Part shown: piece by piece, positions 1 through 64,000 of the stretch
Layout of the letters: each line of letters starts with the position of its first letter
Numbering within the stretch: the first letter of the stretch is position 1
DNA from: Pycnococcus provasolii
Lineage: Eukaryota > Chlorophyta > Pseudoscourfieldiophyceae > Pseudoscourfieldiales > Pycnococcaceae
Reading direction: 5' to 3'
Assembly (NCBI GenBank): GCA_938743325.2
Contig: OW568898.1
Coordinates: 62,189-126,188 of the forward strand
Length of the DNA: 64,000 nucleotides
Notes under the pieces: model-generated
The model's input: only the letters and a program-made list of their open reading frames with translations
The model's database searches: none
What the model was told of the DNA's origin: nothing
Translations under genes and position numbers: made by a program

Positions 1-3000
1 TGCGGCGACAACGGCAAGCTGCCGTGGAAGCCCGACGACCAAGGATCGACGTCAGGATGTATCAACAAGGACGTCGCGAAGAAGGGAAAGCGAAGCGGAT
101 ACTACAACCTCGTGGTTAGTATTAAGAGCAGATCCAACCCGCGCGACGTGCAAAATACGAACATGATCTCCGTGCCTCTCGACTTCCTTCTGTACCTCTA
201 CCCGCCGATGCACTACTGCGGCAGGAAGTGCCAGAACGATGTGCGAAAGGCGGGAATCAGGACGTTCGCGGACCCCGACGGCCACTATGGCTTCTCTGAC
301 AAGGAGCTCGAAGCAAAAGACGCGGATTTGGCTCAATCGAACTTTCCGGATCTGACCAAACCCGCCGGCTACGGCACTGGAAGCTGTACCATCTGCGGTG
401 GAGGAACGAGTCTGCCGCGATCGCTGGATGCGAAAGATGCAAGCTACTGCTCACCTGACCCCAGCGACTACAAGTGCAGCCCCGCCGCGAACACGCAAAC
501 CTACATCAAGAAAGGATTTTGCCCCGGCGTCCGTGTTGACCGCATCGTCAAGGGCGACTACCCGTTCGACACCACGAGGTGGTCCGGTGGTAACGCCACG
601 GAGATGTACGCCGCGCCGAGGCAGACGTCCAAGACAGGGTTTGGCCTTTACGACGATCGCGTGCTCAATTCTCTCTTTACTGCATCTGCTAGATCGGAAG
701 ATCAAAACGAAACGACGGTGTGGACACACAACGAAAACGTCTTGAGCCCGAAACAGGGTATGTACTACTTCGGCAAGGATTCTGAGTACGGGCAGTACTT
801 CGGTGGATGCGATCAACCAAAGGCGTCCACCTCGACGTCGATGGAGAGCTACATCGTCCCCACCGTTGGCGCGTGCTACATCAACACCGCACCATACTTC
901 GTGTACGACGACTCGTACGAGAAGCTTGGGGACCGCACGCCGCTCCCGCATCCAAACGAGGCTGCGATCTACGCGCCCACGGCCCGCATTAACCACCTGA
1001 AGGGAACCACCGCGACATTCTCGCTCGTCGCGGCGGATGACGACAGCTGCGTTGAGCTCGGTATCATGTCTACTGGCATGTACAGGAATGTCGGCATGGA
1101 TTTCCTCTCAGTGCCGGAGATGGTGGCCGATCCTAGGCCTGACGCCTTGCCCGAAGGTCATCTCGTGAAGAGGACATTCAGGTGGAGGGTTTTGGTCAAT
1201 AAAGGCACCTACGACTCGACTACCTGCCTCGGACAAAAGGACAACTGGGCTATCGATGGTGGGGGCACAGCTTACGTTTGCGATAGCGTGAGCGACCCTT
1301 CGCAGGACATACGCCCGGCTACCGCCGTCACGTGCTACTACCCCTTCGATAAATACATCGTTGGCAAGCTGACGTGCGTGCGCATCAAGTTCGTCGACGA
1401 CCGCCCGCTGCACTTCCGCGACGGTCGCGACTACCTTTCAAATCAGTTCAACCAGGAGTACAGGATCATTCCCGGGGTCCTCGGATCCGACCAGGATCAG
1501 ATCACGGGTACGCCGAGTGACGGAACCCGCTTCTCGGTGGCGGCGGGAACCGAGCTGTTGATCCCGCTCCCGTCGCGATTGACGGGCTTCGGCGACGACA
1601 TCACCACGTACGTTACCTCGGGCAACCTGCCGCCTGGCGCGACGTTCACGACCACGAATACGTCAACATCAAAGAACTCGTTCGAGCTGGTGACGGTGAA
1701 CGGTCTTCCGGGCATCAAGACGTCAGACGCGTCGTACGCGGCCATCAAGTACACGCCTGAGCGAGGCGAGGAGTGCGAGTACCGCTTCTGCGTGACCGCC
1801 TCCGGTCAGAATCTCCGCGGCGCCTCGATCATGGCGTCTACGATTCCATTTAACGCAGCCGATGCCAAGACTGACACGCGATGTTTCGAGGTTCTCGTCA
1901 CGGACAGCGTCGCGCAGTTTTCCGGAGCGCCGAGCTCGGCACTTACGGCGGACAGCGTGCTTACATCGATCGGGTCCACGTGCGGCGTGACGATGAGCGC
2001 GTGGTTCAAGCCGGGAGCCAGCACGGCTGGCATGATGAGCACCGAGATGCCGATCATCTCCGCCGGCGCCGTGATGACTCCTGGCCAAGGCGCCGTATTC
2101 ATGCACCAGCTGGTATGGAAGGTCCACCCTGAGACGGGCGGAGAGCTTGTCTACCGCGACGACGTCAACGGCCTGGAGCTGTTCGTGTCCGGTTCAGCAG
2201 GCTCAGATCTGCGCTTGTCGGGTCAGTGGCACTTCGCGGCTGTCACGATCCAGCCGTCCGGCGACGTGACCGTTTACCTTGACGGCGTGGATGCACTCTG
2301 CGTGAAGGATGGCACACCGGCGACGTACCCGTACGCCATTGGCACTGGATCGAACGCGGCGTTGACCATCGGCGCCCTGTTGAACGCCAACCCTGGATAC
2401 GCGCCAAGCTTGCTGATGGGATCGACAGCCGACTCCACGTTCATCGGCAGTATGACGGAGCTGCGCTTCTACTCCCGCGCGCTGAGCGCAGCCGAGATTG
2501 AGGCGAAGATGTTCACGACGCTCGAGGCCTCGGCCGAGCATGCTCTCGTCGGCTACTTCAGGATGCGCGACTTTAAGGGTACGCTGGGAACGCCTTTCAA
2601 GATGTCCCCGCTCCCTGGTGTGAGCGCAGAAGATCTGGCTTCGGAGGGAAGCCTTAAGAAGCAGTCGACGTCGCGTTCCGTTGCGGACGCGAGCGGCAGC
2701 GGCAACAACGCCGGATGGAACGGCATCGGCGACGTGACGATCGCTTTCGAGGCCACGCCGCTGATCAAGCCGTGCCCTCATCTCATCGAGCCGAACGTTA
2801 TGCTTCACACGCTTCTCGGCGCCGAGGGAGAGTGCGTGACAGTGAGTGGCACAAATTTTGCCCCCTCGCAGTGGGCGATGTGCGCGTTTGGCGACCGTCT
2901 CGTGAAGGCGGCGGGCGTGAAGAATAATGGAGCGACCTGCTGCGCGCCGATGGGCATCGCACCGAGCGCGCCCGCACTCGAGATGAGCAACTACGCAGCG

Positions 3001-3261
3001 GAGCTGACTGATATGAAGCTTCCCGTTCACTTCCTGGACATGGGACTCCATTTCAACGGTGAGACGGAGTTTGTTGCGGCTAACGGCGTGCGCGACGACT
3101 TTGTGCGAAGCCGCGAGCACGGATTCGCGATGGGTGGCTGGATGTATCCGGAGACGCGTTCCGACTGCTCAACCGGTCGCGCGCAGATCATCTACAACCT
3201 GCGGAACCGCCGCGCACCTTTCCCATCGCCACCGCCGCCACCGCCGCCATCGCCGCCCGGT

Positions 3262-3294
<33 letters not shown>

Positions 3295-4926
3295 ACGACG
3301 ACGACGACAACAACGACGACGGCGGCGCTTACGGGCGTTGGCCGTAGAGATTTGCTGCAAAGCAATGACAGTGTCGGCAACCGCCTTCGCCTCACAGCTG
3401 GCTTTGAGCTTTTGCACACCTGCGACAATGGCCTCGTATACGTTGAGATGTTCACGGACGGAACCTTGAACGTTCACGAGATCCCGAGCACTGTCAAGGT
3501 CGATTACGAGAAGTGGTACCACGTGTTCGTTACGGTTGATCCGACGAACGCCACCACGAAGGAGATGAAGGGAACCGTGTACGTGAACGGCAATGCTGTG
3601 CACGAATTTGCCGCGGAGATGGCACCCACGGATCTCAGCGACGAAGTCGACTTCAATATTTTCGGTGCATCGCTCATCGCGCCGCCGCCGGTTAGCACAA
3701 CCACGACAACCACGACGCAGGTAAACGTTGGCCGCAGAACTTTGCTGAACACCACCGACAACAAGGGAGATCTCCTGGACACCTCCATCACTACAAGCAC
3801 ATTCAAGGGATACGGCGACAACTTCCTTGTCTTTGCGAGAACGCTTAGCGCTGAGGAGGTGCGCGCTCTGGTGGGCAACACCGTCTACAGGGAATCGATT
3901 AAGCCGTGTGCGTCGCAGACGCAGGTATTGGCGATGGACTGCCTTATCGCGGCGTACCTGTTCGACGACAAAACCGGACATATTGCGCTTGATTCGAGCG
4001 AGCACCGATGCTCGCAGCACCCCTTAGTGGCCGCTCCCCCGCCCACCGAAATACCCGACAGCGCGGGAAAGCGTCGCAGTCACACGAGGGATGGACGCAC
4101 AATGCAAATCACGAACAACAACGACGGAGCTCTCGTGGTTTCCACCACCCCGGTGATTCCTGGCACCTACACGGTCGGGGAGGACCCAAATCTCTCGCCG
4201 CCTCCGCCGCCTCCACCGACCCCGCCGCCGAGCCCGCCTCCGCCGAGCCCGCCTCCGAACCCGCCGCGCGGCGCGGCGATCCTCTCAGTGCAGTCGAGCA
4301 TGCAGGTTGGAGGCTACACGAAGGACACGTTCGGTGAGGTGGAGAAGGCATCCTTCCGCCGTGGCGTGGCATATCATATGAGGCACGCGACCCCTCCGAT
4401 CACTGCTGACGCGGTCCTCATCACTCGCATCGAGAACTCGATCCCAGTGCGTGCCCTCACGCAGCGTCGCCGCAGTCTTCTGGTCGAGGCACGCAGCGTC
4501 GATATCGACTATGTGGTGGAGCTGACCAATGAGACGCAGACGACCGTCGTCCTAGAGTCGCTTTCGGAGTCGAATGCGCCAAGCATTAAATACATTCTCG
4601 AATCTTCGGGACTCACGGATATTACGGGCATCACTGTTTCGAAGAATCCGGTGACAAATGCCCCCCCGCCGCCGCCTGCGACGGGTACGACGACGGCGCC
4701 TACACTCGTCGCATCGCCGCCGCCACCTTACGTGGCGGTTGTGAAGTCTGAGATGCAATTCAGCGGTTACACGAAGACGACGTTCGAGACGAGCAAGGCG
4801 TTGTTTAAGCAAGGTCTAGTTCTTCACCTGGGTGCACTTGGCGTTTCCGCGACGGCAGACACGATCATCATCACGAACATTACGGATGTTGTGCCGAGCC
4901 CGCCGCCGCCGCCGCCGCCGCCGAAC

Positions 4927-4958
<32 letters not shown>

Positions 4959-7900
4959 TCCACCGCCACCTCCGCCGCCGCCGCCGCCGCCGCCGCCACC
5001 GCCGCCGCCGAACCCGCCGCCGCCGAACCCGCCGCCGCCGCCGCCGCCGCCGCCGAAGCCGCCGCCGTCTCCACCTCCGCCGCCGCCGCCCGATCCGAGC
5101 CCGCCGCCGCCTCCGCCGCCGACTACGACTACGACTACGACTACAACAGCGTCGGGTGGTGGGCGCCGTAGTTTGCTGCAAACCAACACAACGTACGAGT
5201 CTTACACGCTTCGGATCGCATTGCGCGTCGAGGCTGCCACCGCGGTTCAGGCGACAGCGGCGATTTACGCCCTGCGCCCGAGCCAGCTCGTAGCTCTGAA
5301 TGACCGTCTCATGTCAGCTGGCTTCACGAACGCCACTGGTCTGACATTCACGATGGAGTCGTACCCGGAGGGTGTTTCGACTGGAGCGACGCCGCCGGCG
5401 TCGGCGATGCCGCCCCCGGCATCGTCGTCGGTGCCGGTACCGCCGCCTCCGACGGAGACGCCGCCGCCGTCATTCTACGGATACACGATGTACCCCCCTC
5501 CTCGAGCGGGAAGGATGCTGCTGGCGGATATGCCCGAGATGGAGCGCCGCGAGCTTGCTCTTTCTTCTCTCCCAATGTACTACACGAATGCTGGAAATGC
5601 TTCCACCGCAATCCGGGTGCTTGAAGGCTACCTGGTGTCATCGGGACCCAACACGGATCGCTGGACGTACTTGAGCGTTCCGTACTACGCGCCGGATCTA
5701 TCACCCGCGCCGCGTCAGAAAACGTGCGCCATCACGGAGACGTCTCGCAAGCGCTTTTTTACGCCTAACAAGGTTGAGATGTTTGGCACGGAGACGCCCA
5801 GCACGGTTTTGGTGACGTACCCGATGAAGTGCATGGAATATCTGCCCGCGTCCGTTGCGGGCGTCGTGCCCACAACGGGCTTGGATAACACGACGGTGGT
5901 TGGCTGGCACTTCGCTCCGAGCGACATGCTGCTTACCACCCAGGCTGGCGAGTCATTCGCCGGCATGACGTTCGTCACGCTGGACGAGCTCGTGATCAAC
6001 TCCGCGTACTCACACCCTCGCGAGACGACGCTCGAGGTGAACAACCTCGCTGGCTACCACGAGGCTGTGACCTCGCCACTTCCCTTCGTGTACAAGGAGA
6101 TGGCAATGCACTTCGACGGAGTGAACGATGTCGTGCAAGCTGCCGACGTGAGCCTTAAGGCTTCCTCGGTAGCTCGCGAAAACGGCTTGAAAATGAGTGC
6201 TTGGTTCTATCCCCTGAGCGACAGAACGTGCGATCTGCAGCCTATCATGTGCTTCACTGACGCATGCACGAGTACCGAACAGCCTGCGCTGCAGCTTTGC
6301 GTGCTGTACCAGGAGGGCAAGGTGCACTTGGCATCTGATGCGGAGTCCATCTACCAGATTCTGTCGTACAACAGCTCAACGCTCATAGTCCCCGCGTCAG
6401 TTGACATGTGGCACTATGCCGAGGTTGTCATGCATACTCAGCCGCAGGTGCCTGGCGAGCCGGCTCTTCCTGATAGCCAGAAGACGTTGCACCTTACGCT
6501 CATGGTTGATGGTGTGGTGGCCGACGGGGCGCCTTTGGAGGTTCGCACCTCCGGAATGCCCAAGGCTGATGGCGAGTTTTTCATCGGAGGCGTTACTTGC
6601 AATGAGAAGTCAACGCCGGTGACGACGACGACGACGACGACGACCACCACCACCACCACAACGACAACGACGTCCACAACGACGACCACCACAACGACTC
6701 GATTCGGCGTTGGCCGACGTGAACTTGTGGATGCTCTTGAGAGCTGCTACGCAGGGCAGGAGAAACCGCCGGGCTTTGATGTCACCTCCGCTACGAAAGA
6801 CTTCACGGGCATGTTCTTCAAAGGAATGATCGATAACGTGGTGGTTGCGGCATCGGAGACGATGTCGCCGCTGCCGTCCATCTTCAAGGATCCGCCCGCA
6901 ACGCAAGATGGCGCGATTGCACTTTTCAAGTTCCAGCCTCGTACGTCAGGCGAACAGTGGGATTACGAGTACATGCCCAAGCTCACATCGATCCCCAACG
7001 AGTGGGACAGTGGTTACATGGCGCATTCGCTCGAATCGTCCGTGGCTGGAGCGGGCAAGTACCGCACCGATCTTGCTGACTTGGCGTTCCCGAACATGGT
7101 GTTCACGAGCGCACCATGGATGCCTTCGACGACGTACTCCGCGGCCGCCACGCTCGACGGCAGCAACTCGATGAAGCTGGGTGGAATGGACGAGGTGACG
7201 CTCAAGGGCTTCAACTTCGCGAAGAGCGCCTTCTCTAGGTGCGTGTTCCACACCTTCAACTCCACGAATACCATGGGATCGACGTATGCTACCGCGACGT
7301 TCGTTTCCGACACGGAGGCGAAGTGCATGGCAGCTGCCTCGGAAATTCCTGGCATTGGGCATGTGATGCACGTCAACCCCACTGCCATTCCCTCGGGCAA
7401 GCAGCAGCTCGTGTACGAGGAGTCGTCGCTCGTGCTTGGCGGCGATGTGTCGATGAACCACTACACCGTGTGCGGCTCCGTCGACGAGAGCAGCGACCTC
7501 GTGCTGAGCTGCGACGACGGCTACCATCTCCACCAGGTGCTTTTCGCCGATTACGGTAAGCCTCAAAGGTGCCCTTCGTCCTTGAACTGCGACGGTACGA
7601 AGCAGCCATGCGATTGTGCGTCGTTTGACAAGGCGACGAGCAAGGACAAGAACTGCAACAGCGACATGGCGAAGCCGTTCGAGTTCACCACCGACGTGGT
7701 GGAAAAGATGTGCCTTGGCAAGCAGAGCTGCACAATCCCCGCGAGCGACTCCGTGTTTGGCAGCCCCTGTGGCGGAAAGAAGTGGCTCACGGTTAGCATG
7801 AGGTGCTCCGACCGTCACCTTCACAAGGACTTCGCCGGCGCGTCGGACGTGCTCAGCAACATGGGCAGCGGCGCAGCGTACACGTTCGGCGCGTGGGTGC

Positions 7901-10900
7901 ACCCGATGGGAAAGCCGGGACTGCAGAGCGTCCTCAGCTTCGACACGTACGATCCCGTTCTGAATCGCCAGAACCTTGGAGCGATTCACTTCGTGGGAAG
8001 CGGAAGCGGCTCGGAGGGCGTTTTCCAGTACTACGACGACTGCGTGAAGGACGTGAAGATGCTGCTTCCGGACAGCACAGATCGCTTCGTGGCGACGAAC
8101 ACGTGGTACCACGTGTTTGCAACCATCGCTTCGAGCGGGGAGGGAACGCTGTACTTGAATGGCCACGTGTCCGCGACATTTGCCACCGCGTGCCGCCCTG
8201 ACGTCAAGGGAACGGGAACGTTCACCATCGGCATGGCAGTCGACTCGAACGGCCACCCGTCTACGTTTTTCAAGGGTGCCGTGGATAACGTTCGTGTGTA
8301 CAGCCGTGCTCTCAGCGCGGAGGAAGTGCAGTCAACGCTTGTCGGAAATTCTGCCGAGCCGACGGACGGGCTCGTCTCTTTCTTCACGTTCAACAAGGCG
8401 ACCGGATCGGCTCTCGTGGACTCCGCACCTGGCAGTCAGGTGGCTGGAGCGCTCGCCACGGAGGGTGTCATGCATGTGGAGAACCTTGTGGCCGACGCGA
8501 GCTTGCCCGTGTCCACCGTTTTGCCCACCTACGAGTACGTTGGTGTGCCGTGGCTTCCCGCGTCTATCACGGGTATTTCCGATGGCTCTGGCAGCTCGTC
8601 CATGGTGCACAACTCGGGCGCCGGGGCCATGCGTGGAGATGCGACGGTGACTGTGAAGGGTGTGAACTTCAGCCCGGCTTCGTCGCAGGTGTACTTTGCC
8701 GAGGCGGGCAAGGATCCCGTGGGCGTGCCCACGATGTACGTGTCTCGCAACGAGCTCGTCGCGTACACGCCATCCGCAATCGGCGAGCGAACCATCACGG
8801 TGAAGAATGGTGACAACCTTGGATTTGACGAGTCGAACTACGAGCAGAGCGTTTCCGTCGAGGATCTTGCCACCGGACTGTGCGCGCACTTCACGTTCCA
8901 CGACGGCATGGCAACCGACGTCACCGGCAAGACAACGCCAGGTGTCGTGATCGGAGCCAAGCCGTCGAAGGGGCGCGACGAGCGCGTCGTGATGGAGGCG
9001 CTGTCGTTCAACTCGAGCAGCCACAGCGTTGACGTGAAGGGCATTTTGACTGCCTGCGACATGAACACTGCGGGGTACACGATTGCAACGTGGGCGAAGT
9101 TTGACTACCCGAGCTACCCTAATGGAATCACTACGTCGTCGTGCCCGAACACGCAGAGCATCACGTCGTCGTGCGCCAAGCCGGGCATGATGTACGGTGC
9201 ATTCAAGCACGTCGTGCTTTCCGTCCCCTCGTCGGCGGATCTGTCAAGCAAGCTGTACGTGAATGGCGAGGAGGTTCCTATCGAGAATGCCCCGGCGTAC
9301 AACACGTTCCTGTCGACGGTGGCGCTTACGGGCATCATCGGCGGCTCCGGCTACGCGGGCATTGTGGACGACCTGAAGGTGTACACGCGCCCGCTTTCGT
9401 CGCCCGAGGCGATGGAGCTGTACCGAACGCGAGAGACGGCTGCCGAATTCCTCGTGGGCAGCAGCGTGGCGATGCCGCGCAACGACGCCGTGCCCACGGG
9501 CGAGCCTGGCCTTCGTGCGACGGTGACGTACGCCATGAGCGGCGAGACGCTCGGCACGGCTGACCTCGGCGTTGTTGCGCCGACGTTTTTCCCGTTCACG
9601 CTGCCCACGACTGAGGTGGTGGCGGCCAGCGGCCCGTTTGCGATTGCAACCGAGTACTCGCTTACCGTCACGGGATACGTGCATGCGAGCGTGGCGGGTG
9701 CGCACACGTTCACGATGGTGTCTGACGAGACCGCGAAGCTGCTCGTTAACGGTACCCAGGTGGCAGCGTCTTCGTCGGCGGCTGGCGCGAAGCAGGCGAC
9801 CGCTTCCGTGAACTTTGAAGCTGGCAAGTGGTACAAGATCGAGCTTCAGTACACGAAGCTTAACTTGGCCGCAGCCCCGTACGTGCATTTGCTTCACCAG
9901 GCTCCGGGCTCTTATCCAGCCCCGCTGGATTCCGCCTCCTTGCGTGCAGGCTACGGCTCTTTCACAGTGTCGACGTGGATTCACCCGTACAGCACGGCTG
10001 GCAAGCAGCCGCTCGTCAGCCAGGCGCGCACGGCGACGGCGACGGCATTCCAGGTTGGAATTGAGGACGGCGGCCTGTTCCTGGAGATGTACGCCGAAAA
10101 CATCGACGGCGGCTACGTGACGTTCACGAGCCCCGCGGCACTCTCGTCCGTTCCCGCGAATGCCTGGACTCACGTCGCGGTGTCGTACGATGGAAAGGGT
10201 GCGCGCTTCTTCGTCGACGGCATTCTCACGGATTACAACGAATTAGCTGAAACGACCTCCGCATCCATGAGCGATCATCCCATCGTCCTTGGCAGCGGAA
10301 AAACGTGCGACGGCGACGTTCTGTCGTACACGGGGCAGATGAAGTCGTTCTCGCTGTACTCCACCGCCCTCGTTCTCGAGGAGGACATCAAGGAAACGAT
10401 GACGTGCTACCACAAGGGTACGAAGGCGTTTGCAAGCAGCCTCGAGCTTGAGGCTGACTTTGTCGACGGCGTTGGACTGCGCGTGCTCGAGGTGTCTGGC
10501 AGCGACTCGCCGATGTTCGCGGACGGTCTGATGACCGCCGTGGCCCGCAACACGAAGGACATGCGAGTTAACGCGACGTGCGACACGTACGACGCCGTCG
10601 CATCGTCGACGCTTCTGAGCGGCACGGCGCTCGTCGAGTCCGTCGCCGGCGACTGCTACTCGTTTTCGATGGAGCTGTACGACAAGTGCGGCGCGAAGAA
10701 GCGATTCGGCGGAGACAATGTCACCGCCCACGTCATTGGTCCGCTGCACCTTCACAAGGAGCTGCAGCGCCTGCACGTTGGCTCCGGCGTCCAGGACATG
10801 GGTGATGGGTCGTACATGGCGACGACCACGCTGACGCTGAGCGGGTACTACGTCGTGCGCGTCTACGTGAATGGCGAGTTTGCCGCCGAGAGCGAGACGG

Positions 10901-13900
10901 GCTACGTGCACCCGGCGGAAACGTCGATGGCTCACTCTTTCGTGTACGACGTCGAAGATGCCGTCCTCTACAACGAGGTGGTTGAGGCGCCGGCTGGCGT
11001 TCCCGTTTCTATGAAGATTCAGACGGTGGACCGATTCGGCAATCTGCGCACCACCGGCTGCGACGACGGGTGGGTGATGAAAGCGACTGGGCCGTCGAAC
11101 TTCGACGGAAGCGTCTCGGACAACGGCGACGGCACGTACACGGTTTCGTACCGCGCCGACATTGCTGGCCCTTACAAGTACACGATCACCCGCGATGGAG
11201 AGAACATCTGCCAGTGGGGTGGGTACACGTGCGCCGCGGGAACGCAGAGCGGCACGAAGGCGTGCACGCTTGGCTATGCCGCGGGCGAGGACTGCGCCTT
11301 CTGCCTCACCGTGTTCGAGGGAACGTCTCTCAACACCACCTCGGGCCTTTATGCGACGGTTCCAGATGCGAGTGAAATCGCGCTCGACGGCTCATTTGCA
11401 GCCACCGCCTGGGTGCACAAGACGGCGGGAGATGCGACGAACGTTCGCCAGTACGTCTTCAGCAAGCAGAGTCCGTCGTCTGGCAAAGGTGTCTGGCTTG
11501 CTATGGAGGCGACGGAGGATGCCGGCACGTACGTGATTGAGGCGGCGGTGTACACGGGCGCGAAGAAGGGATGGCGTCACGCGCGTGCTACCGTTGCAAT
11601 TGCTCTCGACGCCTGGTCACTCGTGGGCATGTCGTACAGCGGCACGGAGCTCAGCATTCTGGCGAGTCCCTCGGGAGGAGCGCTCGAAATTGTGGAGTCG
11701 ACGAAGTACGACAGCGAGGAATTCGGACGCCGCAACTCCCAGCCGCTGCGCGTCGGCGCTGGGCTTATGGGACGTGTCGACGACTTCCGTCTGTACGACG
11801 GCATTCCGTCCGAGGTGACGTCGCTGGAGTCCAATGCCTTCTGCCCTGCCAAGGTACCAAGCTTGGTGCTCCACCTCAGGCTCAACGAGGGCAACGGCTA
11901 CGCGACGAAGGATGCCGTTGGCGACAACGACGCGGTGATCGGACTCGTGTACGGCTCCGCCACCGAGGGTGGCAAGGTTAAGCTGACTTGCCCCGCCGGG
12001 CACGTTATCACAGATGTGCTGTTCGCGTCGTTCGGCGTCACGGATGGTGCCGGTGGCGCATATGTCGTGGACGGCTGCTCTTCGGGCAACAGCATGGAGG
12101 TTGTGACGGCAAGCTGCATGGGCAAGGCTACGTGCGAGCTGAAGGCTTCGAAGGCGACGTTTGGAAAGGATCCGTGCCCCGGCACGGGCAAGAGCCTTAC
12201 CATCTCTGCAGCCTGCGGAGGCGGAATGTCCGCGTGGGGAGAAACGCCGCAGGCGGCGCCGACGCTGGTGGGCGTCCTGGACGTCACGAAGTCGATCGAG
12301 CCCACGTGCACAGGCCTGCCCCCCTACATGCAAGCGATGCTCGACGACGGATCGTGCTCGACGGCGTTCGAGCCCGAGGTGAACCATGAGGTGTCCTTCG
12401 GCGTTCTTCGCGTCGATGGCTGCGGATTCCCGGACCTCACGGCGCGAGATTCGTTCGTGTCATCGGTTGTTTACCCCGAGGAGATGGTGGCAACTGCGGA
12501 CGACGCCAACACTTGCCTGCCGCGCAGCGTGCTCGCCGAAGCCGATGCCGTGCAGGTTACGTGGGGAGGAGACTCTGCCGAGTACTGCGGCGTGTTCAAC
12601 AATGCGTTCGTGTTCACGTACGCACCACACAAGGTTGGCACCGACGCGAAGGTTCACATCGAGCTCGGCGGTGCCACGGTGATGGAGAAGGCGCTTAACG
12701 TGAAGCCTCTGTCCGCAAGCCCGAAGTCCACGTCGGCGTGCGCCACCTCCGCGGAGTCTGGCGTCATGACGGTGATCTCCGTGGAGCTGATTGACACGCA
12801 TGGCAATGCGATCGACGTGCCCACGGCTAAGGACAGCGCGTCGATTGACATCAAGGCGTTCGGCAACACGGGAAGCTTCGTCGTTCCCACGCTGCTCAGC
12901 ACGTCTGGAGGAGTGTTCACGTATGGCATGACGTACCCGACGGATGGCGACTACACTCTGACGGTGAGTGTGGCTGGTGAGTTTGCGGAGGGATGCGGCA
13001 ATGCCATGGTGCAGGTGTCCGCCCCCGAGATGCACTCGCTGCTGCACGCCAGCAGCGTGGATGCGGAAGAGCCGCGCAGCCGCCACGTGTCCGTGGAGTA
13101 CGACGGCGACTTCTACCTGTTCGGAGGAGTGACGGACAGCGAGTACCTGAGTAGCACCATCAAGTACAGCACCGGCGTTGTTGAGGCTGTTTCCGAGGCG
13201 TACGCGTACGCCACCCCCGTGGTGGTGGCTGGTGCCGAGATCAGCGCAATGACTGCGGTGGAGGTTGTCGTGGACACCGCGAGCCTGATTGCGAGCGGCA
13301 AGATGCGTCCCGACTGCGCGGACATGGCATTTGTCGACGACGGCGCGGTGATGCCCTTCTGGATCGACCCGCTGCCGGGCTGCGGAAGTTCGAACACGAC
13401 CGCGTGGGTGGGCGTGTCCAAGGCTGGCACATATCACATGGTGCACGGCAGTGCGACGGCGACGTCCCTGCAGGCGGACCCATCGAGCTTCATGACGTTC
13501 TACGACAGCTTCGAGAGAGACGGCGTGTTCCAGGACGGAAGCTTGTGGAAGCTCCTCGATAGCGAGTGCAGGCCCACAACCTTCACGGCTGCGGCGGGCG
13601 CATTCACGACGTCGGGCGTTGTGTCGACAAGCGGCACGAAGAGCCTGATGGCTGACACGTTTACCGCCGACGGCGGTAGTCTCGTGGCGAAGGTTGGCCT
13701 GGGAACCTCGTACGTGCTCAGGGCGCATCTCTTCGATTCAGGATGCGACGGTGCCCACTGGATCTCTCCCACGGTGAACGCGTGTTCCGCGCTCACGATG
13801 GACAAGGCTGCCTTGGACCGTCAGATCGGATGCGGTATCTACACAGGCTCGATGAAGGATGTGTACACGAAGATGTACCCGTGGTTGGGAACGAGCGTGA

Positions 13901-14997
13901 AGCGCTCGTCGGGATGGCACTCGGTTGAGTTTAGCAGCGACGGAACGACCGTCGTGACTCGCATTGATGGCGTGGAGGTGGACGCGAGAGGCGTGGAGGG
14001 GTCGCTTGACGAGATTTTCTTGCATTCAGGATTGTTCACTGGAAACGAGGAGGCTCCCGGATACTGGGACGCGATTTACGCCGTCCCTCGCGTCGTGGGA
14101 CTTTCTGTCAATTTGGTTGTGGAGGAGACGAAGCCTGTGCACTACGTCGTGGGTGCTGGATGGAGCGAGGTGGTGACTCCAACGAGTCCGCCCGCACGCG
14201 CCAGTGCCGCGGGTTGCGAAGTGAACGGCAAGTGGATCGTCTCAGGTGGTGAGAGGAACGGATTTTTCTTCTCGGATGTGTGGCAGCTGGACTTCAAGAA
14301 GGGCAGCTGGAGCCACGCACCCACCTTTGGCGTTGGGCCGTCCGGACGCCACAGCCACGCGATTGCCGAGAAGGATGGCGTGCTGTATCTCTCAGCTGGC
14401 AAGGGTGCTGATGGAGAAGTCCTGAAGGACTTCTGGTCGCTGGATCTGAAGACGATGACGTGGACGGATCACAGCGCCACGGTGCCGAAGAGCATGATGC
14501 CTCGTTTTGGACACCACAGTGCCGTCGTTGGCAATGCGCTCTACGTGTATGGAGGGTTCGTTTCGTTCCTTCCATCGCAGGAGCTTTGGGAGTTCAACTT
14601 TGCGAGCATGCAGTGGCGTCTGATTGCGCCGAATCAGCTCACGGTCAAGTCCGGTCTCGGAGGAGATGCTCCGATGTACGCGGACAAGGACTACGTGCCG
14701 CTCTTCGACAACACGATGGGACGCATCGCGCTTCTCGCGAATGGCTTTGCAAGCGATGCCGATCGCACAGGAGCATACAGCAGTGACGTTGACGTCGTTG
14801 GATCGTCTTGTTCGATGTCGGCCGTTCTCGCGACGAACTCGGAGAGGATCGGGCTTAGGTGTTACGATGACGATGGAAGCGTCGCGACTGCGTATGGCTC
14901 GAAGTTGGCCGTGCTGAAGGGCGCGAAGGGCGACTACGTCGTGTACGTGGTTGCCAGTGAGCCTCTGAAGGGACTTCCTATGTCGACGGCATACTAA
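1..14997 (+). CDS. Giant secreted LamG / SUEL-lectin / PA14 / Kelch mosaic protein (5' partial)
   Basis: The frame is open from base 1 with no start, so the N-terminus lies outside; about 5,000 residues are visible without an intron. Domains by nucleotide: concanavalin-like LamG folds (about 1940-2520, 3040-3880, 6106-6870, 7819-8340, 8878-9435, 9940-10410, 11330-11840), IPT/TIG folds (2764-2950, 7096-7340, 8550-8850), SUEL/Gal-lectin domains (7470-7806, 11970-12220), PA14-like (9520-9910), filamin-like repeats (10560-11190, 12765-13030), a DUF2341-like unit (13200-13500) and Kelch repeats (13076-13180, 14194-14640). Extensin-like polyproline (longest 4897-5130) and polythreonine tracts sit beside RRxLL motifs. 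I infer an extracellular or cell-surface carbohydrate-binding protein. No C-terminal membrane segment is seen; it ends KGLPMSTAY. Family-level calls are from motif reading only. Confidence 0.9.
4285..5370 (+). repeat. Duplicated SEA-like domain with RRxLL loop inside the giant protein
   Basis: Two in-frame copies (about 4285-4650 and 4729-5370) share the pattern V-x-S-x-M-x3-GYT-x2-TF, F-x2-G, and AD-x-(V/I)-(L/I)-IT-x-I, then an RRSLL motif, then alternating hydrophobic strands (DIDYVVEL; LRIALRVE) and a GLT/GIT element. Copy 1 has a short loop ending QRRRSLL. Copy 2 has more than 70 mostly proline/threonine residues in the same loop, ending GGRRSLLQ. The strand-loop-strand layout resembles SEA or ferredoxin-like folds, which is inference. 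Confidence 0.6.
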
Positions 14998-15096
14998 ACT
15001 GGGATGATGGTGGGAGGGTGGGTGGGGGTGGTGTTCTGTGTAAAAAATGCGCCGCGACGTGCATGTTTTACAAAATACAAAGCACACAAATGGGGG

Positions 15097-15654
15097 TTAC
15101 AACGCGTCTAGTCGCACAGCCTTGTCGTCGTCAAAGTCCGTCGGTTCCGCTTTTGGCATAAGCTGAGGTGGTCCCGTTCCCATTTGGGATGCACCTAGGC
15201 GACGCAGCACGTCCACGGGAAGTTCTCCTTGCTCGTAGCGTTTCGGCGCACACCCCATCGCGCGCGCGTAGCTGAGAGGCGTCCATCCGCGCTTGCTTCG
15301 CGCGTCCACATCCGCACCAAAGTCGACGAACGTTTGTACCATTTCCGCACCTGCTTCGATGGCCCAGAACAGTATAAGTTCCCCATCCCCACAACTTCCG
15401 TTAGGATCCGCACCTGCTCTAAGAAGCAGGCGCGCCATGGACACATCGCGTACAAAGCAAGCCGCCATGAGCGGCGTAATGACAAGAAACCCCCCACTAC
15501 TCCATTCCCAAGGAATGCCTAAGCTGGGATCCAAATTTAAATCCTCCGAAGAATCCAATAACTTCGTGCAAATAGTATAATGGGAGTTCAAGATGGCGTG
15601 AAGTAATCGCTCAAGCATTGGCATCGGAGGAGTGCTGGGAGGCGCCATGGACAT
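15097..15654 (-). CDS. Small ankyrin-repeat protein
   Basis: About 185 residues from the ATG at 15654 (MSMAPPS...). The frame is open upstream to 15750, but those residues look like untranslated sequence. Two ankyrin-like units are readable: one around TPLMAACFVRDVS...LLLRAGADPN and a second around AIEAGAEMVQTFVDFGADVD followed by GWTPLSYAR. Ankyrin repeats bind proteins, so no specific role can be named. The gene is convergent with the giant gene, 99 bp away, and its stop codon forms TTGTAA, a green-algal-type 3' end motif. A 38-bp tandem repeat array lies upstream of its start. Confidence 0.75.
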   Translation of the reverse strand: MSMAPPSTPPMPMLERLLHAILNSHYTICTKLLDSSEDLNLDPSLGIPWEWSSGGFLVITPLMAACFVRDVSMARLLLRAGADPNGSCGDGELILFWAIEAGAEMVQTFVDFGADVDARSKRGWTPLSYARAMGCAPKRYEQGELPVDVLRRLGASQMGTGPPQLMPKAEPTDFDDDKAVRLDAL

Positions 15655-16458
15655 TTCCAAGAGAATGGGAATGGGGTGGAAGTCGGCGAAGATTAGAATT
15701 AGAACCTTCTTCGAGGAGGAGGGAGGAGGGAAGAGGAGGATTCCAACCAACCCCGAATCAGAAGAATCCTAACCCCGAATAAGAATAAGAATCCGGGAGG
15801 AGAAAACCTTGAGCACTGAAAAAACTCTGAAAAAAACCTCTCGAATTCTCTCGAATTCGGAATGGGGCCCCTAGCTAGGTGCCTTGGGGGGGAAGTGAAT
15901 CGCATCTCCTAATGCCTAGAGGGTAAGGTTAATTGCGCCTCATAACGGAGAGTTTAGGTCGAAGGAGGGGGCGCCTCATCACGGAGAGTTTATTAGGTCG
16001 AAGGAGGGGGCGCCTCATGACGGAGAGTTTATTAGGTCGAAGGAGGGGGCGCCTCTTTTAAAACGGAGAGTTTAGGTCGGAGGAGGGGGCGCCTCATGAC
16101 GGAGAGTTTGGTCGAAGGAGGGGCGCCTCTTTTAAAACGGAGAGTTAGGTCGGAGGAGGGGCGCCTCTTTTAAAACGGAGAGTTTGGTCGAAGAAATGGA
16201 ACCTCCCGGGACCCTTGTTTGGGCATCTGGGACTGGGAGGAGTTTTTTCAATCGGAACATATGACCGTTGACCTGCTTGTTGTGTGTGCGTTTGCCTCTC
16301 CGCGAGTCCGCGTCCTCTTTCTCTCCCCTTCCCCAGGCTGCCAGGGGGGGGGGGGGGAAAGGTCTCCCTCGCTGGAGCACACACAACACAAAGCAAGTCC
16401 CCCCACCTACCCGGGTAGGGGGAGGGATTGCCATCATTGTTGGGGGGCACACACGCTC
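15655..16458. other. Intergenic region between divergent ankyrin and TTLL genes
   Basis: This stretch holds no convincing gene. It contains the 38-bp tandem array (15935-16194), a G13 homopolymer near 16347 and a CAGGCTGCC motif at 16337. A frame is open from 16219 into the TTLL gene, but it runs through a polypyrimidine tract ending CCCCAG at about 16336. That part may be 5' untranslated sequence or an intron. Confidence 0.6.
15935..16194. repeat. Tandem repeat, about 38-bp unit, seven copies
   Basis: Seven imperfect copies begin GCGCCTC, continue with ACGGAGAGTTT and end AGGTCGAAGGAGGGG. Two subtypes alternate: one has CATSACGG and the other has CTTTTAAAACGG. A TTA insertion separates GAGTTT from AGGTCG in some copies. 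The array lies in the divergent intergenic region. Confidence 0.85.
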
Positions 16459-19077
16459 ATGAATGGCCCCACGACAAGAGTCATGACCATGACCATGCGG
16501 GGAGGTGGAAATGGAAATGGTGCGGCCCCGGCATCCCCTGCTGCTGGTGGTGGATTCATCCCTGTTAATGGTGGCCTTGATCTTGGCCTTGATCATGATG
16601 AGATGGATGAGATGGATGAGCTGGATGAGCTGGTGGATCGACGTGCAGGTCAAGGTGGTCAAGGTGAGGCAGGTGGTGACGCCAATGTCTTGCACATACA
16701 TATGAGAGAAGATGTGGGGGAGGATGAGCTTGTTGAGGAGGAAGCTGGATCCTCCTCCTCATCCTCCTCCTCCGACGACGACGACGACGATTTCGGGGAA
16801 CGTGACGATATCTCTCTTTTGCTTGAAAAGCAAGCCCAATCACAGCCGCCGCCGCAGACGCTGACTCTTGAGGAACTTGAACTTCTTGACTCGAAAGATA
16901 ACGCAAGCCAACTTCTCAAGAGACCTGTCACCCCTCTGCTCATGACGGGACCGACGCCGGCGGAGACGTACTACCTCAGACCGGCAGCCATACCTGGCAT
17001 GCCCAGCACAGTCTGCTTCGCCGCGCACGTTCTGCAGAAGTGCTGGCAGGCGCACGAAGACACGCAGCACTACAAGCCGCAAACGAGACCGAAACTCTTC
17101 GTCAGACAAGGATCGCTCACCAACAACGCCGTGCGTGCGGCATTCAAAAACGCGGGATACCGCAAAACCAAAGGAAGCGCATTCCATACGCTGTGGGCGG
17201 GCGCGCTCAAAAGCGACGAGTACCGCAACCTTGCCGTGTGGCAGACGACGAACCACTTCCCAGGAACGTGGGAACTCGGACGCAAAGATCGACTGTACCT
17301 CAACCTAGCGCGCGCGAAAAGAACAAACGCAAACAAATCAAAGGCGTACCGCTTCTTCGCCAAGAGCTTCCTCCTGCCCGGCGACGCCGTCGAGTGGAAA
17401 GACGAGTACATGCGAGCAGACAGCAAGGCGATGTGGATCATCAAGCCGGTTGCCAGCAGCCGCGGTCGAGGCATACGCCTCGTGCGCAACCCGAAAGACG
17501 TCAACGTCGAAAAGGAACTCATGGTGCAGCGCTACATCAGCGACCCGCACTTGATTCAAGGGTACAAGTACGACCTGCGCATCTACGCGCTCATCACGTG
17601 CTTCGACCCGCTCAAGGTGTACATCTACAAGGAGGGGCTCGTGCGCTTCGCGACGCTGCCGTACACGACGAGCGTCGCGGGCAAGAAGGAGCGGTGCGTT
17701 CACTTGACAAACTACTCCATCAACTCCAAGCAGGAGGGGTTCAGCTGCGGCGAGGAGAACGACGACGAGGGGTTCAAGTGGACGGTGACAGCGCTGCGCG
17801 CGCACTTCGACGACACGGAGGGCAAAGGCTCGTTCGACCCGGTGTGGGAGCAGATCCGCGACGTCGTCACCAAGACGTGCGTCGCGGTGGAGCCGAAGTT
17901 CAACACGCTGCTCAAGCTGCACGTGCCGAACAACCGCAACCAGAACTTTGAGATTTTCGGATTCGACTTCCTCATTCGTCGCGACCTCACCGCGCATCTC
18001 ATCGAGGTGAACACGGGACCCGCGCTCATGACGCCCACGCCGCTGGACAAGCGCGTGAAATTTCCTCTCGTCGCCGACATGCTTCACCTCGTCGGATTTC
18101 AGGCGACGGACCGCGTCGCGGCGGAGCGACTCGAGGAGGCGAAGCGGCGCGAGCGCCTCACGGGCATCCCGCAGAGCATGGCGTCGACGACGACATCAAA
18201 GGCGTCTGCCCTGTCCACGCTGAGGCGCGCGGTGTCGACTGTCGGCAAAATGAAAATGCGGCCGGGATCTTCCACCAAGGCTGGGTTGGGTGCCGCGCCC
18301 AGAGGCGGACCTGCAGATTCAAGTCGTCCAGGAACCGCGGGAAAGTTTCGCAATCTCAACGATGCGCGCGACGCCGAGTTCCACGGTGTGCCGATGGAGC
18401 AATTGCCAGGATGCGTGCGCGAGCTTGAGGAGGAGTGGAGCCGAGCGTCAGAGACGGGATGGCAGCCCGCGTTCCCGCTGGTGGACTATCCTGAACGGCA
18501 CGCGGACCTGTTCGAGACTCCACGCTTCGCGAACATCATCCTTCAGAGATGGCTGCTTCACAAGCTTGGCAAGCTCCCTCCGCCGTCGTCACGGCCGGCG
18601 TCGCGCCTCGGATCGCGCCCGTCGACGCCCGCTTCGCGTCCATCGAGTCGTGAGAGACTGACGTTAGTCTCACGACCATCGAGTCGCGAGAAATCGACGA
18701 CGACGACGACGACGACGTCTGAACCTCGCCCGCCGCCGCCGAATCACGTTGCCCCTCGACCGTTCAGCCGCGAGAAGGCGGCAGAGACTCTACGCCCCAA
18801 GGTGGTGATTGCGCCTCAGCCGGTTGAGAAGGTTTCCCGGCCGTCGGCGGCGCGCCCATCGCGACCTCCGTTGACGGGAACGGCGACATCTTTGGCGATG
18901 CGCGACCGCCTCGACCGCGAGAGGAGAGCGCGCGCGATGGCGAACAGTTCTGCACGCATCCAGCAGCTTCACACGGTTCCCGTGAGACTCGCTGCCGCTC
19001 CCGTGGTTCTCTCTCCGGCAGACACACGCGAGATGCTCCGCGCTCGCATCGCCGAGTCGCTTCGTGCGCGCGGTTAA
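16459..19077 (+). CDS. Tubulin-tyrosine-ligase-like polyglutamylase (TTLL4/5-type)
   Basis: About 870 residues from the ATG at 16459; the frame is open from 16219, so the start is uncertain. After an acidic, low-complexity N-terminus comes a complete TTL domain (about nt 17090-18110). Family signatures are NHFPGTWELGRKDRLY, IIKPVASSRGRGIRL (ATP grasp), VQRYI, DLRIYALITCFDPL, HLTNYSIN and FEIFGFDFL...EVNTGPAL. These match TTLL4/5-class glutamylases, which add glutamate side chains to tubulin and other proteins using ATP. The C-terminus (after about 18180) is Ser/Arg/Pro-rich with repeated RPSSRE(K/R) units and looks disordered, perhaps microtubule-binding. The next gene downstream, same strand, is a deglutamylase. 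Subfamily assignment is by recognition. Confidence 0.9.
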   Translation: MNGPTTRVMTMTMRGGGNGNGAAPASPAAGGGFIPVNGGLDLGLDHDEMDEMDELDELVDRRAGQGGQGEAGGDANVLHIHMREDVGEDELVEEEAGSSSSSSSSDDDDDDFGERDDISLLLEKQAQSQPPPQTLTLEELELLDSKDNASQLLKRPVTPLLMTGPTPAETYYLRPAAIPGMPSTVCFAAHVLQKCWQAHEDTQHYKPQTRPKLFVRQGSLTNNAVRAAFKNAGYRKTKGSAFHTLWAGALKSDEYRNLAVWQTTNHFPGTWELGRKDRLYLNLARAKRTNANKSKAYRFFAKSFLLPGDAVEWKDEYMRADSKAMWIIKPVASSRGRGIRLVRNPKDVNVEKELMVQRYISDPHLIQGYKYDLRIYALITCFDPLKVYIYKEGLVRFATLPYTTSVAGKKERCVHLTNYSINSKQEGFSCGEENDDEGFKWTVTALRAHFDDTEGKGSFDPVWEQIRDVVTKTCVAVEPKFNTLLKLHVPNNRNQNFEIFGFDFLIRRDLTAHLIEVNTGPALMTPTPLDKRVKFPLVADMLHLVGFQATDRVAAERLEEAKRRERLTGIPQSMASTTTSKASALSTLRRAVSTVGKMKMRPGSSTKAGLGAAPRGGPADSSRPGTAGKFRNLNDARDAEFHGVPMEQLPGCVRELEEEWSRASETGWQPAFPLVDYPERHADLFETPRFANIILQRWLLHKLGKLPPPSSRPASRLGSRPSTPASRPSSRERLTLVSRPSSREKSTTTTTTTSEPRPPPPNHVAPRPFSREKAAETLRPKVVIAPQPVEKVSRPSAARPSRPPLTGTATSLAMRDRLDRERRARAMANSSARIQQLHTVPVRLAAAPVVLSPADTREMLRARIAESLRARG

Positions 19078-19455
19078 TTAATAGTAAACTACACAATAAC
19101 ATACATATAAGTAAGTAGCAATATTGTACTTGTATTTTTTTTTCAAACAAAAATACACAGTATTTATCATAGATCTGGTTTGTACCTGTAGTAAGTGAGA
19201 TGGTGTACAATGTGCATACAGAGAGTGCTTGCTTGTTTGCTTGTTGTGCTTGGCACCTATAGGAATTCGTATCACGGTAACATAGTCTAACTTACTGTAA
19301 GGTCAGGACAGGCTGCCCCCCCGCGGGGAATCTGCCCGCCGCTGAATAATGCCGCAGCCGGCGCTGGACATCAACACCGGTGGTCAAACTCTCATTTTTC
19401 AAAACAACAAAGGCACGTCTACAGTAGGGTCAAACGCTGAATGCCGTTGCCTTCG

Positions 19456-19526
19456 CCAGGCTGCCCCTGGGGGTCCAGGTGCATTTTGATAAACAAAATG
19501 CACCTGGACCCCCAGGGGCAGCCTGG
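19456..19526. repeat. Perfect inverted repeat: 33-bp arms, 5-bp loop
   Basis: The left arm (19456-19488) starts CCAGGCTGCCCCTGGGG and ends GTGCATTTTG. The right arm (19494-19526) is its exact reverse complement, and the loop is ATAAA. Transcribed RNA would form a fully paired hairpin. No open frame spans it. Confidence 0.95.
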
Positions 19527-19910
19527 TCCATATAATCTCAAAATCAGTAAAAAGACTAAGGTTAACATACAGGATAAACATGGTGGATAAACAACAAGAA
19601 AAAGAAAGGGAAACGCGGCACTTGTCCAGTCAACGACACCAGTCAACACGACGAGATGTAAAAACGTTTTATGTACTTGTAAGAGGTGCTTGTAAGACCC
19701 TTCTGGTCTTCTGGAGAGTGGAGAGGAGTCGCAGGCAAGGGACAGGTAGGGTACAGCCCCCACCTAGGCAGCCAGGGGAGGGACCTTGCCACTTGCCAGG
19801 ATTTAAGTAAGGTGAGGTTGCCCCCCTCAAAAGTCAAAAGTCAAACGCCTCCTCATGATGAGTAGTTCGGGGTTTAACCTTAGGATGGAAAGTTTTCCCC
19901 TTAAGGTGAC

Positions 19911-19956
19911 TTATTTTATTTTATTTTATTTTATTTTATTTTATTTTATTTTATTT
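19911..19956. repeat. TTTTA microsatellite
   Basis: About nine uninterrupted TTTTA units precede the CCP5-like gene by roughly 130 bp. TTTA units follow at about 19984-19998. Confidence 0.9.
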
Positions 19957-20087
19957 GGTGTATCCCACCTTACCTTAAGTCGATTTATTTATTTATTTTG
20001 CTTAAGAAAAGAATACCCGTGGTGCTTTGCGTGCTTTGCGTGCTTTCCTCCTAACAACATCCTTGTAAGGGGCTTGCAACAGTCAGT

Positions 20088-20955
20088 ATGCCTGTCTCAG
20101 GCGGCGGCGCAACGTCTACGTCTCATCATAAGGATAAACTGCCACCCGCGCACTCGTCGCTCCTGCTTGACCTCACATCTATATGCTTGAGCGAGTCAAG
20201 CTCGTATCCAGTCACGCACACGTCAGCAGTGTCGTCGTCGTCGTCGTCGTCGGAAAATGACAATCTGGCTTCTTCACCAGCTTCTCAGTGCGTGTGGCGT
20301 CTCACGCCGGACGGCCTCACGATCCGGGCGGACTTCGACTCCGCGAACTTGGCGCACGCAGCCTTGGAGGACGCTCCACCAGCGGCCCCTCCCAACGCAA
20401 CAAATACGCAGCAGACAACGACGACCATCCCACCACCTTCGAACCCAACGCACGTCATCAAACTCACCACCAAGCCGGACTGCGCAAACACGCCGTACCA
20501 AACCACGCACAGAAGCTGGTTCCACTTCGCCATCGACGGCGCCAAAAAGAACACCACGCTGCACTTCGTCGTCACCAACCTAAACAAACAGGCGAGGCTG
20601 TTCGCCGGAGACTTCAGGCCCGTGACGCGAAGTGTGCCGTCGCAGAAGACGTGGGAACGTGTCAAAACACCCGCGCAGTACACACCCATCGAAGGCGGGG
20701 GAGGTGGCACGCTCGCCTTCAAGGTGAGGCCGGAGGTCAGCGGAGAACGCATCTACGTCGCGTTCTGCGTGCCGTGGAGCTACGAGGAGAACTGCGCCAT
20801 GCTCGACGCGCTCGAACGACGCGTCGCGGCTGAACCTGCAACGTCGAAAATATTCTTTCGAAGACAGCTGCTCGTCAAGTCCACCGAAGGCCGGCGCGTC
20901 GAACTGCTCACAGTCACGGACGCGAGCGGGTACGAAAAACAGCCAACGCCTGCGG

Positions 20956-20988
<33 letters not shown>

Positions 20989-22130
20989 GTGCATCTCCGC
21001 CGCGCTTCACGCAGAGTGACGGAACGACGAGGCCGTACTTTTTTCTCAGCGCACGCGTGCACCCAGGCGAAACGCCCGCAAGCCACATGCTCAACGGCGC
21101 GCTCGCGTTCCTGCTGCGCCGCGACGATCCGCGGGCACTCGCTCTGCGGCGACGCTACGTCTTCCTGCTCGTTCCCATCCTCAACCCCGACGGCGTCGTT
21201 CGCGGGCACTACCGCAACGACGTCTACGGGCGCAACCTCAACCGGTGCTACAACCAGGACTACGGCGACGACGCCGGCGCGGACGATGACGAGGACAAAG
21301 ATGAGCAGCTGCAGCAGCGCGTCGAGTCGAAGGAAAACACCGCGCCTGTGCCAGCGGCTGAGGGAAACTCGGGCGTGAGTCCACCTTCACCATCATCGTC
21401 ACTGCCGCCGCCGCCGCCGCCGCCGGAAATTGTCGCTACGCGTGCACTGCTTCTGAAGCTCGCGTCCGAAAACCTTCTGGGCTTCTACGTGGACCTTCAC
21501 GCGCACGCCAACAAGCGAGGATGCTTTGCCTACGGCAACGCGCTGCCGACGGCGGAGGAACGCGCGAGGCAGCTCGCGTACTGCAAGCTCGTCTCCTTGA
21601 ACTGCGCGCACTTCGACGTGGCTGCTTGCAACTTCGCGGAGAAGAACATGTGCGCGAAAGACAAGGTTGGCGGCGCCTCGAAGGAGGGCAGCGGGCGCGT
21701 CAGCCTGTACCGCGACACGGGTTGCGCTCGCATTTTCACGGTGGAGGCGAGCTACGCGTACCCGCCAAGGAGCCTGAGCGACGTTCCAGCAGCAACCGGC
21801 GAGGGATCCGCACGCGCGAGCCCGCCACCACGGCGCACGGACGCGGCTGTTCCGCAGCTCGGTGTTGCGGATTTCATGGCGATGGGCAAGGCTCTTCTCA
21901 TCGGCGCTCTCGACCTCGCGGGTGCAAACCCGTGGAGTCGCCTGCCCAATTCTCCCCACCACAGGAGCTTCGCCGCACTCGAGAAGTGGTCGAGTGCGAT
22001 CACGAGGGCGACGGGAGGAGCTGCGAGTGCGACGAAGGTTGTCAATGTGCCGCTGTCGAGATCGTCGTCGTCGTCGTCGTCGTCGTCGAAGAGCGCGCCG
22101 TTCGACCGCACGAAGATGTTCATCGTGTAG
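20088..22130 (+). CDS. Cytosolic carboxypeptidase, CCP5/AGBL5-type (M14 deglutamylase)
   Basis: About 680 residues, intronless. The N-terminal beta-rich CCP domain (CVWRLTPDGLTIRADFDSA...) is followed by the M14 zinc peptidase core. Zinc ligands are in ARVHPGETPASH (His, Glu) and VDLHAHANKRGCF (His). Substrate-site residues sit in PILNPDGVVRGHYRND...GRNLNR. CCP5 hallmarks are NKRGCFAYGN, CNFAEKNM and GGASKEGSGRVSLYR. The general-base glutamate is in FTVEASY, where the animal protein usually has LECNY. CCP5 removes branch-point glutamates added by TTLLs. Loops carry a His/Asp repeat (about 20955-20990) and an acidic/proline insertion (about 21270-21430). TGTAA at 22160 may mark the 3' end. Confidence 0.92.
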
Positions 22131-22303
22131 TGGTAAAGTAAATCCACGATTATACTGTACTGTAAATAATGTTATGTTACTCTATTTTTATAAAACATTT
22201 TATATAATTTAATAAACACCGCACGGTTAAATAGAATTATGCGCCAATCAATTTGTTTTAACCCGCCGCACCTTCTTACTTACCCAGCTGCTGTAGGCCT
22301 AGA

Positions 22304-23329
22304 CTAGATCTCTTGAATGCGGCGCCACTCCGTCGCGCCCAACGCCTTCTCCAGACCGTCGACGTCCACCTTGAGCCGCTGCAGCCTGCCCATGTCCTTG
22401 TACACGTACGTTTGTACAGTTAAAAGATCGCACGTCACATTGAGAGACGTCAAGACCTTGTGCACATACTCCGCCGCCTTGCCTCGACCATGCTCGCTTG
22501 GAACAGGCACATGCGCACCGAGCCTGGTGCGCACGCGTTCGTCGAGCATGTGCAGTCCTCCTTTTCCCTTGATGTCGACATTCCTAAATGTCGAGTCGAT
22601 GAGCGTGGGGAAAATGCGAGCAGCCGCACGGAATGACGCTCGCACGAGCTCCGACGGAGGCTGACCCTCCGCCTTGCGGATCTCCCTGCGCTGCTCTGTC
22701 TTCGCCGCCGTGTTCCCAGAAACCGCACGGAGAGCTCGGGCGACGATTTTCTTCACCCCTGCGTCGCGCGGCTTGAGCACGTTGTTGGTGGCCGGCGGCG
22801 GCGGCAGCGGCGGCGGCGACGGCGGCAGAGGTGGTGGTGGTGGTGGAGGCACGAAAGCCGAGTCCATCTTCCGATGTCCTACGAATTCGGGTGGAGATGA
22901 CCCGAGTTGCGTCTGGACTTGCGAGGGGAGCCGCGAGAGAGGTTCGTCGTCCGGCTGCTGCGAAGGAATGCGGAGTGAGCTTGTTGCCGCCTCGAAGCTA
23001 TTGTCGCGCACCAGCAGGCGGCCCATTGACACCTTCCCTTTGACATGGCTGTCAAAGTATTCGACTGCAGTGTCGCTAATACAAGGAAGGATGTCGGCGT
23101 CGTCCATGTCCTCGTCACCAAGAGCAAGGTTAGCGTTCGCGGCGGCGTACGGGTGTGTGTTTCTACTGTGCATGGGACATGGCGAGAGACTCTCGCCGAA
23201 CGGGGATCCCCCGGCGGCCACATCAGCGGACGCCACCAAGCCTTGCCAAGAAGCGTGAGCGAACCCGTCGTCATGGATGCCACCATCACAGTGACCACCT
23301 GGACCTGGTGGTGGGACATGGTTCATCAT
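22304..23329 (-). CDS. Unrecognised protein with polyproline segment
   Basis: About 341 residues from the tandem ATGs at 23327-23329 (MMNHVPPPGPGG). The frame is open to 23617, but those upstream residues are mostly hydrophobic and look like a T-rich 5' untranslated region or intron; MLRYSS at 23368 is an alternative start. The N-terminal half is low-complexity with a PPPPPLPPSPPP run (about 22790-22855). The C-terminal half, from about DAGVKKIVARALRAV to WRRIQEI, looks folded, mostly helical and basic, with one strongly patterned helix (TLIDSTFRNVDIKGKGG). I do not recognise the family. The proline run could bind profilin, SH3 or WW partners. Confidence 0.65.
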   Translation of the reverse strand: MMNHVPPPGPGGHCDGGIHDDGFAHASWQGLVASADVAAGGSPFGESLSPCPMHSRNTHPYAAANANLALGDEDMDDADILPCISDTAVEYFDSHVKGKVSMGRLLVRDNSFEAATSSLRIPSQQPDDEPLSRLPSQVQTQLGSSPPEFVGHRKMDSAFVPPPPPPPLPPSPPPLPPPPATNNVLKPRDAGVKKIVARALRAVSGNTAAKTEQRREIRKAEGQPPSELVRASFRAAARIFPTLIDSTFRNVDIKGKGGLHMLDERVRTRLGAHVPVPSEHGRGKAAEYVHKVLTSLNVTCDLLTVQTYVYKDMGRLQRLKVDVDGLEKALGATEWRRIQEI

Positions 23330-24625
23330 GTTGACGGAGAACGAGGCCACGGAGCTGTAGCGCAACATGAAGATGAACCAAACAGTGACAGGCGAACAGG
23401 CGAGAAATCCAAAAACCAAAATGAAGAATGAAGAGTGAAGAATGAAGCGGCCCGAAGTTGTGAAAAGATGAGAGGAGAGCAGATGAGGCGGAAATGGAAT
23501 GAAAATGAGAAGAGAAAAGGGGCAAGGCAGGCAAAGCAGGACACAATACACTTTTATGATCGCGACGAAGCTTCGGCGTACAACGTCCAGCCAGCATTCC
23601 AGTCCACCTCGCACCACCTGCTCCTATATTACATGAGGCTCACAGAGTGCATACAGAGGAAGGAGTCCGGCCCAGTCTGACCACCTGCTTACACGCTCAC
23701 AGAGGTCCGGCCGAGGAGCTTGCACAGCCAGCCAATACGCCAGAATACAGAAGGAAGGAGCCTCATGGCCGCGCATGAACTTGACCACCCATGTTAACCG
23801 CGTGCAAGGACGGGTTAAGGAGCCTCATGGCCGCGCATGAACTTGACCACCCATGTTAACCGCGTGCAAAAACGGGAATGAGCCTCATGGCCGCGCATGA
23901 ACTTGACCACCCATGGTAACCGCGTGCAAGGACGGGTAATGAGCCTCATGGCCGCGCATGAACTTGACCACCCATGGTAACCGCGTGCAAGGACGGGTAA
24001 TGAGCCTCATGGCCGCGCATGAACTTGACCACCCATGGTAACCGCGTGCAAGGACGGGTAATGAGCCTCATGGCCGCGCATGAACTTGACCACCCATGGT
24101 AACCGCGTGCAAGGACGGGTAATGAGCCTCATGGCCGCGCATGAACTTGACCACCCATGGTAACCGCGTGCAAGGACGGGTAATGAGCCTCATGGCCGCG
24201 CATGAACTTGACCACCCATGGTAACCGCGTGCAAGGACGGGTAATGAGCCTCATGGCCGCGCATGAACTTGACCACCCATGGTAACCGCGTGCAAGGACG
24301 GGTAATGAGCCTCATGGCCGCGCATGAACTTGACCACCCATGGTAACCGCGTGCAAGGACGGGTAATGAGCCTCATGGCCGCGCATGAACTTGACCACCC
24401 ATGGTAACCGCGTGCAAGGACGGGTAATGAGCCTCATGGCCGCGCATGAACTTGACCACCCATGTTAACCGCGTGCAAGGACGGGTAATGAGCCTCATGG
24501 CCGCGCATGTATAACGCATGAGCCAGTAACCTTTACTGGGTGGAGCAGTTCATTTTTTAATTATTAATTGTTGGGTTTGAAGTTTCCATTTCTTCATCTT
24601 GCCAAGAGCCATCCATCGGCGCATC
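23330..24625. other. Gene-free region containing a 61-bp satellite
   Basis: The left part (23330-23757) is the probable 5' leader of the minus-strand gene plus unremarkable sequence with two imperfect CTCACAGAG copies. The right part is dominated by the satellite array. No open frame with protein character is visible. Confidence 0.6.
23758..24509. repeat. 61-bp minisatellite, about 12.3 copies
   Basis: Each unit starts GAGCCTCATGGCCGCGCATG and ends GCAAGGACGGGTAAT. Copies start at 23758, 23820 and 23880, then every 61 bp to 24490. The central copies are almost identical and carry CCATGGTAACC. The outermost ones carry CCATGTTAACC and small length changes, the usual pattern of homogenised arrays with diverged edges. 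There is no spacer structure, so it is not CRISPR. Confidence 0.97.
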
Positions 24626-25530
24626 ATGTCCGTCCCACCCCCTCCACCACCTCCCCCACCTAACAGCGTCCGTCCATCCAGCCGTTATGGTTATCAGCAG
24701 CGTGATGGGAACAACTGTGTGAACGTTAATATGGGTGTGGTCACCGGTGTGGTTGGTGGTGTGGTTGGTGGTGTGGTTGGTGGTGTCTCGGGTAGTATCA
24801 CGCCTTCGGGTATGATAACGCGAACGACCTCGGAAGAGCAACACGCGCGTGAGTTACGTCAATTGGCATACAAGCAGAAGAAGTATGCGGATGTCAACGA
24901 ACGGATATCCACGTGGGTCAACGCCTGTGACAACTCCTCAGCAGGGATCTCGTCAGGGTTGGACGCGGCAACCGTACAGAACGCACTATCTGCCCGGCGG
25001 GAACAACAGCTACAGCTGAAACGCGCTCTGGACGAACAAATACAACAAAAACAAAACCTAGTAAGACAAAGCGCCGCGAAAGATACACAATATTCAAACG
25101 ACGCCTTGAACGCGCAACTCGCGACGGCACTCGGAGGCGCGCACACCAGTGCTGGAACAACACACTTAAGTGACGGAGACGACCGGCGAAGAAAACTGTA
25201 CGAACTGAGACAGGATAACCTCAAACTCGCCGAGCAGAGAAGACAGCAGAAACTCAACCAGGTGCAGCAGGAAGCCGCGCAGGAACGCGACGCAAACTGG
25301 TGGTGGCGATCAAGCCAGCACGGACGTAAGTCGGCAGTATGCCTCGCACATTGTCTCCACCACGCACATGCAAAACACTCACATTCACACGTCACACAAC
25401 AACAACAACAACAACAACAACGCAGACTACAGGTGATTTTCGTGACACAGTAGCAGTACCAATATTGAGATGGACGTTTTATACTCTTTTTTCAGTAACA
25501 AAAACAACAACAACAACAACAAAGATTTGA
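24626..25530 (+). CDS. Coiled-coil protein of unknown function, probably two exons
   Basis: The start is the ATG at 24626 (MSVPPPPPPPPP). A valine/glycine repeat (VVGGVVGGVVGGV, about 24750-24790) is followed by a long charged helix region rich in Gln, Arg, Lys and Glu, probably coiled coil: HARELRQLAYKQKKYADVN, and later REQQLQLKRALDEQIQQKQN and LAEQRRQQKLNQVQQEAAQE. At 25326 a GTAAGT follows the last convincing residues (WWWRSSQHG). Splicing to the AG at 25431-25432 keeps frame and ends at a TGA at 25530, giving about 265 residues. Unspliced, the frame reads into a CAA repeat and stops at 25453. The helix pattern resembles ciliary or cytoskeletal coiled-coil proteins, but I cannot assign a family. 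Confidence 0.6.
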
Positions 25531-25567
25531 CGATTTTCAACGATTTTCAACACACTCTTCGTTCGAC

Positions 25568-27121
25568 TCACGGGCTGGCGTGCACTGTCGTGAGCTCGCT
25601 CATCTCCGAATCCATCGCGAAGTACACGCCGCGCGACGCGGAGTCGCCAGCGCGGCTAAACATGAAGCGAATCGGCATGCCGCGGTGGCGCATGTACAAC
25701 ACGCCGCCAGCCGCACCCACGCTCATCGCAAGGACGACGGCGACGATAATCAATACCACCATCGTTGCTCCGCCGCCGCCTGACTTGCTTGAGCTCGATG
25801 AACTTGCACTAATCTCCACCTCCGTCTCCTTCTCGCCGTCGGCGCGCGGCGGCTCCGCAGGCTCCGTCGGCGCGGGTGCCTGCGTTGACGGCGCGACCGT
25901 CGTCGCCACGACAGGTGCAGTCGTCTCGTGCGATGGCGGCGTAGGAGACGAGCCATCCTCTCCACCTTTGTGCTTTTCAAACATGTCCTTCGCCGCCTTG
26001 GCGCCTTCGATGACGCCCGACGACCCGCCCGTCCAAGATAGTGACGCGGCGAGGCTTCGCGCGAGCAACTCCTGCGAAAAGTCCACCGCGTCCTCCGTCT
26101 GCATGTCGCACCAGCCGCACGACGCCGTCGGCTGAGCAGCCACCTCGCAGTGCCCGACGAAGCCCTCGACCGTGCTCTCCGCGTAAAGCTCGCACAGGGG
26201 CAGGTCCCACACCTTTGCGAACACCACCTTCTCGATCGCCTCGGCAGTCTCAGGTACGTACGCCGTGCCATTTTTCTGCGCCGCCTCCGCCGCCTCCGCC
26301 TCCGCGCGCTTCACCTGCGCCTCGATGAGGCTGCCGAACGTGCGCTTGCGGCCGCAGCCGCACGTGTCGACGACCGCCTCGCACATGGCGCGACACGGCA
26401 TCGACAGGCTCGACGCCTTGATCAGGTCAGGCAGCGCGTCAGCGAGCACCTGCATGATCATTTCGGTCTTCTCCTCCTCCTCCTTGTCCTTCGCCGCGTC
26501 CATCGTGTCCAGCACCTTGCTTAGCGTTGGTATGACGACGCGGCCCACCTCGGCGTCGAAGCTTCCGCACTTGGGAGCGCTCTGCGCGCACCACAGCGCG
26601 TCGACGTGCGCGTCGCACGCTTCGCACTCGGGTATGTTAAGCTCCTGCGCCATTTTCGTGATATTTTCGGAAGGCGGCGCGTCGTTGGTTTCCTGCAGTG
26701 CGAACTGGTAGTACGCGCAGTCAACGCTTAAGTCTTCGCGCGTGCACTTGCTTGCGAACGTCGAGGTTTCCGGGAGCGCCTTGCACGCGTCCCTTCCTCC
26801 GAACAGGTTGCAGTCCATGTGCTGACTGGCTTGAATTTGCGTTCCGAGCAAGGTCAAGATGAGCTTCTGCTGCGCCGGCGGCATGTGCGAGAACATGCTA
26901 AGAAGCGTAAGTGCAGATGCTTGGGAACCCGCACCACCACCAGGGATGGGGAACGGGAAACCACCACCACCACCACCACCACCACCACCACCACCACCCC
27001 CTAACCAGTCAGGCAAGTCAGGCAGTTGCGCTTGTGAGCTCACCACAAAAGAGAGAAAGACACAGAGAGCAGGCAAAGCACGCAAATCACAGCTTCGACG
27101 TTGACGCGTGGGACCCGCCAT
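25568..27121 (-). CDS. Type I membrane protein with Frizzled-like cysteine-rich domain
   Basis: About 517 residues from the ATG at 27121 (MAGPTRQRR). A signal peptide ends near SSQAQ. A polyglycine run (about 26955-27000) precedes a cysteine-rich ectodomain whose spacing resembles a Frizzled CRD: C-x2-C within IPECEACDAH, then LWCAQSAPKCG, then SMPCRAMCEAVVDTCGCG. More cysteines follow in LCELY, GHCEV and CGWCDM. After a Pro/Thr/Ala stalk comes one membrane helix (MVVLIIVAVVLAMSVGAAGG) and a short cytoplasmic tail with MDSEMSELTTV. Frizzled-like CRDs occur in many protist receptors, binding lipids or ligands, and do not imply Wnt signalling. The gene is convergent with the coiled-coil gene, 37 bp apart. 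Confidence 0.8.
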   Translation of the reverse strand: MAGPTRQRRSCDLRALPALCVFLSFVVSSQAQLPDLPDWLGGGGGGGGGGGGGGFPFPIPGGGAGSQASALTLLSMFSHMPPAQQKLILTLLGTQIQASQHMDCNLFGGRDACKALPETSTFASKCTREDLSVDCAYYQFALQETNDAPPSENITKMAQELNIPECEACDAHVDALWCAQSAPKCGSFDAEVGRVVIPTLSKVLDTMDAAKDKEEEEKTEMIMQVLADALPDLIKASSLSMPCRAMCEAVVDTCGCGRKRTFGSLIEAQVKRAEAEAAEAAQKNGTAYVPETAEAIEKVVFAKVWDLPLCELYAESTVEGFVGHCEVAAQPTASCGWCDMQTEDAVDFSQELLARSLAASLSWTGGSSGVIEGAKAAKDMFEKHKGGEDGSSPTPPSHETTAPVVATTVAPSTQAPAPTEPAEPPRADGEKETEVEISASSSSSSKSGGGGATMVVLIIVAVVLAMSVGAAGGVLYMRHRGMPIRFMFSRAGDSASRGVYFAMDSEMSELTTVHASP

Positions 27122-27717
27122 AGCTAGCTGCTTGGGCAAAGGCCGAGGAGGACGAGGAGGCAGGTGCGCATTGAATTCCTTGCTTCCGCCTTACTTCCTG
27201 GTACTAATCAAGAAGATGGGGATCCGTCGAAGCACGTGTGATTCTGTCCCTCCTCCTCCTCCCAGCTCCCTCTGTCAGTCCCAAAGCCTTGCAAGGGCGC
27301 CGGAGAATGGCGTACCCCGGCGGCAGCTTCGCGGCGCCCTCGGAACAGAAGGTCTCCAGGCGCATTGATGTGCCCTTGACGTTCCGCGCGGGGGAGGCGT
27401 GTGTAGATGCAGATGCGGCGAGGGCCTATCCCAATTGATTGTTTTTTTTCAAAACACATGTACCCGGTAGGTAGTGTTCGTGAATGGAAAAACATGGAAA
27501 ACTGGATTAAAGTTTCGTGTGCATAAATTTATGTTTTTTTTTTCTTCTTTCTTTCTCTCTTTTCTTTTCCACCCTCGCTCACCCACGACCACCACCGCCG
27601 ACGCCGCCGACGCCGCCGCCGACGCCGCAACCAAACCTCATTGAAAGAGCCGGGAAAATTTTGACAACATCTCCTCAGAACGTCAACGCAACGCCATCAT
27701 GCTCGCAGAGCATTGTA
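27122..27717. other. Intergenic region, no gene seen
   Basis: Contains a GCCGACGCC-type repeat (27595-27628), pyrimidine runs (27535-27570) and the leader of the Frizzled-CRD gene. No convincing coding sequence was found on either strand. Confidence 0.5.
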
Positions 27718-29133
27718 TTACGCGACCCTACCACGTCCTGACGGAATGGGCCGCGCGTGGTCGTTGCGATCCGTCACCTTGTACGCAACCTTCGTCTTCG
27801 TGCGCTGCATCTTGCGCTCCGCGATGCGCATCGCGAGCTCGCGGTCCTTGCCGTTCATTGGTGCACCCTCCGTGTACTTGCTGTCCATGCCAGAGAAGAG
27901 AACCTCAAGCGGCGTCGACTGCGTCTCATCCATGGGAGCGCCGAGCTTACTAGGCAGACGCTTCAGGCTCGGCGCGCGCTTCTTGCCAGGAACGTTGTTG
28001 CGCTGCGCAAGCGCCTTGTTCACAGCCTCGCGCGCCTCGTCGTCGTTAATGACGAGCGACCGCAGAACCGCAGTTCCCTGGCGCTTGAGCTCGATGCCTG
28101 CGACCGACTCTTGCCGAGCAAGCGACGGCTGCATCGTCTTCACCTTCCTCAGCTTCTCGAGCGTCTTGTCGTAATCGGCAACGGCGCGGCCCATGTCCGC
28201 GGCATCCTGCCTCGTGCGCTCGATGTCGCGCTCAAGGCGCGTGATGAACTGGTTGAACATGAAGACGGGGATGTTTTTGCGCGCGTGCTCGAGCTCCTCG
28301 AGGTCCGCATCCTCGTTGCCAAAGCCGTCGCTGTTCACGAACGTCGCCGTGTTGTTGTTGACGATGCGGCCGTGGATCATGAACACGAGCTTCATCGGCC
28401 ACATGCCCCAGAAGCTCTTTCCCCTGTGCACGATCTCGCACGTGCCGTCGGGGTTCAGCGTGTACCCGAACGTCAGCCACATGTCCCAGAGCGTGAAGCC
28501 GAAGATGTGCGTCTTGAATCGCTCAACCTTGGTGAAGGAGACGACGGTGTCCTCGCCGTCCACCTCGTCCTCCTCTTCCTCGAAGTCCATGCTGACGAGC
28601 ATCTCGCCGATCGGGATGCCCTGCGTGTGCACGACGCCTTCGTCGTCGAAGTAGCTTCCTCGCATCATGATTTGCTCGGCAATGGGCAGGATGCAGAAGA
28701 TCTGCATGAAGTCCTCGTTGTGGTAGAACTCCGCGAGGTCGTTGGCGATGCCCTTCTTCTTCGTCGTGAACTTGTACTCGAAGAAGTCGTCGCCACCCGG
28801 CCACGCGAACTGGATAGCGGTGTACGCAATTGCGCCACCTCCGAGCAGTCCGAGAAGTATGCTGGAGGTGCTGGATCCCCCTCCACCCTCGGAGGCGGCT
28901 GCGGCGGACGACGCGAACGAGCGCGCGGCTCTGGACGCGGCGGCCTGCGCAACGGCCGGCCTCTTTGATGCAGCAGCAGCCGCCGCCACGGCGGCCGCCG
29001 CAAATGGCGCGGACGAAGTCGTCGAAGAGGAAGTCAGGCTTCGCTGGAAAGAAAGCGCAACTGAGCTTTTATGAAGTGACGCACCTGCAAGACCGCTAGT
29101 ACTACTAGAGGCCGCAAAGAAGGCACGCTTCAT
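27718..29133 (-). CDS. Unrecognised, probably mitochondrial, single-pass membrane protein
   Basis: About 471 residues from the ATG at 29133 (MKRAFFAASSS). The first 80 residues are Ala/Ser/Arg-rich with few acidic residues, as in a mitochondrial (or plastid) presequence. A glycine-rich linker and one likely membrane helix (SILLGLLGGGAIAYTAIQF) follow. The rest is soluble and well patterned: EYKFTTKKKGIANDLAEFYH, then FGFTLWDMWLTFGYTLNPDG, then FWGMWPMKLVFMIHGRIVNN, then an acidic helix and a basic coiled coil (FNQFITRLERDIERTRQDA). The tail is basic. I do not recognise the family. It resembles an inner-membrane protein with a matrix or intermembrane domain, which is inference. Confidence 0.75.
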   Translation of the reverse strand: MKRAFFAASSSTSGLAGASLHKSSVALSFQRSLTSSSTTSSAPFAAAAVAAAAAASKRPAVAQAAASRAARSFASSAAAASEGGGGSSTSSILLGLLGGGAIAYTAIQFAWPGGDDFFEYKFTTKKKGIANDLAEFYHNEDFMQIFCILPIAEQIMMRGSYFDDEGVVHTQGIPIGEMLVSMDFEEEEDEVDGEDTVVSFTKVERFKTHIFGFTLWDMWLTFGYTLNPDGTCEIVHRGKSFWGMWPMKLVFMIHGRIVNNNTATFVNSDGFGNEDADLEELEHARKNIPVFMFNQFITRLERDIERTRQDAADMGRAVADYDKTLEKLRKVKTMQPSLARQESVAGIELKRQGTAVLRSLVINDDEAREAVNKALAQRNNVPGKKRAPSLKRLPSKLGAPMDETQSTPLEVLFSGMDSKYTEGAPMNGKDRELAMRIAERKMQRTKTKVAYKVTDRNDHARPIPSGRGRVA

Positions 29134-30199
29134 GATGTGCGCGAACATCACACAGTACAACTGCTATATGTATGACACCCTAAGTAAGATACTAAGGTTA
29201 CAGCACAGTACTGTTAAGGGTATGATAAGAACTCCACAAGCAACAGCGAGTATTGCCACTACGATACCGAGGCCAGTGATGGCAAGTAATGTAAGGGACA
29301 CAAGCAAGGAAAGCACACACTACAACACAATACAAGGCGTTCTTTCTCTGAGAAGACAAGCGTCCGGACGGACTTGACACAGGTGACAGGACGACTTGCA
29401 AGTCGCCGGCCGGGTACGAGTCACTACGAGACGCAGGACGCGCAGAGGGGACGCAAGGGGGTTGTTGTGCATCCGGGGGCCCCGTACGATCGATCCCCTC
29501 TACTACCCGGGTAGAATGAAGAGTCGTCGGCAAAAAGCCACGTTGCCAGGCAGATGTGCATTCTAGCTGTGCAGGGCGCCCTTAGGTGAAAGAAACACAT
29601 CATGTGATCGGACGATCGGGACTTCGAGCCCCTCCTCGCCTCCTCGGGACAGGAAAGTTCACACCAGGCACGAAGGATTCTATGGGCATTTATTTGGGCA
29701 ACGAAACCCCTCGGACGGTCGCTTGAAAATATCACACATCCTTCTTCCAGAACGAGTTCTAGAAGTTGTCGTGCGACCCCTCTACATAGTACTACTGTAA
29801 GGGGAGCCGCCGACACACGCTTGCAAAGTTGCAATGGCAAATGTCTACGATAGACTATCATAGGTAGACGAAGGAGGGAGATCCCCCCCCTGCAGGCTGC
29901 CGAAGGGGGCTGCCAGGAAGCCAGCCAGGCACTGTGAGTGCCACTGTGGGTCCTGATGGAGAGGCAGATAGATGTATTAGATGGAAGGGAAAGAAAGGCA
30001 CGACAAACCCTCGTGCACGATACAGTACAGTACAGTACGTTTGGTTTGCTGCATGCAGTCTGTAGCCCGAGCTTCCTTTCCCAACGTCGTTTAGTAGAGT
30101 GGTGCACGTGATGACACACATACGAACTCTCACGACCGTGACTGGACGACGATATGCTACTCGTTTTAAAAAATGTTTTTTAATCTCAAAGTCAAGTTT
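29134..30199. other. Intergenic region of about 1.1 kb, no gene seen
   Basis: Open frames on the minus strand here (for example 29424-30119) lack protein-like composition. Notable sequence includes a CAGGCTGCC motif at 29891 with GGCTGCCAGGAAGCCAGCC beside it, and a TACAG repeat (30020-30035). This is probably promoter and leader for the minus-strand mitochondrial gene. Confidence 0.5.
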
Positions 30200-31231
30200 T
30201 TACAAAGTCAAGCGCTCAAGCAAGCGCCAGCGCGAGTTCTCCTTGGAACGCACGGCGTCGCCGACGGCTATTTCAAACACCCAGAAGTCCTCGACGAACG
30301 TCTCCACAGCCGCGGCGGACGCGGCGGCGGCGGAGTCAACGCCGGAGTCAACGCCCTTCGCATGGCGTGCGGTGGCCTTCGGCGCGGGGAGAACGCGGTG
30401 CTTGCTTGCGACGCGCACAGTCAGCTGCGCGTATGTCGTGTCGATGCGACCTGGTATGATGGGCATCGCCCTCGCGCGAACTATGCTGCACGCGCCCCAC
30501 GGCGCGTCGCTCGACTCGTAGTCCGCGTTCCAGACGAGCGGAGGCACGCCTCGCGCGCGCCTCGCTTGAATTTCCTTGATAATTTTCTCGTACTGTTTGT
30601 CTGTGATGAGTCGTCGAACGGGCGCGAGGTTTCCGCGTGCGATGGCTCTGTAGATTTCGCTGTACGACTCGAGCACAGTTAGCTTGAACTGCCTGTCCGC
30701 GAATCCGCCTGGTAGGCGTCGCCAGAGCGTGAATAGCGCCGTATTGTTGAACCACGCACTTCGCATACGCGTCGCTCGTTCCGACCATCCCGCGGGCGTG
30801 AACCACGACATGATCGGTTGAGGCGGCTTTGGCATTTCGTAAGGCTCGACGACCATGCCGATGCTATTAATGCGCTCCAGCCACCGCGCCTGAGGGTCCG
30901 TCGCCATATGACGCACGTGAGTACCACCACCACCGACGAGAAAGGAAGAAGAAGAACGACCACTGCAAGATCCCGAGACACTGCGAAGTAAGTAGGCAGA
31001 GGAAAAAGGCATAAGAGAGGTAGCATGACGCCCCAAAGAAGGGGAAGACGCAAAAGACGCAGAAGGGGAAGCATGAAAGCCAACTGACATCGATGACGAT
31101 GAGAGGGAACCTTTGAGAGGGAATGAACATGAAGACGACACACATGAGAATGACACACACCTAAAGGACGTCTTCATCAAAAAAAAAGAAGTACTTTTCT
31201 TCTTTAGAATACTTCGAGTAAGCATCATCAT
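30200..31231 (-). CDS. Mitochondrial mL45 / Tim44-like domain protein
   Basis: About 343 residues from the first of three tandem ATGs (31231; MMMLTRSILKKK), chosen because it begins a basic, Ser-rich presequence. The C-terminal half resembles the Tim44/mL45 fold: FADRQFKLTVLESYSEIYRA, then NLAPVRRLITDKQYEKII, a beta region around ACSIVRARAMPIIPGRIDTT, YAQLTVRVASKH, and a final strand pair EDFWVFEIAVGDAV and SRWRLLERLTL. mL45 is a large-subunit mitoribosome protein and its relative Mba1 anchors ribosomes at the inner membrane. The assignment is from pattern memory and moderate. The stop codon lies inside TTGTAA. Confidence 0.6.
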   Translation of the reverse strand: MMMLTRSILKKKSTSFFLMKTSFRCVSFSCVSSSCSFPLKGSLSSSSMSVGFHASPSASFASSPSLGRHATSLMPFSSAYLLRSVSGSCSGRSSSSFLVGGGGTHVRHMATDPQARWLERINSIGMVVEPYEMPKPPQPIMSWFTPAGWSERATRMRSAWFNNTALFTLWRRLPGGFADRQFKLTVLESYSEIYRAIARGNLAPVRRLITDKQYEKIIKEIQARRARGVPPLVWNADYESSDAPWGACSIVRARAMPIIPGRIDTTYAQLTVRVASKHRVLPAPKATARHAKGVDSGVDSAAAASAAAVETFVEDFWVFEIAVGDAVRSKENSRWRLLERLTL

Positions 31232-31771
31232 GATTGACGCCACACACCGCCCGGTACCGCCGACGCCGCCGCCGACACAGGGAAATAAATGAACCTGTTT
31301 TGGGGAGGGAACCCCTTCGAAGGACAAAAAAACCACCTGAGCTAACCCTAGCCGTAACCCTAACCCTAACCCTAACCCTAGATGTAACCCTAACCCTAAC
31401 CTAATACCCTAACCCCAATCCCCTAATCTTCAGTTCTACTTGTTTAATTGGGGTTTTTGATTGGGGGGAGTCGCTCGCGCCGCTGGTTCTGGGCGGCCGC
31501 CAGGAGGGTCACGGCCCCTCTCGAGACCCTCGGGTGGCCTCTCCCTTAGGGCTGCGCGCGCGTAACCACTCTTGCTGTTGGTTGCTTGCTTCGCAAACAA
31601 CCTACCTAACAGCCGCACTACACACGAGTAGTGGGAGGTCGAACACACGTCGGACGCGTCTTCGAGGGACGTAGTTTGTACACCGAAACGGTCTAAGTAT
31701 CTACGCTTAGATCTAGACATCAGCAATCTTCGATTGGAAGTTTACTGTTTAGATCCTTAATCGATTGATTA
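31232..31771. other. Intergenic region with interstitial telomeric repeats
   Basis: Holds the telomere-like array at 31341-31428, then a GC-rich stretch with no gene (31436-31740) leading into the retroelement-like frame. The latter could include its terminal repeat or promoter; I could not define boundaries. Confidence 0.5.
31341..31428. repeat. Interstitial telomeric repeat, CCCTAA (TTAGGG) type
   Basis: About ten CCCTAA units in two blocks are separated by degenerate units (CCCTAGATGTAA, CCTAATACCCTAACCCC). Genes on both sides show that this is not a chromosome end. Confidence 0.9.
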
Positions 31772-32584
31772 ATGGCTGACGCGCCGAACGAACTCGAGGT
31801 TCTGGAAGCTCGTCGCGAAATATTGCAGCTGGAGATTGCGCTCGCGCAGGAGCGCCGCGCAGCTGCAGAAGCTGAGCAGAAAGGCAAGAAGGCTGCCGAC
31901 GAAGGAGGCGAGCCCACGTTAGATTACGTGGTGCCTGCCATCTATCCGGACGCTCGCCACGCGGAGTCGCTACCTACGGCTGGGATTCTGCGTCGTGGCA
32001 AGCCAACCCTGCTTTCCTTGCCGTCGAACCCTGTTCTTCAGCACCTAGAGGCTGAATCAGTTAAACAGGGACACGCGTCGTCCCACAACGCGTGGATTAT
32101 CCGATCGATCGTGAGTGTCAGCGCATACCTGGAACTCGGGGTGCTGAGTCTGCAACAGGAGACCGACGACCGAGTGGAGGATTTAGCGACTTACGTCGAA
32201 GGAGAGCTGGACGTCGAGCGCGGAGACGACGGGAAACCGTTAGATCCAGACGGAGACGCCCTGGTTCACTTCAACGAGCTGAACAAGAAGATCGCGGAGA
32301 TTGACTCCGTTCTAGAGCGCACGCGCAACACGCTCACAGGCGTCCTGGAGCTCGCCGCTGAGCTTGAGGACTTCTTCGTCGCAAACAAGGGGCCGCGCAC
32401 CGTCATTACGAAGGAGACGGCCGACGCCACGGTGGCACAGCTGCTGGAGGAGACGACCGCCTACCCGCCGCGCTCGAAGCGAACCACCCGCATCCAGAAA
32501 GAGATCCGCTCTAACAGAGCGACTCAGATTGCCAAGCAAGCGGCAGTTAAGTCGGTGGCATCCGACAAAAAGGTCAAACCTTAG
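31772..32584 (+). CDS. Gag-like ORF of a retroelement remnant (tentative)
   Basis: 270 residues from the ATG at 31772 (MADAPNELEVLE). It begins with a coiled coil (VLEARREILQLEIALAQERR), continues with a helical region (NAWIIRSIVSVSAYLELG) and ends basic (RTTRIQKEIRSNRATQIAKQ). No zinc knuckle is visible. It is read as gag-like because a short frame just downstream (32652-32888) has the look of the entry into a reverse transcriptase, and because telomeric repeats and a transposase fragment flank it. Alternatively it is a host coiled-coil protein. No family match could be verified. Confidence 0.45.
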   Translation: MADAPNELEVLEARREILQLEIALAQERRAAAEAEQKGKKAADEGGEPTLDYVVPAIYPDARHAESLPTAGILRRGKPTLLSLPSNPVLQHLEAESVKQGHASSHNAWIIRSIVSVSAYLELGVLSLQQETDDRVEDLATYVEGELDVERGDDGKPLDPDGDALVHFNELNKKIAEIDSVLERTRNTLTGVLELAAELEDFFVANKGPRTVITKETADATVAQLLEETTAYPPRSKRTTRIQKEIRSNRATQIAKQAAVKSVASDKKVKP

Positions 32585-32651
32585 CGGCGCATGCTGCGCA
32601 GCTGGGGGAGGGTTGGAGGGCGGTTGGCGAGGACGGAAGGAATAACAACAG

Positions 32652-32888
32652 ATGTGCCTGGGGAAGCGCATACTGAGGACGAGCGATCGCGTGGGCAGTC
32701 GCTTGGCCGCTCAGGTCAGGGAACAGCTGGAGGAGTGGCGCCGGATCGGCGCGGGCCCGCAGCTGTTGCACTGGATTGCCAAGGGAGTGGCAATCACATT
32801 CACGAACGGTCCTCCCCCGTCGTACGACTTGGGCGCGAGCCTAACGTCGATGACGGAGGAAGCGAGCTCTTCTTTCGGTCCGGCTTAG
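32652..32888 (+). pseudogene. Truncated reverse-transcriptase start (DIRS/LTR-like), tentative
   Basis: The frame differs from the gag-like ORF. The segment EQLEEWRRIGAGPQLLHWI followed by KGVAITFTNGPPPSYDLG resembles the conserved W-x2-IGA...L-x-WI...G-x-I-x-F...PP stretch just before the fingers of DIRS-type and related reverse transcriptases. Homology ends at about 32840, where the antisense Mutator-like sequence begins, so the polymerase core (YxDD) is absent. Confidence 0.4.
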
Positions 32889-33807
32889 GCGGCCTGCCCT
32901 TCGGGCGTGGCGCGGCGGCTGGAGGTTGGAGGGCAGTCACTGCGACGTAGTCGAGGTCTGCTGTGCACGGCATCTTGATGGAGGAAATCGTCGAGTACGC
33001 TGCCTCGCACTGCTTACGCCAACGTTCAGTTGTGTCCCTGACGTCAAGCTTGCTTGCGAGATCGACGCCGGCAGAGTTCGCAGCTGTGGCGAGACACACA
33101 CAGAACGGGCCTCCGACGACCTCACCTCTGCCGCAGCTGCACGTCGCATCGTTGATGTTGACGACGGTGTACTTGCTCGGATAGTCAACGTGGGACACGT
33201 GCGCGATCGTGCGCTTTGCATTCGCGTTGCCTTGCCACGTGCATACACGCTTCTCGACGAGCTTGTTATCTTCTCCTCCTGTGCGGAGCATGGTGCGAAT
33301 CTTCGGAGGCGCGGGGTCTGTGCATGCCTTCGCTGCCTCATAGCGCTTCACGACGTCGTCTCGCAAAGTGCAAACGAGGGTCGCCATAGCCTCAAGCACG
33401 GGTACATGCCGCACATTCTTTCTCGTCAACTTAGAATTGAAGCTCTCTGCACCTTGCGACGTATGATAGTTGCGAAGATGTGCGCCTGCAAGGAACGCCG
33501 ATCGTTGGTACTGCTCGGCGGCAGGAACCTTGTCAATGTACTCGCGGCACGCCTCCGACATCTCCTTCAACGCCCACTCAAGGTGGCGTTCGGTGTATGC
33601 CGTGACAGCTGTCTCATACAGGTCGGCTCCCGCCTTTCCGGCGTGACTGCGCACGTGTGGCTGGCGGTGGTCACTGCAGTGGAAGCCAAGCATCGATGGG
33701 CATGCTTTTCGACGTCCAGCCTCCAAGCCTTTGTCTTGGTCGCTGATGTTCGCGTGCTCAGGAACGTCAATGCCTTTGTATTCTGTGCTCAGCGTCGAGT
33801 AGTGTGA
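32800..33807 (-). pseudogene. Mutator-like (MULE) transposase, C-terminal half with SWIM-type zinc finger
   Basis: Reading on the minus strand, the frame includes ISDQDKGLEAGRR, the conserved second catalytic Asp region of MULE transposases, then GFHCSDHRQPHV. A helical region with FNSKLTRKNVRHVPVLEAM follows, then a SWIM-like zinc finger DATCSCGRGEVVGGPFCVC in which the usual final His is Cys. An AT-hook-like PRPKGRPPKPDRKK ends it. The first catalytic Asp and the upstream core are missing. The ORF's first ATG is at 33726, but MULE homology extends upstream to about 33780 in the same frame, next to a stop that separates it from the N-terminal fragment. Confidence 0.75.
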
Positions 33808-34289
33808 CGACCACCGCTGGTCATGTCAGCCTCAGCTCTCGCGCGGGTGTCGTACACCGTCTTGCCCACGACGAACTCGACGTCCTTAACCTCAGTCAAG
33901 CTCTTTGGCTTGAACGGCGTAGCATTGTCAAGATTCTCCTTAGCTGCACAGCGCTGTCTTGCAGCCGCCTTCACCCTAGCCTCCTTCTTCTGTGGAGTCG
34001 TCATGACGCTCGTGGTTGTCATGACGCTCGTGGTTGCGGCATGCGCAGATTCTGGTGAACTACCGCGCCTCCTCTTCGGGTCTGGTTCGTCTGTCTTGTC
34101 GGCAGTTACATGAGTTACATGCTCGACGTCTCGGCTTGCAGCAACCATCCGATCCCTTAAGGCAAGCGTCTGCGCGCGTCGCACTCGCTTCGACGGTGCT
34201 CGTGCGGCTGAAACAGAGCAAGCCGCCAGCTGTAAGAGGTCAGCAGCAGCAGCTTTGCTTGAACGTGTCGACGCCCTCGTGCCCGCCAT
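33789..34289 (-). pseudogene. Mutator-like element N-terminal fragment
   Basis: About 166 residues from the ATG at 34289 (MAGTRASTRSS). It has a basic low-complexity region with DPKRRRGSS and, near the end, VKDVEFVVGKTVYDTRAR, which resembles the N-terminal F-x-VG-x2-(F/Y) module of MuDR proteins. It stops 60 bp before the transposase half in another frame. I infer an internal deletion that removed the first part of the catalytic core. Confidence 0.5.
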
Positions 34290-34707
34290 CGTTGCTGCGT
34301 GTGATGGCCTGATCTGACTTTTGGGCAAAAACTTCCCAAAAGTCAGTTGAGGTAACAACGGTAGTGTAAGACGGGAAATCAAACCCCTACTATAGTAGGT
34401 GAACTGCCCCGAAAACATGGTGAACTGCATTTTTCTCCGGAAAATAGTAGGTGAACTGCCTTTTTCTCTTTGGTTTTAATTTCGGTTTGTGTAAAAGATG
34501 ACCTTCATTGGCAATACTGGCCCCCCCTAAAACCCGTATTGTATTCTCCGTACGGTTTCGTTTCCGTTTCCCGAGTTCCAGGACCCTTGGCCTAATAATC
34601 ATCGTGCACCTGCCCGTGTTCATTCGGATCAATCAATGGCGTTTTGACAAATATATATATACATGTGTCACACACAAATAACATGCCTGTTATGGTGAAC
34701 TAACTTC
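34290..34707. other. Intergenic region with hairpin and short direct repeats
   Basis: Contains the perfect hairpin at 34315-34345 and three copies of GGTGAACTGC (about 34399, 34419, 34450), two of them preceded by TAGTA. These could be transposon terminal sequence or 5' regulatory sequence of the glycosyltransferase gene. No gene is seen. Confidence 0.5.
34315..34345. repeat. Short perfect inverted repeat: 11-bp arms
   Basis: Left arm TGACTTTTGGG (34315-34325), 9-base loop, right arm CCCAAAAGTCA (34335-34345). It lies just outside the MULE N-terminal fragment and may be part of the element's end. Confidence 0.85.
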
Positions 34708-37347
34708 ATGATGACGAGTCCCATGAAGATGAAGGTTACCATCATCGTACCTGTTCTGAATGAGTCGCAAAACTTACAAACTTGGGGGCGTGGTGGTCTC
34801 TCCTTTGACAAGAAGGTTTCAGCCTTGAATGAAAATGTGCACTTATTGTTAGTCGATAACGGATCCGCAGACGACTCTTTGGACATCATGCGTGCACTTC
34901 AGCGTGAATCTGGGAATAGCAATCTCTCGTACATTTCACACCCGCCGCGAGGGTATGGCGCGGCGGTGCACGCGGGGATCATGCACATCTTGAACCAGAA
35001 GGTATCTTCTCATACGGGTACCAACCAACAACAAGAACAGTGGGTCGCGTTCGCGGCGGCGGATGGACAGGACCTCGTAGATAAGAACCTACCCAAACTC
35101 ATACAAGCTGCTTCCTTTGTATGCAACCAATTCATTCTTCGCAGCACCAGCAGCAGCAGCCACGACGTGGAAACTCCACAACAACAACAACAACCTCTGC
35201 TTCTCGTCGTCGGCGACCGAACAGCGACGCCGCTTGGACGACTCGCGCTCACGTATCCTCAGCGCGTCGGGAACGCGCTCGCGTGCCAAATCATCTCCTC
35301 GCTCTGGGGTGCCGCACCACTCCTGCCAACGACAGAGGCGATGCAGCAGAAGCTGAAGTTCCTTACAGACCTGGGACCGCTGAGACTTGTACCTCTGCAA
35401 GCCTTCTCCTCGACGTGCTTAAACATGGAAGACAGAAGCTTCGGATGGACCGTGGAAATGTCAATCAAGGCGATACAGGCACTGCTCACCACAGAAGAAG
35501 AAGTGCCAAAACTGATTCTCGTGGAAGTGCCCGTCACGTACACGCACCGACGCGCGGGTGTCACGAAAATATCGGGATCCATCAGAGGATCGTTCGAGGC
35601 GGGACGCATCATACTCGCCACAGTATTCACGCACTACGCACGCCGTGTCGCCAGCGCCATCGCCGACGCCACACCGCCACCGCAAGAAGGCAAAGTCGAC
35701 GACGACGACGACGACGACAAGAAGGAAGTCGTCACCACGCCAATGCCACCACAGCCACCAGTAGCAGCCCTCCTTCACCTCTCCGCCATCCTGCTCGTCG
35801 TCGGCACGACCGTCTTCAGCGCGAATCTCGATGCCACCGGAAATGCGCTGCCACCTCAGCGAAGTGGAAGCACCACAACCCCCCTCCAACGCTTCCTGAT
35901 TGGCGTCGCGGCGTGCATCGTGGGATATATCATCGCATCCGTCATCGCAAGGAGAAATCCCAACGCTGTCAGCGCCACAAACTTCTGGCTCGTTGCAGGG
36001 CTTACGCGCATGCTTGCACTGTGCACGCCACCAGATGCCGCACTCCCAGGCGACGACATCAACCGCTACCTGTTCGAAGGACTGCTCGTTAACACGTACG
36101 GTGTATCGCCAATGGGCACCGCGCCGTCGGCGATGACCAAGCTTGTCACGCAAGGCGACTCCACATTCGCGGCGGCACCAACCATATGGCGCGATCGCAT
36201 CTTCCGAGGCGTGAATCACCCAACGACATCCAGCGTCTACGGCCCGCTCGCTCACCTCCTTTTCGCGTCGGTCGCCGCCATCGCGCCATCGCCGCTCCTG
36301 ATGCGCCTCGTCCTCACGCTCGCGGATGTTGCCACAGCCTGGATGCTCGAGCGCCGCTTCGGGCCGGCGCGCGCACTCACGTACGCGTGGTGCCCGCTCG
36401 TTCTACTCGCAGTGGCGAGCGGTGGACACGTCGACTCGCTCATGGTACTCTTCATTACGTCGGCCATGCTCGCGTGCGCGCCTGGACCGCACCCGCGCCG
36501 CCGCGCCGATCCGCACATGTGGCCTCCCGTGTGCGCACTGCTCGGTTTGGCTTGCGCGGTTAAGTGGGTTCCCGTGATTTTCGCGCCGTTCGCAGCCCTG
36601 TACTCGATGATGGCAATGATTGCCGCGCCTGCAAGCGCGTACGGCGCGATGCTGGTGCGGGCGATTGGCGAGAGGCGTGTTAGGGCGCACTGTGTGCGAC
36701 GAAGTGCGATGCGCGCCGCGTGTGCGATTGGGCTATTTGTGGCTGGGCCGCTTCTCGCGTATGCGGCGCTTTTTGTTTGGATAAGCAATGGAGAGTTTGC
36801 CGTGCGTCCTGCAGCCGTCGACGGCGCGGCGTGGGTTGCGACGGCGCATGTCGCGTCGTTTCTCCCGGCTTTATGTCAGGGGCTTGTGGGGAGTCCGCAC
36901 AACGCAGTGTGGGCGGTCCCATTCATAATTGGAGGCGGCATGCTTGGACTGCACGAGCTCGCGTGGTGCTTTCGCCGCTGGCGTCGCATGCTCGTCGCGA
37001 GGGGCACATCGATGGCTGCAAACGAGCGCCGAGCGCTCGAGCGACTCCCGCTCGTGGCTGAGGATTTGCTGCTCATGTTGCTTTGTTGCAGTCCGGTTGT
37101 CCACTTCTGGTATTTCAGTTGGGGCGTGCCGCTCGCGGTCATAAATAGGAGCACGCCGTTCGCGGTTGCTGGCGTCACCGCATGCCTTTATTTTTTTAGG
37201 TATGCGGGACCACTGGGTACCAGCGGCGGCGACATCTCAATGCCGCTGCGTTTGTTGATGTATATACCGATTCTTGTTGCGCGCGCGTTGCGCAGTCGCA
37301 CGTTGCATATCAGTGTCTTGCGCGCGACTCCACCAAAAAAATTGTAA
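34708..37347 (+). CDS. Fused GT2 glycosyltransferase / GT-C polytopic mannosyltransferase-like protein
   Basis: 879 residues from ATGATG at 34708, intronless. Residues about 1-310 are a GT2 domain: VTIIVPVLNESQNLQTW, LLLVDNGSADDS, HPPRGYGAAVHAG and FAAADGQDLVDK (the donor/metal acidic motif), with FGWTVEMSIKA and RRAGVTKISGS near its end. An acidic linker follows. Residues about 345-870 form a polytopic GT-C-like half with DAALPGDDINRYLFEG, RGVNHPTTSSVYGPLAHLL and many hydrophobic segments. In bacteria these two kinds of enzyme are often neighbouring genes, the first making or using polyprenyl-phosphate sugar and the second transferring it across the membrane. Substrates cannot be read from sequence. 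Endomembrane location is inferred. Confidence 0.8.
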   Translation: MMTSPMKMKVTIIVPVLNESQNLQTWGRGGLSFDKKVSALNENVHLLLVDNGSADDSLDIMRALQRESGNSNLSYISHPPRGYGAAVHAGIMHILNQKVSSHTGTNQQQEQWVAFAAADGQDLVDKNLPKLIQAASFVCNQFILRSTSSSSHDVETPQQQQQPLLLVVGDRTATPLGRLALTYPQRVGNALACQIISSLWGAAPLLPTTEAMQQKLKFLTDLGPLRLVPLQAFSSTCLNMEDRSFGWTVEMSIKAIQALLTTEEEVPKLILVEVPVTYTHRRAGVTKISGSIRGSFEAGRIILATVFTHYARRVASAIADATPPPQEGKVDDDDDDDKKEVVTTPMPPQPPVAALLHLSAILLVVGTTVFSANLDATGNALPPQRSGSTTTPLQRFLIGVAACIVGYIIASVIARRNPNAVSATNFWLVAGLTRMLALCTPPDAALPGDDINRYLFEGLLVNTYGVSPMGTAPSAMTKLVTQGDSTFAAAPTIWRDRIFRGVNHPTTSSVYGPLAHLLFASVAAIAPSPLLMRLVLTLADVATAWMLERRFGPARALTYAWCPLVLLAVASGGHVDSLMVLFITSAMLACAPGPHPRRRADPHMWPPVCALLGLACAVKWVPVIFAPFAALYSMMAMIAAPASAYGAMLVRAIGERRVRAHCVRRSAMRAACAIGLFVAGPLLAYAALFVWISNGEFAVRPAAVDGAAWVATAHVASFLPALCQGLVGSPHNAVWAVPFIIGGGMLGLHELAWCFRRWRRMLVARGTSMAANERRALERLPLVAEDLLLMLLCCSPVVHFWYFSWGVPLAVINRSTPFAVAGVTACLYFFRYAGPLGTSGGDISMPLRLLMYIPILVARALRSRTLHISVLRATPPKKL

Positions 37348-37536
37348 TGTCTGCAATGTGTACAATAGTGCAAGCCTCAACTCCAACAAACACCACAGCA
37401 AACGCCTGTTCCCACAAATTGAACTCCTTTCGGTAGTACTACTCTACGTAGGGGGAATGAGCAATCTTAGAAAAATCAATAATACACTACTACAAGTAAT
37501 AATCAACTTCCTACGTCCTCCTCCTCCTCCTCCTCC

Positions 37537-40500
37537 TCAATACGCGCGTCGGCGTTGTTGTTGCTGCTTCGATCCATTTTCGCTCCACAGCTTCGGTGTA
37601 GGTGTCCCCCTATTGAGCTTCCCTCCACCAGGGCTTCTACCCATCATCCTCCCCACACCAGCTGGCGTGGTTGGTTGCGGAGACGCCAAAAAAGAAGGAG
37701 GGGAATCTGGAGCGCCAGCGTGTGTCAAGCCACTCCAGCGAAACAGATTAGGAGCGAGTGCACTGCTCGGCGAGTCCATACTGCTCAACTGCAGTCCCTC
37801 GGCGTGCCGTCTACCGCGTTCACGGATGACTTCCTTTCTCGCAGAGTCTCTCTGCAGGGGCGATCCCCACGACGATCCTGCGTCTTTGGCTATCCTCTGA
37901 TATGGTGCGAGAGGCAAGTAGTGCGCCTCCTCCGGTGCCACCTCGTCCGCACGTAGGCGGCGAGGTGTGGTAGGACGACGCGAATCACCACCATCTTCTG
38001 CGGGGATTTGGCGGCGAATTTGCTGCCTCGCTGCCGACCTTGGCTGAGGAGAAAATGATGCCGCGAATTCCTCCGCCGACTCCTCTCCCAGCGTGCCAAT
38101 CAAATTATCCAGGGCGAGCTTGTTTATGCACAGCATGATTCGAGACGATGAACTCGTCATCGTCTTTGTCCTCGACGCACTCGACGCAACTCCAACATGA
38201 TTCACTTTGTCATAAAATCCGACATTCATCTGAACGGAGTCCTCCGCGAACGTTTTGGGCAACAAGCTCTTGAGGCTAGCATGGTGGGGTGCGATGGTCC
38301 AGCACATCCCCGATAGGCCACACGCCTTTGCCTTCGTGCTGTTGATCGCCATACTGGTCACCGTGTGGTTCATGCTCACGCTCGCACGCAGTACGGGATC
38401 CGCACGAAGCTTGTCGCAGAGCAAATGCCAGCCATCTCGCAGCCTCCGAACTCTCTTCTGCATTGCATGCTCCAAGCGCCGAAGCTCTTCAAGTTCCATG
38501 CGACGCTGCAGCTCCTTGCGGGGCCAGCTCATCCGAACAACGAAGAGAAGGACCTTCGCGACGCATCGCACCACCTTAAGGCAGTCGCGGCGATGATTAG
38601 CGTAACGGCGGTCCTGATTCCCGCGGTAGCGTGCCTGCAGTCCCACCATGCACGCGACGTCGTGGCGGTAAGCCTGGCGTGCCAAAAATCCGCGCGCATT
38701 CGCCTGCAGTCTCTCAATCGTTTCCATGAGATGACGGTACCTCCTCCTGTACAGCGTACGCCGCAGGCACGCCTGCATCCACACGCAGACAGCCATGTCA
38801 CGTACGAAAGCGCGACGCTGCACGATAGCCTTGCGCGTTGCCGCAAGCCTTGAAATGCAAGCACGCGTATGCTTGTAGCGCCTTCTCTGCGCATTGCGCT
38901 TCTCACAAGCCTGTAGGTAAACGACGGAGCGACGCGTGCGGCGATACTCCTTGCGAGCCATCAATCCACGCGCCGAAGCTGAGATGCGCGTAACCGCGGC
39001 ACGGCTCGCATTCAGACGCCTTGTGGCGATACCCTGCTTAGCAATGGCCTGCGTGCGTATGATGAGATGGCGGTCAGTTAGATATTTTCTACGCTGCACG
39101 CGAGCTCGGTGCGTTGCACTGAGGCGACTCAGCGCGACCTTCGCACGCAAGAATTGGCGTCTCTGGATCCTCGTGCGTGCGAAAGATTGCGCACGTATGA
39201 TCGCAGAGCGATCGCTCACGTAACGACGTCGGCAATTCACCTTTCGCGCACGCGCCTGTGTTTTTGATTTGTAAAATGGGGATGAATGTACTGTGTAAGA
39301 TTTCCAACACATTGGATTTTTTTTTCTAGCTCTACTGAGACAAGGCAAGGCAACGCACCTCTCACTAACGGCGATGAAATAAATGAGAACCAACTAAAGA
39401 CGAAAAAAACCAAACTCATACTACGCGCGCCAAAAAATTGGACTACGAAATGTGCACATCACGTAAAAAAGAAACAAAGACGAAGAAGAACGACTACGTA
39501 CCTGAATGCGAATCATCAGACCGATGTGCTTGCGGCACCGACCGCGAAGGATCCAAAATCGAGTGTGACGCTGCATCGTGCGGATCGCACGACGCCACTT
39601 CAAAAAGTACACTCGTGCCGCCTTCACACGAGCATAATCCTGAAGTAGCTTGATCGTGGCTCTGCGCTTGTGCGCGTAACGCTGTGCCAGCAAACGGCGC
39701 ATTGTCGCCTGGATTCCAATGGCGCAAGCGCGCTTCTGTAGAAAGCGCTTACGGTATATCTTAGCCCTCTGGTATGCCTGCAATGCAGTGATCAATCTTT
39801 CCTGACGTGAAATGCGTGCCGCCTCGAGTGCCTGCACGTCCGCAGCGCGGCGAATGAATATTTTCGTCGCACCCATTCGAAATCCCTCGTTCTCGATGAA
39901 GCGAGGCGGAGGTGCTTCGTTTGGCGCCGTCTCGCGCGGCTGCATGCAGATGATCCGGCAGAGCTCTTTCGTCGAAGAGGATGTCGTTGACGTGGAAAGC
40001 AGAACGCCAAAGCGCTGGCGAAATGCTGAGTAGGGAATGCGCAGGGCATAGCCCCCTTGCCTAAGCCTGGTATTTTCCGCGATGCCAAGGTGTCGCACCT
40101 GCTCTAGAATCATGTTGCGATCAACCTTCGGCGCAGGCGCCGCTTCCGCATTCGGCTTGATGCACCTGATATAGTGAGGCTCGGATGCGCGAAGCGTCTT
40201 GGCGAGGCCCTGTACCTGCAGACGGAACTGCGATCCTGCACTAGGAGGTCGCTTGCCACTCCTCGAAGCTTCGGCGGCATCCGCAAATAGCGCGCATACG
40301 AAAGGAAATCGACTTTCCAAGGCAACCTCGACGAGATCGGGATTAAGCGTGTCACGATTTGCCTCGATGAAGCCGGAGGCGTCGTACGAGACGTGGCCGG
40401 CGTAGTGCACGACGGTGAAGCTGGTTGCGCGGTCACCCTTGGGCATGCGAAGGAATGAGCTCGATCCGAGCCCTGAATTCAGCGATCGAACCCACGCGTC

Positions 40501-42297
40501 GGGCGTGGCGCTAGAGAAGGCACACTGCTCGTCAAGGAGTGCAAGTATTGATGGTGCCTTTGGCGTTGTCCCTTCGAGAAGCTCGCACACGCCGGCGTTG
40601 TCGAAGTAGTCTACATGCTCCCAAGGGATGCCCTCCCTTGCGTACTCTTCCTGCTCCGCACGAAGCGTTCGCTCGACAAAGATCTGCTGCAGCTTCTCAT
40701 TCACGTAGTTGATGCAGAGCTGGTTGAACTCGTTCTCGGGGAAAACCTCAAAGCCGTAGATGTCTAGAATCGACAGACGCGCGAGCCACGCGGTGTTCGA
40801 CGCTTCGCCGGCGCCAACGCTAGAAGCCTCGGTGGAGGCGGCGCGGTTGATAGAGGCGACAACCCACGAGAAGAGGCGCTGGTACATGGCACACGCGAGC
40901 GAGTCGCGGCTCACCTCGGCTTGGCTGGTGGACAATTTCTGCTGATGCATGGATCCTCGCCCGCGTCCACCGCCTCGTCCAGCGACAACCGTCTTCGTCA
41001 CGAGTGCCGTGGCGAGCCTGTCAGCTTCCACGCCAAGCAGTTCCGCAGCCACCTCGACGGCGGACTTCCCATCAGCCATCACCGCAAACTCGTCCGTCTT
41101 TTGGCTTTCGCTGCCATCCTTAGTGGCTGTCCGTTGGCGTGTCGACGTATCCGGCGACGCCGGCGACGACGGCGTGTAGCCGATTGTTCGCGCGCATCCC
41201 GCATCCTCGTCCTCGTAGAATGCGACGTTGCCGAGGTGAAGGATTGCGGCGATGAGCTGCGTGACGATGGTCACTTCTTCGGTGGACACGCACGCGACGG
41301 CGAGAGCGTCTCGAATCTCCGCGAGCCCAGCTGCATCCGCTTCCGGGCCGCCGTGACGAGCCGACGCCGTTCCTCTGGTGTAGCGGAATGCATCCTCCGG
41401 CGGCTTTCCCGACGTGGAGGCTCGTGGAGGCAGGTGCCAAGCTCGCCTGTACTCTTCGTCGGCGCCGGCGAGAAGGTAGTGAAACACGTGGTACGTGGAG
41501 TCAGAGCCAGCACGCACGCGCGCCACCCTCCACTTCTCGAGGAGGTATGTGTCGATCTGCGCGCTGTGAACTCCGAAGCGCGTGCGGTCGATGGAGAGCA
41601 CCATGAACTTTCCAAATCGGCTGCTATTTCGGTTTCGCCTCGTCGTTGCGTTTCCGAATCCCTCGAGCAGTGGCGAGCTGCGCATCAGCAGCTCTGACAG
41701 CACCTCCGTTCGGCGCACGTTGACTTTCGAGCGCGGCGTGGAAGGCCGCGTCGAGCTTGCTGAAGCGGACGACGATGATGTGTCCGTCTTGGAGCGAAGG
41801 CAGACGAACTGCATGACTTGCCTGCAAGCTTCCGTTTTTCCTGCGCCGCTCTCTCCTGCGACAATAATCACCTGCGGTTCCCCCGTCCCTGCGGACGACA
41901 GCGCCCTCATTGCAGACGCCGCGACAGCGAACACGTGCGGCGGCAGGAACGTCGCCCCTCCGTCCGCGGAAGCGGCTGTCGCGTATAGCGCGGCAATGGC
42001 CGGCGTGTAGAGTCCTCCACCACTAGCACCTGTCGCTGGCCCGTCGTTTGAATCGTCATCCGAAGAGGCGGAGGCGGAGGGGAGAGGTGGCAAGGGCTTC
42101 AAAGGCGCGAACGGGTTCACTGCGATGAGGATCGGTCCTACACGCGTGTACATGTGTTTTTGAATATGTCGCGAGACCAGTACAGACGCACATGACGCAT
42201 CTCCTGGGACACTCAGTAAAGTCAAATCGGATACCACCACCACAGAAGGTGTGGAGTCTTCGGAGTCTTCCGCCACGTGAAGGGACCCGGACGCCAT
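37537..42297 (-). CDS. Myosin heavy chain with about 14 IQ-like repeats (two exons)
   Basis: Exon 1 is 42297-39502 and exon 2 is 39255-37537; the intron is GTACGT...ACACAG. Splicing in phase 0 completes an IQ motif across the junction (IRIQ + ARARKVNCRRRYV). The product is about 1,504 residues. The motor has GESGAGKTEA (P-loop), NATTRRNRNSSRFGKF (switch I, Thr for the usual Lys), LDIYGFEVF (switch II) and EPHYIRCIKPN. Only about 30 residues precede the motor, so no SH3-like domain. The neck has about 14 IQ-like units at roughly 22-23 residue spacing, many degenerate. The tail lacks a long coiled coil and is Ser/Pro/Arg-rich, ending QQQQRRRAY. It should be an actin motor with a very long lever; class not assigned. 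Confidence 0.9.
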
Positions 42298-42869
42298 TAT
42301 GCCAATGGCTTCTGGAACACGTCGCGAAACGAGAATGAAACGCTCACTCGTAGGGAGGACGTTGACCGAAATTGAAATACTGTACCTCCCAAGAACAAGA
42401 AGGAGTCAACGGATTCTGACCACCTCGTTTCACGTGCGCATAACACCACGTCCCTCCACCTCACCACCTGCGCGTAACAGAGCTCGAGGACCACCTCCGT
42501 GACCACCTCCCTCCCCCTGCGCGTAACAGAGCTCGATGACCACCTCCGTGACCACGTCCCTCCACCTGCGCGTAACAGAGCTCGATGACCACCTCCGTGA
42601 CCACGTCCCTCACCCTGCGCGTAACAGAGCTCGATGACCACCTCCGTGACCACCTCCCTCACCCTGCGCGTAACAGAGCTCGATGACCACCTCCGTGACC
42701 ACCTCCCTCCACCTGCGCCTAAAGTTTAAAAGAGCTTTGACCACCTCCCTCACCCTGCGCAATGTACAAAAACGCGAAGTGAATGGCACAGGTGAATCGG
42801 CTGAATGGTGTGAATGGACAACCGCTGGATAGAGTAAAGTACACTTCATTAGTTACTGAATGAGGGATC
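42298..42869. other. Intergenic region upstream of the myosin gene, with 49-bp tandem repeat
   Basis: The 49-bp array occupies most of this stretch and is open in one minus-strand frame only because the unit contains no stop. It probably includes the myosin promoter, since the myosin start is at 42297. The end of the RING gene lies at the other edge. Confidence 0.6.
42470..42714. repeat. 49-bp tandem repeat, five close copies plus degenerate flanks
   Basis: Units begin GCGCGTAACAGAGCTCGATG and end GACCACSTCCCTC-ACCT or similar. They start at 42470, 42519, 42568, 42617 and 42666. Degenerate partial units extend to about 42440 and 42757. Confidence 0.95.
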
Positions 42870-44924
42870 TCAGCCTTGCGGTCCCTGCCTCGCCTTCTTC
42901 AGCATCAGCGCGCCAGCTTTCGACACGAAATCATTCTCGCTGCCGCGCTCGCGACTCAGAGGCTTGCCAATCGGACGACCGCTGCCCGACGGACGGCGCT
43001 TCCCAAGCACAGACAGATCCGCACTCGTCGCATTCGCAAAAATCGATGGACGCGGCGACTTCGAAGGAGGCGACGAAGGCAAATGCGAGCGTGCTGACGC
43101 TGATCCGGCAGCAAGCGCGACGGCCGATGCCGCCTTCACCTTAAACACGTGTGGGGCGAAAGGCGTCTGCGAAGGTGGCGCCGACTGGCGTGCGAGAGCT
43201 GACAGGGGCGGTCGACGCAAGCCGGACGGCAAGCCGCCATGAGATGGCTGCGATTTCGTCGGGCGCATCGCTGCAGACGGCGCCTGCGAGTTGGCTGCAA
43301 CGGTCGCTGCTGCGACCGCCTCCAGCACGCTTTCCTTCGCCTTCTGCTTCGCACGAAGCAGCTCTCGCTTCGCATCTTTCATCTCCTCCCTGGTGATGCG
43401 TGCTTCTTCCGTCGCTGCGACAAGTTTGCGTTCCATGTCTCGTTTCGCCTTCATCTCGGTGTTGAGCTGAGCGCGCATCGCCTCCTTCTCCTGCCTCAGT
43501 CTGGCTTGATCGCGCCCACTTTGCTGCCGTTCGAGCTCGTACCTATCCTCGGCGGCACGTCTCTGTTGTCGTAGCCGATTGGACTCCGCCCTGAGTGCTT
43601 CCAGCTGCTCGACGAGTGCATCAAACTGATGATGTGGCTGTGGCTGTGGCTGTGGCTGTGGTGGTGAGGGCGAAGCTGGCATCTCGACATCCGTCTCTTC
43701 GAGGGTTTTCGCGTCAGGCGGATCCAGGAAGAGCTTGACGACTTGGCTGCATGCATTTCTTGTCGATTTGGATGCGGGTATGTGGAACGGCGTGCGACAC
43801 TCCGGGCAGCCGGGTCTTCCGTGGTTGCGTTTGAGATGAAAGCTGTGATGTCTATCGAGGCAGTGTTTGTGGAAGGCGTGCCCACACTCCGAGAGCGCGC
43901 ACAGTGACAGCTTTTCGTCCACGACGGGTACGACGATTGCTTCCATGCATATGGCGCACTTGTGAACTCCCGCCGCGGCTACGACTTTCTTGGTGACAGT
44001 TTTTGTTTTCTTGGTCGGTGACGACGACGTTGCGGCAGGAGCAGCAGCAGGTTGTTTTCCCTTGGAGAGAGGTCTTGCCGGAGGAACGCGTAGCGAGTGA
44101 GAAGCAGAAGCAGGAGGAGCACCAGCACCAGCACCAGCTGCAGTTGCTGCGACGGAGGCCTCGTTGTTGTTGTTGTTGTTGTTGTTGTCAGAAGGTTGAG
44201 CAGTGCCGGCATGCCGGCGCTGTGCATCAGCAATATTGGCAGCTATATTGGCGCGTATCCTCAATATATTTTGCTCCATAATCTCCTGCTGCTGTTGCTG
44301 TCGCCCTAGCTGCTGCTGCTCGTAAATGTCCTCTACTGCGTCGTCGTCAACCTCGTCATGGCGAAGGGACTCCTCCTCGTCAAGGGACTCGTCGTCGTCG
44401 TCATGAAAGTCGTCGTCCTGTGGAAGCTCAAGTTGCTCCTCATCATGAAAGGAGTCACCACCACCATTACTATCATTATCGTCGTCAGCACCACCACTGA
44501 GAGACTGCGACATCGACTCGTTTGAATTCTCGACCTGCGAATCCAGAGACTGCTCCTGCGACTGCGAATCCAGAGACTGCGACTGCGAACTCACAAGGTC
44601 GACGACTCCAGGGGCGACGTTAGAAAAACGACGATGCGTGGAGTGGAGAGGTGCGCGAAACGATGGCTCCTCTTCAAGAAGGACGTGCTCTTCAGATGAC
44701 TGCAACTGACCAGGATGACCATGACCATGACCACCAAGCCGATGCAAGAGCTGTGCGTCCATGTCAAGAAAAACAGGAGGACATCCTGCTCCTGGAGCAC
44801 CTCTCCTCAAGGACCCGTTCGACTCCAAAGCTAAAGCAGCAGATACATCTCCATGAGGAGGATTCCGACCAGCACGAGCACGAGTGGTTTCCTGAGGAGC
44901 CTGAGGAGGAGCCTGAGGCGCCAT
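42870..44924 (-). CDS. RING-finger E3 ligase with coiled coil, TRAIP-like
   Basis: 684 residues from the ATG at 44924. The first 330 residues are disordered: SQSQSLDSQ repeats, acidic runs, polyglutamine and polyasparagine. The RING begins at HKCAICMEAIVV and continues with LCALSECGHAFHKHCLDRH and GCPECRTPFHI, giving a C2-C-H-H-C-C2 ligand set. A basic stretch (ASKSTRNACSQVVKLFLD) follows, as after the RING of TRAIP-type ligases, then a coiled coil (ALVEQLEALRAESNRLRQQR to KQKAKESVLEAV). The C-terminus is Ser/Pro-rich and basic with KRRPSGSGRP. TRAIP ubiquitinates replisome and DNA-repair targets, but the link rests on architecture only. Nuclear location is inferred. Confidence 0.8.
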   Translation of the reverse strand: MAPQAPPQAPQETTRARAGRNPPHGDVSAALALESNGSLRRGAPGAGCPPVFLDMDAQLLHRLGGHGHGHPGQLQSSEEHVLLEEEPSFRAPLHSTHRRFSNVAPGVVDLVSSQSQSLDSQSQEQSLDSQVENSNESMSQSLSGGADDDNDSNGGGDSFHDEEQLELPQDDDFHDDDDESLDEEESLRHDEVDDDAVEDIYEQQQLGRQQQQQEIMEQNILRIRANIAANIADAQRRHAGTAQPSDNNNNNNNNEASVAATAAGAGAGAPPASASHSLRVPPARPLSKGKQPAAAPAATSSSPTKKTKTVTKKVVAAAGVHKCAICMEAIVVPVVDEKLSLCALSECGHAFHKHCLDRHHSFHLKRNHGRPGCPECRTPFHIPASKSTRNACSQVVKLFLDPPDAKTLEETDVEMPASPSPPQPQPQPQPHHQFDALVEQLEALRAESNRLRQQRRAAEDRYELERQQSGRDQARLRQEKEAMRAQLNTEMKAKRDMERKLVAATEEARITREEMKDAKRELLRAKQKAKESVLEAVAAATVAANSQAPSAAMRPTKSQPSHGGLPSGLRRPPLSALARQSAPPSQTPFAPHVFKVKAASAVALAAGSASARSHLPSSPPSKSPRPSIFANATSADLSVLGKRRPSGSGRPIGKPLSRERGSENDFVSKAGALMLKKARQGPQG

Positions 44925-46123
44925 GGCGTGTACTTATTATCCGAAGGCAGGTTCTTCTTCAATTCAATTCAATAGTCTATGGGAGAAAGAATTTATAAAA
45001 TAGTTTATATTTGGATGAGGTCGGTCTGTCGCCGAGGGGGTTTGAAGTTGGAACACGCGGAAGGGGGGAGGGAAAACATCCCAACGGTCACGAGCGGAAC
45101 CCTAACCTTATCTCCCCTTGCCCTAACCCTAAACCCGAATGTCCTAACCCTAACCCTAACCCTAACCCTAACCCTAAGATAACCCTAATGTCCTAACCCT
45201 AACCCATGCAAAACCCTAACGCGAAGGCATGCAAGCCCCCCTTGCCTAGAACCCTGGCCTGGGGGATCTGCCTGGGGGGATACTCCTTCCCTCGTTGGCC
45301 TTCTCCTAGGTCTTGCCGATGAGGGATGCCTACGGGTAGGATTGATTTTTTTATTTCACAAAACCGGTATCCCCACACAGAGGATCCCACAGACACACAC
45401 CGTCCAATAGTTGTGCTTGCGCGTCCTAGGGAATTGCGGTCCCCCGGCAGAAGATCGGGTCGGGTCGGCACCCCTGAGGGGGCAGCGGAGGGTGCACCGT
45501 CGGTCCCCCACCTCCCAGGGGTCCTCCCCACCCCGGCGAAGCAGCAGCTCCCGGTCCGAGTCCCCCCCCGGGCAGCCGGGGGGCGCCGACGACGTCATTC
45601 TCGGAATCACACACACACACGCACGCACATTTCGATTTCGTTGTGTCTACTTCACTTTCATTAATTCATTTGTCACTTGGTTTTTCATTTTAAAAGTTTC
45701 TTTTCATTGATCAACTTTTTGATATAAGTAGTGTTTGTTTCTTGGGTCCTAGGAGGAAAACGTACCTTTTGATCAAGAGGCTCATTTGGTTGATATTTTC
45801 TGCATTTTTTAGCATCACAGACAGTTTTTGATATTGGATCTGGGATACAGGTGATTGTTGTATTGGAGGGAAGTTCTGCAGAGTTTGTTTGTTTTTTGGG
45901 TGAGTGAGGTTATAATGGCGAAATCGTCGTGGAAGTTCAACAAGAAGTGGCCAGTCACGCAGTGGGCGAGAGGTTGCTAAACGAATAAGCACATACGTAC
46001 TACTATAACACACAACCACAACCACCTTCATCTGCATTCATTCAGTCATCACCACCACCACCACCACCATCCGACGAAACATAATATAACGGTAAAGCAC
46101 GCACATATACACTGAATAATAAT
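44925..46123. other. Gene-free region of about 1.2 kb with telomeric repeats
   Basis: Contains the second interstitial telomeric array (45098-45220), a CA microsatellite (45608-45627), a GGGCAGCCGGGGGGC motif (45570) and a CAC repeat (46049-46070) just before the aspartate oxidase start. No convincing coding sequence was found. Confidence 0.6.
45098..45220. repeat. Interstitial telomeric repeat, CCCTAA (TTAGGG) type
   Basis: The core at 45142-45177 has about six tandem CCCTAA units. Degenerate units flank it on both sides (GCCCTAACCCTAAACCCG, AACCCTAATGTCCTAA, AAAACCCTAACGCG). It lies between genes, so it is not a telomere. Confidence 0.9.
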
Positions 46124-48214
46124 ATGTACAGCTGCTGCACAGCACAGCCGCGTGCAGCACGTGGTGCGCGACCTCATACTCATACGCGATACACCACGTC
46201 TTCACGCGCAGCAGTGCGCTCGTCATCATCGTCTTCGCACTGCAGCAGCAGCCGCAGCAGAGTCATTAGCTGCTGCTCCGCTAATCATCATACCCACCAT
46301 CCCAATGCCGTCATCACGCACTCCGCAGACTTCGTCGTCGTCGGAACGGGCATTGCAGGACTCACGCACGCCCTGCGCGTCGCCAACTTTGGAAAGGTGG
46401 CTGTGCTCTCGAAGGGAACCGCAGGCAGCGACGGAAGTACCGCGTACGCGCAGGGAGGCGTGTGCGCCGCACTCGCGCCGACGGACTCGCCGCAGAAACA
46501 TGCACACGACACACTTCTTGCGGGAAGCCACGTCAACGACCCGGTCGTCGTCGACGTCGTGTGCCAGGAAGGGCCCGAACTCGTGCTCGAACTCGCGGAA
46601 TTTGGCGCGCAGTTCACGCGAATGTCCGCATACGACGACAACGCGTCAGACGAGCAGTTTCACCTGTGCACCGAAGGAGGGCACTCGCAGCCACGCGTCG
46701 TGCACGCTCAGGATGCCACCGGCGCGGAAATCAGCAGGGCACTGCTCGAACGTGTCAAGAGCCATCCCAACATCACCCTGCACGATCGCCATGCCGCCGT
46801 CGCGCTCGTCACGTCGCCAGATCGAAGCGCCGTCGCCGGCATCGACTGCCTGGCATTCGACGACGACGAACATTCGACGACGACGCTAGGAAAGCCCGTG
46901 CGATTTGCCGCGCCGTGCGTCTGCCTCGCCACCGGCGGATGCGGGCAGATCTACCCCATCACCACGAATCCCGCGGGGTCGACGGGCGACGGCGTCGCAC
47001 TCGCCACCGCACTTGGCGCCGTCACGGATGGGATGGAATTCGTGCAGTTCCACCCCACCGCGCTTGCCGCGCCGCCGCCTCCCGGCGAGAAGCCTACCGG
47101 GCGTGCATTCCTCGTGTCGGAGGCTGTGCGCGGTGCCGGTGCGAAGCTCGTCGACGCGAACGGCGACGCGGTGTGCCGAGGAGGCATGGGCGACCTTGCG
47201 CCCCGCGACCAGGTGGCTCGTGACATCTACGCAGCCATCACGCGGCAGATGTCAGACAGCCCCGCGGCACCGCAGCACGTGTTCCTCGACGCGCAGGCGG
47301 TGGAGGCGTCCGGGCCGAAAGGTAAGGGCGGCTTTGCTCTCAAGTTCCCGACGATTGACGCGGAGCTGCGCCGGCGTGGAATCGACGTTTCGCGCGGCGA
47401 CCTCATCCCTGTTGCACCTGCGTGCCACTACCAGTGCGGCGGCGTGTGCACCGACCTCGACGGTCGCGTGCTCGGAACCACGTCGCTCCGTGTCACGAAC
47501 ATGGGCAGGACGCGCAAAAGCAAGCAGCGCCGATCGCGCTCGCGATCCGCGGGACGCAGGGCGTCTGGCGAAGAGCGTGCTCCCGAGCGCGTTCTCGTGC
47601 ATGCGCACGGCCCGTCGTCTCACCATCGACACGCGCAGCCGATTGCCGGCTTGTTCGCCGCGGGTGAGTGCTCGTCCACCGGTCTGCACGGCGCGAATCG
47701 GCTCGCTTCGAACAGCCTGCTCGAGGGCCTCGTGTTCGGAAAGCGCGCGGCGGACGCCGCCAAACTTCACCTCAAGATGGTTCGCGCGGAGGGCGTCGAC
47801 GTCGGCGAGCTGGCGCTCGACGCGCCGTGGCCGTTTGGATTCGACGTGGAAGCGTGCCCTGGTGAAGTCGACGTCGCGAAGGCTGTGGAGGAATCGGCGG
47901 TGCAGGTGACTGCGGAGCTGCAGGCTCTGATGATGTCGCACTGCGGCATCGTGCGCACGACGCGCGGCCTACTTCGCGCGGCTGAGGGTGTGCAGGAGCT
48001 TGGCATACGCCTGAGCGAGATTCGCGCGTCTGGCGGTGCCGTGGCTAGCCGCGTGCTTGCTCTGGTGGAGTGCGAATTTCTGCACGCGTACGCGCGCGAG
48101 GTGGTGAACGCCGCCCTGCATCGTCGTGAGAATCGCGGTTTGCACTACAATGTTGACCATTGTGGGGATCAGACGGAAGGCTTGGAGGTGGCGCGTCGTG
48201 AGGTGGTTAGCTGA
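46124..48214 (+). CDS. NADB: L-aspartate oxidase (plastid NAD synthesis)
   Basis: 696 residues, intronless. The first 65 are Ser/Arg/His-rich with few acids, as in a plastid transit peptide. The FAD Rossmann motif VVVGTGIAGL is at residues 72-81, followed by GSTAYAQGGVCAAL. Active-site family motifs are FVQFHPTAL, LAPRDQVARDI, PACHYQCGGV and GLHGANRLASNSLLEGLVFG. The enzyme oxidises L-aspartate to iminoaspartate, which quinolinate synthase converts to quinolinate for NAD. An unusual insert of about 45 residues (about 460-504), rich in Arg/Ser then His, separates the CTDLDGRV strand from IAGLFAAGE, where the usual enzyme has a short turn. No quinolinate synthase gene is in the window. Confidence 0.95.
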   Translation: MYSCCTAQPRAARGARPHTHTRYTTSSRAAVRSSSSSSHCSSSRSRVISCCSANHHTHHPNAVITHSADFVVVGTGIAGLTHALRVANFGKVAVLSKGTAGSDGSTAYAQGGVCAALAPTDSPQKHAHDTLLAGSHVNDPVVVDVVCQEGPELVLELAEFGAQFTRMSAYDDNASDEQFHLCTEGGHSQPRVVHAQDATGAEISRALLERVKSHPNITLHDRHAAVALVTSPDRSAVAGIDCLAFDDDEHSTTTLGKPVRFAAPCVCLATGGCGQIYPITTNPAGSTGDGVALATALGAVTDGMEFVQFHPTALAAPPPPGEKPTGRAFLVSEAVRGAGAKLVDANGDAVCRGGMGDLAPRDQVARDIYAAITRQMSDSPAAPQHVFLDAQAVEASGPKGKGGFALKFPTIDAELRRRGIDVSRGDLIPVAPACHYQCGGVCTDLDGRVLGTTSLRVTNMGRTRKSKQRRSRSRSAGRRASGEERAPERVLVHAHGPSSHHRHAQPIAGLFAAGECSSTGLHGANRLASNSLLEGLVFGKRAADAAKLHLKMVRAEGVDVGELALDAPWPFGFDVEACPGEVDVAKAVEESAVQVTAELQALMMSHCGIVRTTRGLLRAAEGVQELGIRLSEIRASGGAVASRVLALVECEFLHAYAREVVNAALHRRENRGLHYNVDHCGDQTEGLEVARREVVS

Positions 48215-49295
48215 GATTTGCAGTAAGGAGTGCACTTTTACTTTTGTTTAAAACTTAAGCTACGGTCGTCCATTCACACCGTTCAGCGGTGCCCTTCAGC
48301 ATCGCGTTTGTCTAGAAGAATGTGGTGGTGGTGATTCCGAAGCTACTAGGGTACATATGCGTATTTTTATTTTACATATTGGCGTCGTAAAGGCGTGAGA
48401 GGTCTCCATGTGTTGCAAGCTTGCGCTTGTTCCAAGTCAAAAGCTGTTTTTTTTCAATCGTCAAACATTTGGCCATCGCGACGAAAACCGCGTGGGCCGA
48501 GTTGTATTATTGACCACCTTTTAATACCCATTGTGTATGACTGGCCGCGAGTGTTTCTTGCACGCTCGCGAGGGCTTGCAAGGGGGCTTGCAACAAGCAT
48601 GGACAGCTGCGAGTCGCCTCATTATTCAGTGAAGTGCTACTGTAGCACTACGTAACTTTCAGGTTACCTACGTGGTCCTTCTTTGGCCACTCAAAGAACT
48701 TTGCCTTCTTATTTAGAACTCCCGACCGTCTTCCGAAGTCTCCCGACTGCCCGAAGGTTCGACTTGTTTTCCCGATGATCCCCCTCAGGACCTGACCCCT
48801 ACCGGTAGTAGGATCACGCGAAACGATCACGCACTGCGTGCTTGCTCACAGCCCACAGGAACCAGCAGCAGGCAGCCACGGAGAGTCGCGTGATCCCGTG
48901 CCGCCAATACCACAAATGTGATTTTGTCGTACTGTACTGCCGCCTCCCATCCCCCACGGGAACCCACGGGCACGGGATCCCCATCCCATTTCCCACCCCT
49001 CTTTCCATCCACACAAAAGAAACAGCTCAAACTTACATACCCACCGGGCGTCGCGCCTCCAATCCACCGAATCCACCAGGTGCCAGGGGCGGGTAGGGCA
49101 CGTGGGATCCATACGTTGGCGTGGGGAGGGGTGTGTGTGTAGTGTGCTCGAGTCTGCTTTGGAGGGGCCACCTCCCCTCCCCTACGGCCGCCCCCGGGGG
49201 TTCCCCCCAGGGGGGCAGACGGAGCTGAGGCTCAGGGCAGACGCAGAGGGGCCGGAGCGGGCGGGTTTCAGCCTTACTAGCATTCGCTTTTAACC
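48215..49295. other. Intergenic region of about 1.1 kb, no gene seen
   Basis: Open frames on both strands are short and low-complexity. Polypyrimidine and G/C homopolymer blocks occur at 49170-49215. It presumably holds the 3' end of the aspartate oxidase gene and the promoter of the fusion gene. Confidence 0.5.
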
Positions 49296-52200
49296 ATGCC
49301 TGTCGCACCAATGTCTGCGGTGCGCCCTCGTGCACCTGGTGCTCATGGTGGTGCTCGTGCTCTTGCTCATGGGTCTCGCACAGGCACTCATAGGAGGAGG
49401 CTATGTGCTTCGAATAGTGCAGGGGGTGCGTCTGGTGCAGGCGATTACAGTCGTGGTGCGTCTTCGGCTCATCTCGAATCTGAGTCCCTGGGAGGAGAAG
49501 AAGCGTTGTTGTCTCAGAATTCTGAGAGGGAGACCTCTGCAGCAGCTTCTCAGGGCCAGGGGGCTTCTTCATCGTTGGAGAGCGACGAGAATGTGGGTGC
49601 TGAGAGATCAAATTCCAAGATCAACACAAACGACACCACGGCGGAAAATACGCAGACGACGCTCGAGTCTGAATCAGTTCCGCAGACAAGTCCTCCGCCG
49701 TTCGCGGCGGGAAACACGGGTGCCGTTGTCGGCAACACGCCTTTGCTGGACCTCAGCCGGCTGTCCAAGGCGGAGAACGTCAAAATTCTCGCGAAAATGG
49801 AGTTCCTCAACCCCACGGGATCCATCAAAGACCGCATCGCCCTGCACATGATCTCGCGCGCCGAGTCGGAGGGGAAAATCAAACCAGGCGTCACCACCAT
49901 CGTCGCATCCACGTCAGGAAACACCGGGTGCAGTGTCGCGATGGTGTGCGCCCTGAAAGGATACGACTATATCGTCATCACCTCCAAGAAGTGCTCGGAA
50001 GAAAAAAGGGGAAGCATGAGAGCGTTCGGGGGACAGGTCATCATCGCCGACGACGGACTGGCTGCCGACCACCCGGAGCACTACGTGAACCTCGAAAGCA
50101 CGCTGTGTGAGCAGAACGAAAACTACTTTGGAATCGACCAGTACGAGAACCAGCACAATCCGGAGGCGTACTACACGTCACTCGGACCGGAGATCTGGCA
50201 GCAGACGCGCGGACGTGTCACGCACTTCGTTGCCGGTGGGTCGACCGGAGGCACGGTCACGGGCACGGGCGCCTACCTGAAGCACGTCTCCGACAACCAA
50301 GTGCAGGTGCTCATGCCCGATCCGGTGGGATCCGTCATCTTCGAGCACTGGGCAAAACACGTCCCGGAGAACGAGCTGCAGGCGTCGGGGTACAAGGTGG
50401 AAGGCGTTGGAAAGGACTCCATACCCGGAACGCTCGACCTGTCGTTCGTCGATGCCATGATCTCCGTCACAGACAAGCAGTCGATCCAAATGTGCCAGAC
50501 GCTCTCCTCCACAGCTGGCGCGCTCGTCGGAGGTAGCTCCGGCCTGAACGTGTACGCCGCGGTGGAACTCAGCAAGGAACTGGGCAGGCAGAATCCCTCG
50601 CGGGAGTTCACCATCGTCACCGTGCTGCCGGACAGTGGGCTGAAGTACTTGAGCAAGATCTACAACCAGACGTGGTGCGAGGAGAATGGCTTTATGGACG
50701 ACGAGTGTGACCCACAGGATGAGGTGAACCGCTCAAGATGCCGTGACACCGCCGTGCCTCGTGCAAGCGCCACGGAGGTTGATGACGATCTCGCGGCTGA
50801 GGAAAACAAGTCTCCCCTGTTTTCTCGCGAGGTTGCGAATGCCTTCCTGAAGGATGCCGCGGACATTCTTACCGAGTATGCCGCCGCGGAGGATGTGCAT
50901 GTCGTAGACGATACCAGCGGTGGGAACAGCAATAGCGGCAACGGCAGTGGCGGTGGCGGCGGCGGAAACAGCAACAGCAACAACAGCAATAGCAACAACG
51001 AGCAGGAAGACAACGACGAGACCTCGCCCTTGTTGTCTTCGTCATCGTACAACGCGCCAATCGTGTCAACCACGGCACTGGGCGGAGGAGCAAATCCCGC
51101 ATTCCCTCGCGCAAAACTCGCGGATCCGGCAACGCCAATTCCACCCGTCATCACGCTTGCTAGCCCGGAAGAAATTGACGCGGCGTATCGCGAGCGCGCT
51201 AGCATGAGCCTCAGCTTGCTTGCAAATGGCGGTGGCGGGTCGCACACGACGGATAAGCTCCTCGAGGCACTCAAGGTGACCTTGGACATGTCGGCGAGAA
51301 CGCATCACCCGCTCTTCCTGAATCAGCTGTACTCTGGTGTCGATCCCATCGGCCTCGCGGGCGAGTGGCTGACCGCGGCGACGAATACAAACGTTCACAC
51401 GTACGAGGTGGCTCCCGTCTTCACGCTCATTGAGCGCGAGGTGCTCGCTAAGATGGCATCCATCTGGCTCGCGGACCCTGACGAGGTGACGAGCGTGGCC
51501 AAGCCCACGACAAATCGCAAGTCGAGCTTCCAAAAATTCCTCTCGAGCTCAGAGGCTGCTGACCCTATGCCAACCCCCTCGGCGGAGAACAGCCTCGACG
51601 ATGCCGTGGCTTGCGCACCCCCGCATGACGGGCTGTTTGTTCCTGGTGGATCCATCAGCAACATGTACGGGATGCTGCTGGCGCGACACCGCGCGGACCC
51701 AGAGTACGTGAATCGTGGCGCGTACGGTGCGCCTCGCCTAGTCGCTTTCGTGAGCGACCAGGCTCACTACTCGTTCTCGAAGACTGCAGGCGTTATGGGA
51801 CTTGGGCGTGACAACGTCTGGTCCGTCGAGAGTGATGCGAGCGGCGCAATGATCCCCGACGCGCTCGAGAGGAGCATCGAGAAGGCGGTGGCAGAGGGAG
51901 CAACGCCGTTCTTCGTTGGCGCAACTGCCGCCACGACGGTGATGGGTGCCTTTGATCCATTCGTTTCGATCCGTGAGATTTGCGATCGGCACTCGTTCAC
52001 GCCTGCCGGTGCCTCGGAAGACGAGCGCGTGCCAATCTGGATGCACGTCGACGCGGCGTGGGGAGGCATGTACTTCATGAGCCCGAAACTGCGAAAGCAG
52101 ACGCTGCGCGGCGCTGAGCGTGCGGACAGCCTAACGTGGAACCCGCACAAGATGATGAATATGCCGCTAACGTGCAGCGTGATTCTCACGCGTGAGCCCG

Positions 52201-52823
52201 GCAGCCTTCAGGCGATGAATGCGAGCAATGCCGCGTATCTCTTCCAGCCAGACAAAAACTTTGTCGAGTACGATCTTGGCGACCGCTCGATTCAGTGTGG
52301 GCGCAAGGCGGATGCGTTCAAGCTTTGGCTCGCTTGGAAGGCGAAGGGCGATCTTGGTTGGTGTCTCGAGGTGGAGCACGTCAACGCGCTGGGCGAAGGC
52401 CTCGAGAGGATGATTATGGACCAGCAGGCTACGAGCTCCGTGGCTGGCTGCTCGTTTGAGGGGCGCTTCCTGATGGCGACGCCGCGATCGTGCACGAATG
52501 TTTGCTTCTGGTACATCCCCCCACGCCTCGTTGGTGAGCTCGACATGCACATTGTCACGGTGGACAGCATGGGTGAGCCCGTCAGCCCCGTCAGCCTCGT
52601 GGGTGTGCCTGACGAGCTTCGCAGCGAAATTGACGGCGTCGCGCCGAAGATTAAGGATCGCATGCAGCGCATGGCTGGCGATGGCAGCGCGCTGATTGGA
52701 TTCCAGCGCAACAAGGGTCTTCCAAACTTCTTCCGTCTCGTCTTGCCTGGTGGCAAGGGATTGAGCGACGAGGTTCTCCTGCGCATGCTCAAGCGCATGG
52801 ACGAGCTTGGAAAGGATCTCTAA
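49296..52823 (+). CDS. Fused cysteine-synthase-like / PLP decarboxylase (CSAD-like), possible taurine enzyme
   Basis: 1,175 residues from the ATG at 49296, intronless. Residues about 140-470 are a fold-type II PLP domain of the CBS/cysteine synthase family: GNTPLLDLSRL, PTGSIKDR with PLP-lysine K178, TSGNTG (206-211) and GGSTGGT (314-320). It lacks heme-binding and CBS regulatory regions. An acidic Asn/Ser/Gly linker follows (about 490-600). Residues about 640-1170 are a group II decarboxylase: DGLFVPGGSISNMYG, DQAHYSFSK, MHVDAAWGG (D919), WNPHKMM (K952), RSIQCGRKADAFKLWLAWK and LPNFFRLVL. These resemble cysteine-sulfinate/glutamate decarboxylases. I infer serine-type substrate to cysteate-like product to taurine, with channelling. 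The N-terminus may be a targeting region. Confidence 0.92.
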   Translation: MPVAPMSAVRPRAPGAHGGARALAHGSRTGTHRRRLCASNSAGGASGAGDYSRGASSAHLESESLGGEEALLSQNSERETSAAASQGQGASSSLESDENVGAERSNSKINTNDTTAENTQTTLESESVPQTSPPPFAAGNTGAVVGNTPLLDLSRLSKAENVKILAKMEFLNPTGSIKDRIALHMISRAESEGKIKPGVTTIVASTSGNTGCSVAMVCALKGYDYIVITSKKCSEEKRGSMRAFGGQVIIADDGLAADHPEHYVNLESTLCEQNENYFGIDQYENQHNPEAYYTSLGPEIWQQTRGRVTHFVAGGSTGGTVTGTGAYLKHVSDNQVQVLMPDPVGSVIFEHWAKHVPENELQASGYKVEGVGKDSIPGTLDLSFVDAMISVTDKQSIQMCQTLSSTAGALVGGSSGLNVYAAVELSKELGRQNPSREFTIVTVLPDSGLKYLSKIYNQTWCEENGFMDDECDPQDEVNRSRCRDTAVPRASATEVDDDLAAEENKSPLFSREVANAFLKDAADILTEYAAAEDVHVVDDTSGGNSNSGNGSGGGGGGNSNSNNSNSNNEQEDNDETSPLLSSSSYNAPIVSTTALGGGANPAFPRAKLADPATPIPPVITLASPEEIDAAYRERASMSLSLLANGGGGSHTTDKLLEALKVTLDMSARTHHPLFLNQLYSGVDPIGLAGEWLTAATNTNVHTYEVAPVFTLIEREVLAKMASIWLADPDEVTSVAKPTTNRKSSFQKFLSSSEAADPMPTPSAENSLDDAVACAPPHDGLFVPGGSISNMYGMLLARHRADPEYVNRGAYGAPRLVAFVSDQAHYSFSKTAGVMGLGRDNVWSVESDASGAMIPDALERSIEKAVAEGATPFFVGATAATTVMGAFDPFVSIREICDRHSFTPAGASEDERVPIWMHVDAAWGGMYFMSPKLRKQTLRGAERADSLTWNPHKMMNMPLTCSVILTREPGSLQAMNASNAAYLFQPDKNFVEYDLGDRSIQCGRKADAFKLWLAWKAKGDLGWCLEVEHVNALGEGLERMIMDQQATSSVAGCSFEGRFLMATPRSCTNVCFWYIPPRLVGELDMHIVTVDSMGEPVSPVSLVGVPDELRSEIDGVAPKIKDRMQRMAGDGSALIGFQRNKGLPNFFRLVLPGGKGLSDEVLLRMLKRMDELGKDL

Positions 52824-53038
52824 AAGCTGACTTTCTTATGAGCTAATAAAATACCAACTCAGATAATATACTAGTTATATCCAACAACAATAACGACAAT
52901 AATAAATGACTGTTGCTGCTGTTTTTTTAGAAGGAATACGTATATACATTGATTATTATATATATATGTCTTAACTGTGTTACCAGAACTTTTGTTTTCT
53001 CTTATTTACCACACACAAAAAAAAATCAAAAACAAGTT
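52824..53038. other. Convergent 3' intergenic region
   Basis: AT-rich, with TAATAAAATA shortly after the fusion-gene stop and TATATATA at 52960. It presumably holds the 3' untranslated regions of two convergent genes. Confidence 0.5.
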
Positions 53039-54121
53039 TCACACTTGCTGTTGTTTCGCGATGTAATCTGCAGCACTGCTCAGAAGTGGATGGTGCGTTC
53101 TCAACGTTGCGATTGCTGCTGCAAGACCGCTCAAGCGGTGAAGGTCTGACGCTTTCACTTTGTTGCTGCCGCTGCGATTGTTGTTTGAGGTAGGAGGAGG
53201 AGTAGTGGCTGCTTCGACGGCAGCATCCAACTTCAGCATCTTTTTCGAATTTTTCGGAGGTCGGCCAGGTTTGCGCTTGAGTGGTGGTGGGGGTGCTGCT
53301 TCTTCTTCTTCTGCCACTTCTGCTGGAATTGTCACACTACCCCAACGCTGATGAGCAGAATTCAGCACGTATTGTGCAGTTGCAAGCGATGGGTCGTCGG
53401 TGATTGGTGGACCTCCTACACTGTCGTTATCGTGCATCCAGCGTTTGACGTCTTTACGAAGCAGGTCTTCTTGCACGCGCATCCACGCGTTGTGGACAGC
53501 CACGGCAGTGATTACGTCAGCGTGATCATCACCTCCTCCTTCTTCTTCCTCCTCGTCGTTTGACTTTTTATTTTTGTTGTTGTACGACATCGTGGCAATC
53601 TCCTTGTTGAGTGCAGAGAAGAAACAAATCCTCTCGTCGTGCTGCTGCTGCTCTTTTTCATCATCTTTTCCTGCTGCTGCCGGCGGCGGCAGTGGTGGAA
53701 AGCATGTGTGCATGAGGAGCGTAGCAGCCGTGTGAGTCATTTCTCGGAAAATGGCGCGCACCTCGTCGGGTGTGCCGAGAAGTGCTTCCCTCGTAGCCTG
53801 CGCATATCCCTGAGACACAGTTGTGTACTGCACACGCGGAAGCCGTCGTGGTGGTGGTGGTGGCGGTGGCTGTTGTTGTTGTGGTGGTGGTGGTTGCGGT
53901 GGCTGTTGTGGTGGTGGTGGTTGTTCCGGTGGCTGCTGTGGTTGTTCCGGTGGTTGTTGTGGTGGTAGTTGTTCTTTCTGTTGCTGGTGGACTTGCTGCT
54001 GCTGCTGTTGTGACGAATCATCATCAAGGGCCAGGAGACGCGCGCGCTCTTTCGCGAGACGCTCGAACGCCTCGGCGCGACGACGATCCGCCATGACGGC
54101 ATCCGCCGTGGCGGCGTCCAT
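53039..54121 (-). CDS. AT-hook, Gln/Pro-rich protein of unknown function
   Basis: 360 residues from the ATG at 54121 (MDAATADAVMADRRR). It starts with a short charged helix, followed by a Gln/Pro low-complexity region (about nt 53850-54020). A patterned segment follows: YTTVSQGYAQATREALLGTP, then VRAIFREMTHTAATLLMHT. A further helical region (VITAVAVHNAWMRVQEDLLR) leads to an AT-hook motif KRKPGRPPKNSKK (about 53245-53285). The C-terminus has LHRLSGLAAAIATLRTHHPL. The AT-hook suggests minor-groove DNA binding and a nuclear role, possibly transcriptional. I do not recognise the family. Confidence 0.7.
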   Translation of the reverse strand: MDAATADAVMADRRRAEAFERLAKERARLLALDDDSSQQQQQQVHQQQKEQLPPQQPPEQPQQPPEQPPPPQQPPQPPPPQQQQPPPPPPPRRLPRVQYTTVSQGYAQATREALLGTPDEVRAIFREMTHTAATLLMHTCFPPLPPPAAAGKDDEKEQQQHDERICFFSALNKEIATMSYNNKNKKSNDEEEEEGGGDDHADVITAVAVHNAWMRVQEDLLRKDVKRWMHDNDSVGGPPITDDPSLATAQYVLNSAHQRWGSVTIPAEVAEEEEAAPPPPLKRKPGRPPKNSKKMLKLDAAVEAATTPPPTSNNNRSGSNKVKASDLHRLSGLAAAIATLRTHHPLLSSAADYIAKQQQV

Positions 54122-55556
54122 GGAACTTTAATTTTTTGTTATGCAACAAGTTGGATTTGAGGCGACGCATTCACGGAACTAGAAACCCAGGATTGGGGAT
54201 CCATGGTAGACCCGCCGAATCGACTTATTACTATTCAGGGAGGGAGTGGGCAAGGGAGGACTTTCGGGATACCGGTCTCTTCTAAAACAAGGGGAAATAA
54301 TAACAAGGCGCTCAGTGATGACGATGCGAGCGAGGAACCCATCGCGAGGGTGAAGAAGCAACCGGGAACCCCTCCCGCATCGCGCGTTACTACGGGATCG
54401 TCCGTGCGACAATCCCTCGCGAGGGCTCTCCGAGTCGCGCTCTTTGTTGAGAGGGTCGATGTCATACCCGTCGCCACACATGTGTGTGTGCACGGCGTCA
54501 ACAAAGTCATGGTGAAGTGTTGCCGACAGAGAATCTTGAGGTTTCAAAGAGCGCCACCACTATCAACCGTTGCTGCAATTTCGACCATCTGGTGGAGAGG
54601 GGTCATCGAAGAAGCAGGCAGCGGAGTTCGACCTTCACTTGAGTGCTTTGATGAGTGCCGCAACGTGCATAAGGAGGCTATTCCACACGGCGTGCGTCTT
54701 ACCAAAGCCCAGTACTCATCGCCCGTAAACTTTTCAGAGTCTAGCGCTCTTGACGGCGCCCTACACCCTGGAAATGACGCTTGCTTCATGATCGTGTTAT
54801 TCACATGTCGTCGAACCATTTCTGCGACGCACTTCGCGCTCAGTACCTTCTCCTTCTTGTTCTTCCTCCCCGCACGGCGGGCACGGCGCGCCGATTTCTG
54901 CGTTCCTTGTGTTGCTTGCGTTCCTTGTGATGCACCCATGGAAGGACTTCCGACGTTTGCCGCCGCCACGTCTTGTTGCTTATCCGAACAATCATACCTG
55001 GTGTAGCAAACGTACGGACAACCTAAGGGCGTGAGTGAGAGGCGACCTTAAGGTACGTATTTCGAGGTAATAAAAGAGTCTTAAGACGTTACAGGAGTCT
55101 TAAAGTAAAGAGTGACGAGCTTGGCCAAGCGTGGCCGCGTGCTAGGAGTAGCGCGTGGCTCGTGGCCGTTGTACCGTGAGTCCAAAGAGGGAACAAAGCT
55201 GGTAAGATTACTGTCAGGACTTATTATCAGACGCTCGAGGTGGTCAAACTTGATGCAGAAACCGGCCGGCCGGCCATGAGCGAGGTTACCATACTGTAGT
55301 TGCCAGAGCAAGCAAGCTCGTGCAAGTTCCGCGGATGGACTTTTTATATGGTATTTCGAGATGGTCAACAACACGACATGAAGGCGACTGGTCAACTAAG
55401 ATAAGAATAGCCGTTGAACTGTTGAAATCTTGAAAGTTGAAGTGAAGTTTTGGCCGGCCGAAAGAAGTTTTTTTTTTGTTTTTTTTGTGTTTTTTTTTTT
55501 CCGAAACGGAGCGGTGGGAGTTTCCATTTTCGAACCACTTCTTCATTTTCGCTGTC
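54122..55556. other. Gene-poor region, possible decayed ORF on the minus strand (54544-54969)
   Basis: The minus-strand frame 54544-54969 (MAAANVGSPSM; basic RRARRAGRKNKKEKVLS; EKFTGDEYWALVRRTP) has some protein character and may continue in other frames to about 54179. The plus-strand frame 54203-55006 is its antisense and looks less protein-like. I cannot assign either; it may be an old transposon remnant. 55000-55556 looks like promoter and T-rich leader of the kinase-like gene. Confidence 0.35.
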
Positions 55557-58500
55557 ATGTCCGAGTACAGCTACTCGTCAACTCGGTCGTCGCGTTCGGC
55601 GGCGTCATCGTACAGGTCTCGCCATTCCAGTTATTCATTTTCATCGAAGAGGTCTTGGAAGACAGACTTGAGTGGTTTCTCCTCCTTGAGTGGAGGAGGG
55701 TCTTGGCTGAGTGATTGTGTGGTGGCTGCTCATGGCTCCTCAGGGAATTCGAATGATGAACTTCTCGCGTCGTCGTTGTCTGGCTTTTTGGAACACCATA
55801 ATGAGGTGGTTTCATCCATTTCGCATACGCAATCTGAGGACTTGATGACACCTGCGGAGTTCGTTCTCATGAATATACTCTGCGATGAAAAGTCATCCGT
55901 CTTGTGGAGACCCACCTTAAAAAGGAAGTTACGCGAATTTCTTCACCGTGCTCGTGGTGGTGCTCGTCGTCGTGGTGGTTCCAACGACGTCGATGATAAC
56001 CTTATGCAAGACTCCTCGTCCTCTGGTGGTAATACTCTCGTCATGTCGCCTGCGATGAAAGACGCCATCAGACTCGTGGGACGGCTGCTTGACGGACACC
56101 ACGAAACGAACAAAAAATCGAAACGGGCACTTCACACGCAGTCGTCGCCCACAACAATGTCTCCACCACAGCCACAGTCACAGTCACCTCCACCAACACC
56201 TCCACCACCACCACCACCAGCAGACTTTGAGGAGAAGTCGCCAGCCATGAAAGATGCCATTCGTCTTGTGGGCCACCTGCTCTCGCCAGAGCTCACCGCA
56301 GCACCTGCACCACTCCCCACGCTGCCACAGCCGTCGCCACCACCCTCCTCCTCACCACCACCACAACCTTCATCACCACCACCACCGTCTGAGCCGCTGT
56401 CGCCTGCTATGCGAAAAGCCATTAAGCTCGTTGGACATCTGCTCGACACCACCACCATCACCACCAATACAAGCACAGTCACCACTCCAACGCGTACGAC
56501 TTCGCCACCAGCAGCGTCACCACCACCACAACCACTACCACTACCCGCAGCTCCCACAAGTCACAACATGAATCGCGACGCAATCATCGAGCAGCTGATG
56601 CGCTCGTTGGGAGCGCGCAGAGAAACACCTGACGACGACGAAAAGGGCGTATCTTCACGAAAAAAATCTGCAAAATCTCACAGAAAGAAAAGACCCGCAT
56701 CCGCATCCGCATCCGCATCCAAGCCGACGACCGTCACGACGACGATTCCCGAATTCGAAGATGCGACGATTGCCGTGGCGCAGAGAAAGGTGCACAGCGA
56801 AATCGACTTCCTGGCAGCCAAAGGAGTTGACGCGATTGTCGCCGAGAGCAATGGCTGGCCGCTTGGAAGTACGCCGGAGAATCTCAAGGCGCAGTTCTCT
56901 AACTTTGACGCTAAAATCACGAAGCTTGACGATAAAATCAGGAAACTCAACATCGAGACGCTCGAAAAGCACAACGACGACGTCGACAGCATCGACAACT
57001 ACGACGACGAAGACGAAGACGAAGTGGTGACTGCTCCAGATACACCGCGTTCCGTCACGTCGGACGCCACTTCATTCGCCGATGCCTCCACGAACACCGT
57101 CGAACCTGACGTCGCATCGATCGACCAACTGCTCACCACCGACGAGTGCTGCATGGAACTCGTGAAGGGAAATGTGATTCTATGTACCGAAACGGGCTGG
57201 AGGAGCTTCGACTTCATCACGGAGGAGTACGGCGAGTTTCACGAGACTCCTGGCAGCGTGGCGACCGCGAGTAGCAGCAGCACCAGCGTGGCAACTGAGC
57301 AAGTTTCGGAACAAATGATAAACGCCAAACGCCGAAGGTCCACGTCGTCGGCGAATGGAGTTCTCTTCCACACCACGAGCGGCGACATAGAGTTCGCAGC
57401 TACGTTGCCTGATGCGCCGCTGACTTCCGATTCCGAGCCCGGCGTTGAGGAGTCAGTGACCATCGCGGCGACCATCACCAGCCATGAGCATGAGAGCGTG
57501 CCGCAGGGAGGGGAGGTTGGCGACAACACTGCCGACGATGGGGAGGAGGAGGTGCCACCAGAGGAGAAGATTGATGCGAAAGCCGCCAGGCAAGCCGTGC
57601 TAAAAGGCGGTGCATGCCTAAAGTTTTCACGTAAGAGTCCCACCTCTTACCCCACAAAGGTTCGACTCAAGATGAAGCGAAAGGGGCATATCATGTGGCA
57701 TCATGGCGCACGTTGGGCGGCACTGCGATCGCTCTCAGGCTGCTGCGTGCGACGCATACTCGACCAATTCCCGCCGTGGCTTGGCAAGAAAGAACTGGAA
57801 TCGAATCCATGGCTAGTGGAAACACCCTGGAGAAGTCGGAAGGCTGTACTCGAGCATAGCATCGTTGTTGAGGTGGATGACAAGAGCCAAAGCGAGATTG
57901 TCTTCTTCTTCGAAGATTTGCACGACGCGCGAATGTGGCGCGTGGGAATTGCCGCATTGTGTGGCTTGACCAGACCTCGCGTTAGTACAATGGCCGCGAA
58001 AGCACCGCCGGCACCAAAGGTGCCGACACCAGCCCCACCAACGGCACCTCCACCCGCACCCGCACCATCACCCCCACCGCCACCATCATCCACACCGCCA
58101 TCGTCATCGTTGCCGGAGTCGCATGTCGCGGGTCAGTCGCATGTGATAGCCACAAAGAAGCCATCGCAACCAGTTCCTCTGATTTATCGAACGCTCGATT
58201 CGGACGACCTTGTGGCCACGAGCCCAGCGCCGAAGTCAGAAAAGACGCGTGCGTGGCTCATCGAAACGCTCTCACGCTTCTTCGGATTGCAGCAGCTCCC
58301 GTTGAACACGCTTAGCCGATGCGCTGATCAGATGAAGGGCATCGTGGCATGCGCTGGCTGGGACATCATATGCCAGGCGGAGTGCGTTCACAATCTCTAC
58401 ATTCTCCAGAGTGGAACGTGCGATGTTCTCGTAGACGGCGAGGTGATTGGGAAGCTCCCAGACCTCGGCGTGATCTTTGGCGAGCTCGCCATTCTGCAGA

Positions 58501-60812
58501 CGCTCGCTTCCACGGTTACGGTGCGCGTGGCATCGCACGCCGCCATTTGGGCTCTAGACGTCAGCGCTCTATTCCAAGCCGCACACGAGACGCGCGGAGG
58601 CATCGAGATCTACAGACTCATGCGCGAGATCCGCCTCTTCCGCGGCGTGGACCATAGTGTGCTTCGCGCAATCGCGTCGGACGCATCGCTCAAGGCGTAC
58701 CATTCGGCGTCAGAAATCGTTCTCGACAAGGGCATCTGGCTGCTTAAGGCTGGCGGTGTGCTGATCCAGTCGGGCAAGATGGGTCGCAAGAGCACGACGC
58801 ACGGTGACGTGTTCAACGAGCTATCGGGCATCTCGAGCAAGCCAACGTCAGAACGATTCTATGCCGCGCACGACATTCCGCAGACAGTAGTCGTGTACCT
58901 CCCCTTCGACAGCCTTCGGCGCCACCTCGGCTTGGACCTTGACGAACGTCTACTCCACTCTTTCAAGTTGGGTGTGCTGCATCGTGTTCCGATCGTGCGC
59001 GGGTTGGACCCGCGGCTGCTGGAGCGTCTGGCAAGCTGCTTCCGTGAGGAGACTTACGGCGAAGGCGCGGTGATTGCGCAAGCTGGGAAGTCATGGAGCA
59101 ATCTCACGGTGGTTCTTGACGGCACCATCTCGTTTCAGAGGCACGGTGTCGAGGTGAAGCGGCTTGGCTCCATCACGCACTTTGGCGAGGAATTGCTCAC
59201 GCACAAAAGGCGCCTGAAATCCACGCTCGTCGCATCAGCGCGTGGTAGTGAAAATGTCGCGCGCGTCGTGCGCCTGCTTCATTTAAGCAGAGATGACTTC
59301 CAACCCATTCTCGGGCAGCCTGTGCACGAAATTGTGGAACGCAAGAACATCGAGTCAGTTTTGAAGGCGGCGACGTTCCGCGACTTCCCTGGAGTTCACG
59401 TGTTTTCTTTCCCCTGGATTGGCCTTGATCTCCTCGTGCAGTCGCTTTTCGTCGAGGAGGGGTGGATCACGATGCACGATGTGGGCGAGGTGATTGGCAG
59501 TCGCGCAGGCGAAGACGACGCAACCGCGTGCATGCACGTTGTGATCAATGGCACCGTCTCCGTGCGAGAGCAGGGTGGTGGAATTGACTGCACGCTCGAG
59601 CCTTCGTCGTATTTTGGCGAGGATGCGCTGATCGACGACGCGTATGCCACAAGCAGCCGACGCGTGCTCGCGAAGGCTGTGACACCGTGCACGGTGGTGT
59701 CCCTGTCAAGGCGCAGGGTTGAGCTGTACTGCGGCGCGCTGCGTCCGCAGCTAGTGGCTGCTTGGCAGAGGCGTGAGAACTCGGCGCACATTCGCGCTCT
59801 ATCTGACAGTGGCACCCTTAGCGAGAATCTTGTTGGCGGTGGAAGTGTGGAAAGTGGAACGTTTGGCCAGCTTTGGATCCTGCACGACAAGACGACACTG
59901 ACCGCCCTCGTGCGGATGACGCTGTCGAAGCGTCAGATTTATGCCGATGGTAAGCTTGCGGTTGTCAGGGCTGCCGTCGAGCTCGCTCGGATGCAGATTG
60001 ACCACGCATCGTTCGTTTCCATCGTGCACACGTCGTTCAGTGAGCTCGGCATTCAAATATACATGGAGCACGTGCCTGGTGGGGACATGCGAGTACTTCT
60101 TGATTCTCACGGGCCGTTTGACGAGCGCACGTCAGCATTCTTCGCTCTTCAGGTGGCTGGCGCAATGCACTACCTGCATGAGTCGGGCGTCGTGTACCGC
60201 ACGCTGCGCCCATCCTGCATTCTCGTCGACGAGCGTGGGTACATCAAGATTCAGCTCGACTTTCTTCTAGGTGGATGCAAGCTGCTTGCGGATGGAGAGG
60301 TGGCGTACACGTTGTGCGGCCTGTGCGAGTACATGTCCCCTGAGATGGTATCTTTGTCTGGCCACGCTCACAAGACTGACGTTTGGTCGTTTGGCGTGCT
60401 TTGCCACGAGCTCATGACGAACACGACGCCGTTTGCGCCGAGCGCGACGTTTGGCTCGGAGACGTACATTGGCATCCTGTCGAAGGAGGTGGAGTACAAG
60501 TCCAAGGAGATTCCTGGTGATACCGCTCGCGCATTTCTGGCGCACCTGCTTGCGAAGCAGGCTGCGAGTCGCCCCAGATTTTCGGATCTGCGGGTGGACG
60601 CATGGCTCGCATCGCAGTTTACGATTTCTGAGATGCTGAAGATTGAGCGTCGATCGTTTGAGATGAATCTCTCCGGTGTCTCTGGCGTTGCTTTTGGCGT
60701 TCCCGCCGCCGCCCCTGCTGCTGTGGATGATGGCGGTGCGGGCGAGTCGCACGAGGTGACGTACGAGGACGACGGTTCGGACTTTGACAGCTTTTTCCAG
60801 GACTTGTGGTGA
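55557..60812 (+). CDS. PH / four-CNB-domain protein with PKG-like pseudokinase
   Basis: 1,751 residues from the ATG at 55557 (MSEYSYSSTRSS); upstream in-frame sequence is a T-run. The N-terminal 400 residues hold three copies of an SPAM(K/R)-x-AI-x-LVG-x-LL motif (starts at residues 164, 228, 282) between proline-rich linkers. A PH-like domain lies at about 680-805 and four cyclic-nucleotide-binding-like folds at about 900-1410 (FGELAIL and FGEDALI cores, but no clear phosphate-binding Arg). The C-terminal kinase fold resembles the PKA/PKG group but is catalytically degraded. The VAIK-type Lys region reads ALVRM (1450-1454), HRD-type YRDLKPEN reads YRTLRPSC (Asp to Thr1549), and DFG reads DFL (1568-1570). 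YMSPE and DVWSFG remain. I infer a scaffold or regulator. Confidence 0.88.
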   Translation: MSEYSYSSTRSSRSAASSYRSRHSSYSFSSKRSWKTDLSGFSSLSGGGSWLSDCVVAAHGSSGNSNDELLASSLSGFLEHHNEVVSSISHTQSEDLMTPAEFVLMNILCDEKSSVLWRPTLKRKLREFLHRARGGARRRGGSNDVDDNLMQDSSSSGGNTLVMSPAMKDAIRLVGRLLDGHHETNKKSKRALHTQSSPTTMSPPQPQSQSPPPTPPPPPPPADFEEKSPAMKDAIRLVGHLLSPELTAAPAPLPTLPQPSPPPSSSPPPQPSSPPPPSEPLSPAMRKAIKLVGHLLDTTTITTNTSTVTTPTRTTSPPAASPPPQPLPLPAAPTSHNMNRDAIIEQLMRSLGARRETPDDDEKGVSSRKKSAKSHRKKRPASASASASKPTTVTTTIPEFEDATIAVAQRKVHSEIDFLAAKGVDAIVAESNGWPLGSTPENLKAQFSNFDAKITKLDDKIRKLNIETLEKHNDDVDSIDNYDDEDEDEVVTAPDTPRSVTSDATSFADASTNTVEPDVASIDQLLTTDECCMELVKGNVILCTETGWRSFDFITEEYGEFHETPGSVATASSSSTSVATEQVSEQMINAKRRRSTSSANGVLFHTTSGDIEFAATLPDAPLTSDSEPGVEESVTIAATITSHEHESVPQGGEVGDNTADDGEEEVPPEEKIDAKAARQAVLKGGACLKFSRKSPTSYPTKVRLKMKRKGHIMWHHGARWAALRSLSGCCVRRILDQFPPWLGKKELESNPWLVETPWRSRKAVLEHSIVVEVDDKSQSEIVFFFEDLHDARMWRVGIAALCGLTRPRVSTMAAKAPPAPKVPTPAPPTAPPPAPAPSPPPPPSSTPPSSSLPESHVAGQSHVIATKKPSQPVPLIYRTLDSDDLVATSPAPKSEKTRAWLIETLSRFFGLQQLPLNTLSRCADQMKGIVACAGWDIICQAECVHNLYILQSGTCDVLVDGEVIGKLPDLGVIFGELAILQTLASTVTVRVASHAAIWALDVSALFQAAHETRGGIEIYRLMREIRLFRGVDHSVLRAIASDASLKAYHSASEIVLDKGIWLLKAGGVLIQSGKMGRKSTTHGDVFNELSGISSKPTSERFYAAHDIPQTVVVYLPFDSLRRHLGLDLDERLLHSFKLGVLHRVPIVRGLDPRLLERLASCFREETYGEGAVIAQAGKSWSNLTVVLDGTISFQRHGVEVKRLGSITHFGEELLTHKRRLKSTLVASARGSENVARVVRLLHLSRDDFQPILGQPVHEIVERKNIESVLKAATFRDFPGVHVFSFPWIGLDLLVQSLFVEEGWITMHDVGEVIGSRAGEDDATACMHVVINGTVSVREQGGGIDCTLEPSSYFGEDALIDDAYATSSRRVLAKAVTPCTVVSLSRRRVELYCGALRPQLVAAWQRRENSAHIRALSDSGTLSENLVGGGSVESGTFGQLWILHDKTTLTALVRMTLSKRQIYADGKLAVVRAAVELARMQIDHASFVSIVHTSFSELGIQIYMEHVPGGDMRVLLDSHGPFDERTSAFFALQVAGAMHYLHESGVVYRTLRPSCILVDERGYIKIQLDFLLGGCKLLADGEVAYTLCGLCEYMSPEMVSLSGHAHKTDVWSFGVLCHELMTNTTPFAPSATFGSETYIGILSKEVEYKSKEIPGDTARAFLAHLLAKQAASRPRFSDLRVDAWLASQFTISEMLKIERRSFEMNLSGVSGVAFGVPAAAPAAVDDGGAGESHEVTYEDDGSDFDSFFQDLW
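56046..56450 (+). repeat. Thrice-repeated amphipathic motif in the pseudokinase N-terminus
   Basis: SPAMKDAIRLVGRLL (residues 164-178), SPAMKDAIRLVGHLL (228-242) and SPAMRKAIKLVGHLL (282-296) are separated by disordered proline-rich spacers. Each would form one amphipathic helix. A looser relative, NRDAIIEQLMRSLGAR, follows at about nt 56570. Confidence 0.85.
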
Positions 60813-60949
60813 GTGGAGAAGTCATGAATGAAATGGATGGATGGAGGAGATCTATCTCTTTTGACAGATCTCTCCGGACGACACGTACTGTAATTGAATC
60901 TTTTATAGACTACTTTATAGATATACTTATTTACAAGTCGACAACAAGT

Positions 60950-61967
60950 TTAGCTCTTGAAGTTCGATAGCACCTTTTTCGTCAAGTGCTCTCCGTACGT
61001 GACTGCCGCAAATGCCGCGGGATCGCCCGTGCGTGCAAGTAGCTCCGGTAGAGGCGCCACCTCTGCGTCGAAGGACGGCTCGAAGAAGAAAGGAAGCGAC
61101 ACGCGCGGAGACGCGCTCTGACTATGGAGGACGCGGTGCGGCGTCGCCGCGTATCGGCCGTTGGTCCACCGCGTCAGCATGTCGCCCACGTTCATCACGA
61201 GCATCTCCTCGCCTGTCGCGTCGTCCACCATAGGCGGCGCGTCGAGCCACGCGCCATTGCGCGCTTGTGCCTGTAACGCGCTCATTCCCTCGTCCTGATT
61301 GACGAACGTCAGCACTCCGTAATCGCAGTGTTCGCCGCACGAAAGCGGCACGGACCGATCGATGGCGCCGCTCCTTGCTGCAGCCGCCGCGCTGTCTAGC
61401 GGCAGCGGCGGGTAGCGTATGCCGCGTAAGCTCCAGAATGGCCGGTGGAATGCCGCGTCGAAGCTCTCCTTCGACACACGCATGCCTTCCGCCATGCCGT
61501 GGAGCACGTCGCGGCCGAGACGCATCATCTCGTGCACGTACTCGCGCATGGTGTGCTCGAATGCGGACGACGGCCATGGGTTCACGCCTCGCGCCTACGA
61601 GTCGGCAGGCAGGCACGCGTCCGGGAGCTCTTCGTACAAGTCGATGCCCTCGTGCTGGTCCCTTGCGAAGGCGGCGTTCGGGTCGTCCGGATCGCCGTCT
61701 CCGCCGTACCGCGTGACATTCTCACCGAGGCGCTGCCATCCGCGGAACCTATTATTACCGTTGGCGCCAAGCGCGAACGGCGCTTTGGCGTCGTCGGGCT
61801 GAGACAGAAATGTGCGCACGGCGTCACGCGCGTCACGAAGCAACTGCGTGCTTATCTTGTGGCCCTTAAGGTACAGGAATCCCCCCCCGTTGAGTTAATG
61901 ATGCGTCAAGTGCTAAGGCGGCACGGAGACGGTCGGACGCAGACGCAGAGAGAGGCTCGTCCTTCAT
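60950..61967 (-). pseudogene. 2-oxoglutarate/Fe(II) oxygenase (IPNS-like fold), frame broken twice
   Basis: The C-terminal part (61585-60950) has the Fe ligands and co-substrate site: GEHCDYGVLTF (HxD), TPHRVLHS (distal His) and PRVSLPFFFEP. Upstream, VNPWPSSAFEHTMREYV is the usual mid-region. Between this and DLYEELPDACLPADS lies a single in-frame TAG (61595-61597). Further upstream, GFLYLKGHKIS, the conserved start of the N-terminal domain, is out of frame with the preceding DRLRAALALDASLTQR. The break falls at a run of eight G (61881-61888), one more than needed to keep frame. The likely start is the ATG at 61967, or 62027. It may be a recent pseudogene, or the lesions may be sequencing errors. 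Substrate unknown. Confidence 0.7.
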
Positions 61968-62408
61968 CACTGCGCAGAGCAGACACATCCTGTCACCACA
62001 TTTAAACTGAAAAAGTTCTTGTGACATGTATTTTCTTCCCGAGGGAAGCTCTGATCTGCGGATTCTCGGAGCCTCGGAGGGAGATGGGAGGGTGAAATCC
62101 CCGGAGGCGGAGAGGAAAAAGGCCAAAAGGGAGGGGACGACTGACACAGCAGAGAGAATTCATTCCTCTGGGGGGGATCCGTCCCTGTGTGATAGTCTAT
62201 CATGAATGGAAAGGGAGATTTCCGTTTGGTCAATAAAAAACCTCCTCCTGGTCCTGGGGATCCGTCCTTGCCAATCATAGTGGGTGGAGATCAGTCCTCC
62301 TCCTGGGGATCCGTCCTTGCCTATTAACCCTGCCCCATAACGAGACGTTGTTTTCCCGCGTGCTAATTATAATTACTTCTTCCCGTCGATCCATCTTTCC
62401 CCCTTCCT
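61968..62408. other. Divergent intergenic region between oxygenase and UDG genes
   Basis: Contains two exact copies of CCTGGGGATCCGTCCTTGCC (62253-62272 and 62302-62321) and one degenerate copy near 62166-62186. No gene is seen. Confidence 0.55.
62253..62321. repeat. Two exact 20-bp direct repeats, 49 bp apart
   Basis: CCTGGGGATCCGTCCTTGCC at 62253 and 62302, each preceded by CTCCTCCTGG-like sequence. A third, diverged copy lies at about 62166. They sit 90-240 bp upstream of the UDG start and could be promoter elements or a small tandem repeat. Confidence 0.85.
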
Positions 62409-63575
62409 ATGGCGTCTCCCACAACCAATAAGGTCCCGAACGCGTTCTCTCGCCTCATGGAAGCCAGCAAGTCCTCGAAGAAGAAGTCTGTGAAGTCGTC
62501 CTCGTCGAAGGCATCGGCATCGGCATCGAAGAAGGAGTCAAATGTGTCCATAGTGGGTGTTTCTTCTGATGTCCTTGACTGCATCAATCATGAAACTATG
62601 TCCCCCCAGGCTCAGGGCCAGGCTCAGGCGCATTCTTCCTGCGGCAGTGAAGTGAACAAGCTCGTTGCTCTCGCAAGGCAGAGACACGCGTCTGTGGTGA
62701 AAATGTGTGATCACGAGAAAGCGTCTCTGATGTCTACGCATCCGCAGTACGCCTTCTACCCGCCGCTCGCGGAACTCATCATGGAACCGTCGTGGCGAGA
62801 CGCGCTCGCGAACGAAGTCACGAAGCCGTACTTCCAAAAGACGCTCCAAGATATGCTCGCGCAGGAAACAAAAGCCAAGAAAACAATCTATCCACAGCCT
62901 TGCGACACTTTCAGAGCACTCAACGCCACGCCGCTGTCAGCCGTCAAGGCGGTCATACTAGGACAGGACCCGTACCACGGACCTAAGCAGGCGATGGGAC
63001 TCTGCTTCAGCGTGCCGAACGGCGTCGCCATACCGCCATCGCTGCTGAACATGTACAAGGAAATGGAAAGCGACCTAGGCGCGAAAAGACCCACGCACGG
63101 AAACCTCGAACGGTGGGCCGCGCAAGGCGTGCTCCTGCTTAACACCGTGCTAAGCGTGCGAGCGAGTGAGGCGAACAGCCACCAGAAACGTGGATGGGAA
63201 ATATTCACAGACGCGTGCATTCGACGCGTGTGCACATATCAGCCGGAGGAGAACAGAAACGACGACGACGACGACGACGACGTCGAACCGTCAGCGAAGC
63301 GCGCAAAGGTGGACGACGACGACGACGAGTCGTCGAAGCTGATGACCAACGCGGTGGTGTTCCTCCTCTGGGGCAGATGCGCGCAAGAAAAGGAACGGCT
63401 CGTTACCGCCGCACGCAGCGACGGACAGGTGAAACGCACGCTGTACGTACTAAAGGCGCCGCATCCGAGTGGACTGAGCGCGCATCGCGGCTTCTTCGGA
63501 TGCAAGCACTTCTCCCAGGCGAACGCGCTGTTGGCGAAACATGGCGAGAGCGCCATCGCGTGGGGCGACTTGTGA
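62409..63575 (+). CDS. UNG: Uracil-DNA glycosylase, family 1
   Basis: 388 residues from the ATG at 62409, intronless. The catalytic core runs from about residue 115. It has AVILGQDPYHGPKQAMGLCF with catalytic Asp187, GVLLLNTVLSVR, VVFLLWGRCAQ and APHPSGLSAHRGFFGCKHFS with His352 in the DNA-intercalation/minor-groove loop. The enzyme excises uracil from DNA to start base-excision repair. The N-terminal 100 residues are Ser/Lys-rich, with NAFSRLM near the start, and could carry nuclear targeting and partner-binding signals. An acidic insert of about 30 residues (DDDDDDDVEPSAKRAKVDDD), containing a KRAKV nuclear-localisation-like core, interrupts the fold between IRRVC and NAVVFLLWG, where most family members have a short loop. 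Confidence 0.95.
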   Translation: MASPTTNKVPNAFSRLMEASKSSKKKSVKSSSSKASASASKKESNVSIVGVSSDVLDCINHETMSPQAQGQAQAHSSCGSEVNKLVALARQRHASVVKMCDHEKASLMSTHPQYAFYPPLAELIMEPSWRDALANEVTKPYFQKTLQDMLAQETKAKKTIYPQPCDTFRALNATPLSAVKAVILGQDPYHGPKQAMGLCFSVPNGVAIPPSLLNMYKEMESDLGAKRPTHGNLERWAAQGVLLLNTVLSVRASEANSHQKRGWEIFTDACIRRVCTYQPEENRNDDDDDDDVEPSAKRAKVDDDDDESSKLMTNAVVFLLWGRCAQEKERLVTAARSDGQVKRTLYVLKAPHPSGLSAHRGFFGCKHFSQANALLAKHGESAIAWGDL

Positions 63576-63776
63576 AGGAATATTTTGTTGTACTGTTACA
63601 AACCAAAGATCGTCTCGTTCAGCAACCGTTTCGCATTCACCACTCAGCCAATTTCAGCGGCGCGATTCAGCAGCGCACATGTGTATGTGCATGGCGGCGC
63701 TGGTGATGTTTCGCAGATTCTAGCAGGGCGCAATCTAGGTAATATCAGGAGCCATTCTGATTGGCAATTACTCCAG
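63576..63776. other. Convergent intergenic region
   Basis: Short stretch between two convergent genes. No feature seen. Confidence 0.5.
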
Positions 63777-64000
63777 TCATCTTCGATCATTCATACATCT
63801 CCTCTTCGCCTGATCAGCGTAGTCGGCAATGTCTTCGAAAAACCTCGCCACCTGGCGCTTGCGGTCGGACGGAAGGCGCGATGCTTTCTGCACTTGGATT
63901 TCCAGAGCTTGCATGAAGCATCGCGAGAATTCACTCGCGCCCATATCCGCGCTCGCCAGCAAAAAGTTCTCAGCCACAGCATGTCGCAGACCCTCATCCG
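63777..64000 (-). CDS. C-terminal fragment of an unidentified gene (5' end outside window)
   Basis: The frame is open from the window edge to a TGA at 63777, giving at least 72 residues. Read from the edge it begins DEGLRHAVAENFLLASADMG and ends ADQAKRRCMNDRR. The segment is helical and charged (RKRQVARFFEDIADYADQAK). It is too short to identify. Confidence 0.5.
   Translation of the reverse strand, partial: DEGLRHAVAENFLLASADMGASEFSRCFMQALEIQVQKASRLPSDRKRQVARFFEDIADYADQAKRRCMNDRR

Follow-up and report, generated by a model that had tools for sequence, protein, structure and literature searches.

Gene layout and genomic context

The window, i.e., the entire 64,000-nucleotide stretch of DNA that was analysed, lies in contig C38 of a genome of 32.3 Mb in 46 contigs, and carries at 55557-60812 on its plus strand the single 1751-codon open frame that had originally been predicted there (Table 1). 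Stops are absent from this frame, as against 30–65 in each of the other five frames across the same stretch and about 63 expected by base composition in 1751 random codons. The C-terminal half of the encoded protein has a PKG-like layout, with four cyclic-nucleotide (CNB) domain positions followed by an AGC-type kinase domain, i.e., the union of CNB domains and an AGC kinase domain within a single chain by which a PKG is recognized. Each of the eight CNB-kinase paralogues that were examined likewise has both domains in one open frame, so the family can be read here without splicing. These comparisons are confined to a single genome, and the alignments behind them are at about 20–30% identity.

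Table 1. Features of the open frame at 55557-60812, in window coordinates
Feature	Position	Strand	Basis or remark
Whole ORF, 1751 amino acids plus stop	55557..60812	+	intron-free reading; no in-frame stops
Three copies of the 15-residue helix-like SPAM[KR][DK]AI[RK]LVG[RH]LL	56046..56444	+	between Pro-rich linkers
Individual repeat copies	56046-56090, 56238-56282, 56400-56444	+	
Proposed PH-like region, residues 681-805	57597..57971	+	by-eye resemblance to PLC-type PH at both ends
CNB-A, residues 933-1004	58353..58568	+	FGE kept, phosphate Arg to S985; Pfam, profile
CNB-B remnant, residues 1047-1124 (envelope)	58695..58928	+	FNE, Arg to T1097; marginal, E 0.09
CNB-C, residues 1163-1251	59043..59309	+	FGE kept, Arg to L1220, basic neighbours; profile, Pfam below cut-off
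CNB-D, residues 1319-1391	59511..59729	+	FGE kept, R1368 at phosphate Arg; Pfam, profile
AGC/PKG-type pseudokinase domain, residues 1424-1685	59826..60611	+	Pfam, PDB, genome profile, alignment
M1454 at the VAIK Lys position	59916..59918	+	kinase alignment
YRTLRPSC, catalytic loop	60195..60218	+	HRD Asp to T1549, catalytic-loop Asn to C1554; kinase alignment
IQLDFLLGG	60249..60275	+	DFG Asp D1568 kept, Gly to L1570, two extra residues; kinase alignment
C-terminal DFDSFFQDLW	60780..60809	+	comparison with paralogue tails and PfPKG WDIDF

The ORF is accompanied by tubulin-tyrosine-ligase, cytosolic-carboxypeptidase and myosin-head genes, which mark the DNA as eukaryotic. Elsewhere in the window, the open frame at 49296-52820 (+) appears to be a fusion in which a PALP-type PLP enzyme domain precedes a pyridoxal-dependent decarboxylase domain, and that at 112-14997 (+), open for 4961 codons, matches laminin-G-like, SUEL lectin, filamin, PA14 and Kelch domains and appears to code for a very large protein, either secreted or at the cell surface. 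Single scans of viral and of prokaryote contigs for relatives of residues 901-1692 returned 5 and 14 pattern matches, respectively, none of which was confirmed. Pfam matches of the protein to Relaxase_C and Herpes_BLRF2, both under their cut-offs, were set aside.

A kinase domain with fold motifs kept and key catalytic residues lost

The kinase domain is readily detected by profiles: Pfam Pkinase matches residues 1433-1683 (E 1.5e-31), the best PDB match is human PKG1 (E 1e-36) with PKGs filling the top seven places among the best 60 matches listed, and a profile made from seven CNB-kinases of the genome gives 145 bits. In an alignment with 17 other kinases, including six intact CNB-kinase ORFs and nine further kinases, the predicted loss of the VAIK Lys (M1454), the HRD Asp (T1549) and the DFG Gly (L1570) is borne out, as is the presence of the SPE and DVWSFG segments; Y1547, R1548, D1568 and F1569 are likewise retained, and a two-residue insertion sits after the ‘DF’. 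The alphaC Glu hinges on one gap, with MAFFT placing an Ala there and an ungapped reading by eye a Glu. None of the other reading frames over the stretches of M1454, T1549 and L1570 carries canonical kinase motifs, which speaks against paired frameshift errors and leaves no alternative frame by which the motifs might be restored.

The catalytic Lys, HRD Asp and DFG set of a PKG is therefore not found in this chain (M1454, T1549, L1570), and what is found is the mark of a pseudokinase: a fold still detectable by profile from which the Lys and the HRD Asp have been lost, with the DFG Asp kept. Between them, the layout and the residue losses give good support to the earlier reading of the protein as a pseudokinase of PKG type, and the domain is very probably devoid of catalysis.

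The CNB array and the C-terminal tail

Four CNB-like folds had been proposed ahead of the kinase domain; four positions can indeed be discerned, with A, C and D clear but B marginal. When scanned singly against Pfam, A and D reach 28.8 and 29.7 bits (cut-off 27.5), C remains under the cut-off at 18.8 and B has no match, and an independent CNB profile built from 20 other ORFs, with the present protein left out, recovers A (E 1.9e-9), C (1e-8) and D (1.2e-9), B standing at 0.09. The cassette Glu is kept in all four, and S985, T1097 and L1220 stand in place of the phosphate Arg in A, B and C, respectively. At the same position in D, the alignment puts R1368, a placement that depends on where a 4-residue insertion preceding it is positioned. 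Thus, the description of all four CNBs as degenerate holds for the Arg of A–C but not clearly for D, and the broader claim that both parts of the protein are degenerate, apt for the kinase, is too strong for the CNBs because CNB-D keeps the Glu and, by the profile alignment, the Arg. Loss of this Arg is not rare in the CNBs of this genome: among 64 other CNB matches that have a residue in both columns, some perhaps due to chance as their domain E-values run up to 1, the Glu and Arg occur together in 39.

About 33 residues separate CNB-D from the kinase domain, the spacing between CNB array and kinase in the paralogues L042-L045 being 29–45. At the other end of the kinase, the DFDSF near the chain end can be likened to the tails of the paralogues, seven of eight of which end in Phe (the exception is L043), and to the WDIDF motif with which PfPKG ends according to part of PMC6628679.

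The N-terminal part

The three repeat copies differ pairwise by 8/1, 4/4 and 6/3 synonymous/non-synonymous codon differences, with dN of 0.08–0.21 and dS of 0.77–1.88. In all three pairs dN is lower than dS, a trend, albeit over only 15 codons, that points to selection on the peptide, which may form an amphipathic docking helix. Residues 163-297 are matched at 12 further places of the genome (best E 0.002); for residues 329-679 and 684-834, the rest of the genome offers nothing good (best E 0.023 and 0.038).

The PH-like domain of the original prediction did not fare well. By eye, residues 681-805 look at either end like a PH domain of the phospholipase C type in which the middle is long, but Pfam gives no PH match for the region, a PDB search none up to E 10, and it is not among the 21 PF00169 places and one PF16457 place of the genome. 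It scores -0.3 bits against a profile of nine PH domains of the same genome (7 of 200 shuffles as high, a borderline value) and 1.0 bits against a two-row profile of PLC-type PH (149 of 2000 shuffles as high), and in the best two of ten pairwise PH tests 30 and 31 of 500 shuffles scored as well. With neither profile, Pfam nor PDB significance and no convincing shuffle test, the PH domain is unproven; a PH fold diverged beyond the reach of profiles may nevertheless be present.

Paralogues and kinase trees

Nine CNB-kinase ORFs, the present one included, were found in the genome, a count that leaves out intron-split genes and any missed by the search. K, D and DFG are intact in six (L043-L047, L049) and degenerate in three: besides the present ORF, L042 has Asn for the HRD Asp, DFS for DFG and Arg for the catalytic-loop Lys, and L048 has Ser for the HRD Asp and DLR for DFG. 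The scenario that had been set against the original prediction, of intact relatives with only this copy degraded, can be judged here on paralogues: intact relatives exist in good number, but this is not the sole degraded copy. CNB stretches number four in L044, four in L043 (one weak, with a further one at chance level), five in L045, five in L042 (the last two like one split domain) and two each in L046-L049.

A parallel might be struck with L042, the best paralogue by BLAST (31%), which likewise joins a CNB array to a kinase with degenerate HRD Asp and DFG but, unlike the present protein, keeps the VAIK Lys and catalytic-loop Asn and, in the first and the last of its cassettes, both Glu and Arg. 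The kinase trees, which hold kinases of this genome only, give the protein no stable place and do not fix this relationship: one tree pairs the two at 84/72, whereas without the long branch of L048 the pairing appears in 0% of 200 bootstrap trees. None of the forced pairings with L042 (p 0.255), L044 (0.155), L043 (0.199) or L021 (0.101) is rejected by the AU test, and the highest identity in the trees, 27%, is to the kinase L016.

The genome has a large cyclic-nucleotide repertoire, with no fewer than 113 CNB and 19 class III cyclase matches. L048 (G000:C23:207500-212500) combines a PP2C domain, two CNBs with Glu and Arg each and the degenerate kinase domain in one chain; L050 (G000:C6:36500-45500) joins four CNB stretches to ankyrin repeats and EF hands within a single open frame; and in L062 (G000:C16:513097-513666 plus flanks) a guanylate cyclase domain immediately follows a kinase domain (HQD, DFG), a receptor-cyclase-like layout within a frame of 2980 codons, 1190 of which were read.

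A proposed scaffold and its alternatives

The sequence combines the PKG layout with the loss of residues that position ATP and transfer phosphate and with the retention of the motifs, SPE and DVWSFG, that hold the fold. On balance, the protein may be seen as a PKG-derived pseudokinase that serves, without catalysis, as a scaffold or an allosteric partner, a reading that we favour with some reserve. As CNB-D is alone in having, by the alignment, both pocket residues, and in view of the 33-residue spacing and the DFDSF tail, such a scaffold appears the most likely, possibly switched by CNB-D. The kinase domain would still be folded and offer a surface for docking proteins, partners might also dock via the repeated N-terminal helices, and CNB-A to -C would have a structural role. 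By analogy with the relay of malaria-parasite PKG, cyclic nucleotide might bind CNB-D and alter the docking surface of the kinase; the numerous class III cyclases imply that a source of ligand exists. That CNB-D in fact gates the dead kinase is a tentative suggestion, more doubtful than the scaffold itself, and much the same caution applies to the fuller idea of a non-enzymatic second-messenger receptor, in which the ligand of CNB-D alone would reshape the dead kinase, which would recruit partners together with the three N-terminal helices. Speaking against the scaffold reading are the contingent Arg placement in CNB-D, low codon scores toward the N-terminus, the 4/4 repeat pair and the unstable position in the trees.

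Alternatively, the protein might act in trans or as a decoy, its CNB array, locked by the dead kinase, binding cyclic nucleotide or a PKG/PKA catalytic part so as to inhibit or buffer it. CNB arrays without a kinase match do occur in the genome, in seven scanned ORFs (L050 being read with its start cut off) and in L053, as do the putative PKAs L013 and L018, two short AGC-like kinases with the size of a PKA. However, with three of its four pockets devoid of the Arg, the array would make a poor sink for cyclic nucleotide, and this role is considered unlikely. As originally proposed, the CNBs might instead sense a ligand other than cGMP, e.g., a nucleoside, as suggested by the Glu persisting in every cassette with the Arg gone from three and by the kinetoplastid PKA CNBs, likewise without Arg, that bind nucleosides (PMC10959531, in part). 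The signature of those nucleoside pockets, as given in a portion of the same paper, is a Glu at the position of RIalpha Ala202 together with a polar residue for Arg209; none of the four CNBs has it (A978, S1090, L1213 and A1357 stand at the Ala202 position), which makes this ligand change improbable.

Residual activity, as an unconventional kinase or a nucleotide-binding protein, could be argued from the kept D1568, from the basic R1453 adjoining the lost Lys and from the Gly loop, which has its first Gly changed but keeps two of its three glycines. With the Lys, the catalytic Asp and the catalytic-loop Asn all changed, such activity is decidedly improbable, and no kinase is known to us to function when the VAIK Lys and the catalytic Asp are both missing. 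Least probable of all is a gene in decay or a recent, functionless loss: the kinase branch is long (4.06 and 3.45 in two trees), and both residues 1-400 (-0.05) and the PH-like region (-0.04) have a low synonymous codon score, but the open 1751-codon frame, the gene-like codon usage of the conserved parts (0.18 in the CNB part and 0.14 in the kinase part, as against 0.02–0.22 in eight neighbouring ORFs that were also the training set of the score) and the repeat copies, in which dN is lower than dS, speak against it.

Comparison with known systems

The kinetoplastid PKA regulatory subunits that are regulated by nucleosides, as described in sections of PMC10959531, resemble the present protein in having CNBs without the phosphate Arg; they differ in the Glu at the Ala202 position, absent here, and in that the present protein has its kinase in the same chain. 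A layout of PP2C, CNB and inactive kinase is recorded, in part of PMC3019232, from Phytophthora (PITG_08304, PITG_09375) and plants, and those proteins share CNBs and a PKG-related inactive kinase domain with the one described here. They differ in the PP2C domain, for which the present protein has no Pfam match and which, in the same genome, belongs to the separate gene L048. A partial search of the literature brought up no PKG that combines four CNBs with a dead kinase, so one may still have been published.

In Plasmodium PKG, which is of the apicomplexan type, the domain named pCNB-C is degenerate. Portions of PMC6628679 describe cGMP as binding three of the four CNBs, with pCNB-C the odd one, and propose a relay in which cGMP first binds the CNB adjoining the kinase (CNB-D) and moves a shared helix. 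If it is true that CNB-D gates a dead kinase in the present protein, then cyclic nucleotide would act via a PKG-shaped protein without any phosphorylation, and nature would have provided a test of which parts of the PKG relay serve shape change rather than catalysis. The two proteins have in common four CNB positions followed by an AGC kinase domain and a Phe-containing motif in the C-terminal tail, and the protein described here departs from Plasmodium PKG in its dead kinase, its three Arg-less pockets and its long N-terminal part with repeated helices.
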